Below the pieces are notes generated by a model that was given only the letters and a program-made list of their open reading frames with translations, was not told the origin of the DNA and did not search any database. Shown here piece after piece: positions 1 through 64,000 of a stretch of 64,000 nucleotides of DNA. The position numbers and the translations under genes were made by a program. The stretch covers positions 16,043,857-16,107,856 of the forward strand of contig NC_134834.1 of NCBI RefSeq assembly GCF_004210375.1. The letters are read 5' to 3'. The DNA is from Tachypleus tridentatus. Taxonomy: Eukaryota; Arthropoda; Merostomata; Xiphosura; Limulidae. The first letter of the stretch is position 1, and the number at the start of each line of letters is the position of its first letter.

Positions 1-246
1 AAGCTCAGGAATGAATTAAACTGAATTTTTTTGTGTCTGATATTGCGGAAAAATCTACAGGGAGCTCTGACGTTAGCGTTCACCTTCTAGAAGGTCACGC
101 ACTCCAAGTTCAACTTACCGGCATTTGACATAACGAAGTATTTCTGTATCAGCTAGGCTGTGTTTTATTTACAGAGTTACTACAATAAAAACAGTCCGTA
201 ATTTTAAGTATAGAATATTGTAATATTTATACAATTTTCTTTCAAC
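1..246 (+). promoter_or_regulatory. Upstream region and 5' UTR of PGK
   Basis: The stretch before the PGK ATG must hold at least part of the 5' UTR and perhaps the promoter. Visible short motifs are TTCTAGAA at 85-92 (paired heat-shock-type NGAAN units) and CACGC at 96-100, which reads GCGTG on the other strand, a hypoxia-response core. No convincing TATA box was identified and the transcription start is unknown. The ATG at 247 is preceded by TTCAAC. Confidence 0.35.
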
Positions 247-308
247 ATGGCGTTAAACAAACTTGGAATCGATGCGCTTGATTTAAAAGGTAAAAGAGTA
301 CTGATTAG
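247..308 (+). CDS. Pgk: PGK exon 1
   Basis: Starts with ATG and encodes [20 protein letters not shown] plus two bases of an Arg codon. Donor is AG|GTAAGT at 309. The start is chosen because the residues match the usual PGK N-terminus. Confidence 0.93.
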
Positions 309-3300
309 GTAAGTTCACTCCAACGTTCATTTTCTTGCTGAAAACTGGAAGTAGTGGATGATTGATAGTAGCATACTATTATTACTAACTAAGCAGTACT
401 AGTATTAATAATAATAACAGACCGAGGGCTTCGAGACCTAATGCAGATCTTTAAAGTATTTAAAATCATAATGGTAAAGTTTCATAAATTTCTATACTAC
501 GTAGTTTAAATCACTTAGAAATACAGCTAGTCTGTTCAAATTGTACTGACCTTGGTAACCGGACTAGTAATATTTACGTGTCAGTAAATGGTAGAATGAT
601 TTTTAACAAAGTACCACTGGTAGTGGTGGTGTTTGAATGCAGAATTATTATTTAATAATTTATTTGCGTTACATATTCTGTTAAGTCCTTATTTCTTTGG
701 CTGTAGTTATTACTATTAAAAGATTTATAATTTATATCGGTTAAGCCTGTGTAATATATTATTCTGTATGTAATTTGGTGACACCTTGAAAGTACACGCC
801 ATACATTCTCTCACAAAACCAGTGAAATTATAAGACTGTGGTTTGAACATGAGTCTCTGATGTAGTGACGTACGAGGATTATTGTAAGAACTGGTTTAAG
901 ACTTGCAAATTATGGTCGCTAGTTAAAAGTATATAAATTGTGATTTTTGGTGAAAAAAATTTAACTGTTCAAGTCTATTTTTAGCTTCACATACAGAAAA
1001 ACAGGTAAGAATTAGTTTTTTTTTGTAGGTTAATAAATGAAAAACATCATGATGTTATTACAATTATCTTTCTGCTTCATGTTAAAGGCACAAGATATTT
1101 GTGTACTTGTGGTTTTTAGGAATCACGCTGGGTTTAGAAAAGTGTATGGCAGCCTTACACTTGTGTAAAGTACCACTGATTTCTAAGATTCATGATTTTC
1201 TATAATGACAATTGACAAACTGTAATAAAAGTGAACAAGGCACTATAACTGGGGATACTGTAGTACCCTACTGTTACTTACAAGTTATACAAGTCTTGTA
1301 TGCATGACAGACAAGAATTCTTACTTTAACAACTTCTTCCTACACCACTGGTGTGAATGTCGTTTTTTTATAAAACTTAAGATTTTACATGTTTTATGAT
1401 TTTCTATTGTAAGTTTCATAATAAGTAAATATATTTAATATGAAATAAATTGAGTTATGTTTCTCCATCATTCTCACATTAGTATTAAATAATAGATAAT
1501 TTATATTTTCACATATTCTCATGAATATGTGCATCATGCTTGTTCAGTACTTCAAAATAAATATTTTTTACAACTTCATTTCTTGAGTGATGTAATGTCC
1601 TACAAAGTTATTTACTTTTCTGATGTACTTTATTATCTTCTGTAATAAATGGTTGTTTTCTCACTAGCTTCAGTTTTTAGTGTACAGGTAAAACCTTGTA
1701 AACATGTGGCCTGATAATTAAATGTTCATAAAATGTCATTTGTTCAGTGTTTATCTAAAAATAACTTGAATTATTACTGTTGTTAAACTAATAAAAATTA
1801 TTAAATCTGTAATGTGAGTTACTATAAATGTTTTTTTTCTCCAAAATGTTTTTTTTAGGGTTGATTTCAATGTTCCATTAAAAGATGGGAAAATCACAAA
1901 CAACCAAAGGTATGAGACACATAAAATAATTTATTTAGTGTTAGTTTTGTTTTGAAAAATACAGAATGAAGACTTGTTCATATAGAATGGGTAAAATATT
2001 AAAGTGTGTGAAGTGAGGTTGTCCAAATGATTGATAGAACTTTGTGATTTCGTCTGCTGTACTGAAACGAGAGGACACGATTTTGAGATGTGGAAAGGCA
2101 GGTTTGGCTCCAATTAAGACAGTTGTTTTTTTTCTGTTAGGAGCATTGGCTCGTGAAGTGAATTTCCATTGAGAGTAAGTAAAGCTGGCATTTTACAACA
2201 GTAAAGAAGTCTCAAAACAGATCAATTTATGTAACAATCAAGGCATATAGTTAAAAAATTACATATTTATCGAAGCTTTACAAAATCTATGGTGAATACA
2301 AATTCCAGAAATATCTAATTTAGATTTCTTGTATGATTCAAGAAAAATGGTGTTACAAAATGTATACATGTTCTCAGATATGACAGTACAAAGAACCTTG
2401 AAGGACCAACTCAACCATTGGTCTTAACATTGTTATCCACTGCACTTTAAAAAAAATTATACCTATTTACTTGATAGTTAAAAGGTGAAACTTGTATTTT
2501 TAGCATTTAAATGTTTTTAGGGCCCAACCAGTTTTGAGTCAAGTGCCATGAGTAAATAAATGTGTGTATGTACTTAGGGTAATTTAAGTACTAATCACAG
2601 TTTATATAAAACAAGTTTTGACATTTTGTTACAAAATATTTGAGATAATGTTTTAATTGCAGTTATGGATAATTATGTTCATTTTTTTTTTGTACCAGTC
2701 TAAATTTTATCTTCAGTTAACACTGCTGTGCATGGTTCAATGTTCTCATTAACATTTCAGATTATCTTCAGTTAACACTGCTGTGCATGATTCAATGTTC
2801 TCATTATTAACATTTCAGATGGATAATTCTTAAATTTGAATAAACAGAAACATTCTAAAAATTCCAGAATTAAAACTATTTATATCAATATGAGCAGCTT
2901 TGTTTGTTACAAATGAGAAATATTTCGCAATATTCCTAAAACAGCAAATGTTACTAACCTGTTGACTCCCAAGTATTTCAGCTGCTACAATACAACTCTA
3001 ATGCTTCTTCATTTTGTAACGTTTTTGTGACGCCATTTTGGATCGAAAGTGAAACAATTTGTAAGTAGGTCAGCTGCATGCATGGTGCTGACATCTAGCG
3101 TTGAAGTTAGGTATTATTGAGAATGAATTAACTCATCCATGGCACTGTGTTACCAATCAGCTTGAACGAGTTATCTCATCTTCGTCAGTGAACAGGTTAA
3201 AAACAGTAAATCCTGATGTCATCAATTTGATTTCACTCATGTTACTGAAATTTAAAAACAAATTTTGTGAACAGTATAATTTTTCAATAAGTTATCAGTT

Positions 3301-6300
3301 CTTTTGAAACCTACTGAAATACCAATGACAATTCATTCCATAAGCCAGTCATCCTATAAGTAATATTTGACTTAAATGGGTCCTGGTCTGTGTTTTCCAA
3401 GTCTCATATGTGTCTTCTCACTGTAGTATCTTAAGAATATAGTAAAACCAGAGATGCCAACTATTACAATTTTGGTGTATATATTACAACTATATGCTCA
3501 TACAGACGAATATTATGACTTGTTGCAACTCCCAAATTATTATATATTATATAGGCCTGTACAATAGTGATAAATTGTTCCCCCAGGGGTTGAAAGGGGT
3601 GAAAAGAAAATTTCTAGTGAGACACAAATAAATTTTGATAATAAATAAGAGACATAGTCCAAATGGCTACTTGCGATAATCACGTTTGTGCTTGAAATAA
3701 TAAAAAATATTTGTACCTCTGACGTCTACCAATAGTTTGAGTGCGGTGCTTCTCCATACTGGGTTCGTGGAGGAATCCATAGTTACGTCATCAGTGCTTG
3801 TCAGCCAATCAGTGCTCACGTAGATGGGTATTTCTTGTTTTCTAAGCGGCATAGAAACACCAATGCGATCGTTCACAAGTTGGGAAAAAAAGAGGCCTCG
3901 TTCACCAGATTGTCTTGTTTTTGACAAATCTAAAAGGACTGAAACTGTGAAAGGGCTCTGTCTACAATCATTACGCTCAGTCATTTGAAATAGTTGGCAT
4001 CTCTGTAAAAATAAATTTCATGGTTATCTTATGAACCAGTTAGATAACATTGTAAACTTCAATAAGATTGTTTTTTTCACTTTTAATCAGCCAGATAACA
4101 CAACATTCTTTACAAAGATAATGGATTAATATCTTTTGTTAATGTTGAAAGTTTTGCATTTTTTAATAAAGTTCTGTGCATTCAGAACTTGCAAGGCTAC
4201 ACATGAAAGTTTAATTAAACAGTTATGTTCTTAGAGCAGTGGTAAAATAATTCAGGAACATTATAAATGTTGTGAAGCTTTGATAAATGTGTAACTTTTT
4301 AATTGAAAGAAAAACATCATTGTTACATCCTTATTCATCTATCTTGAGACTTCTTTTACGTCATTAATTTGGTATTTTGCTTGGACAAGTCAGTTTGATG
4401 AATATAGTTCATGATGAGTTTATTTAAGTGACTCAATAGTTGGAAAGTACTTTGATTATTTTAGGTACGTACATACGTTTTGAATTGTGGGTTCTCTAAT
4501 AATTCTGTTCACATACTGATGAGAGATTTTTTTAATTCTGTGCAAAGCTACACAAGGGCTGTCTGTGCTAGCCATCCCTAATTTAGCAGCGTACATGTAC
4601 AGCTAGTCATTACCACCCACTCTTGGGCTACTCTTTTACCAATGAATAGTGGGCTGATGAGAGATTTTTCAGAAACTACATTTTGCATGTGTATAAAGTT
4701 TAATTGAATATAAAAAAAATTCCCAGAGTATTTTACAGAAGGAGAATTTGAAGTTCCATCTACAGAAATATCTAAACATATCAGCTCATACTTGTATCCA
4801 CATATTTAATCTTTGAACTCCTTGCATAATTTCTGACAAACAAAATGACCTGAAATTTTCATTTGTAGGATCTTCACCCTGCAAAATATAAAGGAATAAT
4901 AATTTTCAAAGGAATTTTGAGGAAGCACCGTGGATAGGAAAGTCGGGAAGAGTTTTGAGGGACTCTCGAGTTTCACTAAACTGGTTTATTTAAAAGTTGG
5001 TACTACCATTCAATAATCCACTCGGAATAATAATTTAAACTCGGACCTAGAAAATTTTCTACTTGGTTTCTCCATATGAGAGTGAATGCAGTTTGGGGGA
5101 ATCTTGGTACTGGATCCACAAATTACCCAACAAATTAAAATTACAAGGATGTTTCCAACGCTCAGGAATGACAACACTGGAGAACAACATAAGTGGATGG
5201 GTGAAAGTGGTTTTGTGTAGTTATTTTCTGTGTATTTTCCCGGGTAATTAATTTACTTAATATGCACAAACATGTAAAGTTAAGAATTTAACACAAGTAG
5301 TTTAAATTAAATTTGTTGGTTGTGCATTTGTTTTTGTAATATGAAAAAGGATCTGATACTTTAGGAAGTATCCATCAACTTGAAACAAATAATAAAATCA
5401 GTTTATGAAACAAAGCGTTTTGAGACGTCACTAAATGATCTGTATTTGAACTTTAAAACATTTGCTTATGTTAAAATATAACCTTTTCACACAGAATTGT
5501 TGCAGCTTTAGATACCATTAAGCACGCTTTAACTCAAGGAGCCAAGTCGGTAGTACTGATGAGTCACCTGGGTCGGCCTGATGGTCAACGTGTCGAGAAA
5601 TACTCTTTGAAACCAGTAGCAGATGAGCTGAAGACGTTATTGGGAAGGTGAGCCTTTGATTTGATTTTATGAGCTTGTTTGAAACCACAAGATGGGTTTT
5701 TTTTTTTCCATGCCTCGTGTATTTTGTGGTATCTAAACTGTAAAACCAACTATTGAAATAACACTGAATGTCACCGTACTTTCCCAATTTTATAATAATT
5801 TCTGACACTAAACCTATGACACTTTTATATTGAAGATGACTAATTCCTCTCTTCCTAATGGAGAAGAAAATTCTTGATGATGAGAAACCAACTTGAAATA
5901 AAAATGTATTTCAGAATATGGGTATAAACACTTTTATTGATAAGGAGAGAACAACGTTTTGACCTTCCTAGGTTATCTTCAGGTTAAGAAAATTGACTGG
6001 CTGATAGCACGTGTAATATAACAATGGTCCACCTAAGTGGGTGGATAACTTGCATGAATCATCTCTTCAGTTTTAAGTTTTATCTCGTAGTTAACAGAAG
6101 TTGATTTTTTAACTAGCATTTTGTTTTTCCACAATGCAAGTGTTTGGGAATTTCTTGTATTTCTACAAATGCCATTGAATTCCTGTAAAGTGGGAAGTAT
6201 AGTGTTTAATATAATATTACTTTATAACGTAGTTACTGCAAACTAATCCTGCATGTTGAAGGTTGTTCCTTTTTCTGGACTTCTGCTTGGAATCTTCCAA

Positions 6301-9300
6301 GATGATATTTATGTCCTATGCTGATCCATTCTTCTGGTCTCTTCTGCATGCTAACCAAGATATATAACTACAAGATTTATAGGTTTTCACAAATTGTAAA
6401 AGATACATAGTTTTTTGGATTGTTTTTTTGTACTTTTCACATGGTTTGTTCGTTTGAAAAGAAATAATATCAAAATATAAAAACAAAAAAATAAGTAGAG
6501 ATGCAAGGAGGATGAACAGTTGAAACAACTCTGGACTTTGCAGTAGAACTAGTTTGAGCTTGTAAGTGATGTAATGTTTGTTTAATGTTCTAGATTTTAC
6601 AAGTAAACAACTCTTAAATAAAAGGGGTGCATAAAAAATCTGCTGTTTCTAGTTTATTATCATTAAGTGTGGTGATAATTCCAAATGTAAATGTGGTGTA
6701 TATGAGAATTAAACTCTGTTATGAAGCTTTAATAAATTATCCAACCTTTCCATGTGAAACAGTCTCATAAGTTCTGTTATAGATTGTTTAGGTAGAGTAT
6801 ACCTGATGATATGTAGTTGAATGAATGGCAACTGTCTGTTGTAGGAAACAAAGTACAGAAGACAACATTTTGAAGGTCTTCACCTTTCGTTATCAGGTAA
6901 ACATACATGTGGTGTAGTTGGTCTTTATGGTATTCTGGTGGGCTGTGGAAGATATGATTGGTGGAGATATGATTCAACCAATGGTAGCCACTGTTTACTC
7001 ACCTGTAACTTGGAATCTGTTTAGTGAAGGTTTTATTGCAAAGATTCTTTGATTTTTATTGTATTCCAGAATTTGTGTTGATGATTCTAGTTTTTTTCCC
7101 AATTTATTTTGTGTCCAGTTGATAGGGTGTGTTTTACAATGACTGGATTTTGTGTCTTCATGAATCTTTTAACCTTGTTCTGAGCCTTTTCCCATTTCTG
7201 CAATATATATTCCATTATAAGAATGTGGAATTTCATATACAACTTGTGTTTTTTGTTGGTATGTTTTCAGTTTTGTTTTTCACCAAAAAGGATCTTAATG
7301 TCTTGGAATTTCCACTTGATCTCTGCATGGAATTTCTCAGCTATTTATTAGGTTTTCATGGATATCTTGCAGGTAAGGGAGGTAGTGGTAGTTTTTCTTA
7401 TCTTTTACATCTGTCGTGGTCTTCAAGGAGTTTTTGATGGAGAAGATGTAACCTTCTGTTGTTTAAAGCACTCTCCAATCTTTTGTTATTCTGTTTCCAT
7501 GGAAGTTTTAGTGCAGATGTTTTTTGCCCTTGTGTTTAGACATTGGATTATACCACATTTTATTTAATGTGAATGATAGGACTAGAGGTGTAGGTATCTG
7601 TTCACGTATTGTATACATTTGTAATTATTTTGTCTTGTCTCCTAACAAGTATTTCAGGAAATGGTAGGCTGTGTTGTTCCTCTACTTCTATGGTAAAATA
7701 GATTCTTTTCTCTCTAGAAATACCTTCTAGGAATTCTGGTAAGTTTTCATGACTGGGAGGTTCAGATAACAAAAGTGTTGTCAACATAAAACCATAAACT
7801 TGGTGTTATCTGTGTAGATGATTGGGCTCTTTCTTTAAAGCCAATATCAGTCTTGTAAATGTTCTAGTTTTTTTTTACATTTCAGCTGTGGCTGTAATAA
7901 CATCCAAAGTAATAAAATATAATCCCTCACAACAACAACATGCCGTGAGTGTTTTTTATATTTATATTTCCCAGAAGACTGTTAATAAAGAAATGTTAAA
8001 ACTCCATTCACATATATTTTTATAATTCTGTATACCATAAAATTTATTTAAGACATGTAAATTGTGTAATATTTTAAGTAGGAATACCTATTCATGTCTT
8101 TGCATAAAAGTTATTTTAAACTGTAAAATTTGCACCATGTAGACATTGGTTTTGTTATATTTTGTTTCCTAAAGAAATATGTTAATTATAATTAATTTTA
8201 ATTGGTATTGATTACAGAGAAGTTAAATTTCTACCTGACTGTGTTGGTCCAGAAGTGGAGGCAGCGTGTGATGATCCATCAGAAGGATCTGTGATTCTAC
8301 TGGAAAACTTGAGGTTCCACATTGAAGAAGAAGGAAAAGGAGTTGATGCTCAAGGACAGAAGGTGCTGTATATCTTAATAGTACACCATGCTGGTGCTCA
8401 AGGTGCTGTATATCTTAATAGTACACCATGCTGGTGCTCAAGGTTCTGTATATCTTAATAGTGCACCAAGCTCGTGCTCAAGGTTCTGTATATCTTAATA
8501 GTGCACCATGCTGGTGCTCAAGGTGCTGTATATCTTAATAGTACACCATGCTGGTGCTCAAGGTTCTGTATATCTTAATAGTGCACCAAGCTGGTGCTCA
8601 AGGTTCTGTATATCTTAATAGTGCACCATGCTGGTGCTCAAGGTTCTGTATATCTTAATAGTACACCATGCTGGTGCTCAAGGTTCTGTATATCTTAATA
8701 GTACACCAAGCTCGTGCTCAAGGTGCTGTATATCTTAATAGTACACCATGCTGGTGCTCAAGGTGCTGTATATCTTAATAGTACACCAAGCTGGTGCTCA
8801 AGGTGCTGTATATCTTAATAGTACACCATGCTGGTGCTCAAGGTTCTGTATATCTTAATAGTGCACCATGCTGGTGCTCAAGGTGCTGTATATCTTAATA
8901 GTACACCAAGCTCGTGCTCCAGGTGCTGTATATCTTAATAGTACACCAAGCTGGTGCTCAAGGTTCTGTATATCTTAATAGTACACCAAGCTGGTGCTCA
9001 AGGTGCTGTATATCTTAATAGTACACCATGCTGGTGCTCAAGGTTCTGTATATCTTAATAGTGCACCATGCTGGTGCTCAAGGTGCTGTATATCTTAATA
9101 GTACACCAAGCTCGTGCTCCAGGTGCTGTATATCTTAATAGTACACCAAGCTGGTGCTCAAGGTGCTGTATATCTTAATAGTACACCAAGCTCGTGCTCA
9201 AGGTTCTGTATATCTTAATAGTGCACCATGCTGGTGCTCAAGGTGCTGTATATCTTAATAGTACACCAAGCTTGTGCTCCAGGTGCTGTATATCTTAATA

Positions 9301-12300
9301 GTACACCAAGCTCGTGCTCAAGGTGCTGTATATCTTAATAGTACACCAAGCTCGTGCTCAAGGTGCTGTATATCTTAATAGTACACCAAGCTCGTGCTCA
9401 AGGTGCTGTATATCTTAATAGTACACCATGCTGGTGCTCCAGGTTCTGTATATCTTAATAGTACACCAAGCTGGTGCTCAAGGTGCTGTATATCTTAATA
9501 GTACACCAAGCTGGTGCTCCAGGTTCTGTATATCTTAATAGTACACCATGCTGGTGCTCAAGGTTCTGTATATCTTAATAGTACACCATGCTCGTGCTCC
9601 AGGTGCTGTATATCTTAATAGTACACCAAGCTCATGCTCAAGGTTCTGTATATCTTAATAGTACACCATGCTGGTGCTCAAGGTGCTGTATATCTTAATA
9701 GTGCACCATGCTGGTGCTCCAGGTTCTGTATATCTTAATAGTACACCAAGCTGGTGCTCAAGGTGCTGTATATCTTAATAGTGCACCATGCTGGTGCTCA
9801 AGGTGCTGTATATCTTAATAGTACACCAAGCTGGTGCTCCAGGTGCTGTATATCTTAATAGTACACCAAGCTCATGCTCAAGGTTCTGTATATCTTAATA
9901 GTACACCAAGCTGGTGCTCCAGGTGCTGTATATCTTAATAGTACACCATGCTGGTGCTCCAGGTTCTGTATATCTTAATAGTACACCAAGCTGGTGCTCA
10001 AGGTGCTGTATATCTTAATAGTGCACCATGCTGGTGCTCAAGGTTCTGTATATCTTAATAGTACACCAAGCTGGTGCTCAAGGTGCTGTATATCTTAATA
10101 GTGCACCATGCTGGTGCCTGGTTCTTTCTGTATATCTTAATAGTGCACCATGCTGGTGCTCAAGGTGCTGTATATCTTAATAGTACACCAAGCTGGTGCT
10201 CCAGGTGCTGTATATCTTAATAGTACACCAAGCTGGTGCTCCAGGTGCTGTATATCTTAATAGTACACCAAGCTGGTGCTCAAGGTTCTGTATATCTTAA
10301 TAGTACACCAAGCTGGTGCTCAAGGTGCTGTATATCTTAATAGTACACCAAGCTCGTGCTCCAGGTGCTGTATATCTTAATAGTACACCAAGCTCGTGCT
10401 CAAGGTTCTGTATATCTTAATAGTGCACCAAGCTGGTGCTCAAGGTTCTGTATATCTTAATAGTACACCAAGCTGGTGCTCAAGGTGCTGTATATCTTAA
10501 TAGTGCACCATGCTGGTGCTCAAGGTTTTGTATATCTTAATAGTGCACCATGCTGGTGCTCAAGGTGCTGTATATCTTAATAGTACACCATGCTGGTGCT
10601 CCAGGTGCTGTATATCTTAATAGTACACCAAGCTGGTGCTCCAGGTGCTGTATATCTTAATAGTACACCAAGCTGGTGCTCCAGGTGCTGTATATCTTAA
10701 TAGTACACCAAGCTGGTGCTCAAGGTGCTGTATATCTTAATAGTACACCAAGCTCGTGCTCCAGGTGCTGTATATCTTAATAGTACACCAAGCTCGTGCT
10801 CAAGGTTCTGTATATCTTAATAGTGCACCAAGCTCGTGCTCAAGGTGCTGTATATCTTAATAGTACACCAAGCTCGTGCTCAAGGTTCTGTATATCTTAA
10901 TAGTACACCAAGCTCGCGCTCAGGTGCTGTATATCTTAATAGTACACCAAGCTCGTGCTCAAGGTGCTGTATATCTTAATAGTACACCAAGCTCGTGCTC
11001 AAGGTTCTGTATATCTTAATAGTACACCAAGCTCGTGCTCCAGGTGCTGTATATCTTAATAGTACACCAAGCTCGTGCTCAAGGTGCTGTATATCTTAAT
11101 AGTACACCAAGCTCGTGCTCAAGGTGCTGTATATCTTAATAGTACACCAAGCTCGTGCTCAAGGTGCTGTATATCTTAATAGTACACCAAGCTCGTGCTC
11201 CAGGTGCTGTATATCTTAATAGTACACCAAGCTGGTGCTCAAGGTGCTGTATATCTTAATAGTACACCAAGCTCGTGCTCAAGGTGCTGTATATCTTAAT
11301 AGTACACCAAGCTCGTGCTCAAGGTGCTGTATATCTTAATAGTACACCAAGCTCGTGCTCCAGGTGCTGTATATCTTAATAGTACACCAAGCTCGTGCTC
11401 AAGGTGCTGTATATCTTAATATTAATAGTACACCAAGCTCTTATTGAGACCCATTCAAGTTTTATTAAAATATGATTGGTAGTCGTAATAAGAAACATAA
11501 AAGTGGTACAGTGTAAAACTACATTGACAGACTCAAGACCAACATAATTTATAAAATACAATGCAACAACTGCTACATTTGAAAAAAACAAGCAGAAAAA
11601 TGTAAACTTGGTTAAAAAAAAAAAACCTTCATGTTTTTGAACGCTGCAAAACAAATAAACACAACATAACCATAGAAAACACCCAGATATTGAGTAGGGA
11701 AACAAATATAAATAAATACAAAATCAAAGAAGCTCTACTTATACAGCAACTAAAAGCAAAATTAAAACCAATATAAAGGAACACCTTTATACCTATACTA
11801 ATTAATAACCTAACATACAACTGCAATGCCCCCTACAATCTGGTACCCATTTATACTCTTATGCTTAAGACGTGTGTCCGACAAAGGTCACTTTCAAACT
11901 CTCTCTTGACCTGAAGACCTAGAAAGGTCGAAACGTTGTTCTCTCCTTATCAATAAAAGTGTTAATACCCATACCAGCCGTTCTGAGATATTTTTATTTT
12001 AAGTGTTTCTCATCATCAAGAAGTAGTACAGTGTTTGTCGTCATGACAGTATTTTGTTCATTTGCTTAAGAAAATTTGATATTAAATAATGAAATTGCTA
12101 TACGTGGAAATGGAAATTTTTTAAAACTATAACTGTGGTTTAGCCAGTGCTTGTAAATGTAGGCTTATGTGCTTGTTCTGTTGCATGTAAATGTAGGCTT
12201 ATGTGCTTGTTCTGTTGCATGTAAATGTAGGCTTATGTGCTTGTTCTGTTGCATAAATGTAGGCTTATGTGTTGTTCCGTTGCAACGAAATGTAGGCTTA

Positions 12301-15300
12301 TGTGCTTGTTCTGTTGCACGTAAATGTAGGCTTATGTGCTTGTTCCGTTGCACGAATGTAGGCTTATGTGCTTGTTCTGTTGCACATAGATGTAGGCTTA
12401 TGTGCTTGTGCTGTTGCACATAGATGTAGGCTTGTGTGCTTGTGCTGTTGCACGTAAATGAATAGTTCATTTATTGCTCTTATTACACATTAAAAGGTCA
12501 GATGTTTTAGTCTAGCTGAAGATAACGTTTGTTATTCTAAACACGTAATTAAATCATACATTTATTACTGTACTAATGATCAATGTCATTAAACTTGGAA
12601 CACAGGTGTTAAATTTTCCATCATTAACACACAACTGTGATGTTTTTAGGGTTAAGTAACTTAACAAAATAATGAAATCAACAGAAAATAGTTTTTTTAA
12701 AGATTTCTCTTTCAACAACCTTCTAATGTTTAACATAACAGTGTGAATGCATTTGTCATTTAGACTTATTATAGGCTTGACAAATGTTGGGTAATCTAAT
12801 GTAAGGATCAATTGAAACTATTAATTGCCATTAAAACGTAAATTTAACCCCATTTCAAATAGCCACTGCTAGAAACTTGTTAAACGTTTAGTATATTTAA
12901 GTCAACAGATGGATATACTCAAAGATAACGTATAGTCCAGATTTTCTGGGTGTAACTCATGTTTCATTGTTTTTATTCCACTACCTAACTCTTGGAGTAT
13001 GTGCAAGTATTATAAAAGTGACAGTCAAACTCTGTTGCTTGGCCTAACAATAGATTCTGGAGGGTAAAAAAAAATGACTGGTTGGTTTCCATCTAATGTT
13101 ATCAAGAAGACTAAAGGAGATATCCTTCATGTAGCTGTTAACAAATTCAACAAAAAATCAAAACCCATAGTTATTAAGTTGATACCATACAATATGTTGA
13201 GCAAACATTTTAAATAAATCAAATGTTTGATTACATAAATACTATTTGAGGAATCTTTGGATTACATCAGGAAAGAAACATTGTTCAGAGTTGGCAGGAG
13301 TTTGACAAATGATCAGTTTTTCTCATGCCACGAATTTATAAACCTTTAACGGCCTAACATTGAGGAATCAGATCTAGTTTTTTACTTCCAAGTTTTAAGA
13401 TAGATGACTATAATTTTTTTAATAAAATTGGTTTCATGAAACCTGTTTTAAGATCTGTGGGGAAAAACATAATTTCATAAAATTTGCTTTTACCCTTCAC
13501 AGGAGTTTAGTTATAAAGATCAGTTGTGAATTTTTACACTTAACTACATCTTGGTTGAAAATAGTAATATGATTAAATAATAGATTGTTAGCCATACTTA
13601 AGTTTCTAATTTTTAATATGATTAATTGAGTTTAATACTAAATAATTAATGTAATTAACCTTTATCAGCTAAAAACGTTTGGATTAATTATAATTTCTGT
13701 TGAATTTATATAGTATTAGTATTGTATTTGTAATAAATAATGTTATTTTGACTTGGAGTTATTAAAATTGCTCCCAAATTTGCAACCAGTGTATCGAGAT
13801 TTTTTTTCTTCAAAATTATTTTAATGAATTAAAACAAACCTTCCATGTGCTGGTGGAGTTGTATCCAACCCCCTGAGGTACAAAAACCAAAAATTTATTA
13901 CTTGCAGCTGGCAGTAAGCCATAACTTTCACTAAGTAAGAGTTCTCACTGGATTTTCTTTTAATTTAATTGTACCAGTTTACATGTTAAACCATCAAGTG
14001 TTAATAGGGTATTCTACTCTACCAAGTGCAGTTTATATAAATCAAAATAGGGAAGACCAGTATTGACTCCTCATGATTCAGAATCAATCTTCAACCAGTA
14101 GAGAGCAACATGTAACTTGTACAGTGCTGGTGGGCAATACTAGAACTCGTAGCTCATAAAATTGTATAAAAAATTCATGTGTAATTAATAATTTCGCTGT
14201 AAGAAGTGATTATAACGTTTTCCTTAGTAGCGTAATCATTTAGATTTATTATTTCAATTTCTACGTTCAGGTGAAAGCGAGCCCAGATGCTGTTGAAAAG
14301 TTCCGTGCCTCTTTAACTAAACTTGGAGATGTTTACGTGAATGATGCTTTTGGTACAGCCCATCGAGCTCACAGGTATTGCACCTAGCTGGTAAATCTTT
14401 GATTAAAATAGAGTAATGTATTGAAATTTTTAATTGTATAAAACCATTTGTTAGCCAGATGTCCGTGAAGTTGTAAAAAACTACACAAATCGCTTAAGTT
14501 TTTTTTATTGATTATAGATTGACACTAGATAGCTAATCCTTTCAACTAAACGTTCTTCGTTCTTTTTTCTAGCTCCATGGTTGGTGTAGAACACACTCAA
14601 AGGGCAGCAGGATTTCTGCTGAAGAAAGAGTTGACTTACTTTGCCAAGGCTTTGGAGAATCCAGAAAGGCCTTTCCTCGCTATTTTAGGAGGGTATGTAG
14701 TACATTCTTGTTTGTTTTTAAATGTTGAGATTCTGGTACTAAGCTTACTGAGGTACAAAATACAAGAGGAAGTAATTAGTGCAAACAAGTTGAAGTTTTG
14801 AAACTTCTGTTGTTGTTTCTTTCAGTTTTCTGTAAGTCAGACACTTCAAAAGCATAATCACTTGTTTTTAATTGTACAACAATATTTACACAGGTAGGGC
14901 TTCACCTGTTCACAAATTAATTGTTACTCTGAAAAGAATGTTTTGAAAATTACCATGATGAAGTCTCTGTAAATACAACAAGTAAGATAAGAACTGGTTG
15001 GTGCAGTTAAAACTTTTAGTTTCTAATCTAATGTCAGAAGAAATAATGTTCTGTTGGTTTAAATTTAAATAAATGAAAACATTATACGACAAAATTCTTT
15101 TTTTTCTTATTCTAACTTGAGCAGAGTTAGTAACTGACAGCAGTAAATGAAATAATGTTCATACGACTTTCTATCTGTTTCTTAGTTAACTGGCTTGAAT
15201 TAGAGAGTAAAGAATTAGGTAAATGAAAATGTGTGTCTTTCAGAGAAATAATAAAACTTAAGCTACAATTTTGAGAAAGGAACAGTTTATCTGCTACAAA

Positions 15301-18300
15301 AGCTGCTTGAACACACACAAAATAGAAAATGATATTTTGCCTTTTTGTTCCTTGTTGACCGCTGCCTTCTTGTCAATCCATTAATATATATGCATGTTTT
15401 TGGAATGGCCTCTCCATGCAGGGCTAAAGTGAAGGATAAGATCCAGCTAATTGAAAACATGTTGGACAAAGTGAATGAGATGATTATCGGAGGAGGGATG
15501 GCATTTACCTTCTTGAAACAACTGAATGGAATGCAAGTAAGTTTTCAATGTTAGTTGCTTGTAGGTAAACGCTTCTCAGTGGCTGATGCTGACCATTTGC
15601 ATCTGGTAGGCAGCTCAAAATTAGACAGTAGTACATGGCCGTAGTGGCTATGCCGTAATTAAACATTGTTTTGTTGGTCTTGTTCTATCTTGAATAAATT
15701 TATTTAGTATATTGTTATGAATTTTCCATTTGTGTAATTTTTCATTGACTTTGTATGTCTCACAAGTCACGTAATTCTTATACAGTAATAATACATTTTA
15801 TATCTGTGTGTATTCTAAAAACATCTGGTATGGATATTAAAAGGTTAATTGGTACACAACAATGTGTTGACCTTCTGTTTTTAACCCAAAGATGACGTTG
15901 AAACATTGTTCTCTACTTTATTTTAATTAAAGTTTTAGTACCAACACCAGCTGTCATGAGATATATTTTTTTACTTCAAGTGGATTTCTTATCACCATAG
16001 ATTATTTCATCATGGTGGTTGTTTGTGATGAGCAAGTCTATACTGTTTCTTTGTGTATCTGTTTAAACTCCATTATGTCAAACTTGTATGCATTACTGCA
16101 AACTCTATTAACTTAAAGATGACTTGAAAGGTTTAGACCAGCGTATCCCAAACTTTCTCAGTTCATGGCACCCTTAGTTTCTCAACGATTTTTTTCATGG
16201 CACTCCTCGGCAAAAAGAAAAACCTAACAGTTCCATTTATTAAGTAGTTAGGTCCAAACAACTTAATACTTAAGTATTTGTCCTAATAACTTTAGCCATT
16301 TGGAAGAATAATACACGTAAATTGAAAGTAAGAACAATATTTATATTTCATTTTTAAATAACCACAGTTACTAATGAGATGTGTGTGTACCTATTGGTCA
16401 CTGCACAGATACTCAAACCTTGGACTCAGGTTAAGAATTACCACCCTTCCTTCCTGTTCCACATTGGTTTTCACACAGTTCTTGCTTTTATCACAGCAAC
16501 TGCCAAAATCCAGCTTTGCAGAGATATGACATCACAAATTGTATTAGGATTCACTTTGCAGTGGATATTAATCTTTTTATTGAAAACTATTAGTTCCATG
16601 CTGCCAAATTTTGTTTTAAGTCTTGTCACAAGACAGCTCCATAAAATTGTCTTCTGCAGAGGCAAGTTCAGATGGGGCCTTGAATGGGTCTTGAATCCAT
16701 GCAAACTTCTCTATATCGTGTGGAAAGTTATTTTCAAACCAGTCACTGAGCTGTTAGGTGCTCCTCAGTAACATTTTCTCTGAAGGCTGAAACCTTCTCT
16801 GTGAGTTTCAGAATGTACAAGTTGCTTCCAAGCAGAGAGATATTCAATGCATTCAGTTTTTCAAAGAGATTGCACAGGTTTGCTAATGTTGACAAAAAAA
16901 TCAGTCGGTATCCAAGAGGTTTTTAGCACATTCGTGTTCTTCGAGATGAGAGTAGAGTTCCTGTCGTAATTTCAAAACACAGAACAGTACATTCCCACAG
17001 GAGAGCCATCGTGAGATGCAGTAGTACAACAAAGATGTGTGCTCAGATCCCATATCCTCTCAGTTTTTTAAAAAACCTTTCCTTCTGTGGCCAAGTTTTT
17101 ATAAAGCTCATCACTGTCGACACACTTGACATAACTAGGTTCAGTGGAGGACTCTGGTGCTTTAACACAAGGGCTTCACTGTGGATTATGCAGTAGGTCC
17201 ACAGTGCAGCAAGAGCTTTGCTTTGTAATGCGGTACCTCCAGTGATACTTTTACAAAGAGAAGATCTTCCACAATTTTGTCACCATCTGCAAACCCTGTG
17301 TACCAAATCAAATGAACATCCTTGTTACTATCCGTCACCTCATCTAGCTGTTACCCAAATTCCTTCTTCATTTTTCAGTTAGCTGATCCTTGAGGTCTTC
17401 AGCCATATGTTGGATTCTACAACTGATAGTATTGTTGGATAAAGGCACCTTTGAAAGCAGTCTTCCCTTAGAGTCACCAACTACAATATTTACCACATCC
17501 ACTGCAATTGGTAAAATCAGTTCTTCATTGATGGTGTGAGACTTTTTACATTTTGCGACTCTATATTCCACCTTGTAGGATGCTAGCAAAGTATTGCTTG
17601 GTATTAATGCTTGTTTCAAAATGTACCTGTTTGTCCTTTCAATTCTTTCTGGTAAGATATTCACGGATTTACTAGCCATGTTAGGATGATTGTTCTCTAA
17701 GTGTTTTAGTTTACTTGGAAGCTTGCACTCTGGAGACAAAACATTTAGACATAATACACACTGTGGACACGCTTCATAATTGGTATCCACTGAAGTAAAG
17801 CTAAAATCTAGATAACTATTGTCATAACTCTATTTCTGTTTTTTCACAACTCTGCCACCTGTGTGTTGTTCGCCATTATTTTCCTCACTCCCACACCTCT
17901 TATTAATGTTCAACAATCTTTGTTTTTATACACAAGAACTACAAATCAACAAAATAATTCACTGAACTTCACAACACTCTTCAGTTATTTTGGTTACTGA
18001 TGGACCCAGAGAGTCAACAGGTATTTATGTACAAAATCTAAGAAACAAGAAAATTGAAGAAGTTACTGGTGTAGCCAAAAGTACGAGTAAACAAAAACAT
18101 ATCTCAAACATTCGAGAATGTCATCAAAAGGGAATGTGACCTAATGTTAAAACTGTGAACTACCTTGAGCTAGTAGCTCGCATGGTGTCCAACACTTCAG
18201 TATTGCTGTGTTTCCCTCAAATTTGAAATATCCTGCACCACTCCTGTGAATTCATTGCAGAGCACAGTTTGGGAACTGCTGGTCCAGACATTACTCTGTA

Positions 18301-21300
18301 CTTTGTTTTAATTAAAGTTTTAATACCCACACCAGCCATCTTTAGAATAATATTTTTTTTTTTCTTTACCTCAATTGGGTTTCTTGTTATCGTGAACTTG
18401 TATACAAGTTCATTGCTTACAGTTTTGGTAATACTGTTTTATTTTATTTTGTAAGATTGGAAATTCCTTATATGATGAAGAAGGAGCAGGAATTGTAGGA
18501 AAGCTAATGGAAAAAGCTCGGAAAAATGGTGTTCAAATTCATCTTCCACTGGACTTTGTTACCTGAAGGATGATATGTATTATAGACGATCAGTATCAAT
18601 GAAGCTGCAAGTTTGAAGCTGTGACTACTGGCTCAGCCACAGTAGACTGGTATTCCTGGATGGTATGTAGGATGGAGCATAAGCTGATAAGTTTGAAGCT
18701 GTGACTACTAGACAGTAGACTCGGGTATTCCTGAAGGATGGATGGTATGTATTATAGTCAGTATGTAGGATAAGCTGATAATTTGAAGCTGTGACTACTG
18801 GCTCAGCCTAGACTTATTCTGAAGGATGGATGGTATGTATTATAGACGTAGTATGTAGAGTTTGGGAGGAAATTTTCAGATCTAGTAACATTCACAGTAA
18901 TATATATATGCAAAACGGCTCATTTGGGTTGAGAAAATATTTTGCATAGAAGAGCAAACAACGTTTTTGACCTTCTTCGGTCGTCGTCAGGTTCACAAGT
19001 AAACAAAAACATATCTCAAACATTCGAGAACGTCATCAAAAGGGATGTGACCTAATGTTAAAACTGTGAACTACCTTGAGCTAGTAGCTTGCATGGTGTC
19101 CAACACTTCAGTATTGCTGTGTTTCCCTCAAATTTGAAATATCCTGCACCACTCCTGTGAATTCATTGCAGAGCACAGTTTGGGTATTAGAGCACTAGTT
19201 AGGTATTTTTGTGAACCTGACATTGACCGAAGAAACATTGTTCGCTCTTCTATGTAAAATATTTTCTCAACCCAAATGAGCCGTTTTTGCATATGTATTT
19301 CTCTACAAGTGGGTTTCTCGACATCACTGATTATTCACAGTAATAGTTGAGACTTTTGTTGTTGTTTATGTTCCTCTTCATACATACAAATCTTACCCAG
19401 ACATGTATCACTATACTTTGCTGAACCAGCTTATGTGTGTATAGTATTATAATTATTTAAATAATTTTCATGTAAAAACTGCTAAATGTCTAAATATAGT
19501 TATGTCTGAAAATATATTTTTAAATAAGTTATTTTTTCTCACTTAGTTTTATCTGTGTTCAGTTTATGTTTATTGACCACCACGTCTGAAATGAAACTTG
19601 ATTGTTTTTTTATTCCATTTATTTTACTTAACTAAAGCTCAAACTGCAGTGAACATTGGTAAAGAAAAATTTATTATGTAAACAATACTAGATCTTGTTT
19701 TTTTAACTTTGTGTAGGGTCTTGATTGTGGAGATAAAAGTGTTACAAAGTTCTCTGAAGCAGTGCAAAGAGCAAAGACAATAGTATGGAATGGGTGAGTT
19801 CTTTGTTGTGAATTGTTGTTTAAGGATTGTTTGTCTATAAACAATAGTATTGAATAGATGAGTTTTTGTCCATAAACAGTATTATAGAATGGGAAGCTGT
19901 ATTTACAACTTATGAGTAACAAATATTTAAAGCTTCACGTGATTGGTTAGACCTGAGTACCAAATATCTGTAGCTTCACGTGATTGATCAGATTTGAGTA
20001 CCACATATCTATAGTTTCATGTGAGTGGTAAATTTATTCCAGATACAAAATATCAATTCTAGAAAGTTGTGATAATTCAGTAAATCACTTTATATAGGCA
20101 AAAGAAGAAAATTAATGTAATAACTTCAGGGTTAACTTGAAGAAAGACTTGTTTCTATTTAACTGTCAAGTTCTATTTGTATCAGTAAAACTTTAGGCAG
20201 AATAGACATAGCAGAGCAAGGCTTAAAAATATTTTTGTTTGTGTTAACCCTAAACTGATTTATAATGTAGGTAGGTGAGTAATTATATACATATTTTTTT
20301 TTCACATTGTTAAAAATATTTTAAATAATATCAGTTAATTGATCCAGCTGAAGCATAATGCATACAAATAATTAAGTTCATCTGTATACTGCAAGTTTGC
20401 ATCAAACTTGTTCACAAAGCACACTTGCTGGTCAGTATTGACCTCGAACAATAGAGTTGAGGGATTGTTACTAACAATTTTGACTGTTATTCCTTCATTT
20501 CAAGTACTTATCTCCACCTGGATAAGTTTCCAATTAAGATTAATTTGTTTTTATCTTAATCCTTAATCTATGAGAACATTTTTTGGAGACAAACACTGAA
20601 GAGACTTGGGCTCTGTGTCCTTGAAGTATGCTCATCAGCAGTAAATTCTCTCCTGCTAAGTTCTTTAGTTTAATGTGAGGACCCTGGGAATAAGATATTA
20701 CGTGTTGTCAATTTGTTATGTACTGCTCATTCAGTGACCTATCAGTTGGTACTTAGGTAATGCCCTACTATATCATTGTGGACTCCATGAATTTCTGAAA
20801 AACAATATTATAACCATGATACGGCAGTAAACATGCTAGTTTGCAAATTTATTTGATGGATCAGTATATCTGTAGAAACTGGGGCAAATTTTCCAAGTCC
20901 TGAAGAAACAAAAACTATCAGTTGACCCCTGTTTCAGAAGGTCGGTCAGTTTACAACAAACAAATATAATTTTAAGCCTAACTTAGGTTTGAGAATGTTT
21001 TTAATCAGTATTTGCTTTTGAACGTAATAAAATTAATGTCTTCTGTTTGTGGTCAATGTTTTCGATCGTAAAATGTTAGTTTAATTCTTTTGTTTGAAAA
21101 CAGACCAGTAGGTGTCTTTGAATGGGAAAATTTTGCTAAAGGTACCAAAGCTATTATGGATGAAGTTGTAGCAGTTACTAAAAGAGGTGCTACTACCATT
21201 ATTGGTAAGTTTCAGTAGCATTTATATAAGTTACTTAATTAAAGATATTATAATATGTTTTATTTGTTACGTTAATGCTGGTATTTCTTCATTCAATGTG

Positions 21301-23902
21301 TAGGTTCTTGTTTTGGGTGTCTGTAAATTATGCAGGTGTACATATTTAAACTTCACAAAAGTTGTTTGGGTTTTATTAATAGACTTTCCATGATTCAGCA
21401 ATGCAGATGTCAAAAATATATTTCTTTCTATCTTATAAGGATATTTTTACAAACTGAGAACAAAAACAACTTTCTTAGTTCAGATACCAGTTATCCCAAT
21501 GAACATTTTTTGATTATGTGTGGATTGTAGAAGAATCGATAAAACTATGTAGCATAACAAAATGTCATCTGATTTTAATGAAAATGTTTCACTTGTGTAA
21601 AATTATATACAACTTTTTTTGTGAAAAAATCTGTACATGATGGGGGGGAAAAAAATGGATTTCATTTTTGGATTCAGGTTACAGGAATAATTACAGAAGA
21701 ACATGCAAAACCTTTGTAACAGTAAAACTATTACAGACCTGTGTAATTAACAGAATAGAAGTTGGAACATGTAAACATTTGCAGATTGTGTGAGAGACGT
21801 TTTTTTATGGCTAGTTTGGATGGGGCTATGTAATGGACATTGTCTGTAAGAGGAAGACACTGACCAACCAAATAACCAATGCAGTTCTTATGATTACTCT
21901 TGGAATGATGATTGGTATGAACGAAGATAAATTACCACCTCAGTAGTGTCAGTGGATTAATGGTGTCAGGGCTCGAAAACAGCAACAGATGTGTTGTCTT
22001 CCGCCATACCATAAACTTCATTTCTTTGCTATGTATTTCCCGTTCTTATCATTTAGTAAAATGATTCAATAATTTATGTAAACACTATATATTAAATTCA
22101 CTTAACTGCTGTATGTAATTTGGCACAAGTGTCAACATGATGGCTATATTACACTGAATAAAAACATTTCATCATAAAACCTTCATCACTCAAACTTTGT
22201 ACCAACAAATATAAATACTTTAAAGACCTGTCTTTAAACCAAGAAAGCTTAGAATATTCTGGTGAGGTCTGTTTGGTAGAATGTTTTTTTGTTACACATT
22301 TACAGGTTAGCTTTAGTTTTGTGTTCCTAACCCTAACCCACACGTTAATTTTTCAGGGGGTGGTGACACTGCCACGTGCTGTGCTAAATGGAAGACTGAA
22401 GATAAAGTCAGCCATGTGAGCACAGGAGGAGGAGCTAGTTTAGAACTCTTGGAAGGTAAGTGTTGTAGAGTTGAGGTCAAACGGACTCTGAAAAATCTTA
22501 ACAGAAATGGAAGTAAAGTCATCTGTATGTTATAACAAAATATATTTAAATAAGTTACTGTTATATATTTCAGTCAACTTTACATTTTCTGGTACTAATG
22601 TATTAATTCTAATCTGTGTTTCTTTCCTTATGTTTTCAGTGTTAATTATAGGTATTTTTGATTTTGCACTAAGATTACCAAGTACTTTAATTTACTCAAA
22701 TTTACACTAGATATTCAATGAATTTAGGTATTTTAGACAAAACTCATGGACTACACATACCTTTTTGAGTTTACTTTATTTTACAATGCTAAAAATGCCC
22801 ATAAAAATATTTCAAGATGAGCAAGTTGGTGAAAACTGTGGGACCGACCACTCTATTTTTTTGCTTTTTATCTCGGAAGTGGTAAGTGCCCAAAACACTA
22901 TGCTGCTTAGCTACAGTTGTGATAGATAAATTTTTATCATATCAGTTGTTCCATCTGTTTCTTGTTAATCATCTCCCTTATATTTAATAATAAATTACAT
23001 CAATTTTGTTTTTATATAAATAAAAGTAGACAGTTTTTTGTTGACTGCTAATATGTTTCAACGTCCTTGTTTAAAGATCGTTTTTTAAAGTCTGAACTTT
23101 AAGTAACCAAATCAGAAGTGCGAGTGGTCTAGTAAATTTGGAACTTTGCCTGAAATGTAAGAGAAATAACTTTTTCGAAAGACTTTGGTAAACCCTGCCT
23201 TTGAGTGTAGCTGTCTCTCTCAGTTAGCCTTGATTCTGTTATGTATAATTTCTGTTGTAAGATAAAATTGAGGAGTATTGGATATCTACTTTATTTATAA
23301 TGTATTTAAAGAAAAACCAAATCTTACTGAAGAATATGTAATCCTTGCTCAAGGTGCTGATTTCCTTTAAAAATTTTCATAATGAAGGTATCATAGTAAT
23401 TGGAGATTTATTATCTTTCATATTTACAACTGGTAATTTGAGCTTCTTTGAACTATATTATTATTTATTCAGTTTTAGTATAACAATATTGTACTTCCTG
23501 TATAAATTACCACCTGGTGGATTTTAAACAAAGTTCATAGGTTCTTGATGACCCAAAACCCACTTAAAATAAGAATGAATCTCAGAACGGTGGAATGCGG
23601 TATATTAACACTTTTACTAATAAAGCAGGGAACAATGTTTCGACCTCCCTAGGTCATCTTCAGGTTAACCTGATGACCTAGAAAGGTCTGTTCTCTGCTT
23701 CATTAGTAAGTGTTATTACCTATACCAGCTGTTCTGAGATACAAAGTTCATAGGTGTGATTATGATATATATATTTACATCAGATATGTATTAAGAGGAC
23801 CGCAAAAATATGTGGAACAGCTATCTTGTTTCGATAATTGTCTTCTTTGTTTACTCAGGTAAATGTCTTCCTGGGGTCGCAGCTCTTTCTGATGCTGCCT
23901 AA
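247..23902 (+). CDS. Pgk: Phosphoglycerate kinase gene, 12 coding exons (gene-level entry)
   Basis: PGK transfers the phosphate of 1,3-bisphosphoglycerate to ADP, giving ATP and 3-phosphoglycerate in cytosolic glycolysis. Joining 247-308, 1859-1909, 5495-5647, 8218-8362, 14271-14374, 14573-14692, 15422-15536, 18456-18563 (clean part of exon 8), 19717-19793, 21104-21204, 22357-22455 and 23859-23902 gives the PGK reading order, every junction GT-AG and in phase apart from exon 8. Family signatures: RVDFNVP near residue 21, MSHLGRPDG near 60, ENLRFH in exon 4, [11 protein letters not shown] in exon 5, AILGGAKV across exons 6-7, [10 protein letters not shown] in exon 7, [11 protein letters not shown] across exons 9-10, GGGDTATCC and [13 protein letters not shown] in exon 11. 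Expected length is about 415 residues (animal PGKs about 415-417). Full-length structure and intact motifs argue for a working gene; the fault in exon 8 may be an assembly error. Confidence 0.95.
309..1858 (+). other. PGK intron 1, no further feature seen
   Basis: AT-rich intron with GTAAGT donor and a long T-rich tract before the acceptor TTTTTTAG. No repeat element or coding segment was recognised in it. Confidence 0.8.
1859..1909 (+). CDS. Pgk: PGK exon 2
   Basis: 51 bases completing the split Arg codon and encoding [16 protein letters not shown] plus two bases. This is the conserved substrate-binding segment near the PGK N-terminus. Donor is AG|GTATGAG. Confidence 0.93.
2709..2822. repeat. 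Two-copy tandem duplication, about 57 bp
   Basis: The segment beginning ATCTTCAGTTAACACTGC is repeated directly with few changes, both copies ending near CATTTCAGAT. Confidence 0.85.
3449..4005. mobile_element. Short TIR DNA transposon, hAT-like ends
   Basis: A 17-base inverted repeat bounds the element: CAGAGATGCCAACTATT at 3449-3465 and its reverse complement at 3989-4005. CAG-starting ends of this kind suggest the hAT superfamily. A clear 8-bp target duplication was not found (flanks AGTAAAAC and TAAAAATA). A 105-codon minus-strand frame (3667-3984) lies inside; I do not recognise its product and it may be the remnant of a transposon gene or chance. Confidence 0.6.
4528..4655 (-). mobile_element. 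tRNA-SINE family A, 5'-truncated
   Basis: Matches the 3' two thirds of the family in reverse: GCAAAGCTACACAAGGGCT then CTTGGGCTACTCTTTTACC. The tRNA-like head is missing. Confidence 0.8.
5495..5647 (+). CDS. Pgk: PGK exon 3
   Basis: 153 bases encoding about residues 39-88, including MSHLGRPDG with the conserved His and Arg that contact 3-phosphoglycerate in the family. Acceptor CACACAG, donor AG|GTGAGC; both edges split an Arg codon after two bases. Confidence 0.94.
5648..8217 (+). other. PGK intron 3
   Basis: Holds one fold-back-family fragment near 5870-5998. The rest is AT-rich sequence; the open frames in it show no recognisable protein similarity. Confidence 0.7.
5868..5998 (+). repeat. 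Fold-back dispersed repeat fragment
   Basis: Contains GAGAAACCAACTTGAAATAA, then ACACTTTTATTGATAAGGAG and a GACCTTCCTAGGTTATCTTC segment. The same string, in reverse orientation, is at 11885-12020, and relatives occur at seven other places in the window. Confidence 0.75.
8218..8362 (+). CDS. Pgk: PGK exon 4
   Basis: 145 bases, about residues 89-137, including [20 protein letters not shown] and [13 protein letters not shown]. Acceptor GATTACAG. The donor AAG|GTGCTG is also the first base of a 40-bp tandem array, so downstream copies repeat a near-identical donor string. The exon ends at a codon boundary (phase 0). Confidence 0.93.
8363..11440. repeat. 40-bp minisatellite, about 77 units, starting at the exon 4 donor
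   Basis: The unit runs GTGCTGTATATCTTAATAGT then ACACCAWGCTSGTGCTCMAG, repeated head to tail for about 3.1 kb with substitutions at a few fixed positions (GTGCTG or GTTCTG, GTACACC or GTGCACC, CATG or CAAG, GG or CG, CAAG or CCAG). One unit near 10117 has a rearranged junction, one near 10919 lacks a base, and the last copy at 11415 carries an ATTAAT insertion. The first unit begins on the GT of the PGK intron 4 donor. Confidence 0.97.
11441..12025 (-). repeat. Fold-back dispersed repeat, longer copy
   Basis: In reverse orientation it shares the GAACACCTTTATACCTATAC segment with the copy at 43.7-44.0 kb, and the AGGTCGAAACGTTGTTCTCT segment with the other copies. It directly follows the 40-bp array. 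Two open frames inside are not recognisable proteins. Confidence 0.65.
12152..12462. repeat. 34-bp tandem repeat, about 9 copies
   Basis: Unit TAAATGTAGGCTTATGTGCT then TGTTCTGTTGCACG, with small indels. It lies in PGK intron 4. Both strands stay open for about 80-100 codons only because of the repeat. Confidence 0.93.
12463..14270 (+). other. Rest of PGK intron 4, no feature seen
   Basis: About 1.8 kb of AT-rich sequence leading to the acceptor CGTTCAG. No repeat or coding segment recognised. Confidence 0.7.
14271..14374 (+). CDS. Pgk: PGK exon 5
   Basis: 104 bases, about residues 138-171, with [18 protein letters not shown], the conserved segment near the end of the N-terminal domain. Donor AG|GTATTG. 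Confidence 0.94.
14573..14692 (+). CDS. Pgk: PGK exon 6
   Basis: 120 bases following TTTTTTCTAG. Encodes [15 protein letters not shown], then [18 protein letters not shown] and LAILGG, the interdomain region of PGK. Donor GG|GTATGT; the Gly codon is split. Confidence 0.94.
14693..15421 (+). other. PGK intron 6, no feature seen
   Basis: AT-rich intron with GTATGT donor and CCATGCAG acceptor. Nothing else recognised. Confidence 0.75.
15422..15536 (+). CDS. Pgk: PGK exon 7
   Basis: 115 bases encoding [20 protein letters not shown], then [18 protein letters not shown]. This is the start of the nucleotide-binding C-terminal domain. Donor CAA|GTAAGT, phase 0. Confidence 0.94.
15845..15990 (-). 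repeat. Fold-back dispersed repeat fragment
   Basis: Carries GACGTTGAAACATTGTTCTC, then AGTTTTAGTACCAACACCAG, a diverged copy of the family at 11.9 kb. Confidence 0.7.
17368..17790 (-). pseudogene. hAT (ZBED5/FAM200-like) transposase fragment
   Basis: 140-codon open fragment. It shows [12 protein letters not shown] (zinc-finger remnant), [11 protein letters not shown], a [17 protein letters not shown] stretch and [18 protein letters not shown], in the order seen in ZBED5/FAM200-type domesticated hAT proteins. The usual catalytic and dimerisation region beyond it is not open. It is the remains of the gene carried by the surrounding transposon. Confidence 0.8.
18083..18281. repeat. hAT right end, duplicated at 18999-19184
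   Basis: The last ~200 bases of the hAT element recur almost unchanged about 900 bases downstream, past exon 8, in the same orientation, up to CAGAGCACAGTTTGGG. Confidence 0.9.
18285..18400 (-). repeat. Fold-back dispersed repeat fragment
   Basis: TTAATTAAAGTTTTAATACC then CACACCAGCC, similar to the copies at 11.9 and 15.9 kb. It directly follows the hAT target duplication. Confidence 0.65.
18456..18563 (+). CDS. Pgk: PGK exon 8, intact part
   Basis: 36 clean codons: [20 protein letters not shown], then [16 protein letters not shown]. The next triplet is a TGA at 18564-18566. In other PGKs about 23 more residues (beginning ADKF and ending GWM) precede the next intron; here they occur only in the damaged repeats that follow. 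Confidence 0.92.
18564..18860 (+). repeat. Scrambled tandem copies of the PGK exon 8 end and donor
   Basis: Three near-complete and one partial copy of a ~90-base segment: GCTGATAAGTTTGAAGCTGT, GACTACTGGCTCAGCC, ACAGTAGACTCGGGTATTCC, TGAAGGATGGATG|GTATGT. The copies start near 18564 (partial), 18601, 18681 and 18771. Each has different small deletions, so none reads through in frame, but together they spell the expected exon end and its donor. Candidate GT donors are at 18663, 18745 and 18833. Confidence 0.9.
18905..19345. repeat. Fold-back element with nested hAT end
   Basis: Inverted arms: CATTTGGGTTGAGAAAATAT near 18918 with GAAGAGCAAACAACG, and the reverse complement at 19205-19300 ending CAACCCAAATGAGCCG. 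Between them lies the duplicated hAT end at 18999-19184. Confidence 0.8.
19717..19793 (+). CDS. Pgk: PGK exon 9
   Basis: 77 bases encoding [20 protein letters not shown] then TIVWN and two bases of Gly. It follows the polypyrimidine acceptor TTTGTGTAG. It corresponds to the nucleotide-binding domain helix before the WNGPVG motif. Donor GG|GTGAGT. Confidence 0.93.
19794..21103 (+). other. PGK intron 9
   Basis: Contains a three-copy ~47-bp repeat (19915-20045). The remaining ~1 kb shows nothing recognisable. Confidence 0.7.
19915..20045. repeat. About 47-bp tandem repeat, 3 copies
   Basis: Unit AGCTTCACGTGATTGGTTAG followed by ACCTGAGTACCAAATATCTG, with divergence growing along the array. Confidence 0.85.
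21104..21204 (+). CDS. Pgk: PGK exon 10
   Basis: 101 bases encoding [20 protein letters not shown], then [13 protein letters not shown] and a split Gly. It includes the VFEWE motif whose Glu binds the nucleotide ribose in the family. Acceptor AAAACAG, donor G|GTAAGT. Confidence 0.94.
21205..22356 (+). other. PGK intron 10, no feature seen
   Basis: About 1.15 kb, AT-rich, with acceptor TTTTTCAG. No repeat family member recognised. Confidence 0.7.
22357..22455 (+). CDS. Pgk: PGK exon 11
   Basis: 99 bases encoding [20 protein letters not shown], then [12 protein letters not shown]. This is the glycine-rich nucleotide-binding signature of PGK. Donor G|GTAAGT. Confidence 0.94.
22456..23858 (+). 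other. PGK intron 11
   Basis: Holds a palindromic fold-back element (23560-23750) about 110 bases before exon 12. Nothing else recognised. Confidence 0.7.
23560..23750. repeat. Fold-back element, compact palindrome
   Basis: Left arm CACTTTTACTAATAAAGCAG, then GACCTCCCTAGGTCATCTTC. Right arm, reversed: CCTGATGACCTAGAAAGGTC, TCTGCTTCATTAGTAAGTG. The arms meet at AGGTTAACCTGATG, so the RNA would form one long hairpin. Confidence 0.85.
23859..23902 (+). CDS. Pgk: PGK exon 12 with stop codon
   Basis: Follows TTTACTCAG. It completes a Gly codon, encodes [13 protein letters not shown] and ends in TAA at 23900-23902. This is the normal PGK C-terminus (LPGV followed by AL) and fixes the end of the gene. 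Confidence 0.9.
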
Positions 23903-24650
23903 GGTCACGTAGGAATATCCAGTCTTTAGTTGTGGTCAGAAGTTCCACAAGACCTTGTGTTCTGCTACCATTAAACATCAAGATGTGCTCAGGATGGTTG
24001 TAGACACTGAAGAACCGTGTACGTGTGGTCTCTTGCTGTTTCAGTAGTTCCTGTTTCCTGTTTGCTTCTTGTTGAAGAACATTAGAGCCTTGTAGTTATT
24101 TCTAAAAGCAGTCAGTAGGCTGGTAAATCTGTTTCTAAAGTGCATCCATTTAATCATGATACTTACTATTCAAGTGAAAATACCTGATGTTAACGACACT
24201 AGTTCCTTTTAGTGTTAACAGTATTGCTAATTGTTAACCAAGTCCTTGTTAGTGTTAACAATTCTGTTATACAACAAGGCTCTGATGTGTAAGCCTCTTC
24301 AGGACAAAACCTTGTTAAAATGTACTTTTATTTACAATTCATTTTCAAGAAATTATTTTTCAGTTTACTTGAAACATTATTATGAAAGATGTTCTTCCTT
24401 CAATTTGTTATTTGCAGTGAAATGCATATTTTATTCGATAACTTAATAGTGTGAACTGTTTTTTATGTGTGTATGAACCCACATTATTCATTTTCACTGC
24501 CTTGAAAATAAGTTTGCATTTTGTCTTTGAAATAGTTTTTAAGTTTTAACGTTCAAGTTGAGCTTGTTGTATTTGTCGGTTGCCAAGTTAACTTGGTAAG
24601 GGTGTAAAGTGATCTACTTACTGAATAAAAGTTAAATATGAAATTAGCTG
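23903..24650 (+). promoter_or_regulatory. Likely PGK 3' UTR with poly(A) signal
   Basis: The first clear AATAAA after the stop is at 24624-24629. No coding segment is seen between. The transcript end is inferred only from this hexamer. Confidence 0.4.
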
Positions 24651-24797
24651 TCAGTTGCTAATAACAGTAATTTGCATTTAGTACCATAACTATTGGTTAA
24701 ATAAGATAGAAATATCCACTAGACACTGTTATGCAATTAGATTGTATGACATCTTACTTGTAGAAACACGACATTAAGTAACCAGAAACTGATTTAC

Positions 24798-24872
24798 TTT
24801 AGCTGGTATGGGTGTTAAAATGTTTACTAATAAAGCAGAGAACATTTCGACCTTCTTAGGTCATGTCTCAAA
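24798..24872 (+). repeat. Fold-back dispersed repeat, short fragment
   Basis: GCTGGTATGGGTGTTAAAAT then CTAATAAAGCAGAGAAC and TTTCGACCTTCTTAGGTCAT. Confidence 0.7.
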
Positions 24873-25339
24873 AATATGGAGTTTAGTGAAATCTGCACTC
24901 TGAAATCCCCCTGTGTGCGTGCATGGATTGTGTGTTATTCTAATATACTTTATCTGATACCTCATATGACATACCTATAACTATGGCCTGTTACTAGTAG
25001 TGCAGATGTGCGTCAACTACATCGCATATGGGGCAATCGTATTATAATATAGAGCCACCTGGTAGGAATTCATATAACTACACTGATAATTATATTTAAG
25101 TAAAACAATTACTACTTTCACACCAAACTTGTGTATTGAAAGTAATTACATAACTTGTAAGGGCCCCAGAATTTTGTCATGATGGTTCTGTAGAAGGCAT
25201 GTGATTACCAAGACAAGAACCCTAACTTTGGTTTCTCTTTTGGTTTTAAGAATAAATCTTATTTTATTCATTGAAATGCTAATTCTTATCTGTAATAGTT
25301 TGTTTTGAAAAATGAAGATTTATAGGAAAAGTGAAAGGT

Positions 25340-25440
25340 AAACCCTTACATGCCAAGTTTGGTAATTCTCGTGAGAAAATCCTTATGTGACAAGTTTGGT
25401 AATTCTCTCAAAGAAAACCTTATGTCAAGTTTGCTAATTC
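25340..25440. repeat. About 42-bp repeat, 3 copies
   Basis: CAAGTTTGGTAATTCTC recurs three times with CCTTACATG or CCTTATGTGA between, with indels. Confidence 0.75.
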
Positions 25441-25597
25441 TGCTCTTTTACAGTTTTGTAACGTACACGCTCGTTGGTAAAAGAATGACCCAAGAATTAG
25501 CAGTAGGTGGTGTTTACTGTATTGTCTTCCGTGTTTGTCGATGTGGTTATTATTCTGTAGGTGTCTATCAGATTTCACAATATCGTTATTGTTGTAT

Positions 25598-25765
25598 AGA
25601 TGGTCACCAAGTTCCAGGTTCAATAATGCGATTCTTGTCATATAGATAGATGGTCACCAGGGCTCCACAGTGTGGTTCTTGTTGTATTGACGCTCACCAG
25701 GGCTCCACAGTGTGGTTCTTGTCGTATTGACGCTCACCAGGGCTCCACAGTGTGGTTATTGATGT
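25598..25765. repeat. About 47-bp tandem repeat, 3-4 copies
   Basis: Unit GCTCACCAGGGCTCCACAGT then GTGGTTCTTGTCGTATTGAC. Confidence 0.85.
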
Positions 25766-26702
25766 ACAGAATTTCATAAGGTCTTTCTTTTTTTACCGTT
25801 CTTTTCCATCTCATGTCTGTTGAAATTAGTTTATCTACTGTACTGAAGGCTGTTCGTACGAAAATGGATTTCGTTATAAATTTGAAACCTTCAAACTGCT
25901 GACTCAATCAGAGGATGAAGATGGCTGAAAAATGGGGTCTTTTTGTGTCCATAGAGTATTGGACGTATCTTCCTAAAACTCCAAACTCGAATGTTCTTGT
26001 TTTCCAGATCATTGTGTTGGTATAAGAAATGAAAGATAAAAGGGTATTACACAAACTGAAAACGTAGTTTTTTTGGTTTGTTTTATTGCTAGGTGTGTGT
26101 GCGTGTTCACTTTGTTCATCTATTTCGAGTTCCAATATTTGAGTACAAGTGAAGTGAAAATGACCGTCGTGTTAAACTGCTTGTAAAATAAATTCAAAAT
26201 AATTAACACACAAATATTTTATTTGCAATAGGCTAATATTAGCTGCGAAAATAAATTTATTAACTTTATAGTAACAGATGTTCTCGAACACTCTGAAAGG
26301 AAACTTTATTTTTAACATACAACCAAATATTAACGTCAGATATGGGCCTAAAGGTGAAATATTATGTTAGTTTCTACACTCAGAATATTAGTCTTTCATC
26401 TAAACTTCGTAAGAGTCATACTAAATAATTCACGTTACATAATTATCTCGAAAGGCGCCATCTAACAATGTCATATGATCGAACAGGGTAACTGTGAGAA
26501 ACTTTAAACTATCCGACCTTTTTGTTTTTTGTTTGAAAATAAAGAACAAATAATTATACAGACGTATAAATCTTTCATATTTGTAATATTCTACGTCTCA
26601 TTTCTGTATATTTCTCAAACTAAGTGTCAAATTTTTTCCTATTATTTAACGCAGAGTTCACTAAAGTGGGAGTCGTGGCACTACTGGGGTCAGTGAAGTT
26701 TT

Positions 26703-26973
26703 TTCTTTGTTTGTGTTTTGATTTCGCGCAAAGCTACACGAGGGTTATCTGCGCTAGCCGTTCCTAATTTAGTAGTATAAGACAAAAGGGAGGGCAGCTA
26801 GTCATCACCACTCACCGCAAACTGTTGAGCTACTCTTTTGCCAACGAATAGTGGGATTGACTGTAACATTATAACGCCCCCACGGATGAAAGGGCGAGCG
26901 TGTTAGGTGTAACTAGTATTCGAACCTGCAATACTCAGATTACGAGTCGAGTGCCTTGACCACACCCGAGTAC
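26703..26973 (-). mobile_element. tRNA-SINE family A, near full length
   Basis: Reverse orientation. The 3' part reads TTTCGCGCAAAGCTACACGA, and the body ends at a degraded B box (TATTCGAACCTGCAA) and GATTACGAGTCGAGTGCC. Confidence 0.9.
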
Positions 26974-27454
26974 TTTTATAGTTGCGGGAGAGGGCGCCAA
27001 AAAGAAAGATGCTAAACTAATTTTAATTATAAATATATAAGCTGATAAAAAAATTATACTGAATTAAACAAAATACAATATGTCTAAAGGACATGTTTTT
27101 GTTTTCACTACAGCACTGTTTTCCATCACCAGTCTAAAGTTATAGGAGGTCTCGAACGTTTTTATTTCCACCAAGGGAGTCTTAGACTAAAAGTTTGTGA
27201 ACCACTGGTCTACAGATCTCTTTAATTATTACAACACAAAGTGTATTGGATATCGCAAAATACAGCTTATTGTTTAATTCAAACTATGCTTCATTTTATT
27301 GTATTCGTTAGAGGTTGAAAACAAAGGAAACTGGGTGTTTATTAATTTCTAAAAAATTTCTTGTTAACTATAAACTGGGGGGCGCTGCTGAGCCGAACGA
27401 ATTGGGCAGCGCTCGTGTAACAAAGATGTATAATATCACGAACAATTCGTGATG

Positions 27455-27600
27455 ACTAGAAACCAACTTGAAATAAAAATGTATGTCGGGACGGTTGATT
27501 TGGGTATTAACACTTTTACTAATAAAGCAGAGAACAATGTTTCAACCCTCATAGGTCATCTTCACGTTAACAAAGAGAGTTTATAACTGACCGTTACTGG
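27455..27600 (+). repeat. Fold-back dispersed repeat fragment
   Basis: GAAACCAACTTGAAATAAAA, GGTATTAACACTTTTACTAA, AGCAGAGAACAATGTTTCAA and CCCTCATAGGTCATCTTCAC: another copy of the family. Confidence 0.75.
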
Positions 27601-27689
27601 GCACGTCTTATACACGAAGCCGCCATGGCCAGGTGAGCTAAGGTGTTTTTCTTTGCATATTATAAATAATAATATGAGCTTATGAAACA

Positions 27690-27995
27690 ATGAAAACCGT
27701 TTTATAGTGACTAGTCTTAGCATATTCTAAGTAAGACTGTAAGCTTGAGACATTGAAAACCCTCTTCTAGTGACTAGTCTTAGCGTATTCTAAGTAAGAC
27801 TGTGGGCCTATGAAACACTGAAAACCGTTTTCTAGTGACTAGTCTTAGCATATTCTAAGTAAGACTATGAAACACTGAAAACTGTTTTCTAGTGATTAGT
27901 CTAAGCATATTCTAATTGAGACACTGAAAACCGTCTTCTAGTGACTAGTGGTAGTATATTCTAAGTAAGACTGAGCCTATGAAACATTAAAAATC
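27690..27995. repeat. 57-65 bp tandem repeat, about 5 copies
   Basis: Unit TCTAGTGACTAGTCTTAGCA, TATTCTAAGTAAGACTGT, then TATGAAACACTGAAAACCG, with variable length. Confidence 0.88.
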
Positions 27996-28630
27996 GTCTT
28001 CCGAATATTTACTGAGTATCTTGAATGAGATAACGGGTCTTTGTGACGTAAGCAAAACTAAGATATTTCGTTCAGTGAATACTTGCACGGTATAAAGAGA
28101 TATAGTGGAAGTAGGAACAGTGTATGGTGAGTCCATGGAAATTGAATTTTTTATCTCACAATACTTTTTGAATGGCGTGTAGGTGAATTGACGATTTGAG
28201 AATTACGATGGACTTCACGATTGTAAGAACAAAAACAGTTGATTTCTTTGTGAAACTTGTTTGGACACTGTTTTTAGCTGTTATATTATTAAGGAAAAAC
28301 GAAATACTTAAAAAAAATCTTTATAATTTGTCTTTGTTTCTTTATTTTGCTCGTTTTTTGGAAATAAACACAAAGCTCGTCTTTACAAGAGATGTTTTTT
28401 TTTTATTTGGTTCACTTACTCCAAAGCGGAACAGTGGGCGTTTTGTACTTTATCCATCTCGGAGAATCGCACCCCGGATTTTTTGCATTATAAGTGTTTA
28501 GATTTGTGCTGGCCCATTTAAAGGTTAAATCGAGTGATGGCTAATTGACCATTAAAGTTTCCAACATTCTACTATCTTATTTGTCTGTTGTATATTAAGA
28601 TATTTATTATCAAGAACACGACAAAAATTG

Positions 28631-28868
28631 TCAGACCCCAGTATGGACAGGTGGTGAGGGCACTCAACCAACTTGCAACCTGAGGGTCTCAGGTTCAAAT
28701 CCTCATTCCATCAGACATGCTGACCTGTTGAAACCGTCAATCCCATTATTTATTAGTTGATGAAAGGATGGGTGGTGATTACTAGTTGCCTTCCTTCTAG
28801 TCTTTCTCTGTTAAGAGACGGATAGCGATGATAACTCTCGTGTAGCCTTGCGCGAATTTCAAAACAGA
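28631..28868 (+). mobile_element. tRNA-SINE family A, diverged
   Basis: tRNA-like head TGGACAGGTGGTGAGGGCAC with B-box-like AGGTTCAAATCC, ending in GTGTAGCCTTGCGCGAATTT. Confidence 0.8.
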
Positions 28869-29257
28869 TTGTCCTATATCAGTGTTTTTGTTACACTGGC
28901 ATTAGTTATAGTTTTAATACTGTGTCTTTTCACACACTTTTGGTCAAACGTCCGGTATGAAATACTTTAAACTTATTCGTACCTGTTTCCAAAAATTACT
29001 AGGGACTGACTGAACATCGATTACCCCCCCCCCCAAATATGCATGACATCGTCCCCCTGAAACTAAGTTGTCTCGAATCCCCTACAACCCACTTACTCCT
29101 CGTGCGTAAATGCTTGTTTGTCTGCTTTATCCTATGGAAATAGTTTTATATCAAAGACTTACAAATCAGAGAAGATCCGAACTGACCAATGTCAGTGTTG
29201 TTATTGTTTTTATCTTTCACGGTGTCCGTTTCTTTTCATACCACTCAGAAAGGTATT
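28869..29257. other. Intergenic stretch, no feature seen
   Basis: AT-rich with a C9 homopolymer near 29026. No gene or named repeat recognised. Confidence 0.6.
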
Positions 29258-29534
29258 TCGTTTGTTTTGAATTTCGCCCAAAGCTACACTAAGGCTATCT
29301 GCGCCAGCCGTCCCTAATTTAGTAGTGTAAGACTAGAGGGAAGGCAGCTAGTCATCACCATCCACCGCCAACTCTTGGGCTACTCTTTTTACCAACGAAT
29401 AGTGGGATTGATTATAACATTGTGACGCCCCCACTGCTGATAGGGTGAGCATGTTTGGTGCGACGGGGATTCGAACCCGCGATCCTCGGATAACGAGTCG
29501 AGTTTCTTAACCACCTGGTCATACAGGGCCCCGA
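29258..29534 (-). mobile_element. tRNA-SINE family A, full length
   Basis: Reverse orientation, from TTTGAATTTCGCCCAAAGCT to a clear reversed B box (GGGGATTCGAACCCGCGATC) and head ACCACCTGGTCATACAGGGC. Confidence 0.92.
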
Positions 29535-29756
29535 AGTAGTTACATGGACATACAACAGACAATAAGTACTATTATATTTACACAGAAACCTGTGAGACAT
29601 GCTCTTACATTGTTATGTTTCTGTGAACTTTACGTTTCTTATAAACAAGGATAACAATGTTCGTTTCTTTGTAAAATAGTATTGAAACACTTCCTTCAGA
29701 GATAGCTCTTCATTAGCAGAGGAGGAAGTTAACAATCTGATGATTTGTTTAGGCCT

Positions 29757-29820
29757 GATATTTTTACATTAAAGATGTCTGTTTAGTAGTATACATTAAT
29801 ACATGGTGTGATAGCTAAGA
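29757..29820 (-). repeat. Decayed duplicate of the channel's last coding segment
   Basis: TATTTTTACATTAAAGATGT and the following ~45 bases match 29843-29910, which holds the channel's C-terminal codons and stop, at an offset of about 87 bases. It lies in the predicted 3' UTR. Confidence 0.75.
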
Positions 29821-29854
29821 AGAAAGATAGAAATACAGTGTTAATATTTTTACA

Positions 29855-30091
29855 TTAGAGATGTCTGGTTAGGAGTGTAGGCCAGTACACGGTGTTGAAC
29901 ACTAAAAATGCTACAGGAAATAATAGTCGAGAAGCATAGTCAATAGCAACCACCCAGTCCAGGGACCAAGATGGCGGCTTGAACCATCTGTGACTGTCTT
30001 GTTGCGATGCCACATTCCAAGCAAGGCGAGGGGCGACCTCTCTTGGCGAGAATAGTTTCTTATTACTGGAATGTGACGACTCCAAAGAAAC
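29855..30091 (-). CDS. Channel last exon: end of intracellular loop, M4, stop
   Basis: After acceptor TTTATATAG (reversed) it encodes VSLESSHSSNKKLFS, a basic and polar loop, then DWVVAIDYASRLLFPVAFLV and FNTVYWPTLLTRHL with stop at 29855-29857. The pattern ID..SR..FP..F..FN..YW is the signature of M4 in Cys-loop receptors. Phase 0 at its start fits the end of the M3 exon directly. Confidence 0.9.
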   Translation of the reverse strand, partial: VSLESSHSSNKKLFSPREVAPRLAWNVASQQDSHRWFKPPSWSLDWVVAIDYASRLLFPVAFLVFNTVYWPTLLTRHL

Positions 30092-33000
30092 CTATATAAA
30101 CAATAGTTACTGAGGATAATAGATAACTGAGGTTATTTCGAAAGCACTGCTTAATTTATCTGTCGATGGAGAGTGCAGTAAATATATTTTGTTCAAAGTA
30201 CTACTTTGATATCTAGAAATCACTATTTTAGTGAAAAATAAGACAGTAATACATACACATTGTTGGTTTCCACTTGCTAAGTCTAAAACTATCTACTGAC
30301 AATAAACACATGTAATAATACTGTTTTCACATATAAAGTCAGAGGCTATCATTATAGGATGGTTAATAGTAATCACGAGACAGCCACATACTTAGTATTT
30401 GAAAAATTTCATTCAGAATTGATCTAAAGAATACAAAATTACTGGATGTTTCAAGGTAAAATACGAGTCCAACTTAAGCTTAGAATTACAGGTTCGTGAC
30501 ATATTTGGGGTAAATTATTTGAATAGTAAAGTACAGTGACTTTCGGATTTTAGTTGAAATGTTCTCGAACCCCGGATTTTAGCGTTATTAGTGGATAAAC
30601 TTACTGCTGTTCCACCGTGATACGTAATTTTGAAAATGTTTGACATTCAAACGTCCACGTGGTTAGGGAAATAGAATTAATGTAAAATCAAGTTTAAAGA
30701 TGCACGGGGTTTACGGATATCGATGAAAACAAAGTACATTCTGTAATGTATTATTATAATAACCACATGAATATTTTGAAATATCAAACATTACACAGTA
30801 TTATACATGGTCAGCGAGATATTTGTTGTCTGTACGCAAAAAAACAAAAAACAAAAATATCACGTAACACGCGCGCCCACCTGTGGCTGATATCTGTGGA
30901 CTTGTACCATTAGAATCCATGTTTCTATACCCTTGACAGACGGAGCACGGGCGGCTCTTTGTGTTGTTTTGCGTTTGATTACAGAGAACAAAAACAACAT
31001 CTATGCACGTGTGTGGCGTGTTGTCTGGAATTTTGTTCCAGCTGTTACGTAGTGAATCCATGCTACAGTCAATACTTTATTTTGTATCAATAAGTGTTAA
31101 CATTTGGACTACTTTAACTTGACTATTATGTCAATTTTGAAAGTTCCGTGTGAATGACACGGTCCAACTCTTATGTTTGTTTTGAATTTCGCGCAAAGCT
31201 ACTCGAGGGCTATCTGCGCTGGCCGTTCCTAATTTAGCAGTGTAAGACTAGAGGAAAGGCAGCTAGTCATACAACCCTCCGCCAACTCTTGGGATACCCT
31301 TTTACCAACAAATAGTGTGATTGACCGAAACATTATAACGCCCCCATGGCTGAAAGGGCAAGCATGTTTGGTGCGACGGGGATTCGAACCTGCGACCCTT
31401 AGATTACGAGTCGAACGCCTTAACCCACCTGGCCTTTTTACATATCTATGAAAACTAATCTACATTTACTTGTAATGCACGTACACCTGTATATCTTCCC
31501 GTTCTTTTCTCTAACGTAATCGAGATTTAACGGTGGTTTCTGGGGTGACTTGTGTAACCTGATACTGACAAAGCGAAATATTCCTGTGTGACTTGTACAA
31601 TACTGTATAGCATATACATGGCTTGTATTATTTTATATTTGGAAAACGATATATCCTTGTGCGTGTTATGTAAATTTACTTTGATACAATAACGTACCCT
31701 TGTGTAGCTTGTCGATTCTTTTATTGGTATTTTGTTTTGTTTGAAGTTAAGCTACAAGGTGGGCTATCTGTGCTCTGCCCACCATGAGTATCGAACCTCA
31801 GTTTCTAGCGTTGTGGGTCTACAGACATTTCTCTGGAAAGCGAATATTATGTTAATACATTGAGAGTTTTAAAGAGGTGAATTAAATTATTAAGTAAATA
31901 CATTATTATTATTAACTTTATATCGAGCTTCAAACCATGACCACCACTGGCTGCTCCCACGTCGTATTTAGTAATCAGTATTTAACATTCTGTGTAAATA
32001 ATTCGAGCAAACATTAATCTTACAGTGGTGTACTTTCTGTGTTACCAATTTTACCGCCTTGGGAGAATTTAACAGAAACAGTATTTTAGTCATTATATAT
32101 AAATATTAGAATCTCGTCCGTTACTATAACAAGCATAAAATTACTGCAGTTTTGAAAAGCGGTGACGTAAGATGTAATTTATAGACACCCGAATACTGAT
32201 TATATGTGTCGTCTATGGTGATTCGTGCGGCGAACACTGATTAGCCTATCAGCTTGCGTTAAACACTCATAATTGCCGTGCAAAGTAGGGTAGTAAAAGT
32301 TAGATGGCGCTGAGTTAGTATTATGTATTATTATTAATATATTTTTAATGACTTGTTTTCTTGATGATTTGAAAATATTTTAAATGTTTTGTATGCATAA
32401 GATATACTACAAAATCACAATATTAATTCGTTGGCTAAAGGAAGAAAAAAACAATAACAAACCTAATTTCGCCATTCAAATATTGTTCGTCATTAATTTC
32501 AAAGATAAAGTTCTTTAATTAGTAGTTTTATTAACCTTTTGTTCATCTTTACGTTTCTAATTTAATAACTGGCCCTAAGTTCAATCTTGTACCGAAATAA
32601 ACGGCGCTAGACATGTTGTAGTTCTGGTTCATGTGTGTCAGTTGCCCTATTTGTGTTTTAAGACATGATTGATTGTCATTCATATTTAACACAATAGGTG
32701 GCAGTAAATTAACCAGAACCTTTAAAGTTTACTCTGTAGCCGTATACATAAATGTATCAACCAAGAGCCCGCTGTTTGGTGGACGATACATAAAATATAT
32801 CTTATACACAAAGGTTTTCAATAGATGCCTTTATATATGCTACGTCTACCAGTATTGTTTATATACACAAGAACCAGACGCGAAGCTTATAACAGTGAAG
32901 ACTGATAATTAGGAAAAAAAAACTGCTCAACACCAAATCTTTACCTATTGAGGGCTGCTCAGGGGCTTTACCTAATTTCTAACGTGCCTTTATTGTGAAT

Positions 33001-36000
33001 CTAGAGATACATGGTTGGTATTTCGTTACCATAGAAACTTGCTTTGCAATTTAATATCGTGGGGGCACTGTATTCACCCTTCTGCAAATTAATTGAAACA
33101 AGACGGAAAATTACAATTTTTTTTCAATTTTTTGCGTTTTATTTCTGAGAATCCAAAAATTACTCACAAATTAATACATGATATGACCGCCTTCATTTTT
33201 CAGAAGATCATTAATCCGCTTTGGCATCGAGTCCACGAGTTGACTGCAATCTTTACTAATGTTTGGATCGCGGTACCACACCTCAATTATGGCCTCAATT
33301 AGCTCATCTTTCGTAGTACAGTCTTTTCCCTGAAGTCTTTCTTTACAATCGCCCAAAGATTTTTAATAGGATTTAAGTCCGGAGAGTTTCCAGGCCAGTC
33401 CAGCACCTTTATTCGCGTTGTAGTCATAAAATTCTTCATAAGTTTCGATGTGTGGCAAGGAGCCAGATCTTGCTGAAAAATGCAAGATCCATCTGGAAAT
33501 CTCTTTTTCAATTTGGAACGATTCTTCTCTGCAAAACTTCGATGTACTGTGGTTCTCGCATCATACCTTCTATGATATGTAAGCCTCCGACACCATAGTA
33601 ACTGAAAAAGCCCCAAAACATCTTCTTCAAGGAATGTTTTGCAAAGTGATTGATGTGAGATTCTCGAATTTTCTTACCTGGAGATCTGCGAACATGCAGA
33701 CTTCTTTGACCCCATACGAAGAAATGAGTCTCGTCACTAAATAACACCTTCCTCCATTGTTGTTGCGTCCAGTTCTTGTATTTCAGACCCCATTGATACA
33801 GTTTTGTCTTAATTGAGTTGGTAAGAAGTTGTTTTTTGACTGGTCTCCTTGCCCTTCTAACGCAATTTTGAATGACGTAATATTCCTCAAAATTTCGTCA
33901 TATATCGACCGTACTGCAAAACACAGCTAATGATGCCATCTGTGTGAAAAAATGACTATTAAAGAAAATCAGCGGGTCCAGCGAGCCTACACCGGCCGCC
34001 ATGCTGAAAATATTGTAAAATGACCATTTGTTTCAATTAATTTGCACAAGGGTGTAAGGGCTAACGGTCAAAGATGGCGGTGAGCTTTGACTAGCTACGT
34101 CCTTTTCGTCTGCAAATGTCCCTCCCCCCGATGATTCAGCGGTAAGATTTTGGATTTACAATGCTAAGATCAGGGGTTCGATTCAGTGTTACGTCTAAAC
34201 TGCATCAGTGCGTAACAACACAACCAATCGCTTAATTCATCTAGCAAGCATGGCCAGGTGGGTTAAGGCGTTCGACTCGTAATCTCGAGGGTCGCGGGTT
34301 CGAATCCCAGTCGCACCAAACATGCTCGCTCTTTTAGCCGTGGGAGTGTTATAATGTGACGGTCAATCTCACAATTCGTTGGTAAAAGAGTAACCCAAGA
34401 GTTGGCGGTGGGTGGTGATGACTAGCTGCTTTCCCTCTTGTCTTACACTGCTAAACTAAGGACGGCTAGCACAGATAGCCCTCGTGTAGCTTTGCGCGAA
34501 ATTTAAAAAAAAAAAAATTTCTAGCAGCGAAATACTTAGCAACAGTGAGGAATCTCAACAAGTTAATGGCAGTAATTACCGTGGCAGTTGACAGGCCTAA
34601 AGCCCAAATAATCAACTGGTAACACTGAAAATCGGTCTAATGATTTAATAGGGTTGACTGTCTGAAAAAACCACCACAACCCTTAGTAAAAAAAATCTGG
34701 TATCGCACATCTGCACTTTGCTATGATACTGGTGCACATGAAAACATTCATTCTGCACATGGATTGAAAACACTAGAGAAAACATTGGTTCGATTCTCAT
34801 TGGTGGACACGGCAGAAAGCCTGATGTGGCTTTGCTACAAGGAAACATACACACACATTAAAACACTGGTTTGTTAGTTTAAAATTGGATTCTCTAAGTA
34901 CTTCAGAGTCGTCTACAAGGTAGAATCAATCCAAGAACCAACTGTTTCACTAGAAATAAAAATTTAGACAAACTATCGGGGCTCCAATAAGTCAATGTTT
35001 TACTTTTTAAATCTTTTTAAGCTTAAAAAAGTAAAAAATGCCACTTTTTCGATCTTTCTAGGCTTAAAGAAGTAAAAAATGCCACTTTTCGATCTTTCTA
35101 GGCTTAAAGAAGTAAAAAATGCCACTTTTTCGATCTTTCTAGGCTTAAAGAAGTAAAATATCATACTTTCTCGATATTTTTAGGCTTAAAGAAGTAAAAT
35201 ATAATACTTTCTCGATATCATTAGGCTTAAAGAAGTAAAATATAATACTTTCTAGATATCTTTAGGCTTAAAGAAGTAAAATATAATACTTTCTCGATAT
35301 CTTTAGGCTTAAAGAAGTAAAATATAATACTTTCTCGATATCTTTACGCTTAAAGAAGTAAAATATAATACTTTCTCGATATCTTTAGGCTTAAAGAAGT
35401 AAAATATAATACTTTCTCGATATCTTTAGGCTTAAAGAAGTAAAATATAATACTTTCTCGATATCATTAGGCTTAAAGAAGTAAAATATAATACTTTCTC
35501 GATATCTTTAGGCTTAAAGAAGTAAAATATAATACTTTCTCGATATCATTAGACTTAAAGAAGTAAAATATAATACTTTCTCGATATCATTAGGCTTAAA
35601 GAAGTAAAATATAATACTTTCTCGATATCATTAGACTTAAAGAAGTAAAATATAATACTTTCTCGATATCATTAGACTTAAAGAAGTAAAATATAATACT
35701 TTCTCGATATCATTAGGCTTAAAGAAGTAAAATATAATACTTTCTCGATATCATTAGACTTAAAGAAGTAAAATATAATACTTTCTCGATATCATTAGGC
35801 TTAAAGAAGTAAAATATAATACTTTCTCGATATCTATAGGCTTAAAAAAATAAAAGTTAACACTTTGTCCATCTCTTTAGGCTTAAAGAAGTGAAAATTA
35901 ACAGTTACTCGATCTCTTTTTACTTATAGGCTCATGGCTTTATTACTAGCAGATTGGCAATAATATAATAGACCCAAAGCGTATCCTGACTCATGACTTT

Positions 36001-39000
36001 GGTTTATCGCACTTATACATGCTTGTATAACAGTAATTAAAACGTTTAAAAATACACAAAATCATAATGAAAATGCGTAATTAAAAGATACATTAACAAT
36101 CAACATGATAAATAGCACTAAAGCAGCGCCATCTAACTTTTACTACCCTACTTTTCACTACAATTATGAGTGATATACTTCTAAGGTGTTTAACGCACGC
36201 TGATAGGTCGAGCTGTCTTCACCTCAACAATCACCATAGACTACACATATAATCAGTACTCGCACAGTCATTGCGGTCAACGATGGTTGTTTCTCCCGTA
36301 AGTTATTTCTTATGTCACTGCTTTATCAAAACTGTAGCAGTTAGATGTTTATTACAGCAATGGATGAGTTTCAAATATTTTCATACTGACTGAAATACTA
36401 TTTTTGTTAAATTCTCCCAAGGCTAGCTGACCACAGGTAAAAACGGTAATACTGAAATACACCATTTCCAAAACGTGCACGAACACATTGCAATTAATTT
36501 CGTAAAGAACTGTTCGAATTATGTGTGTAATTTTCTTAAATTATTAACAAATAAAGATTTCTAAATGTGATGCAACGTGTGGGTCCTACCAGTTGTGGTT
36601 ATAGTTAGAGGGTTGGTATTTAAAACTAGTTCATTTAATATAGTAACATAACATTTGCTCACAGTGTCACAGCAATACGTCTGCAGACTCGTTTGTTTTT
36701 TCAATTTCGCGCAAAGGTACACGAGGGCTATCCGCGCTAGCCATCCCCAATTTAGCACTGTAAGACAAGAGAGAGGCAGCTAGTTATCACCACCCACCGC
36801 CAAATCTTCGGCTACTCTTTACCAACAAATAGTGGGATTGACCGTCACATTATAATGCCCCACGGCTGAAAGAGCGAACATGTTTGTTGCGATGGAGATT
36901 CGAACCCGCAAGCCTCAGATTACGAATCGAGCGCCTTAACCACCTGGCCATGCCGGGGCCGTCTGCAGACTTACAACGCTAAAACCCAGGGTTCAATAAC
37001 AGTGGTGAGCAGAACACTGCTAGCCAGCCCATCGTGTAGTTTTGTGCTTAATTTCAAACAAAAGTTTAATTAATTAAAAACTGGGATTAATTAAAATAGT
37101 AAACACTCTTGACAAATGAGTTCACACGAGAGTCCCTTTAATTGTGGTCTCTCAGTGGGTCTTTAACTGTGAGCTAACTGGACCTGTACATGGACAAGGT
37201 CATAAACCTAGTAACAATCTAAATCTGCAGACATCATTATTTCTCTTAAATACCAGAATCTACAAGCTTAGAGAGAAAGAAGCTCTAATATCTTCTGCTA
37301 TTTTTTCTTTAAGAAAAGAGGACCCGGGATGGCCTGGTGGGTTAAGGCGTTCGACTCGTAATCCGAGGATCGCGAGTTCAAATCCCTGTGGCATCAAACA
37401 TGCTTGCCCTTTCAGCCGTGGTGGGGGCGTTATAAACCTACGGTCGATCCCACTATTTGTTGGTAAAAGAGTAGCCTAAGAGTTGTCGGTAGGTGGTGAT
37501 GACTAACTGCCTTCCCTCTAGTCTTACACTGCTAAATTAGAGACGGCTAGCGCAGATAGCCCTCGAGTTGCTTTGCGCGAAATTAAAAAAACAAACCAAG
37601 TCCTTTAAATGATTTAAGTTTAAGTTTTGTATTATTCTTCCTTTGTTATATTAATTTTGTTTTACTGTAACGTTGACAAGTTAATTCTATTGTCTTCAGA
37701 ATAATTTTATGTTGTTTGTTTTCGCAGAACGTGTGGTTTAGTAATTTTTATCAGATTAATTTAAAATTGAGGAATATCTTACCAAGGAACCAGACGAATA
37801 TTCAGACGAGCTAAAAATAGAGTTCTTCACTTGATTTCTGAAGTAAAGTTGTCGTCGTTTGTCCAAAAATTTGACGACAACAAATTCCATCAAAGTAGCG
37901 AACACGAACAGCATGCACGTGGCCATCCAAATATCAGTTCCCTTAGAAAGTGATGAAAACCAAGGTTAATTTACTCTATCGGTTCATTTAGAGAATTATG
38001 AAAACCAAGGTTAATTTATTTTATCGGTTCCTTTTGAGAATTATGAAAACCAAGGTTAATTTACTCTATCGGTTCATTTAGAGAATTATGAAAACCAAGG
38101 TTAATTTACTCTATCGGTTCATTTAGAGAATTATGAAAACCAAGGTTAATTTACTCTATCGGTTCCTTTAGAGAATTATGAAAACCAAGGTTAATTTACT
38201 CTATCGGTTCATTTAGAGAATTATGAAAACTAAGGTTAATTTACTCTATCGGTTCATTTAGAGAATTATGAAAACCAAGGTTAATTCATTCTATCGGTTC
38301 ATTTAGAGAATTATGAAAACCAAGGTTAGTTTACTCTATCGGTTCATTTTGAGAATAATGAAAGCCAAGGTTAATTTATTCTATCGGTTCATTTAGAGAA
38401 TTATGAAAACCAAGGTTAATTTACTCTATCGGTTCCTTTAGAGAATTATGAAAACTAAAGTTAATTTACTCTATCGGTTCCTTTAGAGAATTATGAAAAC
38501 CAAAGTTAATTTACTCTATCGGTTCCTTTAGAGAATTATGAAAACCAAAGTTAATTTACTCTATCGGTTCCTTTAGAGAATTATGAAAACCAAAGTTAAT
38601 TTACTCTATCGGTTCCTTTAGAGAATTATGAAAACTAAAGTTAATTTACTCTATCGGTTCCTTTAGAGAATTATGAAAACCAAAGTTAATTTACTCTATC
38701 GGTTCCTTTAGAGAATTATGAAAACCAAAGTTAATTTCTCTATCAGTTCCTTTAGAGAATTATGAAAACCAAAGTTAATTTACTCTATCGGTTTTTCTCG
38801 AAACATGAAATTTTATGGTAAAACTTTTTTTTAAGAATCAGCAGTTAATTTCTACGCAAAGAGAAAACTGACGGTGGGATTTGCAAGTCCATAACTGATG
38901 CTAACGTTTATTTATCGTTATTTAAAATTAGGCAAGAGGCTAGAAAGCAAGTATAATAAATTACTGTTTTCGTTATCTCCTGTTAAATGATAGCTTTCCC

Positions 39001-42000
39001 CCCACACCAGTGGCACAGAGGCAGATCTACGGACTCACACCGCTATAAAACGGGTTTTGACACCCAGGGTGGGCAGAGCACAGATTGCCCATTATGTAGC
39101 TTTGTGCATTTTAATTCCAAACAGAAAAAACCAAAAACCATCTGATAAGAATTTTACATGAGGGCACACACGCAGTTTTACTACAGACCCAACCAACTAC
39201 AAAGCCAAAATAGTGTCTTGTCGAATTCTTGTCAGTAAGCAATAAAACTATTGTTGATCTTCACAGAGAATTATATAATTTTTCTACGTCAAGATACACT
39301 ACAGCCTTCAGAACAGATCTACCCTCTTATGAACAGGAGTGATAGTTTAACGATTTTCCACCTGTCTGTGGTTCTGACTGTGGTAATGCAAACTTAGGCG
39401 GCGCTCTACTAGACGCTTGCTTCACATATCAATTTCCAGTGTGATTAATGAAAACAGACGCGAGATATAAAATATCCAATTTTCTTACGTTTCATTCCTT
39501 TTTCCTTTGCACCGAAAAGTATGGATAAAAAAACATACTTGACTTTCATAGCTTTTTCACATTTGATACATTTTATAATCTACAATTAGGTTTCATATTT
39601 GATCTAAATGTGAAGGTGATGACAAGAAGCTGTTGATCTAGAGTCCATGGCGTCACTATAAAGGTAACTATTAACACCGTTTAGAAAGGGAAAAATACCA
39701 CCATCTGTTTTAAAGACTCTGGTTGGTTCTGTAAAGTAAAAGTCTGTTCCAAATAATAGAGTTACAAACCTATGGCTTATCTTGATTGCTTGCAAGTGTT
39801 AGTTTCTTACTTTGCTAGGACTTGTTCGTGTGTGTTGAGAAATAGCCATGATATCTAATCAAAAACACCTTAAGTGTGAAAAAAAAAACGTACGACCAAA
39901 CCAGGATTCAGTGACAGACTTAAAGGAATTAAAATAAATATGGCGGGCAAACTGGTAGCTAAATGTGTAGCAGTGGTAAAATGTTATGTGTAGCAGTGGT
40001 AAAAATGTTTCAATATTTATTCATTAGTTACCCAGACTATGTTTTTTGTTTTACCCAATATCAATTCCGAAGTCTATTTATATAATTGTTTCATCTTTAT
40101 TTCTGTAATGTTTTATATTTATAAAGTTGGGTATCGCCGTGGTCTATTGCTGTATTTCTTTTATCTTTATAAAGTTGAGTATCGCCGTGGTCTATTTCTG
40201 TATTTCTTTTATCTCTATAAAGTTGAGTATCGCCGTGGTCTATTTCTGTATTTCTTTTATCTCTATGAAGTTGAGTATCGCCGTGGTCTATTTCTATACC
40301 TCTTTTATCTTTATAAAGTTGAGTATCGCCGTGGTCTATTGCTGTATTTCTTTTATCTTTATAAAGTTGAGTATCGCCGTGGTCTATTTCTGTATTTCTT
40401 TTATCTCTATAAAGTTGAGTATCGCCGTGGTCTATTTCTGTATTTCTTTTATCTCTATGAAGTTGAGTATCGCCGTGGTCTATTTCTGTATTTCTTTTAT
40501 CTCTATAAAGTTGAGTATCGCCGTGGTCTATTTCTATACCTCTTTTATCTTTATAAAGTTGAGTATCGCCGTGGTCTATTTCTGTATTTCTTTTATCTTT
40601 ACAAAGTTGAGTATCGCCGTGGTCTATTTCTGTATTTCTTTTATCTTTACAAAGTTGAGTATCGCCGTGGTCTATTTCTGTATTTCTTTTATCTTTACAA
40701 AGTTGAGTATCGCCGTGGTCTATTTCTGTATTTCTTTTATCTCTATGAAGTTGAGTATCGCCGTGGTCTATTTCTATACCTCTTTTATCTCTATAAAGTT
40801 GAGTATCGCCGTGGTCTATTTCTGTATTTCTTTTATCTCTATAAAGTTGAGTATCGCCGTGGTCTATTTCTGTACCTCTTTTATCTTTACAAAGTTGAGT
40901 ATCGCCGTGGTCTATTTCTGTATTTCTTTTATCTCTATGAAGTTGAGTATCGCCGTGGTCTATTTCTATACCTCTTTTATCTCTATAAAGTTGAGTATCG
41001 CCGTGGTCTATTTCTATACCTCTTTTATCTCTATAAAGTTGAGTATCGCCGTGGTCTATTTCTGTATTTCTTTTATCTTTACAAAGTTGAGTATCGCCGT
41101 GGTCTATTTCTATACCTCTTTTATCTCTATAAAGTTGAGTATCGCCGTGGTCTATTTCTGTATTTCTTTTATCTTTACAAAGTTGAGTATCGCCGTGGTC
41201 TATTTCTGTATTTCTTTTATCTCTATGAAGTTGAGTATCGCCGTGGTCTATTTCTATACCTCTTTTATCTCTATAAAGTTGAGTATCGCCGTGGTCTATT
41301 TCTGTATTTCTTTTATCTCTATAAAGTTGAGTATCGCCGTGGTCTATTTCTATACCTCTTTTATCTCTATAAAGTTGAGTATCGCCGTGGTCTATTTCTG
41401 TATTTCTTTTATCTCTATGAAGTTGAGTATCGCCGTGGTCTATTTCTGTACCTCTTTTATCTTTATAAAGTTGAGTATCGCCGTGGTCTATTTCTATATT
41501 TCTTTTATCTTTACAAAGTTGAGTATCGCCGTGGTCTATTTCTATACCTGTTTTATCTCTATAAAGTTTGGTATCTCCGTCGTCTATTTCTGTATTTCTT
41601 TGATTTTTACAAAGTTGAGTATCGCCATTATCTATTTCTGTATTTCTTTTATCTTTACAAAGTTTGGTATCTCCGTGGTCCATTTATGTACTTCTTTTAT
41701 CTTTACAAAGTTTGGTATCTCCGTGGTCCATTTATGTACTTCTTTTATCTTTACAAAGTTTGGTATCTCCGTGGTCTATTTCTGTATTTCTTTGATTTTT
41801 ACAAAGTTGAGTATCGCCGTTGTCCATTTCTGTACTTCTTTTATCTTTAGAAAGTTGGGTATCGCCGTGGTCCATTTCTGTACTTCTTGTATCTTTAAAA
41901 AGTTGAGTAACACCGTGATCTATTTCTACATTTGTTCTATCTTTATAAACTTGAGTTTCACTTAGATTTATTTCAATATTAAGCTAATCTTTCATGATAT

Positions 42001-45000
42001 ATTTTGGTCTATTTTAGACTCTGTATTCTCACGGCTACAAACATCTTGAATAGTATACGAATCACGCGGTAAATACGAAATTCGACTCATTTTCAGTTGA
42101 CGTCATGAGTGTGATAACATTATAACTCCGACTATGTTTCTAATAATAACATGCAATGCAGGAAACAATTGCACAGTTGTCACTTTCTCACAGGACTTTG
42201 CACTGTAATGTAATTAAAGGATAAGATATTGTGTACGTTTTTCAAATCGATAAACAACACTAGAAACTTAGCAACATAGTTTTGTGTGTAAGAATAAGGG
42301 TGTTCGATGGATATACAGAGGGTGTGTCTTGTATTTTATTGTATTAATTACTTACGAACACTTCGTAACAAAATTCTTTGTGAATAAAACAGTTTCTCTT
42401 CACTGAAACTCAGAAAATAGAACAAAAACAATGTTTGCGATGTTACTTAATGGTGGACAAACATAAAAGAGTACAAAAACACGGTAAAGTGTTATCAAGT
42501 TATTTTAACCGATATAAGTAACTCAATAATTAATTTGGTGTCGGCCGGATATAGGAGTGACACAAGAACGACCTTTTACCTTTGACATTACAAACATTAC
42601 AGCCAACAATACCAAAATCAAAACTGTTTCATATAAGACCTACGAATGAAATCAAAGGGTACAAACTACAAAATGACAAAAATATAAAATACACCATAGT
42701 AAAAGAGATATCTACATAAGTCGGACCCATATAGAGAAGGGGGTACACCGTTTATTAAAAATACAATCTATCCTCACACTTCTCAAACAAAATGTGACTA
42801 TTGTAAGACTGGAAAGCCAAATTCCGAAGTTTGTTTGTTTGTTGTAGAGCAAAGCCATTCTGGGCCATTTGCTGTTTTGCTCGCGGGGAATCAAATCCCG
42901 GATTATAACGTTCTATGTCCTCATTGTTACCACTGTCCCACCGTTAGGGGATAACTTTGGGTGATTAGTTTTACTTATCAACCCCAAAGCAATTCGTTTT
43001 AAGATAGCTCATATTATAGAAAATTTATAAAGCCTTATAATAGGGTGAATAATTTATGGACTCCCTGTTTATTTAACACTCTTCCATTTACCCTATTACC
43101 AAAAACAACTTTGTTTGCCCAACTGGCTGTAGTTGGTGAATGGAATGCTTAAACATAGCTTTGCAGACTCGTACACTCAGTATATCTGTTTTTCAGTGAC
43201 AAATAGATAACAATTTTTTTGCCCAAATACTATTTTACGCACGAGACTCACTAACAGAACATCAGTCTGATAATAGGTGTATCCCCACCGCAGTGCAAGT
43301 CCTAGTCCTGCAAATAACTCTTCCTATACACTTTATTTATCTCAGGTTGTACTTACTATGCTGGTTTCATTTGTCTGCTCTACTTCTTACTGTAAACCAT
43401 AATCTATTGTTAAAGGTGAAATATAATTAGATGAAATGATGTCGTTGCTGTTTCTTTTCAGGATCGTGGAATCAGGTACATTAAATGAAAAGCAAAACCA
43501 GGAAAAAATATATTTTTTTAAATAGTTGGTAAGACGAAAAAATCATAATAACTTTTAAATTATTATTCGTTATGGAATAAATTTTATTTGTTAATTAGTA
43601 TATTAAGAAAAAGAATATATTCCACATTTTTTTAAAAGATATTATATCAGTTTTTTCTTTTCAGCGACAAAAATTAGTACCTGTCCAAATGTTTCTTAGT
43701 TGGTCATGCATAATATCAGTTCTTATATATTTAAAAACAGCTGGTATGGGTAGAGAAAGCATTATGTAGAGGAGCGAACAACGTTTCGACCTTCTTCGGT
43801 CATCGTCAGGTTCACAAAGAAAGAAAAGGTTACTGACCGGTAACTGGCAACATGTTTGAAGGCGGTTGTGTAATTGAGTGTAGGAATGTAGAGGGTGTGC
43901 TTAGATGTCTTAGATATTAGATATTTATTAATATAGGTATAAAGGTGTTCCTTTGTATTGGTTTGTTTTCCCTCCTTCTATCTTATCAATTCGTTATTAG
44001 GGGCACCTATGGTTAGAGAGCTCTTGTAGGTGCGAAAATTCTAAAAACAATTTTGAAAGAAACTTACTTACATTTGAACATTGTCCAATTTAGTTTTATC
44101 GATTTTGGCTCTTGGAGCTTAATCGGCTTTTAGCAAGTTTTATGGGACTTCATCTTTCATAATTACAGTTGCATAATATTAGATGGAAATAGAAGTTATG
44201 TTCATTATTCATAGTGATAAAAACGAATACTCACGTTGATATAGGAAGCAGGAGGAAGGTCACCCCTTATGCCAGAAAACTGGGTAAACAGAGCTAAGAG
44301 GCTGGTCACACACAAAGTGACCCTCCCAGGAATAGCGTCCAAACCCATCCAAAAAGACAACCAGGACAGAGTTACAATCAAAGCACTTGGAGCAAAGACT
44401 TGCATGAGGTGGTGTGCGATCTGCCTCTCGAACTTGAACTCCACGAATACAGTGGAGTATTCCACTGGAATACAAGAATAATTTAGTCCAATTCTGAAAC
44501 ATACACGTTGGAATACACAACTATAAGTAAAGCAACACCTTCCAATTTATCTTTAAATAACTGAGGTTTCGAAATGGCCCAGTAACGCGACACGTAAAAT
44601 CAAATATTCAAGAAGAAATGTTATTGGTTGCCACTTGTTATGAGTGGCTAGTGGTCTATTTTTGGGCCCATGGATGTGGTGATGTTTTAGCATCGTATAC
44701 CACTTGCACTTAATGAAATAACTGAGCAAACCTTATCTGATACTTAATGTTGTATAATTTTGAGCATTAGGGTATAATTTGGTGGGGGGGGGGGAGCTCT
44801 AATAATCTCTTTGTCTCACTCAGGAAAATCCTTATGCTTAGCCAGTTTGTTAAGATACTCGAGGAGACCCGAGTTGGTTTAGTACAGGGTGAGGTAAAAG
44901 TCGTTCACCACAATGAGTGATTTTTTTACAAGCCGTATTTGCGTTTCACAAGCTGTTGTTGTTATAATTATTAATAGGAATTTCATTAATTTTGTAAGAT

Positions 45001-48000
45001 CGTGGTGAAATGATTCTATTGGGTTATTGCTTCGTGCTATTCACGATGCACGTTTCTTCAAACACGTGAATGCCATGGTGATGCGTGAATTTTGCATCCC
45101 CTTCTAGCATCATTACTTTGCTGAAAACGCCATTTCAAACCATAAATTTACCTTATGCTGGAAAGAAATACAATATTTAGGAACACGAGTCAACTTTCTG
45201 CTTGATGAGACACTTTGGTATTGACTTCTTCTTGTCGGCGGGTTGTTTACATTTCCGAATTCAACCCTTCCCATCATGCTTTTTGATTGGTTCATTCGTT
45301 CTGTTTTGATTTTCGCGCAAAGTTACACGAAGGCTATCTGCTCTAGCCGTCCCTAATTTAACAGTGAAAGACTAGAGGGAAGACAGCTAGACATTACCAC
45401 CCACCGCCAACTCTTTACTAACGAAAGAGTGGGATTGAAAATCACGTTACAATGCCTTCATGGCTGAAAGAGCGAGCGAATTTGGTGGGGTTGGGATTTG
45501 AACCCCTAATCACTTGGCCATGTCAGACTCAAAAAAAGAAAGAGTGAAAACTGGTTTAATTTCGAGTAAACAAAACTGGTTCTAAAATAAAATAAACAGA
45601 TTTCTGTTTTACTCTGCCTGTTTATGTATCGTTCATTTCATGATGCTTATATTTAGATAAAATTCACTGATATACCAATGGATACTCAGTGATAAGTTTC
45701 GGAGCTTATAACACTAAATTTCGAAGTTCGATCCCCATGGCTAACACAGCGTAGATATCTCGTTTGGATGCTTTATGCAAAACCAGACAAACTCCACTCG
45801 GTAAAATTAGTTTGTCCACTTTCTATGTGTTTGTGTGAGTGCGTGTATGAAAAAGGTTTATTTGCATATGTTTTAAGCTAAAGCCACATTAATTTCTGTA
45901 TCTGTTCTAAGTTTGTAGACTTACCACGAAAAACGTGACGTCATTATTTCGTCACGCCATAAAAATACTACGAAACAAATTGTTATTAAAACAGAAACTC
46001 ATTTTACGTGTCCTAAAACAAAACGAAAGTTCTCCTAGACACATTTATACATTACCAAATAGTGTGACGACTCTACATTCGCCTTTCTTCAGTTCTAAAT
46101 TATGTTGTAACAGCTTGAGGTCCGGGTTTATGAGCACATCCGAAATGTTTTTTTTCCAGCGGTAAAGGACCGTAGAAGACGAATATGCGTCTGTTCCAAA
46201 GAAACAATAAACAAGATGTGAGGATGAAAACGACACAGGTCCTTTCTTTTTCTGGACTTCACGAAATTATTTAATGTCGTCAAGATGTAGCAAGATTTTA
46301 CAAGTATTGGTATTTGTCTGAAGAATAACTTGCTATCTACTAAACACGTTTTTTTGTCCAATGACGTACTGTAACTCGCAGGAGGAAAAATGGCGGAACC
46401 CTACCTGCATAACGATCCAAGAAACATTAGAATATTCCGTTTCCTACCATTATTATGCATCAATATGTACGTTAATCGCTTTTAGTTATTCGGAGTTGGC
46501 CCGTTAGAGGTCGCTCGACTCGTAATCTGAAGGTCGCGGGTTCGAATTCCCGTCGCACCAAACATGCTCGTTCTTTCAGCCGTGGGGGCGTTATAATGTG
46601 ACGACCAGCTTCATTATTCGTTGGTAAAAGAGCGGCCCAAGACTAGGGTGGTCATGACTAGCTAGGTACCTTCCCTCTAGTCTCACACTACTAAATTAGG
46701 GACAGCCAACGCAGATAGGCCTAGTGTAGTTTTGCGCGAAATTCAAAAACAAACAAACAAACATAATTATCAAAATGAACAAGAAGATACACTTTAAACG
46801 ACAAAGTTTGTTTGTTTGTTTTGGAATTTCGCACAAAGCTACTCGAGGGCTATCTGTGCTAGCCGTCCCTAATTTAGCAGTGTAAGACTAGAGGGAAGGC
46901 AGCTAGTCATCACCACCCACCGCCAACTCTTGGGCTACTCTTTTACCAACGAATAGTGGGATTCACCGTAACATTATAACGCACCCACGGCTGGGAGGGC
47001 GAGCATGTTTAGCGCGACGCGGGCGCGAACCCGCGACCCTCGGATTACGAGTCGCATGCTTTACGCGCTAGGCCATGCCGGGCCTTAAACGACAAAAGGT
47101 CGAGATTATGAAGTGTAAAGGTAACGCTAGATGGCTCTCCATTCGCTCAAAAAAAAACAAACATGAACGAAACAAACGTAATAATACATTAAGTAATGCC
47201 TAACAAACTACATACGGCATTTAGTCAGCGTGGATTGTTAACAGTTGTGTAACACAATAATTCAGTAACGCCAGGTTTAAATCACCAGAATCGATGTCAG
47301 TGAACTTTTACATTTTTGTATTTTTCATCATGATAAAATAGACGTGAAACATTCGCAAACAATTTACCTAACATTTATCTTTCTATAAAACTTCTATAAT
47401 AAAATATTTTATATTTTACTCCAAACTCAATAAAACACGTCAACGTTTAAATACAAAAACTTTGTAATTCGCTTCCCAGTGACACAACGGTATATCTGTC
47501 AACTCCCACCACTAGAAACTGGGTTTCGATACCTGTGGTGGGCAGAACAGAGATAGCCCATTGTATAATCTTGTACGTAATTTCAAACAAATTAAACCAA
47601 ATCCTATGGTTCGATATTTTTACTATGAACCAATGGTTTGCCATAGTTTCGCCTTAACGTTTTCGTTTATGAAAAATATCTAAAGGAAGGCAAACAAATT
47701 TTGCCGTTGATGGAAAAAAAAATGTCTGTGAAACAGTTTGAATTTCACACGAAGCTCCTCGAGGGCTGTCTTCGCTATTCGTAGCTAATTTTGAAGTGAC
47801 AGATTAGAAGAAATACATCTGGTCAATATCACCCACCGTCAGCTCGTGGACGACTTTATTTAAATAACGCTTTTGATGGCCTATGTTACAACGCACCCAC
47901 AATCCCCCAAGAGGTTTGGTTTGGTTTGTTTTGAATTTCGCGCAAACTTACTTGAGGGCTATCTGCGCTAGCCGTCCCTAATTTAGCAGTGTAAGACTAG

Positions 48001-51000
48001 AGGAAAGGCACCTAGTCATCACCACCCACCGCCAACTCTTGGGCTACTCTTTTACCAACGAATAGTGAGATTGTTCGTCTCATTATTACGCCCCCACGGC
48101 TAAAAGGGCAAGCCGGTTTGGTATGGAGAGAATACGAACCTGCAACCCTCGGATAACGAGTCGAGTGCCTTAACCGTCAGGCCATGCCGGGGCCTTCCCC
48201 CAAAAGCAGAACAGGATTTGTTTCTTTTCCTTTTTCATTACTGTAACGGTTTGCGAACCTTGGATCTTCAGTTCGGCACGCTAACACAAGGCCACACTCG
48301 GCCTCCTAACAGTAAAATGTCCTTTGTTATGAAAAGAAATACCAAGCAATGATGAATAAATAAAAACTATCTACTAACGGATATCTAAATAAATTTTGGC
48401 TAAAATTGTTTTAGAAAAATTAAATATTTCGCGACGGAATAATTGATGAAGGATTTGCTTCACTGGGAACTAGCGTGTGTGAAGCAAACTCAAAGATTCG
48501 TAATAATTATAAATACAAAACATTTAGAACGTAAAATATCGCAGGTGGGATGGCAAGTTGGTTAGGGAACTCGACGCGCAATCTGAAGGTGGCGACTTCG
48601 AATCCCAACCACATGTTCTCACCCATTTAGCCGTGAGGACATTATAATGTAACGGTCAATCCAAGAATTTGTTGGTAAAAGAATAGCCCAAGGTGTCTGA
48701 TGATCACTTGTTGCCCTCCCTCGCATAGTTATGCGAGAAATTTCAAACAAATCACGCACCAGTAGAAAATATATACATCCAAAGAGCTAAGTTTTCATCT
48801 TGCAAACAGATACAGTTAAATTTACTATTGGTCCCAAAATTTCTTAGGAATTTTTCATGGTATTGTATTAAAGAGACCATTAAAAAAAAAAAAAATACAC
48901 TTACAACTTCGCAGCCTAAAAGGGCACGTCTGTATATCTACAGGATAATGTTTAAATTCCATTTGACATGCGACAACAGCGGCTAACCTGGAAATTAAAA
49001 AAACGAAAAAATATTTTATTTCTTCCTTTTATCAAAAAAAAACATTCTGCTTTTATTTATTAATAATGTTGATAATGTTTTGAGATAAACTAATTTATCC
49101 TCCTTTAAAACGTATAACTAATCTCTGATGCGAATAATGTTTGAGTTCGAAGAACACAGACAAACTGCTGAAGTAAAGAGGAAACTCATTGGTTAAAAAT
49201 AACCACCACTTTTAACCAATGAAATCTCAGCATTCTCCACCCTTTTCAAATACAGAGAAATTCAAGTGCCCTTTAATGTCCATAAAACGTTTGAAGACTA
49301 CTTTGGCGTAATTAAACTAAAATAACTTCTATAAAAGCAAAATTTTCTCATTTGTTTTCTATGTACCGTTTTCGGAGAAGTTAAATATTTTCCTTATATT
49401 GAGAGTTATTATGATATGATCTATCCTACACCAGTCAGAAGTCAGTAAAGTATTGTCTGGCCTCTGAATTGGTTTGTGTTAAAGAAATACACATATGAAT
49501 AAGAAATTATTGGTGAAAGAACGCCTCGATTTAATAAAAACAGTAAAAACAAATAATTCTGGATTTATATAATAAAATCTAACAGTTTGCTACGTAACGC
49601 AAATTAAAATAATAACTCGAGACGATTCAAATATTCTACGAAACTGTTGAAGAAGATGAGATAAAAAGTCATATCATATTATTGAATAAAATAAGGTAAC
49701 CAGTCATAAGCTATTGTTAAAGAAAATAGGATATTTAGTCACCTATTGTTAAAAAATAAGGTAATGTCATAAGCTACTGTTGAAGAAAACAAGGTAAATA
49801 TCATCTATTGTTAACGAAAATAAGGTAAAAGGAATAACCTACTGCTGATGAAAATAAGGTAAACATCATAATCTACTGTTGACGAAATAAGGTAAAAATC
49901 ATAATCTACTGTTGACGAAATAAGGTAAAAATCATAATCTATTGTTGACGAAATAAGGTAAAAATCATAACCTATTGTTGAAGAAAACAAGATGGAAACA
50001 TCAGAACCTATTGTTAAAGAATAGAAAATGAAGAACAGGAAGTGCACGTGTTACTGGAACATATGAATGAAAATCTGATTTTTCTATTTCTTTCCTTAAA
50101 TTATGGAAAAGTGTTGAGAAATCCAGAACATTCTTAATGTCCCCAAATTAAGTTCAAACACGACCCCTACCTGACTGTATATTCCATTTCACAAATGTCC
50201 GAATCTTTTAGAGTTATTCTTAACACTTTCGTAGAAGAAGCTTCAGATGGTGTATGAACACTTTTAGCGTTTGTGGCGTAAGTGTCGGGAATCCAAAAAT
50301 AATGTAGTTGATTTTGGGAGACAACAGCGGGGATACCTTTCTGGTCCGTAAGCAGCCCAAACTTACGAAGAAGGGTTTTGTACTGCTTACAGAATTTCCT
50401 TGTAACGTTCCAGCTATGCCATAAAAAGTAGTCCAAGCGAAAGTCCTGAAGGAGATGTGAAAGCCTTAATTCATTTTAAATTAGTTCTTTTGAGGCATTT
50501 TCAATGTTTAAATTGGAGTTATCGAATAAACTTAAGTTTCTTTTAAGATATATGGTTTAAAGTTCGAATAACGTTATCTGTAATTGGTTGATAACCACTC
50601 ACGCCTTCATCACATCTAGCGAATTACTAATATTTTCCAGTCACGTGCTCTTGCGCTCCATAGCTTGCGAGAGTTTTATTACTGAAAACCTAAATCATTA
50701 TTTAAGAAAGAAAATTTCCAAAGACGTTCCAACTCTGTGTTTAAACTTGCGTGTTTTTCTTATAGCAAAGCCACATCGAGCTATCTTCTGAGCCAACCGA
50801 GGGAAATCGAACCCCTGATTTTAGCATTGTAAATCCGTAGACTTACCACTGTACTAGCAGGGGGCGTGTATATACACATGTGTATTAGTGCATCGTAATC
50901 AACTGATAAATATACGTCATAATTTTGAACATAAACAATAAAGTACACAATTCTTTGACAGAAATATGCATACAATTGCGGAGATCTAGTTCCCTTTGCA

Positions 51001-54000
51001 CATAAACATTGACGTCTTACACTTTTATTATTTTTAGTATAGTTGTTAAAGAAGTGTTTAATTTTATCACATTGTGTATACATCTAGCCCCCCAAAAAAT
51101 GCCCGGCATGGCCAGGTAGTACAGGCACTCGACTCGTAATCCAAGGGTCGCGGGTTCGAATCCCAGTAACGCCAAACATGCTCGCCCTTTCAGTCGTGGG
51201 GACTTTAGAATCAGACGGTTAGTCCCATTATTGGTTGGTAAAAGAGTAGTCCACGTGTTGGCGGTGGGTGGTAATGACTAGCTGCCTTACTTCTAATCTT
51301 ACACTACCCAATTAGGGACGGCTCTCACAGATAGACCTCGGATGAAAGAACGAGCACGTTTGGTGCGATGGGATTCGAACCCGTGACCCTCAGATGACGA
51401 GTCGAGTGCCGTAACCACCTGAATGTAAGAGGAATAAAAATAATAACTCGAGGTGATTCAAAGATTTTACGAAACTGTTGGAGAAAAGATGGTAAAAAAA
51501 TCATAAGCTATTGCTAATGAAACAAAGGTAATAAATCATAAACTACTTGAAAATATTATTATGTTTTAATTACACTTATAATTACGCATTTGTAAACACT
51601 TTTCGCTTACACTACAGAAGCGACACCTATTTTTTCAAAGTGTACACTATAAAAGATATATTTATCAGAGTTAATTTCGGTGAATCCAGATGTATTTTAA
51701 TAACTGGACCTTGACTTCAAAAATAACTTCGTTTGAGTGTCCAAGTTCGAGATCGTTATTCATGGATTAATTTTAGGCATAATAACCACTTTTATAAGAC
51801 TAAAAAAGGAAGTTTGACGTAATACATTGCTGAATAAATGTTACAAGCAGAACGGTTGTATTAAGAATGGAGTTAAACGTGACAAGATTGGCTTAAAAAT
51901 GACAGCTTGTGATCCTTTCCAGTCGTCTTTTCCCACCCAAAGCGCACTTCTAGCAGGTACTTAACCGTCTACGTAATACATATGTACAAAGAGGGTTTCA
52001 AATAATCAGTGAAAAGGTTTTCTTTGCTTTACGTAACATGAAGCGATTTTAACGTACGACAGCAAACAATTAGAAGTACACAAAGTGTGTTTGTTTTTTA
52101 CTTTCGCGCAAAGCTACACGAGGGTTATCTGTACTAGCCGTCCCTAATTTTGCAGTGTGAAACTAGAGGGAAGGCAGCTAGTAATAACCCCTCACTGTCA
52201 AGGCTATTCTTTCATCAACGAATAGGGGGATTGACCGAAATATTATAACGTCCCCACAGCTGAAAGGGCAAGTATGTTTGGTGCGGCGGAGAGTTGAACC
52301 CACGTCCCTCAGAATACGATTCGAACGTCTTAACCCACCTGGCCAACTAGACAAAGAAATGTAATTAGAATAATAATAAACTTATGTTAGCAGGCTTTAA
52401 ATATATACTTGACGAAAAACCTCCGGATAAATTAAATTTCGATATACCCGACGTTTCGACTTACTCATTCGTTCTATTATAATAAACTAACAGTTTACGA
52501 CGGGTGGTTTGGACTTCCTGTTCTCCTTTTAGTCTAAATTAAAAATATATTGAGAACAAAGGCACAAGTCAAAACGTCGAGTATTTTCAAAAAGTCTTAT
52601 TGGTCTGAGGTCTGTGGTCTTATTTATAACTATGATGATTTCACATAAACTTGAAGTCTGTGGACGTATGTCTATAGTAATGATTTCATATAAACCTGAA
52701 GTCTGTGGTCATATGTCTTCAATGATGATTTCATATAAACCTGAAGTCTGTGGTCGTATGTCTTCAGTAATGATTTCATATAAACCTGAAGTCTGTGGTC
52801 GTATGTCTTCAGTGATGATCTCATATAAACCTGAAGTTTGTGGTCGTATGTCTATAGTAATAATTTCATATAAACCTGAAGTCTGTGGTCATATGTCTTC
52901 AATGATGATTTCATATAAACCTGAAGTCTGTGGTCGTATGTCTTCAGTAATGATTTCATATAAACCTGAAGTCTGTGGTCGTATGTCTTCAGTGATGATC
53001 TCATATAAACCTGAAGTCTGTGGTCGTATGTCTATAGTAATAATTTCATATAAACCTGAAGTCTGTGGCCGTATGTCTATAGTAATAATTTCATATAAAC
53101 CTGAAGTTTGTTATTCTGTTTAGTTCAGTAATTATTTCTAATCTCCAGTCTGCATTAAGACAGCTGAGATTAAATAGCAGATATTTACTTCCTTCACTGC
53201 GAAGAAACAACGCTATAAACTAGGTTTTGGTACCCGTGGTTAGCAGAGCACAGCCAGCCCACAGACCTTGAGATTCGCAGGCCGGAACGTTAACTACTGT
53301 GTTTACAGTAAATGGTCTTCTCGGCTTCCATATTTATACAGAATTAGTTTTCGTAACAAAGATAAGAGGAGGGAAATTTTAGAATGTGGTTTTTCTGAAA
53401 ATTATAAAATTTCGCTGATACTATGATTAAATAATAAGTTGAGGGCATTCAAAAATCAATGTCATATGAACCTGTTCTGAATGTGTGTTTCATGAAGTTT
53501 AATTGTTTAATATTAGATCCCTACATGGCCAGGTGGTTAAGGGACTCGATTCGTAATACGAGGGTCGCGGGTTCGAATCCCTGTCGCACCAAACATGCTC
53601 GCCCGGGGCGTTATAATGTGACGGTCAATCCCACTATTCGGTGGTAAAAGAGTAGCCCCAGATTTGGCGGTGGGTAGTGATGACTAGCTGACTCCCCTCT
53701 AGTCTTACACTGCTAAATTAGGGACGGTCAGCGCAGATAGCCCTCGTGGAGCTTTGCGCGAAATTTAATATAAATCAAATTCTCCAGAGGCACAGCAGTA
53801 TGTATATCCGCGAATTTATAACGCTAGAAACCGGGTTTCGAGTTTTGATCTGTCTTTAGAGCAAAGTCGCAGTGGGCTGCCTGTCGTGTTTATCATGTGG
53901 AATCGAACCCCATATATTAGCCTCATAAATTTATAGATAACCACTGCTCCATCACATCAGTTTTTCATGATATTACTAACACGTGATTTTCACGTCAGCA

Positions 54001-56448
54001 TCCAATCAGTGAAAACCCCTAAATATCTCAAACAATCAATTTTTGTCAATATTATAATCGGACAGTTACACATTAAATCACTACAGTAAACAGAGCGGCG
54101 ACAATTTATTTGATTTTTCTCATATCTAAAATTAATATATTTAGTTTTCTCAACATCTCAAAGTAAATTGGTGCTTATAAACCAATTTGCCCCTCAGTGG
54201 CTCAGCGGTATGTCTGCGGACTTATAACGCTAAAAACCGGGTTTCAATTCCCGTGGTAGGCAGAGCACAGATAGCCCATTGAGTAGCTTTGTGCTTAATT
54301 CAAAACAACAACAACATAAACCAGTTCATCGTTTTCAGTAAAAATTAACATCTCAGAAGTCAAGTCTCGCTTTATATTTTTAAGTCGTATTAACCACTTA
54401 TAACCATCACAAATAAAATAGGGCGCAGAACACAACCTTGTGGTACACCGTACTCAATTTTGATTTCATTGACAACGTAACTTCCGGTTTTTATATTTTG
54501 TTTCCTACATTGTTCCTTTCGTTTCCAACTTCCTACAAACATACCGTGCTAAGCTCAGGCAAAAGTTTGTTTGTTTTATTTTTGTGGAATTTCGTGCAAA
54601 GCTACTCGAGCGCTATCTGTGCTAGCCGTCCCTAATTTAGCATCGTAAGACTAGAGGGAAAGCAGCTAGCCCTCACCACCCACCGCCAACTCTTGGGCTA
54701 CTCTTTTACCACCAAATAGTGGGATTGATCGTAACATTATAACGCCCCCACGGCTGTGAGGGCGAGCATATTTGGCGCGACGGGGATGCGAATCCGCGAC
54801 CCTCGGATTACGAGTCGAACGCCTTAACACACTTGGCCATGCCGGGCCGCTTCAAATTGTCATTCAAAATTTTATGAACTGTGGAAGTGAATTCTGGTAT
54901 TGCATTTTCAGTATCACATTTCTTAAAATACCATTGGTTAGCAGAGAAATACTCGAAATTGTTTATTTGACCACGTTTTCACTGACTTTAGAAAATGCTA
55001 AAAAAAATCTGACTAACAAATTGGCTAACTCAATAATCAATCACCTACAGTTCGATAATAATTCGTTCTAGCCGAAATCGAATTAAAAGTTACGTGGCTC
55101 AAGTTGTTTCTTACCTTCACCACCACCACCCCGCTATTACAGCGGTAAGTCTACGGATTTACAACGTTAAAATCAGAGGTTCTATTTTCCTCGGTAGTCT
55201 CAGCAGATAGCCCGATGTGGCTTTGCTGTAAGAAAAACACATACTTACAAATCCTTCATTACGTTTTCAATAACGTTCCAAAACTCCCTGCGGCCAAAAA
55301 CAATACAAACGTCCAAATTTGGAAACAAAAACAAAACGTAATATACAACAATATAAAAAATAATAATAAAAATAAACTTACCATGTCCAATGCATTAATG
55401 GAATTTACATCTTCTACATAGAATTCTGTCTCAATTAATATCGGCTCTGTACAGACAAAATCAAAAAGAAGATAACACTTTTACAATAGTGGTACATTAT
55501 GATGATTAACGTGTTAAATAGGTGACTATTTATTCTGTTAAAACATATGTTTTAGACATGAAATGAAATTCCCCAGATGATGTTCTACCATTACAGTTAT
55601 TTTGGTACCAACAAAGATACTTTGATGACCACACATAAAATAATAAGTGATAAACGTACTGGCAATCAACCACTCCTGCCACCAACTTACGATCTAAAGG
55701 TACTAGTTAGCGTCATCAACTAGGGGGAAGAGAGAGGTATTGAGTTATCGTGCAATAAAGTACCAGTTTTAAACAGCTAACATAAACAAGAAGTAAACAA
55801 CACGGCGACCCACCATTATTACTAGGAGTCCTGATTATTTCTTAGATTTTAAAGACACCTGGTAGTGAGTGAGAATGGGTGAAATCCCCATCAAAAAGTA
55901 CAGATAAGCCGGATGATGAAGTACCACTTTTTACACACTTAAAATGGGAATAATTAATAGCAAGTAGTTAACAAAATAGTAAGCTATCATGTTCACAAGG
56001 AGTCCTAATATTTTCTTAGGTACCTGATGATGTCACCCAGTTGTGGGGAAAAGGTAAGAAATCAATCCCCCTGAAAGAGGTCAGACGTACTGGACAATAA
56101 AGTTCTAGTTTTATGTTTCTACTAAATTTGCTTTAAAGTTCCAACACTAGGACACGTACTGCAGCATTTTAACTTTTAAAAAAATAAATCCAAAAGCTTC
56201 CAGAGAATAAGTGACCCCTAGATGTCCATAAGAATTTGCTCCACCCTTTCAAGTAAAACTTGAAATAGTGTTAATGGTACCAAGATATAATAATTTGTTA
56301 CATCTAAACTGCTGAAATTTTAAAATGGTTTAACTTACCTTTGTCGATTACCGGTGGTAAATTACTTAACTTTTGAAATTGTGCATCAGAAATGTTAGTT
56401 TCTTCTGTTTGCACATTGCAGTTAGCGGTACTTCCGGTCAGAAACAAT
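29855..56448 (-). CDS. Cys-loop ligand-gated (probably chloride) channel subunit (gene-level entry)
   Basis: Eight minus-strand exons join in phase with GT-AG introns: 56339-56448, 55382-55446, 50171-50445, 48905-48987, 46056-46190, 44235-44464, 37783-37941 and 29855-30091, about 430 codons. They spell a pentameric receptor: signal-peptide end, extracellular beta-sandwich with WIPD, a Cys-loop (C, 13 residues, C), M1-M2, M3, an intracellular loop of about 75 residues and M4. At the M2 start the order P-G-R replaces the usual P-A-R of anion channels, and Leu 9' is kept, so chloride conduction is inferred. Loop C shows one Cys (GECRVV), not the pair seen in glycine and glutamate-gated chloride channels. 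Subfamily and ligand are unresolved. The exon with the start Met was not found and should lie above 56448. Confidence 0.9.
31172..31437 (-). mobile_element. tRNA-SINE family A, full length
   Basis: Reversed: TTTCGCGCAAAGCTACTCGA to GGGGATTCGAACCTGCGACC and TTAACCCACCTGGCC. Confidence 0.92.
31722..31830 (-). mobile_element. tRNA-SINE family B fragment
   Basis: Reversed copy of the family seen at 54187: AGCTACAAGGTGGGCTATCT, GCTCTGCCCACCATGAGTAT, TCTAGCGTTGTGGGTCTACA. Confidence 0.75.
32010..32316 (+). repeat. Left arm of a long inverted repeat
   Basis: Shares CTTGGGAGAATTTAACA, CTGATTATATGTGT, TCTATGGTGATT, GTAGGGTAGTAAAAGTTAGA and TGGCGCTG with the reverse complement of 36123-36475, with indels. 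Confidence 0.85.
33073..34054 (-). mobile_element. Tc1-like transposon, internally decayed
   Basis: Terminal inverted repeats contain CACCCTTNTGCAAATTAATT then GAAACAA (left at 33075, right ending at 34054). TA dinucleotides flank both sides, the left one two bases out. The minus strand encodes the remains of a Tc1 transposase. At about 0.98 kb it is shorter than active Tc1 elements (about 1.3-1.7 kb), and most of the DNA-binding N-terminus is lost. Confidence 0.88.
33171..33870 (-). pseudogene. Tc1 transposase, frameshifted and catalytically dead
   Basis: In order along the minus strand: CVRRARRP and WTQQQWRKVLFSDETHF with the first catalytic Asp, WGFFSYYGVGGLHIIEGMM, IFQQDLAPCHTSK with the second Asp, and WPGNSPDLNPIKNLW, where the catalytic Glu of the family (NPIENLW) is Lys. 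Then DELIEAIIEVWYRD and SMPKRINDLLKNEGGH. Frame changes occur near 33515 and 33340. It cannot encode an active enzyme. Confidence 0.9.
34118..34190 (+). mobile_element. tRNA-SINE family C, head fragment
   Basis: CCCCGATGATTCAGCGGTAA, ATTTACAATGCTAAGATCAG and GGGGTTCGATTC, a tRNA-like head with a B box. Confidence 0.7.
34250..34510 (+). mobile_element. tRNA-SINE family A, full length
   Basis: A box TGGCCAGGTGG, B box GGGTTCGAATCCC, body with TTGGTAAAAGAGTAACCCAA, end GTAGCTTTGCGCGAAATTT and an A-rich tail. Confidence 0.94.
34790..34860 (+). mobile_element. tRNA-SINE family C, 3' fragment
   Basis: GGTTCGATTCTCATTGGTGG then GCCTGATGTGGCTTTGCTAC, as in the copy at 55.1 kb. Confidence 0.65.
34998..35915. 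repeat. 41-bp minisatellite, about 22 units
   Basis: Unit CTTTCTCGATATCTTTAGGC then TTAAAGAAGTAAAATATAATA. The first units are an older variant (GTAAAAAATGCCACTTTTTC), and the sequence becomes more uniform inward. It lies in the M3-M4 intron of the channel. Confidence 0.96.
36123..36475 (-). repeat. Right arm of a long inverted repeat
   Basis: Reverse-complement partner of 32010-32316. Shared strings include CAGCGCCATCTAACTTTTAC and AATTCTCCCAAGGC. Confidence 0.85.
36688..36962 (-). mobile_element. tRNA-SINE family A, full length
   Basis: Reversed: TTTCGCGCAAAGGTACACGA to GAGATTCGAACCCGCAAGCC and CCACCTGGCCATGCCGGGGC. A family B copy adjoins it on the right. Confidence 0.93.
36962..37068 (+). 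mobile_element. tRNA-SINE family B, 5'-truncated
   Basis: CTGCAGACTTACAACGCTAA, CCCAGGGTTCAA, GTAGTTTTGTGCTTAATTTC. Its start coincides with the end of a family A copy, so one probably inserted into the other. Confidence 0.75.
37325..37596 (+). mobile_element. tRNA-SINE family A, full length
   Basis: GATGGCCTGGTGGGTTAAGG, GCGAGTTCAAATCC (decayed B box), end CTTTGCGCGAAATTAAAAAA. Confidence 0.93.
37783..37941 (-). CDS. Channel M3 exon
   Basis: 53 codons in phase 0. GTDIWMATCMLFVFATLMEF then VVVKFLDKRRQLYFRN match M3 and the start of the intracellular loop (DIWM..C..FVF..L.EF); the exon closes with EYSSGSL. Donor TTG|GTAAGA reversed. The acceptor CTTTCTAAG|GGAACTGAT is the edge of a 45-bp tandem array whose units repeat a closely related acceptor string. 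Confidence 0.9.
37942..38797. repeat. 45-bp minisatellite abutting the M3 exon acceptor, about 19 units
   Basis: Plus-strand unit GGTTCMTTTAGAGAATTATG, AAAACCAAGGTTAATTTACTC, TATC. On the gene strand a unit contains TCTCTAAAGGAACCGAT, which matches the true splice junction TTTCTAAGGGAACTGAT. The array begins at the exon edge. Confidence 0.96.
39006..39132 (+). mobile_element. tRNA-SINE family B
   Basis: CAGTGGCACAGAGGCAGATC, TAAAACGGGTTTTGACACCC, GTGGGCAGAGCACAGATTGC, GTAGCTTTGTGCATTTTAAT. Confidence 0.78.
40125..41965. repeat. 48-bp minisatellite, about 38 units, open in several frames
   Basis: Unit TATAAAGTTGAGTATCGCCG, TGGTCTATTTCTGTATTTCT, TTTATCTT. Because 48 is a multiple of three and the unit has no stop in two plus frames and one minus frame, runs of over 500 codons appear on both strands. 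Edge units near 41.6-41.9 kb are more diverged (AAGTTTGGTATCTCCG). I see no start context, splice pattern or domain supporting translation. Confidence 0.97.
42000..42825. other. Intronic stretch, no feature seen
   Basis: AT-rich sequence after the 48-bp array. No repeat family or exon recognised. Confidence 0.6.
42826..42948 (-). mobile_element. tRNA-SINE family C
   Basis: Reversed: GAGCAAAGCCATTCTGGGCC, GGGGAATCAAATCCCGGATT, CACTGTCCCACCG. Confidence 0.72.
42949..43732. other. Intronic stretch, no feature seen
   Basis: AT-rich. No exon or repeat recognised. Confidence 0.6.
43733..44000 (+). repeat. Fold-back dispersed repeat, longer copy
   Basis: CAGCTGGTATGGGTAGAGAA, GAACAACGTTTCGACCTTCT, TCGGTCATCGTCAGGTTCAC, and later ATATAGGTATAAAGGTGTTC, shared in reverse with 11.7-12.0 kb. 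Confidence 0.75.
44235..44464 (-). CDS. Channel M1-M2 exon
   Basis: 230 bases (2 + 76 codons). EYSTVFVEFKFERQIAHHLM leads into M1 (QVFAPSALIVTLSWLSFWM). M2 follows: DAIPGRVTLCVTSLLALFTQ then FSGIRGDLPPASYIN. Aligned to glutamate-gated chloride channels without gaps, Pro -2', Arg 0', Thr 2', Thr 6' and Leu 9' are kept while -1' is Gly. Acceptor GTATTCCAG and donor AAC|GTGAGT (minus strand). Confidence 0.95.
44465..46055 (-). other. Channel intron before M1-M2 exon
   Basis: About 1.6 kb with one family A SINE (45299-45530) and a weak family C-like fragment near 45690-45800. Nothing else recognised. Confidence 0.65.
45299..45530 (-). mobile_element. tRNA-SINE family A, internal deletion
   Basis: Reversed: TTTTCGCGCAAAGTTACACG to GGGATTTGAACCCCTAATCA; the GACTCGTAATC arm is lost. 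Confidence 0.88.
46056..46190 (-). CDS. Channel exon: extracellular domain after the Cys-loop, loop C
   Basis: 135 bases (2 + 44 codons + 1). AYSSSTVLYRWKKNISDVLI corresponds to the region after the Cys-loop (ESYxYTTxDxxYxW in relatives), then NPDLKLLQHNLELKKGECRV and VTLF for the strand 9-10 hairpin (loop C). Only one Cys is present there. Acceptor TTTGGAACAG, donor G|GTAATG; both phases fit the neighbouring exons. Confidence 0.9.
46494..46770 (+). mobile_element. tRNA-SINE family A, full length
   Basis: GCTCGACTCGTAATCTGAAG, GGTCGCGGGTTCGAATTCCC, end TTTTGCGCGAAATTCAAAAA with a CAAA-rich tail. Part of the A-box region is missing. Confidence 0.93.
46806..47085 (-). mobile_element. tRNA-SINE family A, full length
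   Basis: Reversed copy in head-opposed orientation to the one at 46494. Tails face each other across about 40 bases. Ends CTAGGCCATGCCGGGCC. Confidence 0.93.
47466..47595 (+). mobile_element. tRNA-SINE family B
   Basis: TTCCCAGTGACACAACGGTA, GAAACTGGGTTTCGATACCT, GTGGTGGGCAGAACAGAGAT, TAATTTCAAACAAATT. Confidence 0.8.
47725..47890 (-). mobile_element. tRNA-SINE family A, strongly decayed
   Basis: TTTGAATTTCACACGAAGCT, CCTCGAGGGCTGTCTTCGCT, CACCCACCGTCAGCTCGTGG. The head is absent. Confidence 0.65.
47919..48196 (-). mobile_element. tRNA-SINE family A, full length
   Basis: Reversed: TTGAATTTCGCGCAAACTTA to GATAACGAGTCGAGTGCCTT and GGCCATGCCGGGGCC. Confidence 0.93.
48197..48542. other. Intronic stretch, no feature seen
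   Basis: AT-rich. No exon or named repeat recognised. Confidence 0.6.
48543..48752 (+). mobile_element. tRNA-SINE family A, decayed
   Basis: GGATGGCAAGTTGGTTAGGG, ACTTCGAATCCCAACCA, TTGGTAAAAGAATAGCCCAA. Internal and 3' deletions. Confidence 0.8.
48905..48987 (-). CDS. Channel Cys-loop exon
   Basis: 83 bases (1 + 27 codons + 1), easily missed. LAAVVACQMEFKHYPVDIQT then CPFRLRS contains two Cys with exactly 13 residues between them and YPVD in the Pro-x-Asp position, the defining Cys-loop. Acceptor AATTTCCAG, donor T|GTAAGT; phases complete the Arg codon of the exon at 50171 and the Tyr codon of the exon at 46190. Confidence 0.92.
49025..49600. other. Intronic stretch, no feature seen
   Basis: AT-rich intron sequence between the Cys-loop exon and the 33-bp repeat. 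Nothing recognised. Confidence 0.6.
49606..50035. repeat. 33-35 bp tandem repeat, about 10 copies, with a leader
   Basis: Unit CGAAATAAGGTAAAAATCAT, AATCTACTGTTGA. A leader AATAATAACTCGAGACGATT then ATTCTACGAAACTGTTGAAG (49606-49655) precedes it; leader and two or three units recur at 51436-51550. Confidence 0.9.
50171..50445 (-). CDS. Channel main ligand-binding-domain exon
   Basis: 275 bases (91 codons + 2). DFRLDYFLWHSWN is the strand-1/2 motif (D.R...FLR..W.D) of Cys-loop receptors, here with Asn-Val-Thr where most have a W.D.R pattern. FWIPDTYATNAKS is the loop A W.PD motif, and TPSEASSTKVLRITL the following strands. Acceptor CTCCTTCAG, donor AG|GTAGGG (minus strand). Confidence 0.92.
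50753..50868 (-). mobile_element. tRNA-SINE family C
   Basis: Reversed: TTATAGCAAAGCCACATCGA, GAAATCGAACCCCTGATTTT, GTAGACTTACCACTGTACTA. Confidence 0.8.
51099..51340 (+). mobile_element. tRNA-SINE family A
   Basis: CCCGGCATGGCCAGGTAGTA, GTCGCGGGTTCGAATCCCAG, CACAGATAGACCTCGG, then it breaks straight into a reversed copy. Confidence 0.92.
51341..51424 (-). mobile_element. tRNA-SINE family A, head only, inverted on its neighbour
   Basis: ATGAAAGAACGAGCACGTTT, GGGATTCGAACCCGTGACCC, GAGTGCCGTAACCACCT: the tRNA-like head of a reverse copy joined directly to the preceding forward copy. Confidence 0.88.
51436..51550. repeat. Partial copy of the 49.6-kb repeat and leader
   Basis: AATAATAACTCGAGGTGATT, TTTTACGAAACTGTTGGAGA, then two to three AAGGTAATAAATCATAA-like units, parallel to 49606-49760. 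Confidence 0.85.
51551..52086. other. Intronic stretch, no feature seen
   Basis: AT-rich. Nothing recognised. Confidence 0.6.
52087..52346 (-). mobile_element. tRNA-SINE family A
   Basis: Reversed: TTTCGCGCAAAGCTACACGA to GAGAGTTGAACCCACGTCCC and TTAACCCACCTGGCC. Confidence 0.92.
52605..53112. repeat. 45-bp minisatellite, about 11 units
   Basis: Unit TGATTTCATATAAACCTGAA, GTCTGTGGTCGTATGTCTTC, AGTAA. 45 is a multiple of three, so a 169-codon frame stays open through it. Blocks of four units recur, suggesting higher-order duplication. Confidence 0.96.
53196..53275 (+). mobile_element. tRNA-SINE family B fragment
   Basis: CGCTATAAACTAGGTTTTGG, ACCCGTGGTTAGCAGAGCAC. Confidence 0.65.
53521..53775 (+). 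mobile_element. tRNA-SINE family A
   Basis: TACATGGCCAGGTGGTTAAG, GGTCGCGGGTTCGAATCCCT, a short internal deletion after CATGCTCGCCC, end GCTTTGCGCGAAATTT. Confidence 0.93.
53783..53842 (+). mobile_element. tRNA-SINE family B, head fragment
   Basis: CCAGAGGCACAGCAGTATGT, TATAACGCTAGAAACCGGGT. It is cut short by the next element. Confidence 0.7.
53848..53962 (-). mobile_element. tRNA-SINE family C
   Basis: Reversed: TTAGAGCAAAGTCGCAGTGG, GTGGAATCGAACCCCATATA, AACCACTGCTCCATCACATC. Confidence 0.72.
54187..54312 (+). mobile_element. tRNA-SINE family B, best copy
   Basis: TTGCCCCTCAGTGGCTCAGC, GGTATGTCTGCGGACTTATA, CCGGGTTTCAATTCCCGTGG, GTAGCTTTGTGCTTAATTCA, then CAACAACAACA. A box and B box spacing is tRNA-like. 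Confidence 0.85.
54563..54850 (-). mobile_element. tRNA-SINE family A, full length
   Basis: Reversed: GTGGAATTTCGTGCAAAGCT to GGATTACGAGTCGAACGCCT and TTGGCCATGCCGGGCCG. Confidence 0.93.
55126..55246 (+). mobile_element. tRNA-SINE family C, best copy
   Basis: ACCCCGCTATTACAGCGGTA, AGTCTACGGATTTACAACGT, AATCAGAGGTTCTATTTTCC, CCGATGTGGCTTTGCTGTAA. Confidence 0.78.
55382..55446 (-). CDS. Channel exon 3: first beta strand
   Basis: 65 bases (2 + 21 codons). PILIETEFYVEDVNSINALD then M, which runs straight into DFRLDYFL of the next exon, the usual order (V.V....V.....I.....DF) in Cys-loop receptors. Acceptor TCTGTACAG, donor ATG|GTAAGT on the minus strand. Too short for an ORF search to show. Confidence 0.88.
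55447..56338 (-). other. Channel intron 2, no feature seen
   Basis: About 0.9 kb. Nothing recognised apart from canonical splice ends. Confidence 0.6.
56339..56448 (-). CDS. Channel exon 2: signal-peptide end and mature N-terminus
   Basis: 110 bases (1 + 36 codons + 1). LFLTGSTANCNVQTEETNIS then DAQFQKLSNLPPVIDK. The first residues look like the end of a signal peptide, and NIS is a possible N-glycosylation site. Acceptor TGTTTTATAG, donor G|GTAAGT (minus strand), phases fitting exon 3. The sequence is not conserved enough to prove it alone; phase and position make it likely. Confidence 0.72.
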
Positions 56449-56932
56449 CTATAAAACAAGATTTAAAATAAAATGGTCAGGTCAGCGTAATATTAAAGCA
56501 ACTTTTCAGACACTGAAACCTGGAATATTCACGTCTTAGTGCATGTGTCTGACAACTTGTAGTATATCTGGCTACCGCTAGGGAGCGCCTCGGATATTTC
56601 CATGTAAGCAATAGATGGAAAATTGCAAACAATTGTAAATATTAAATGTTAGAATTGTGAAATAACATAAATAAACAGAAATATAACCACTGCACTATGA
56701 ATTTGTAAATAAAGTATAATTTACTACCTGACCCTTAAAAAGAAGAAAAGTATAATATGATATAGTTAAATAATCTATACTAAACTGAAAACATTGCTAT
56801 AACGAAACCAGAGGAATAGTAAACATGCTGAGAAAACGAACTGCCAGGTTTAAATATTATAGCTCATTTTGTGTATGGCATAATGACAACTGATTGGTTA
56901 TATTCTCGGACATTTAGTTTTATTTACAATAA

Positions 56933-57195
56933 GGCCCGGCATGACCAGGTGGGTTAAGGCGTTCGACTCATAATATGAGGGTCGCGGACTCGAATCCCGG
57001 TCGCACCAAACATGATCGCCCTTCCAGCCGTGGGAGCGTTCAATCCCACCGTTCGTAAAAGAGTAGCTCAAGACTTGGCGGTGGGTGGTGATAACTAGTT
57101 GCCTTTCCTCTAGTCTTACACTGCTAGATTAGGGACGGCTAGCGCAGATAGCCCTTGAGTAGCTTTGCGCAAAATTCAAAACAAACAAACAATTT
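56933..57195 (+). mobile_element. tRNA-SINE family A, full length
   Basis: GGCCCGGCATGACCAGGTGG, GGTCGCGGACTCGAATCCCG, end AGCTTTGCGCAAAATTCAAA plus ACAAACAAACA tail. Confidence 0.94.
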
Positions 57196-57414
57196 ACAAT
57201 ACGTCACGGAACGCACTTTAAGAATTTTGAGAGTCGTGTGACAAGTTATTCTATCAGAATAACAGCTAAGATGTTACGATAATAACTACAATTAATCCTA
57301 ATTATGAGAAACAGAGATGTTATAAAAGTGTTCTAGGTAATCACTTGAATACTTTTGACGGCAGTGATGTTTTAAGCTATTGGTTAACTTTGTCATAGGA
57401 AGAAAAAAAGCTTT

Positions 57415-57653
57415 CATTTGTTTTTAATTTCGCGGAAAGCTACAGAAGGCTATCTTCGTTAACCGTCCCTAATTTAGCAATGTGAGACTAGAGGAAAGGC
57501 AGCTAATCATCACCATCCACCGCCAACTCTTGGGCTACTCTTTTACCAAGAAATAGTAGGATTGACCGTCACATTACTAGCGAGTACATTTGGTGTGACG
57601 TTGATTCGAACCTGCAACATTCAGATTAGGAGTCGAACGCCTTAACCACCTGG
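57415..57653 (-). mobile_element. tRNA-SINE family A, internal deletion
   Basis: Reversed: TTTCGCGGAAAGCTACAGAA to GTTGATTCGAACCTGCAACA and CTTAACCACCTGGTGG. Confidence 0.9.
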
Positions 57654-60600
57654 TGGATCAAAAGCTATTATATAAAGAGTAAACATTTCGAAACTCAATA
57701 ATTTAAATATTTTATTTATGTTGTGTACAGTAGAATAATAGGAATACTTTTAAAATAAAAAGCTGTTCAGGAAACTTAATAAAATGTACGCGAGTGACGT
57801 CAATACCTTTAAGTTACATTCCTGCACCAATCACGAACTGAGACAAACAATTTCATTGTGCACAGAGTTGAAAAGTAAGTAAGATTTGTTCTAAGTAACA
57901 AATTATAAAACGAGTTTTTACAAGAGGTCAACTTGTAATTTTAAAATTATAAATAAATAAAAAGAGTCCATGAATTTTTCCTTCGCTGGTGCCAAGGGGC
58001 CTTTTTTGACTTATAACTTTAAGTATTTTTAACTAAACAGTTATCCAACATAGCTATCATTTGATGCAGTAAAGCCGAGAAGGTATAGAGACGCTTAAGC
58101 AGAGGATTCTTATTTAAAAAGAAAACACCAGGTTAGTTAAAAACAATTATTGACTCAACTACGTTGGCATCTTCATGGTACAACAGCAATGAATGACAGA
58201 GTTGAATTCGAAGGACAAAATCGCGCCATCTATTGAAAGTCATAATAAACAATATTAATTACAGGCAATAGAAAAACTAAAAAAACCTTCATATGGCCAT
58301 TCCATGCTAGTTCATGATGTGCTGTCAGTCCCAGTGATGCTTTTGTCCCTACCGAACTTAATTATTAAAAAAAAATAAACAAAGCTCAGAGTCGTTGCAA
58401 TTCTCTTTCTGGATAGTCCTGGTACCCGAAGTTAATCCATATTTATTTTCCAACGCCATTAAAGTACAAGGGATATCTCCATCCCAGAAATTCCAAAACC
58501 CCGATCTAAACACAGTAATGCTGTGTTGTGACAAATTTGGTTGTTGTTCCTCAAATTACTCGCTGTTTTCTACACACAGCGTTACTTTAACAAGTGTACG
58601 TAGTGTCATGGAGAGCTATTTTATCAAACAGTCATTATATGTTTATTATTTTGCAGATGACTAGTACCTGTTCATTTCAACTTTGTTTATTTACTAAATA
58701 TTATTTGATGGTCATTTCTCGCTGAAGCCCTCTAGTGATAACTATGTAAACGTTGTCTTCATTTACGAAAGCAGTTTTTATGCCCGGAACCTTGTTTCAA
58801 GACATAAAGTTTCGTATTTCACTTTCATCATTAGACCCTATTCAGTAAAGTGCTTAAAAAGTTAGTTCGATAAACGTTACTTCGAAAAAATATTTTTTGG
58901 TATTACAAACTACAATAATGGTTAGTTCTATCTAAAAAGTGAAAAAAAATAAAACGTTACAAATTAACTGTTATTTTCTTCCATTTGTACGTGAAAAACT
59001 ACAGTACGTTAAAAAAAAATTCATCACTGAAAGTACCTAATAAAGATTTGTGGAAACAGATCGAAACGTTCGCCTAAAATAAGTTTCTGTGCTAAATAGG
59101 TGAATGAAGTACCCCGGAAATTTTTGTTAAAATCAATTACAGTTCGCCAGCTAAACGTTTCTGAAATAATATTAATGTTATATTTCTTCAGGTAAACATT
59201 GCAGTCTTGTGAAAAATTATAGGTTGAGCCTAAAACACCAAATACTTAGTACATCAACTTTCTTTTGCCAGGAATCTACTATTGGAAAATTAAATCATTG
59301 TGGAATACTGTCTTCTGTGATGACAGCAGATGTTTCATAATCAATACCATCGCTTCTCAAAACAAACTCATAATAAGTAGGGTTTTTATTCGCGATAGAC
59401 ACGTGTGTGATAGAAGATACATTACACAAATATCAGTGCTTAAAACCACTAATAATTAAGAGCAGAGCGCCTATAACAATCAATATTCTGCATCTTAAAT
59501 GTAAGACTTAGGAAGCAAAAGGTATTCCAAAGAACCTTTATGAAGGGTTGAGTAAGCTGTATTGAAATGATTTGGGGCTTCACCGCGTCGTTGCAAAGAA
59601 GCATCGTAAGGGTGTCATGTCCGAAGTGCATGACTCCTCCCTGCATTGTTTCTATAAATCTTCTAGTGTACAAGTATGACAGTTTTTCTGAAAGCTCGTT
59701 CCAACAGCGTGATTTTAAATAAAGCCATAGGCGCTAAGTCTAGAGACTTAAATGATGTTGTCCTTTTATGGAATAGTGAAAAAACTCGTTTTATTCTCCA
59801 TCTGATTAAGGTATAAGACAGTTGGATGTATATGGTGTGGAAGCAACATGTGTTGCTTTTCCAGACAAATGTCTTCTTGATTATATTGCTTATTGCTGCC
59901 TGGAGTATGTGGACAGTTTTTACCATTGACCTTTGTATGTGCGAGTTCTAACCTACTACAAGATGGGGCAACTTGCTTACCACAGCTTGGCTGCGACTTG
60001 TTGCAAGTCTCTTTATGAATGGTCCTATTAACCTAATTCATCCAAATTTCTTTCGTTTCCAATGCTATTAAGTATTATGGATATTACCACCATGGAAATT
60101 TTAAATCTCCAATCTGCGTTTGTGTATTTTCAATCGAAAAAGTCTGTTACCTAGTTTTCCCACTGTGTAATGTCAAACAATTGTTCTGATACCTACTATT
60201 CCAATTCAATTTTATACCGAATGTGGATGTGTCGGGACTTGTTGGTTTATATATTAGAAGTCATTTCATTATAACGAACTGAACCATTTAAATCGCTAAC
60301 AACGTCCAACCAGCCCGAAAAATATAATAAATCTAACGTCAGCTCTGCTCTACTGTTGTTGAAACAGATTACCGTATAAAAAACATATACATATATACAC
60401 ACACATAATAAACAGGCTCACATATAAATAACATATCTATAAATACATATAGGTGCACATAATAAAGAGACAACCGTATGAAGAACACATATACACGCAT
60501 AATAAACTTACTGTTCGCGTGAACAATAAACCTGCTAGTTAACGAATTTAAAAGATCAGTCTAACAATAAACCATGGCCTTCGTAAAGGTTTGTTACAAC

Positions 60601-60945
60601 TCGCGAACTTTCCCACACACTTTACTTTATTATTATCATAAATTCAAAGTCATAAAACGCGAGTTGTCACAAACACACGAAACACATGTTTTACTGTTGT
60701 CTCTCCAGTTGTGTTAACATCATTATTGTTTCCTTATTGTGACACAAAAAAATTGTAAAATTCAGAACAAACATCTCAAACAGGTGTCATCCTAGCCAAT
60801 AAATCATAGAGGTCAGGATATGCATACTCTGTAAACATCTGATTTTCTTAGCTCTGAAAATTGCACTCTTAACAAACGAAATCATAATATTTTAAAGCTA
60901 AGGCATTTGTGAAGTTTAGTATGTTCAGAGCTATCACCTCTGTAT
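57654..60945. other. About 3.3 kb with no recognised feature
   Basis: This may contain the missing first exon or promoter of the channel gene on the minus strand, but I could not place either. Open frames at 58395-58664 (+), 59449-59673 (-) and 59663-59926 (-) have no convincing domain. Confidence 0.55.
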
Positions 60946-60949
60946 CATA

Positions 60950-61280
60950 TGGAATACGTTACTGACAGTTACTGCTGTCTATCACCAACGTCTACAATGG
61001 ATCACTTGTTTGTGTTCATAAATACGTTACTGACAGTTACTGCTGTCTATCACCAAGGTCTACAATGGATCACTTGTTTCTGTTCATAAATACGTTACTG
61101 ACAGTTACTGCTGTCTATCACCAACGTCTACAATGGATCACTTGTTTGTGTCCAAAAATACATTACCGACAGTTACTGCTGTCTATCACCAACATCTACA
61201 ATGGATCACTTGTTTGTGTTCAAAAATGCGTTACTGACAGTTACTGCTGTCTATCAACACCTTCTACATTGGATCACATG
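60950..61280. repeat. 68-bp tandem repeat, about 5 copies
   Basis: Unit ACGTTACTGACAGTTACTGC, TGTCTATCACCAACGTCTAC, AATGGATCACTTGTTTGTGT, TCATAAAT. Directly followed by the 37-bp array. Confidence 0.95.
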
Positions 61281-61284
61281 AACA

Positions 61285-64000
61285 CAGGTTAGCTGGTAGT
61301 ATTTTGTATATTATCAGTAAACAGGCATTGTACTGATAGTTTATATATTATCAGTACACAGGCATTGTACTGATAGTTTATATATTATCAGTACACATGT
61401 TAGCTGCTGCTAGTTTGTATATTATCAGTACACAGGTTAGCTGCTAGTAGTTTGTATATTATCAGTACACATATAAGCTGCTGATAGTTTGTATATTATC
61501 AGTATACAGGTTAGCTGCTGGTAGTTTGTATATTATCAGTACACAGGTTAGCTGCTGGTAGTTTGTATATTATCAGTATACATGTGAGCTGCTGATAGTT
61601 TGTATATTATCAGTACACATGTGAGCTGCTGGGGATTGTATATTATCAGTACACAGGTTAGCTGCTGGTAGTTTGTATATTATCAGTACACATGTAAGCT
61701 GCTGATAGTTTGTATATTATCAGTACACATATAAACTGCTGATAGTTTGTATTATCAGTGCACATGTGAGCTGCTGATAGTTTGTATATTATCAGTACAC
61801 AGGTTAGCTGCTGATAGTTTGTATATTATCAGTATACAGGTTAGCTGCTGGTAGTTTGTATATTATCAGTACACAGGTTAGCTGCTGGTAGTTTGTATAT
61901 TATCAGTACACAGGTTAGCTGCTGATAGTTTGTATATTATCAGTATACAGGTTAGCTGCTGGTAGTTTGTATATTATCAGTACACAGGTTAGCTGCTGGT
62001 AGTTTGTATATTATCAGTATACAGGTTAGCTGCTGGTAGTTTGTATATTATCAGTGCACATGTGAGCTGCTGATAGTTTGTATATTATCAGTGCACATGT
62101 GAGCTGCTGATAGTTTGTATATTATCAGTACACATATAAGCTGCTGGTAGTTTGTATATTATCAGTACACATGTGAGCTGCTGATAGTTTGTATATTATC
62201 AGTACACATATAAGCTGCTGATAGTTTGTATATTATCAGTACACATATAAGCTGCTGGTAGTTTGTATATTATCAGTGCACATGTGAGCTGCTGATAGTT
62301 TGTATATTATCAGTACACATATAAGCTGCTGGTAGTTTGTATATTATCAGTACACATGTGAGCTGCTGATAGTTTGTATATTATCAGTACACATATAAGC
62401 TGCTGATAGTTTGTATATTATCAGTACACAGGTTAGCTGCTGGTAGTTTGTATATTATCAGTACACATGTGAGCTGCTGGGGATTGTATATTATCAGTAC
62501 ACAGGTTAGCTGCTGGTAGTTTGTATATTATCAGTACACAGGTTAGCTGCTGGTAGTTTGTATATTATCAGTACACATGTGAGCTGCTGATAGTTTGTAT
62601 ATTATCAGTACACATGTGAGCTGCTGATAGTTTGTATATTATCAGTACACATATAAACTGCTGATAGTTTGTATTATCAGTGCACGTGTGAGCTGCTGAT
62701 AGTTTGTATATTATCAGTACACAGGTTAGCTGCTGATAGTTTGTATATTATCAGTATACAGGTTAGCTGCTGGTAGTTTGTATATTATCAGCACACAGGT
62801 TAGCTGCTGGTAGTTTGTATATTATCAGTACACATATAAGCTGCTGGTAGTTTGTATATTATCAGTACACAGGTTAGCTGCTGATAGTTTGTATATTATC
62901 AGTACACATATAAGCTGCTGGTAGTTTGTATATTATCAGTACACAGGTTAGCTGCTGGTAGTTTGTATATTATCAGTACACATGTGAGCTGCTGGGGATT
63001 GTATATTATCAGTACACAGGTTAGCTGCTGGTAGTTTGTATATTATCAGTACACATGTAAGCTGCTGATAGTTTGTATATTATCAGTACACATGTGAGCT
63101 GCTGATAGTTTGTATATTATCAGTACACATATAAACTGCTGATAGTTTGTATTATCAGTGCACATGTGAGCTGCTGATAGTTTGTATATTATCAGTACAC
63201 AGGTTAGCTGCTGATAGTTTGTATATTATCAGTATACAGGTTAGCTGCTGGTAGTTTGTATATTATCAGTGCACATGTGAGCTGCTGATAGTTTGTATAT
63301 TATCAGTACACAGGTTAGCTGCTGGTAGTTTGTATATTATCAGTACACAGGTTAGCTGCTGGTAGTTTGTATATTATCAGTACACATATAAGCTGCTGGT
63401 AGTTTGTATATTATTAGTACACATGTGAGCTGCTGATAGTTTGTATATTATCAGTACACAGGTTAGCTGCTGGTAGTTTGTATATTATCAGTACACAGGT
63501 TAGCTGCTGGTAGTTTGTATTATCAGTGCACATGTGAGCTGCTGATAGTTTGTATATTATCAGTACACAGGTTAGCTGCTGGTAGTTTGTATATTATCAG
63601 TACACATATAAGCTGCTGATAGTTTGTATATTATCAGTACACATATAAGCTGCTGGTAGTTTGTATATTATCAGTACACATATAAGCTGCTGGTAGTTTG
63701 TATATTATCAGTACACAGGTTAGCTGCTGGTAGTTTGTATATTATCAGTACACATGTAAGCTGCTGATAGTTTGTATATTATCAGTACACGGGTTAGCTG
63801 CTGATAGTTTGTATATTATCAGTATACAGGTTAGCTGCTGGTAGTTTGTATATTATCAGTGCACATGTGAGCTGCTGATAGTTTGTATATTATCAGTACA
63901 CATATAAGCTGCTGGTAGTTTGTATATTATCAGTACACATGTGAGCTGCTGATAGTTTGTATATTATCAGTACACATATAAGCTGCTGATAGTTTGTATA
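61285..64000. repeat. 37-bp minisatellite, about 73 units, running off the window
   Basis: Unit GTACACAGGTTAGCTGCTGG, TAGTTTGTATATTATCA, with three main variants after CAC (AGGTTAG, ATGTGAG, ATATAAG) and GGTAG or GATAG. Several 33-bp units lack part of TATATTATC. Variants recur in mixed higher-order blocks. Confidence 0.97.

Follow-up and report, generated by a model that had tools for sequence, protein, structure and literature searches.

Phosphoglycerate kinase exon 8 in a Tachypleus tridentatus assembly: a garbled exon end that likely reflects local consensus error, with a probable unpurged haplotig nearby

The stretch of DNA analysed here, called the window throughout, comprises the 64,000 nucleotides at C10:16043857-16107856 of a 2.17-Gb assembly of Tachypleus tridentatus in 205 contigs. 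A profile search for the coagulogen family (PF02035), which is not known outside horseshoe crabs, gave 19 matches in this assembly and none in 14 control genomes. The window carries a phosphoglycerate kinase (PGK) gene of 12 coding exons, which lies on the plus strand between 247 and 23902. Eleven of these, all but exon 8, have open frames and the expected GT/AG borders, and the initial annotation was correct in holding the remaining exons to be intact. When the tail of exon 8 is borrowed from a second copy of the locus (copy B, described below), the spliced product has a Met start, a terminal stop and no internal stop, and its residues 1-336 match mammalian PGK1 structures with E values down to 4.9e-162. 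All 18 of the PF00162 matches listed exceed the curated cut-off; they lie on C10 and C3, and six are inside the window. The exons other than exon 8 are as follows.

247..308, plus strand: PGK exon 1, coding part; second copy found in the C3 paralogue alone
1859..1909, plus strand: PGK exon 2; second copy found in the C3 paralogue alone
5495..5647, plus strand: PGK exon 3; intact in the window, frameshift in copy B
8218..8362, plus strand: PGK exon 4; open frame, splice borders
14271..14374, plus strand: PGK exon 5; intact in the window, frameshift in copy B
14573..14692, plus strand: PGK exon 6; open frame, splice borders
15422..15536, plus strand: PGK exon 7; open frame, splice borders
19717..19793, plus strand: PGK exon 9; open frame, splice borders
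21104..21204, plus strand: PGK exon 10; open frame, splice borders
22357..22455, plus strand: PGK exon 11; intact in the window, frameshift in the C3 paralogue
23859..23902, plus strand: PGK exon 12 with the stop codon; open frame, splice border

Several repeats and remains of mobile elements lie in and around this gene. A 40-base tandem array of 76.5 copies (8360-11421) starts at the last three bases of exon 4, so that its unit (AAG/GTGCTG) reproduces the border between exon 4 and its intron in dozens of repeats; copy B contains this array as well. In intron 7 an open frame on the minus strand (17371-17829) resembles, by eye, a decayed transposase of the hAT/ZBED type. Intron 8 holds a short element (18902-19298) with inverted ends of about 66 bases that are 92% identical; an internal stretch of this element recurs in the upstream hAT-like region, and its flanks carry, again by eye, a likely target-site duplication, ttcacagtaat. 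Farther along, at 33302-33897 on the minus strand, two overlapping frames resemble, also as judged by eye, a Tc1/mariner transposase interrupted by a frameshift.

Exon 8 begins at 18456, preceded by AG, and runs for exactly 36 clean codons before a TGA, as had been reported. What follows was resolved into passes through the end of the exon, defined by exact matches of at least 8 bases to the clean sequence of copy B; the borders of the four passes were set by hand for a pass-by-pass alignment. These features, together with a direct repeat that brackets the exon, are listed here.

18083..18273, plus strand: direct repeat, upstream member, 191 bases, 97.9%; brackets exon 8
18456..18562, plus strand: intact 5' part of exon 8, codons up to DFVT; AG border, frame, 107 of 107 bases identical to copy B
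18563..18594, plus strand: pass 0, partial exon end and donor; skips from base 12 of the B stretch to about base 71, by exact matches and alignment
about 18595..18670, plus strand: pass 1, garbled, nearly full; exact matches to copy B, alignment
about 18671..18768, plus strand: pass 2, garbled, nearly full; 46-base exact stretch, exact matches, alignment and TRF
about 18769..18857, plus strand: pass 3, garbled, nearly full; aligned part differs from B by 6 small deletions and 2 substitutions
18858..18911, plus strand: unique intron 8 beyond the array; further deletions against B of 9, 3, 7 and 1 bases
18995..19184, plus strand: direct repeat, downstream member; brackets exon 8

The at least three copies of about 90 bases that the initial annotation described, each with exon end and donor, thus resolve into one partial pass and three that are nearly full, and TRF reports a tandem repeat at 18672-18858 with a period of 88, 2.1 copies, 84% matches and 10% indels. 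The longest exact match to B within the array is 46 bases (18712-18757), which is far above chance. In the B stretch beginning GGACTTTGTTAC, the exact matches together span bases 1-12 and 14-129, leaving one base uncovered, and the copies do therefore jointly spell the exon, as had been proposed; passes 1, 2 and 3 begin at about bases 24, 14 and 14 of that stretch. Neither exact matches nor alignment revealed a complete pass through the exon 8 end among the four. The pieces missing within passes are of 1 to 7 bases each, and over all four passes the alignment to B contains 16 deletions, 3 insertions and 7 substitutions, end overhangs not counted. Relative to B, passes 1-3 all lack the same 3 bases and have two adjacent substitutions in common, and in pass 1 the B-type motif TCAATGAAGCTGCAA and another version, GTTTGAAGCTGTGAC, stand in series. 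There is no assembly gap within the array. The disturbed stretch, earlier placed at 18564..18860, proved to be slightly wider (18563-18911, about 350 bases), since it includes the deletions in the unique intron past the array.

Copy B lies inverted on the same scaffold, on the minus strand from C10:15921526 downwards, about 155 kb away when measured from exon 8 to exon 8. It is collinear with positions 4101-60841 of the window (about 57 kb), at identities of 94.6-99.5% in long blocks and down to 88% in short array pieces. B carries one undamaged copy of exon 8, followed by a GTATGT donor, and at this site 211 bases in the window face one base in B, the alignment being collinear on either side. 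At window position 4101, B abuts exactly a run of 500 Ns (15921527-15922026), and exons 1 and 2 of PGK are absent from it. A whole-genome search with window positions 100-2000, in which the best candidates were scored, returned the diverged C3 paralogue alone as a second copy of these two exons, and comparison of window positions 1-4100 with C10:15860001-16043856 gave a single match of 253 bases at 89% and nothing more. Because B starts at the N run and this search gave no second copy of exons 1 and 2 except that in the C3 paralogue, B has the appearance of a truncated contig. Sequence just to the right of the window has homology at C10:15839332-15841363; for the inverted copy as a whole (C10:15839332-15921526), homology was seen at either end of the 82-kb span and stops at the 500-N run.

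The pair thus shows what a retained haplotig would leave behind: a gap between two duplicates on one scaffold, truncation of one of them at a contig end with the rest present once (at the N-run end of B, the one examined), and collinear identity at the level of alleles, introns included, with 443 substitutions, or 0.93%, among 47,669 aligned bases outside the arrays. In the mangrove horseshoe crab, heterozygosity is given as 0.8% and duplicate heterozygous contigs are described in the assembly (PMC7210998). From these comparisons of sequence we infer that B is the other allele, a retained haplotig or unpurged allelic contig, and the inverted copy at C10:15839332-15921526 probably represents a haplotig that escaped purging and falsely makes PGK and its surroundings occur twice in this assembly.

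The distribution of indels between window and B was also informative. For this count the segments were set by hand, the TRF arrays were omitted save the exon 8 array (18672-18858), which was deliberately retained, and the 211-base insertion itself was left out. The densest 150-base cluster coincides with 18781-18911 and holds 10 deletions and no insertions, against an expectation of 0.43 per 150 bases; in the remaining comparison the small indels are nearly balanced, with 75 deletions and 63 insertions. An excess of one kind of indel, as would mark a local consensus error, therefore reaches beyond the repeated unit and includes unique intron, and since the deletions extend past the array, the trouble is a property of the stretch and not of the repeat. 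The clusters ranked second to fourth (4151-4234, 4527-4673 and 5024-5158) all lie within the first 1.1 kb or so of B. As these adjoin the N run, noisy patches evidently exist at this locus.

Isolated coding indels are found in the other two PGK copies. Window and B align without gaps in 8 of their 10 shared exons (exon 8 being compared up to 18562), and frameshifting indels occur in exons 3 and 5 of B. A diverged PGK paralogue is found at C3:106797501-106818856, which possibly stems from the horseshoe crab genome duplications. Its exon 8 is single and intact, and a frameshift in its exon 11 is perhaps a sequence error too; its exons 4 and 5 were traced as stop-free Pfam matches. None of the exons read is broken in two PGK copies. 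Among these exons, a break in one copy is matched by an intact exon in another, which points to residual sequence error.

Other accounts of the array were considered and set aside. Splice paths with a single GT-AG intron of at least 20 bases were enumerated as far as each of the two intact exon ends that the array contains; 10 of these paths are in frame without stops, and none of them restores exon 8, the longest yielding 45 of its 60 residues. This speaks against rescue by splicing through the array and also against duplicated or mutually exclusive exons, for which, in addition, no complete pass with its own splice sites is present. Ordinary minisatellite decay fits poorly with 84% matches and 10% indels in an array whose flanks differ by about 1%; the five highest-copy TRF arrays of the window have 90-94% matches and 0% indels, although some short arrays there also reach 10-12% indels. 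Insertion from elsewhere was rejected as well, as a DNA search with 18480-18900, with the best candidates scored, returned the query itself and copy B alone. Among the literature matches listed, nothing relevant was found on PGK in horseshoe crabs or on PGK exon duplication.

As a whole, these results make it likely, with a probability that we put at roughly 80%, that exon 8 of an otherwise good PGK owes its garbled end to a local consensus error, spanning about 350 bases (18563-18911), in a noisy assembly. The assembler may have strung together several error-rich, possibly mixed-allele passes of one short stretch, and polishing would then have left this patch of the window unrepaired. The presence of both motif versions in series in pass 1 fits a consensus that joins two alleles, a fit that is suggestive only. 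The animal's PGK is most likely an ordinary 12-exon gene. Two observations count against a consensus error. B is noisy as well, and the array is free of gaps; true allele-specific tandem duplications inside one contig are on record (PMC9516828). A third, the differences from B common to passes 1-3, speaks against independent random errors, unless the allele in the window differs from B or the error is systematic: such common differences are expected if the window allele truly differs at these bases, and otherwise they favour real duplication of a variant unit.

Real rearrangements on one allele are less likely readings. One would be a complex lesion of a single allele, in which a break or a stalled replication fork led to repeated template switching and in one step to a gapped tandem series, leaving a heterozygous null allele of PGK. 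Pieces of local template with back-jumps are the pattern of templated-insertion repair, the common differences of passes 1-3 are accommodated, and function could be covered by the intact allele together with the old C3 paralogue. The 191-base direct repeat (97.9%) on either side of exon 8 also favours such an event, although it could promote a real rearrangement or a misassembly alike. We nevertheless regard this lesion as unlikely, in view of the many small deletions within each pass, which are not confined to the junctions, the persistence of deletions in the unique intron downstream of the array, and the unrelated coding indels in the other two PGK copies, which point to base quality. The initial annotation had preferred an assembly error on top of a real local duplication. 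Its first half is upheld by the clean single exon in B, a copy outside the sequence available to that annotation, by the deletion-only noise past the array and by the isolated coding indels in other copies. Its second half supposes that the exon end is truly duplicated in tandem on the window allele and that consensus error garbled the copies afterwards. This would account for the variants common to the passes, in a region where tandem arrays abound (TRF gives 23 rows for the window, of which some overlap). We judge it decidedly improbable; exon 8 is unduplicated in both B and the C3 paralogue, and two independent events would be required at one place.

Finally, B might have arisen by a genuine inverted duplication of the gene, in which case the window copy would be an ageing pseudogene with a decayed exon 8, as the opposite orientation of B on the same chromosome-scale contig and about 57 kb of collinearity would allow. 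This seems to us very hard to credit. B ends at the 500-N run without exons 1 and 2, and its divergence of 0.93% is near the 0.8% heterozygosity published for one horseshoe crab species (PMC7210998). Moreover, the window retains 11 of its 12 exons intact, and 8 of the 10 that it shares with B align without gaps, which is at odds with decay so severe that it scrambled the end of one exon. If the locus is left alone, annotation would yield a disrupted PGK and one PGK too many, both probably false, and the lesson is that neither a PGK pseudogene nor an extra PGK should be called here. Horseshoe crabs are a group studied for whole-genome duplication, and hence a miscount of PGK matters. Comparison of allelic contigs within one assembly provides a cheap detector for errors of this sort.

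With eukaryotic phosphoglycerate kinase (PF00162) the window product shares its Met, its stop and its matches to PGK1 structures, and it differs in that the end of exon 8 is unusable as assembled. Templated insertions of alternative end joining are made of successive copies of a local template, separated by jumps. The exon 8 array resembles them in this respect, but it exceeds 200 bases and there are deletions inside the copies and beyond the array. The false duplications of long-read assemblies, heterotype and homotype, and error-rich under-collapsed sequence (PMC9516828) resemble this locus in the pair on one scaffold with a gap between its members, in the local sequence errors and in the risk of falsely gained genes or exons; they differ in that no gap lies within the exon 8 array, and they are defined by criteria of depth and k-mers, whereas our assignment comes from sequence comparison.
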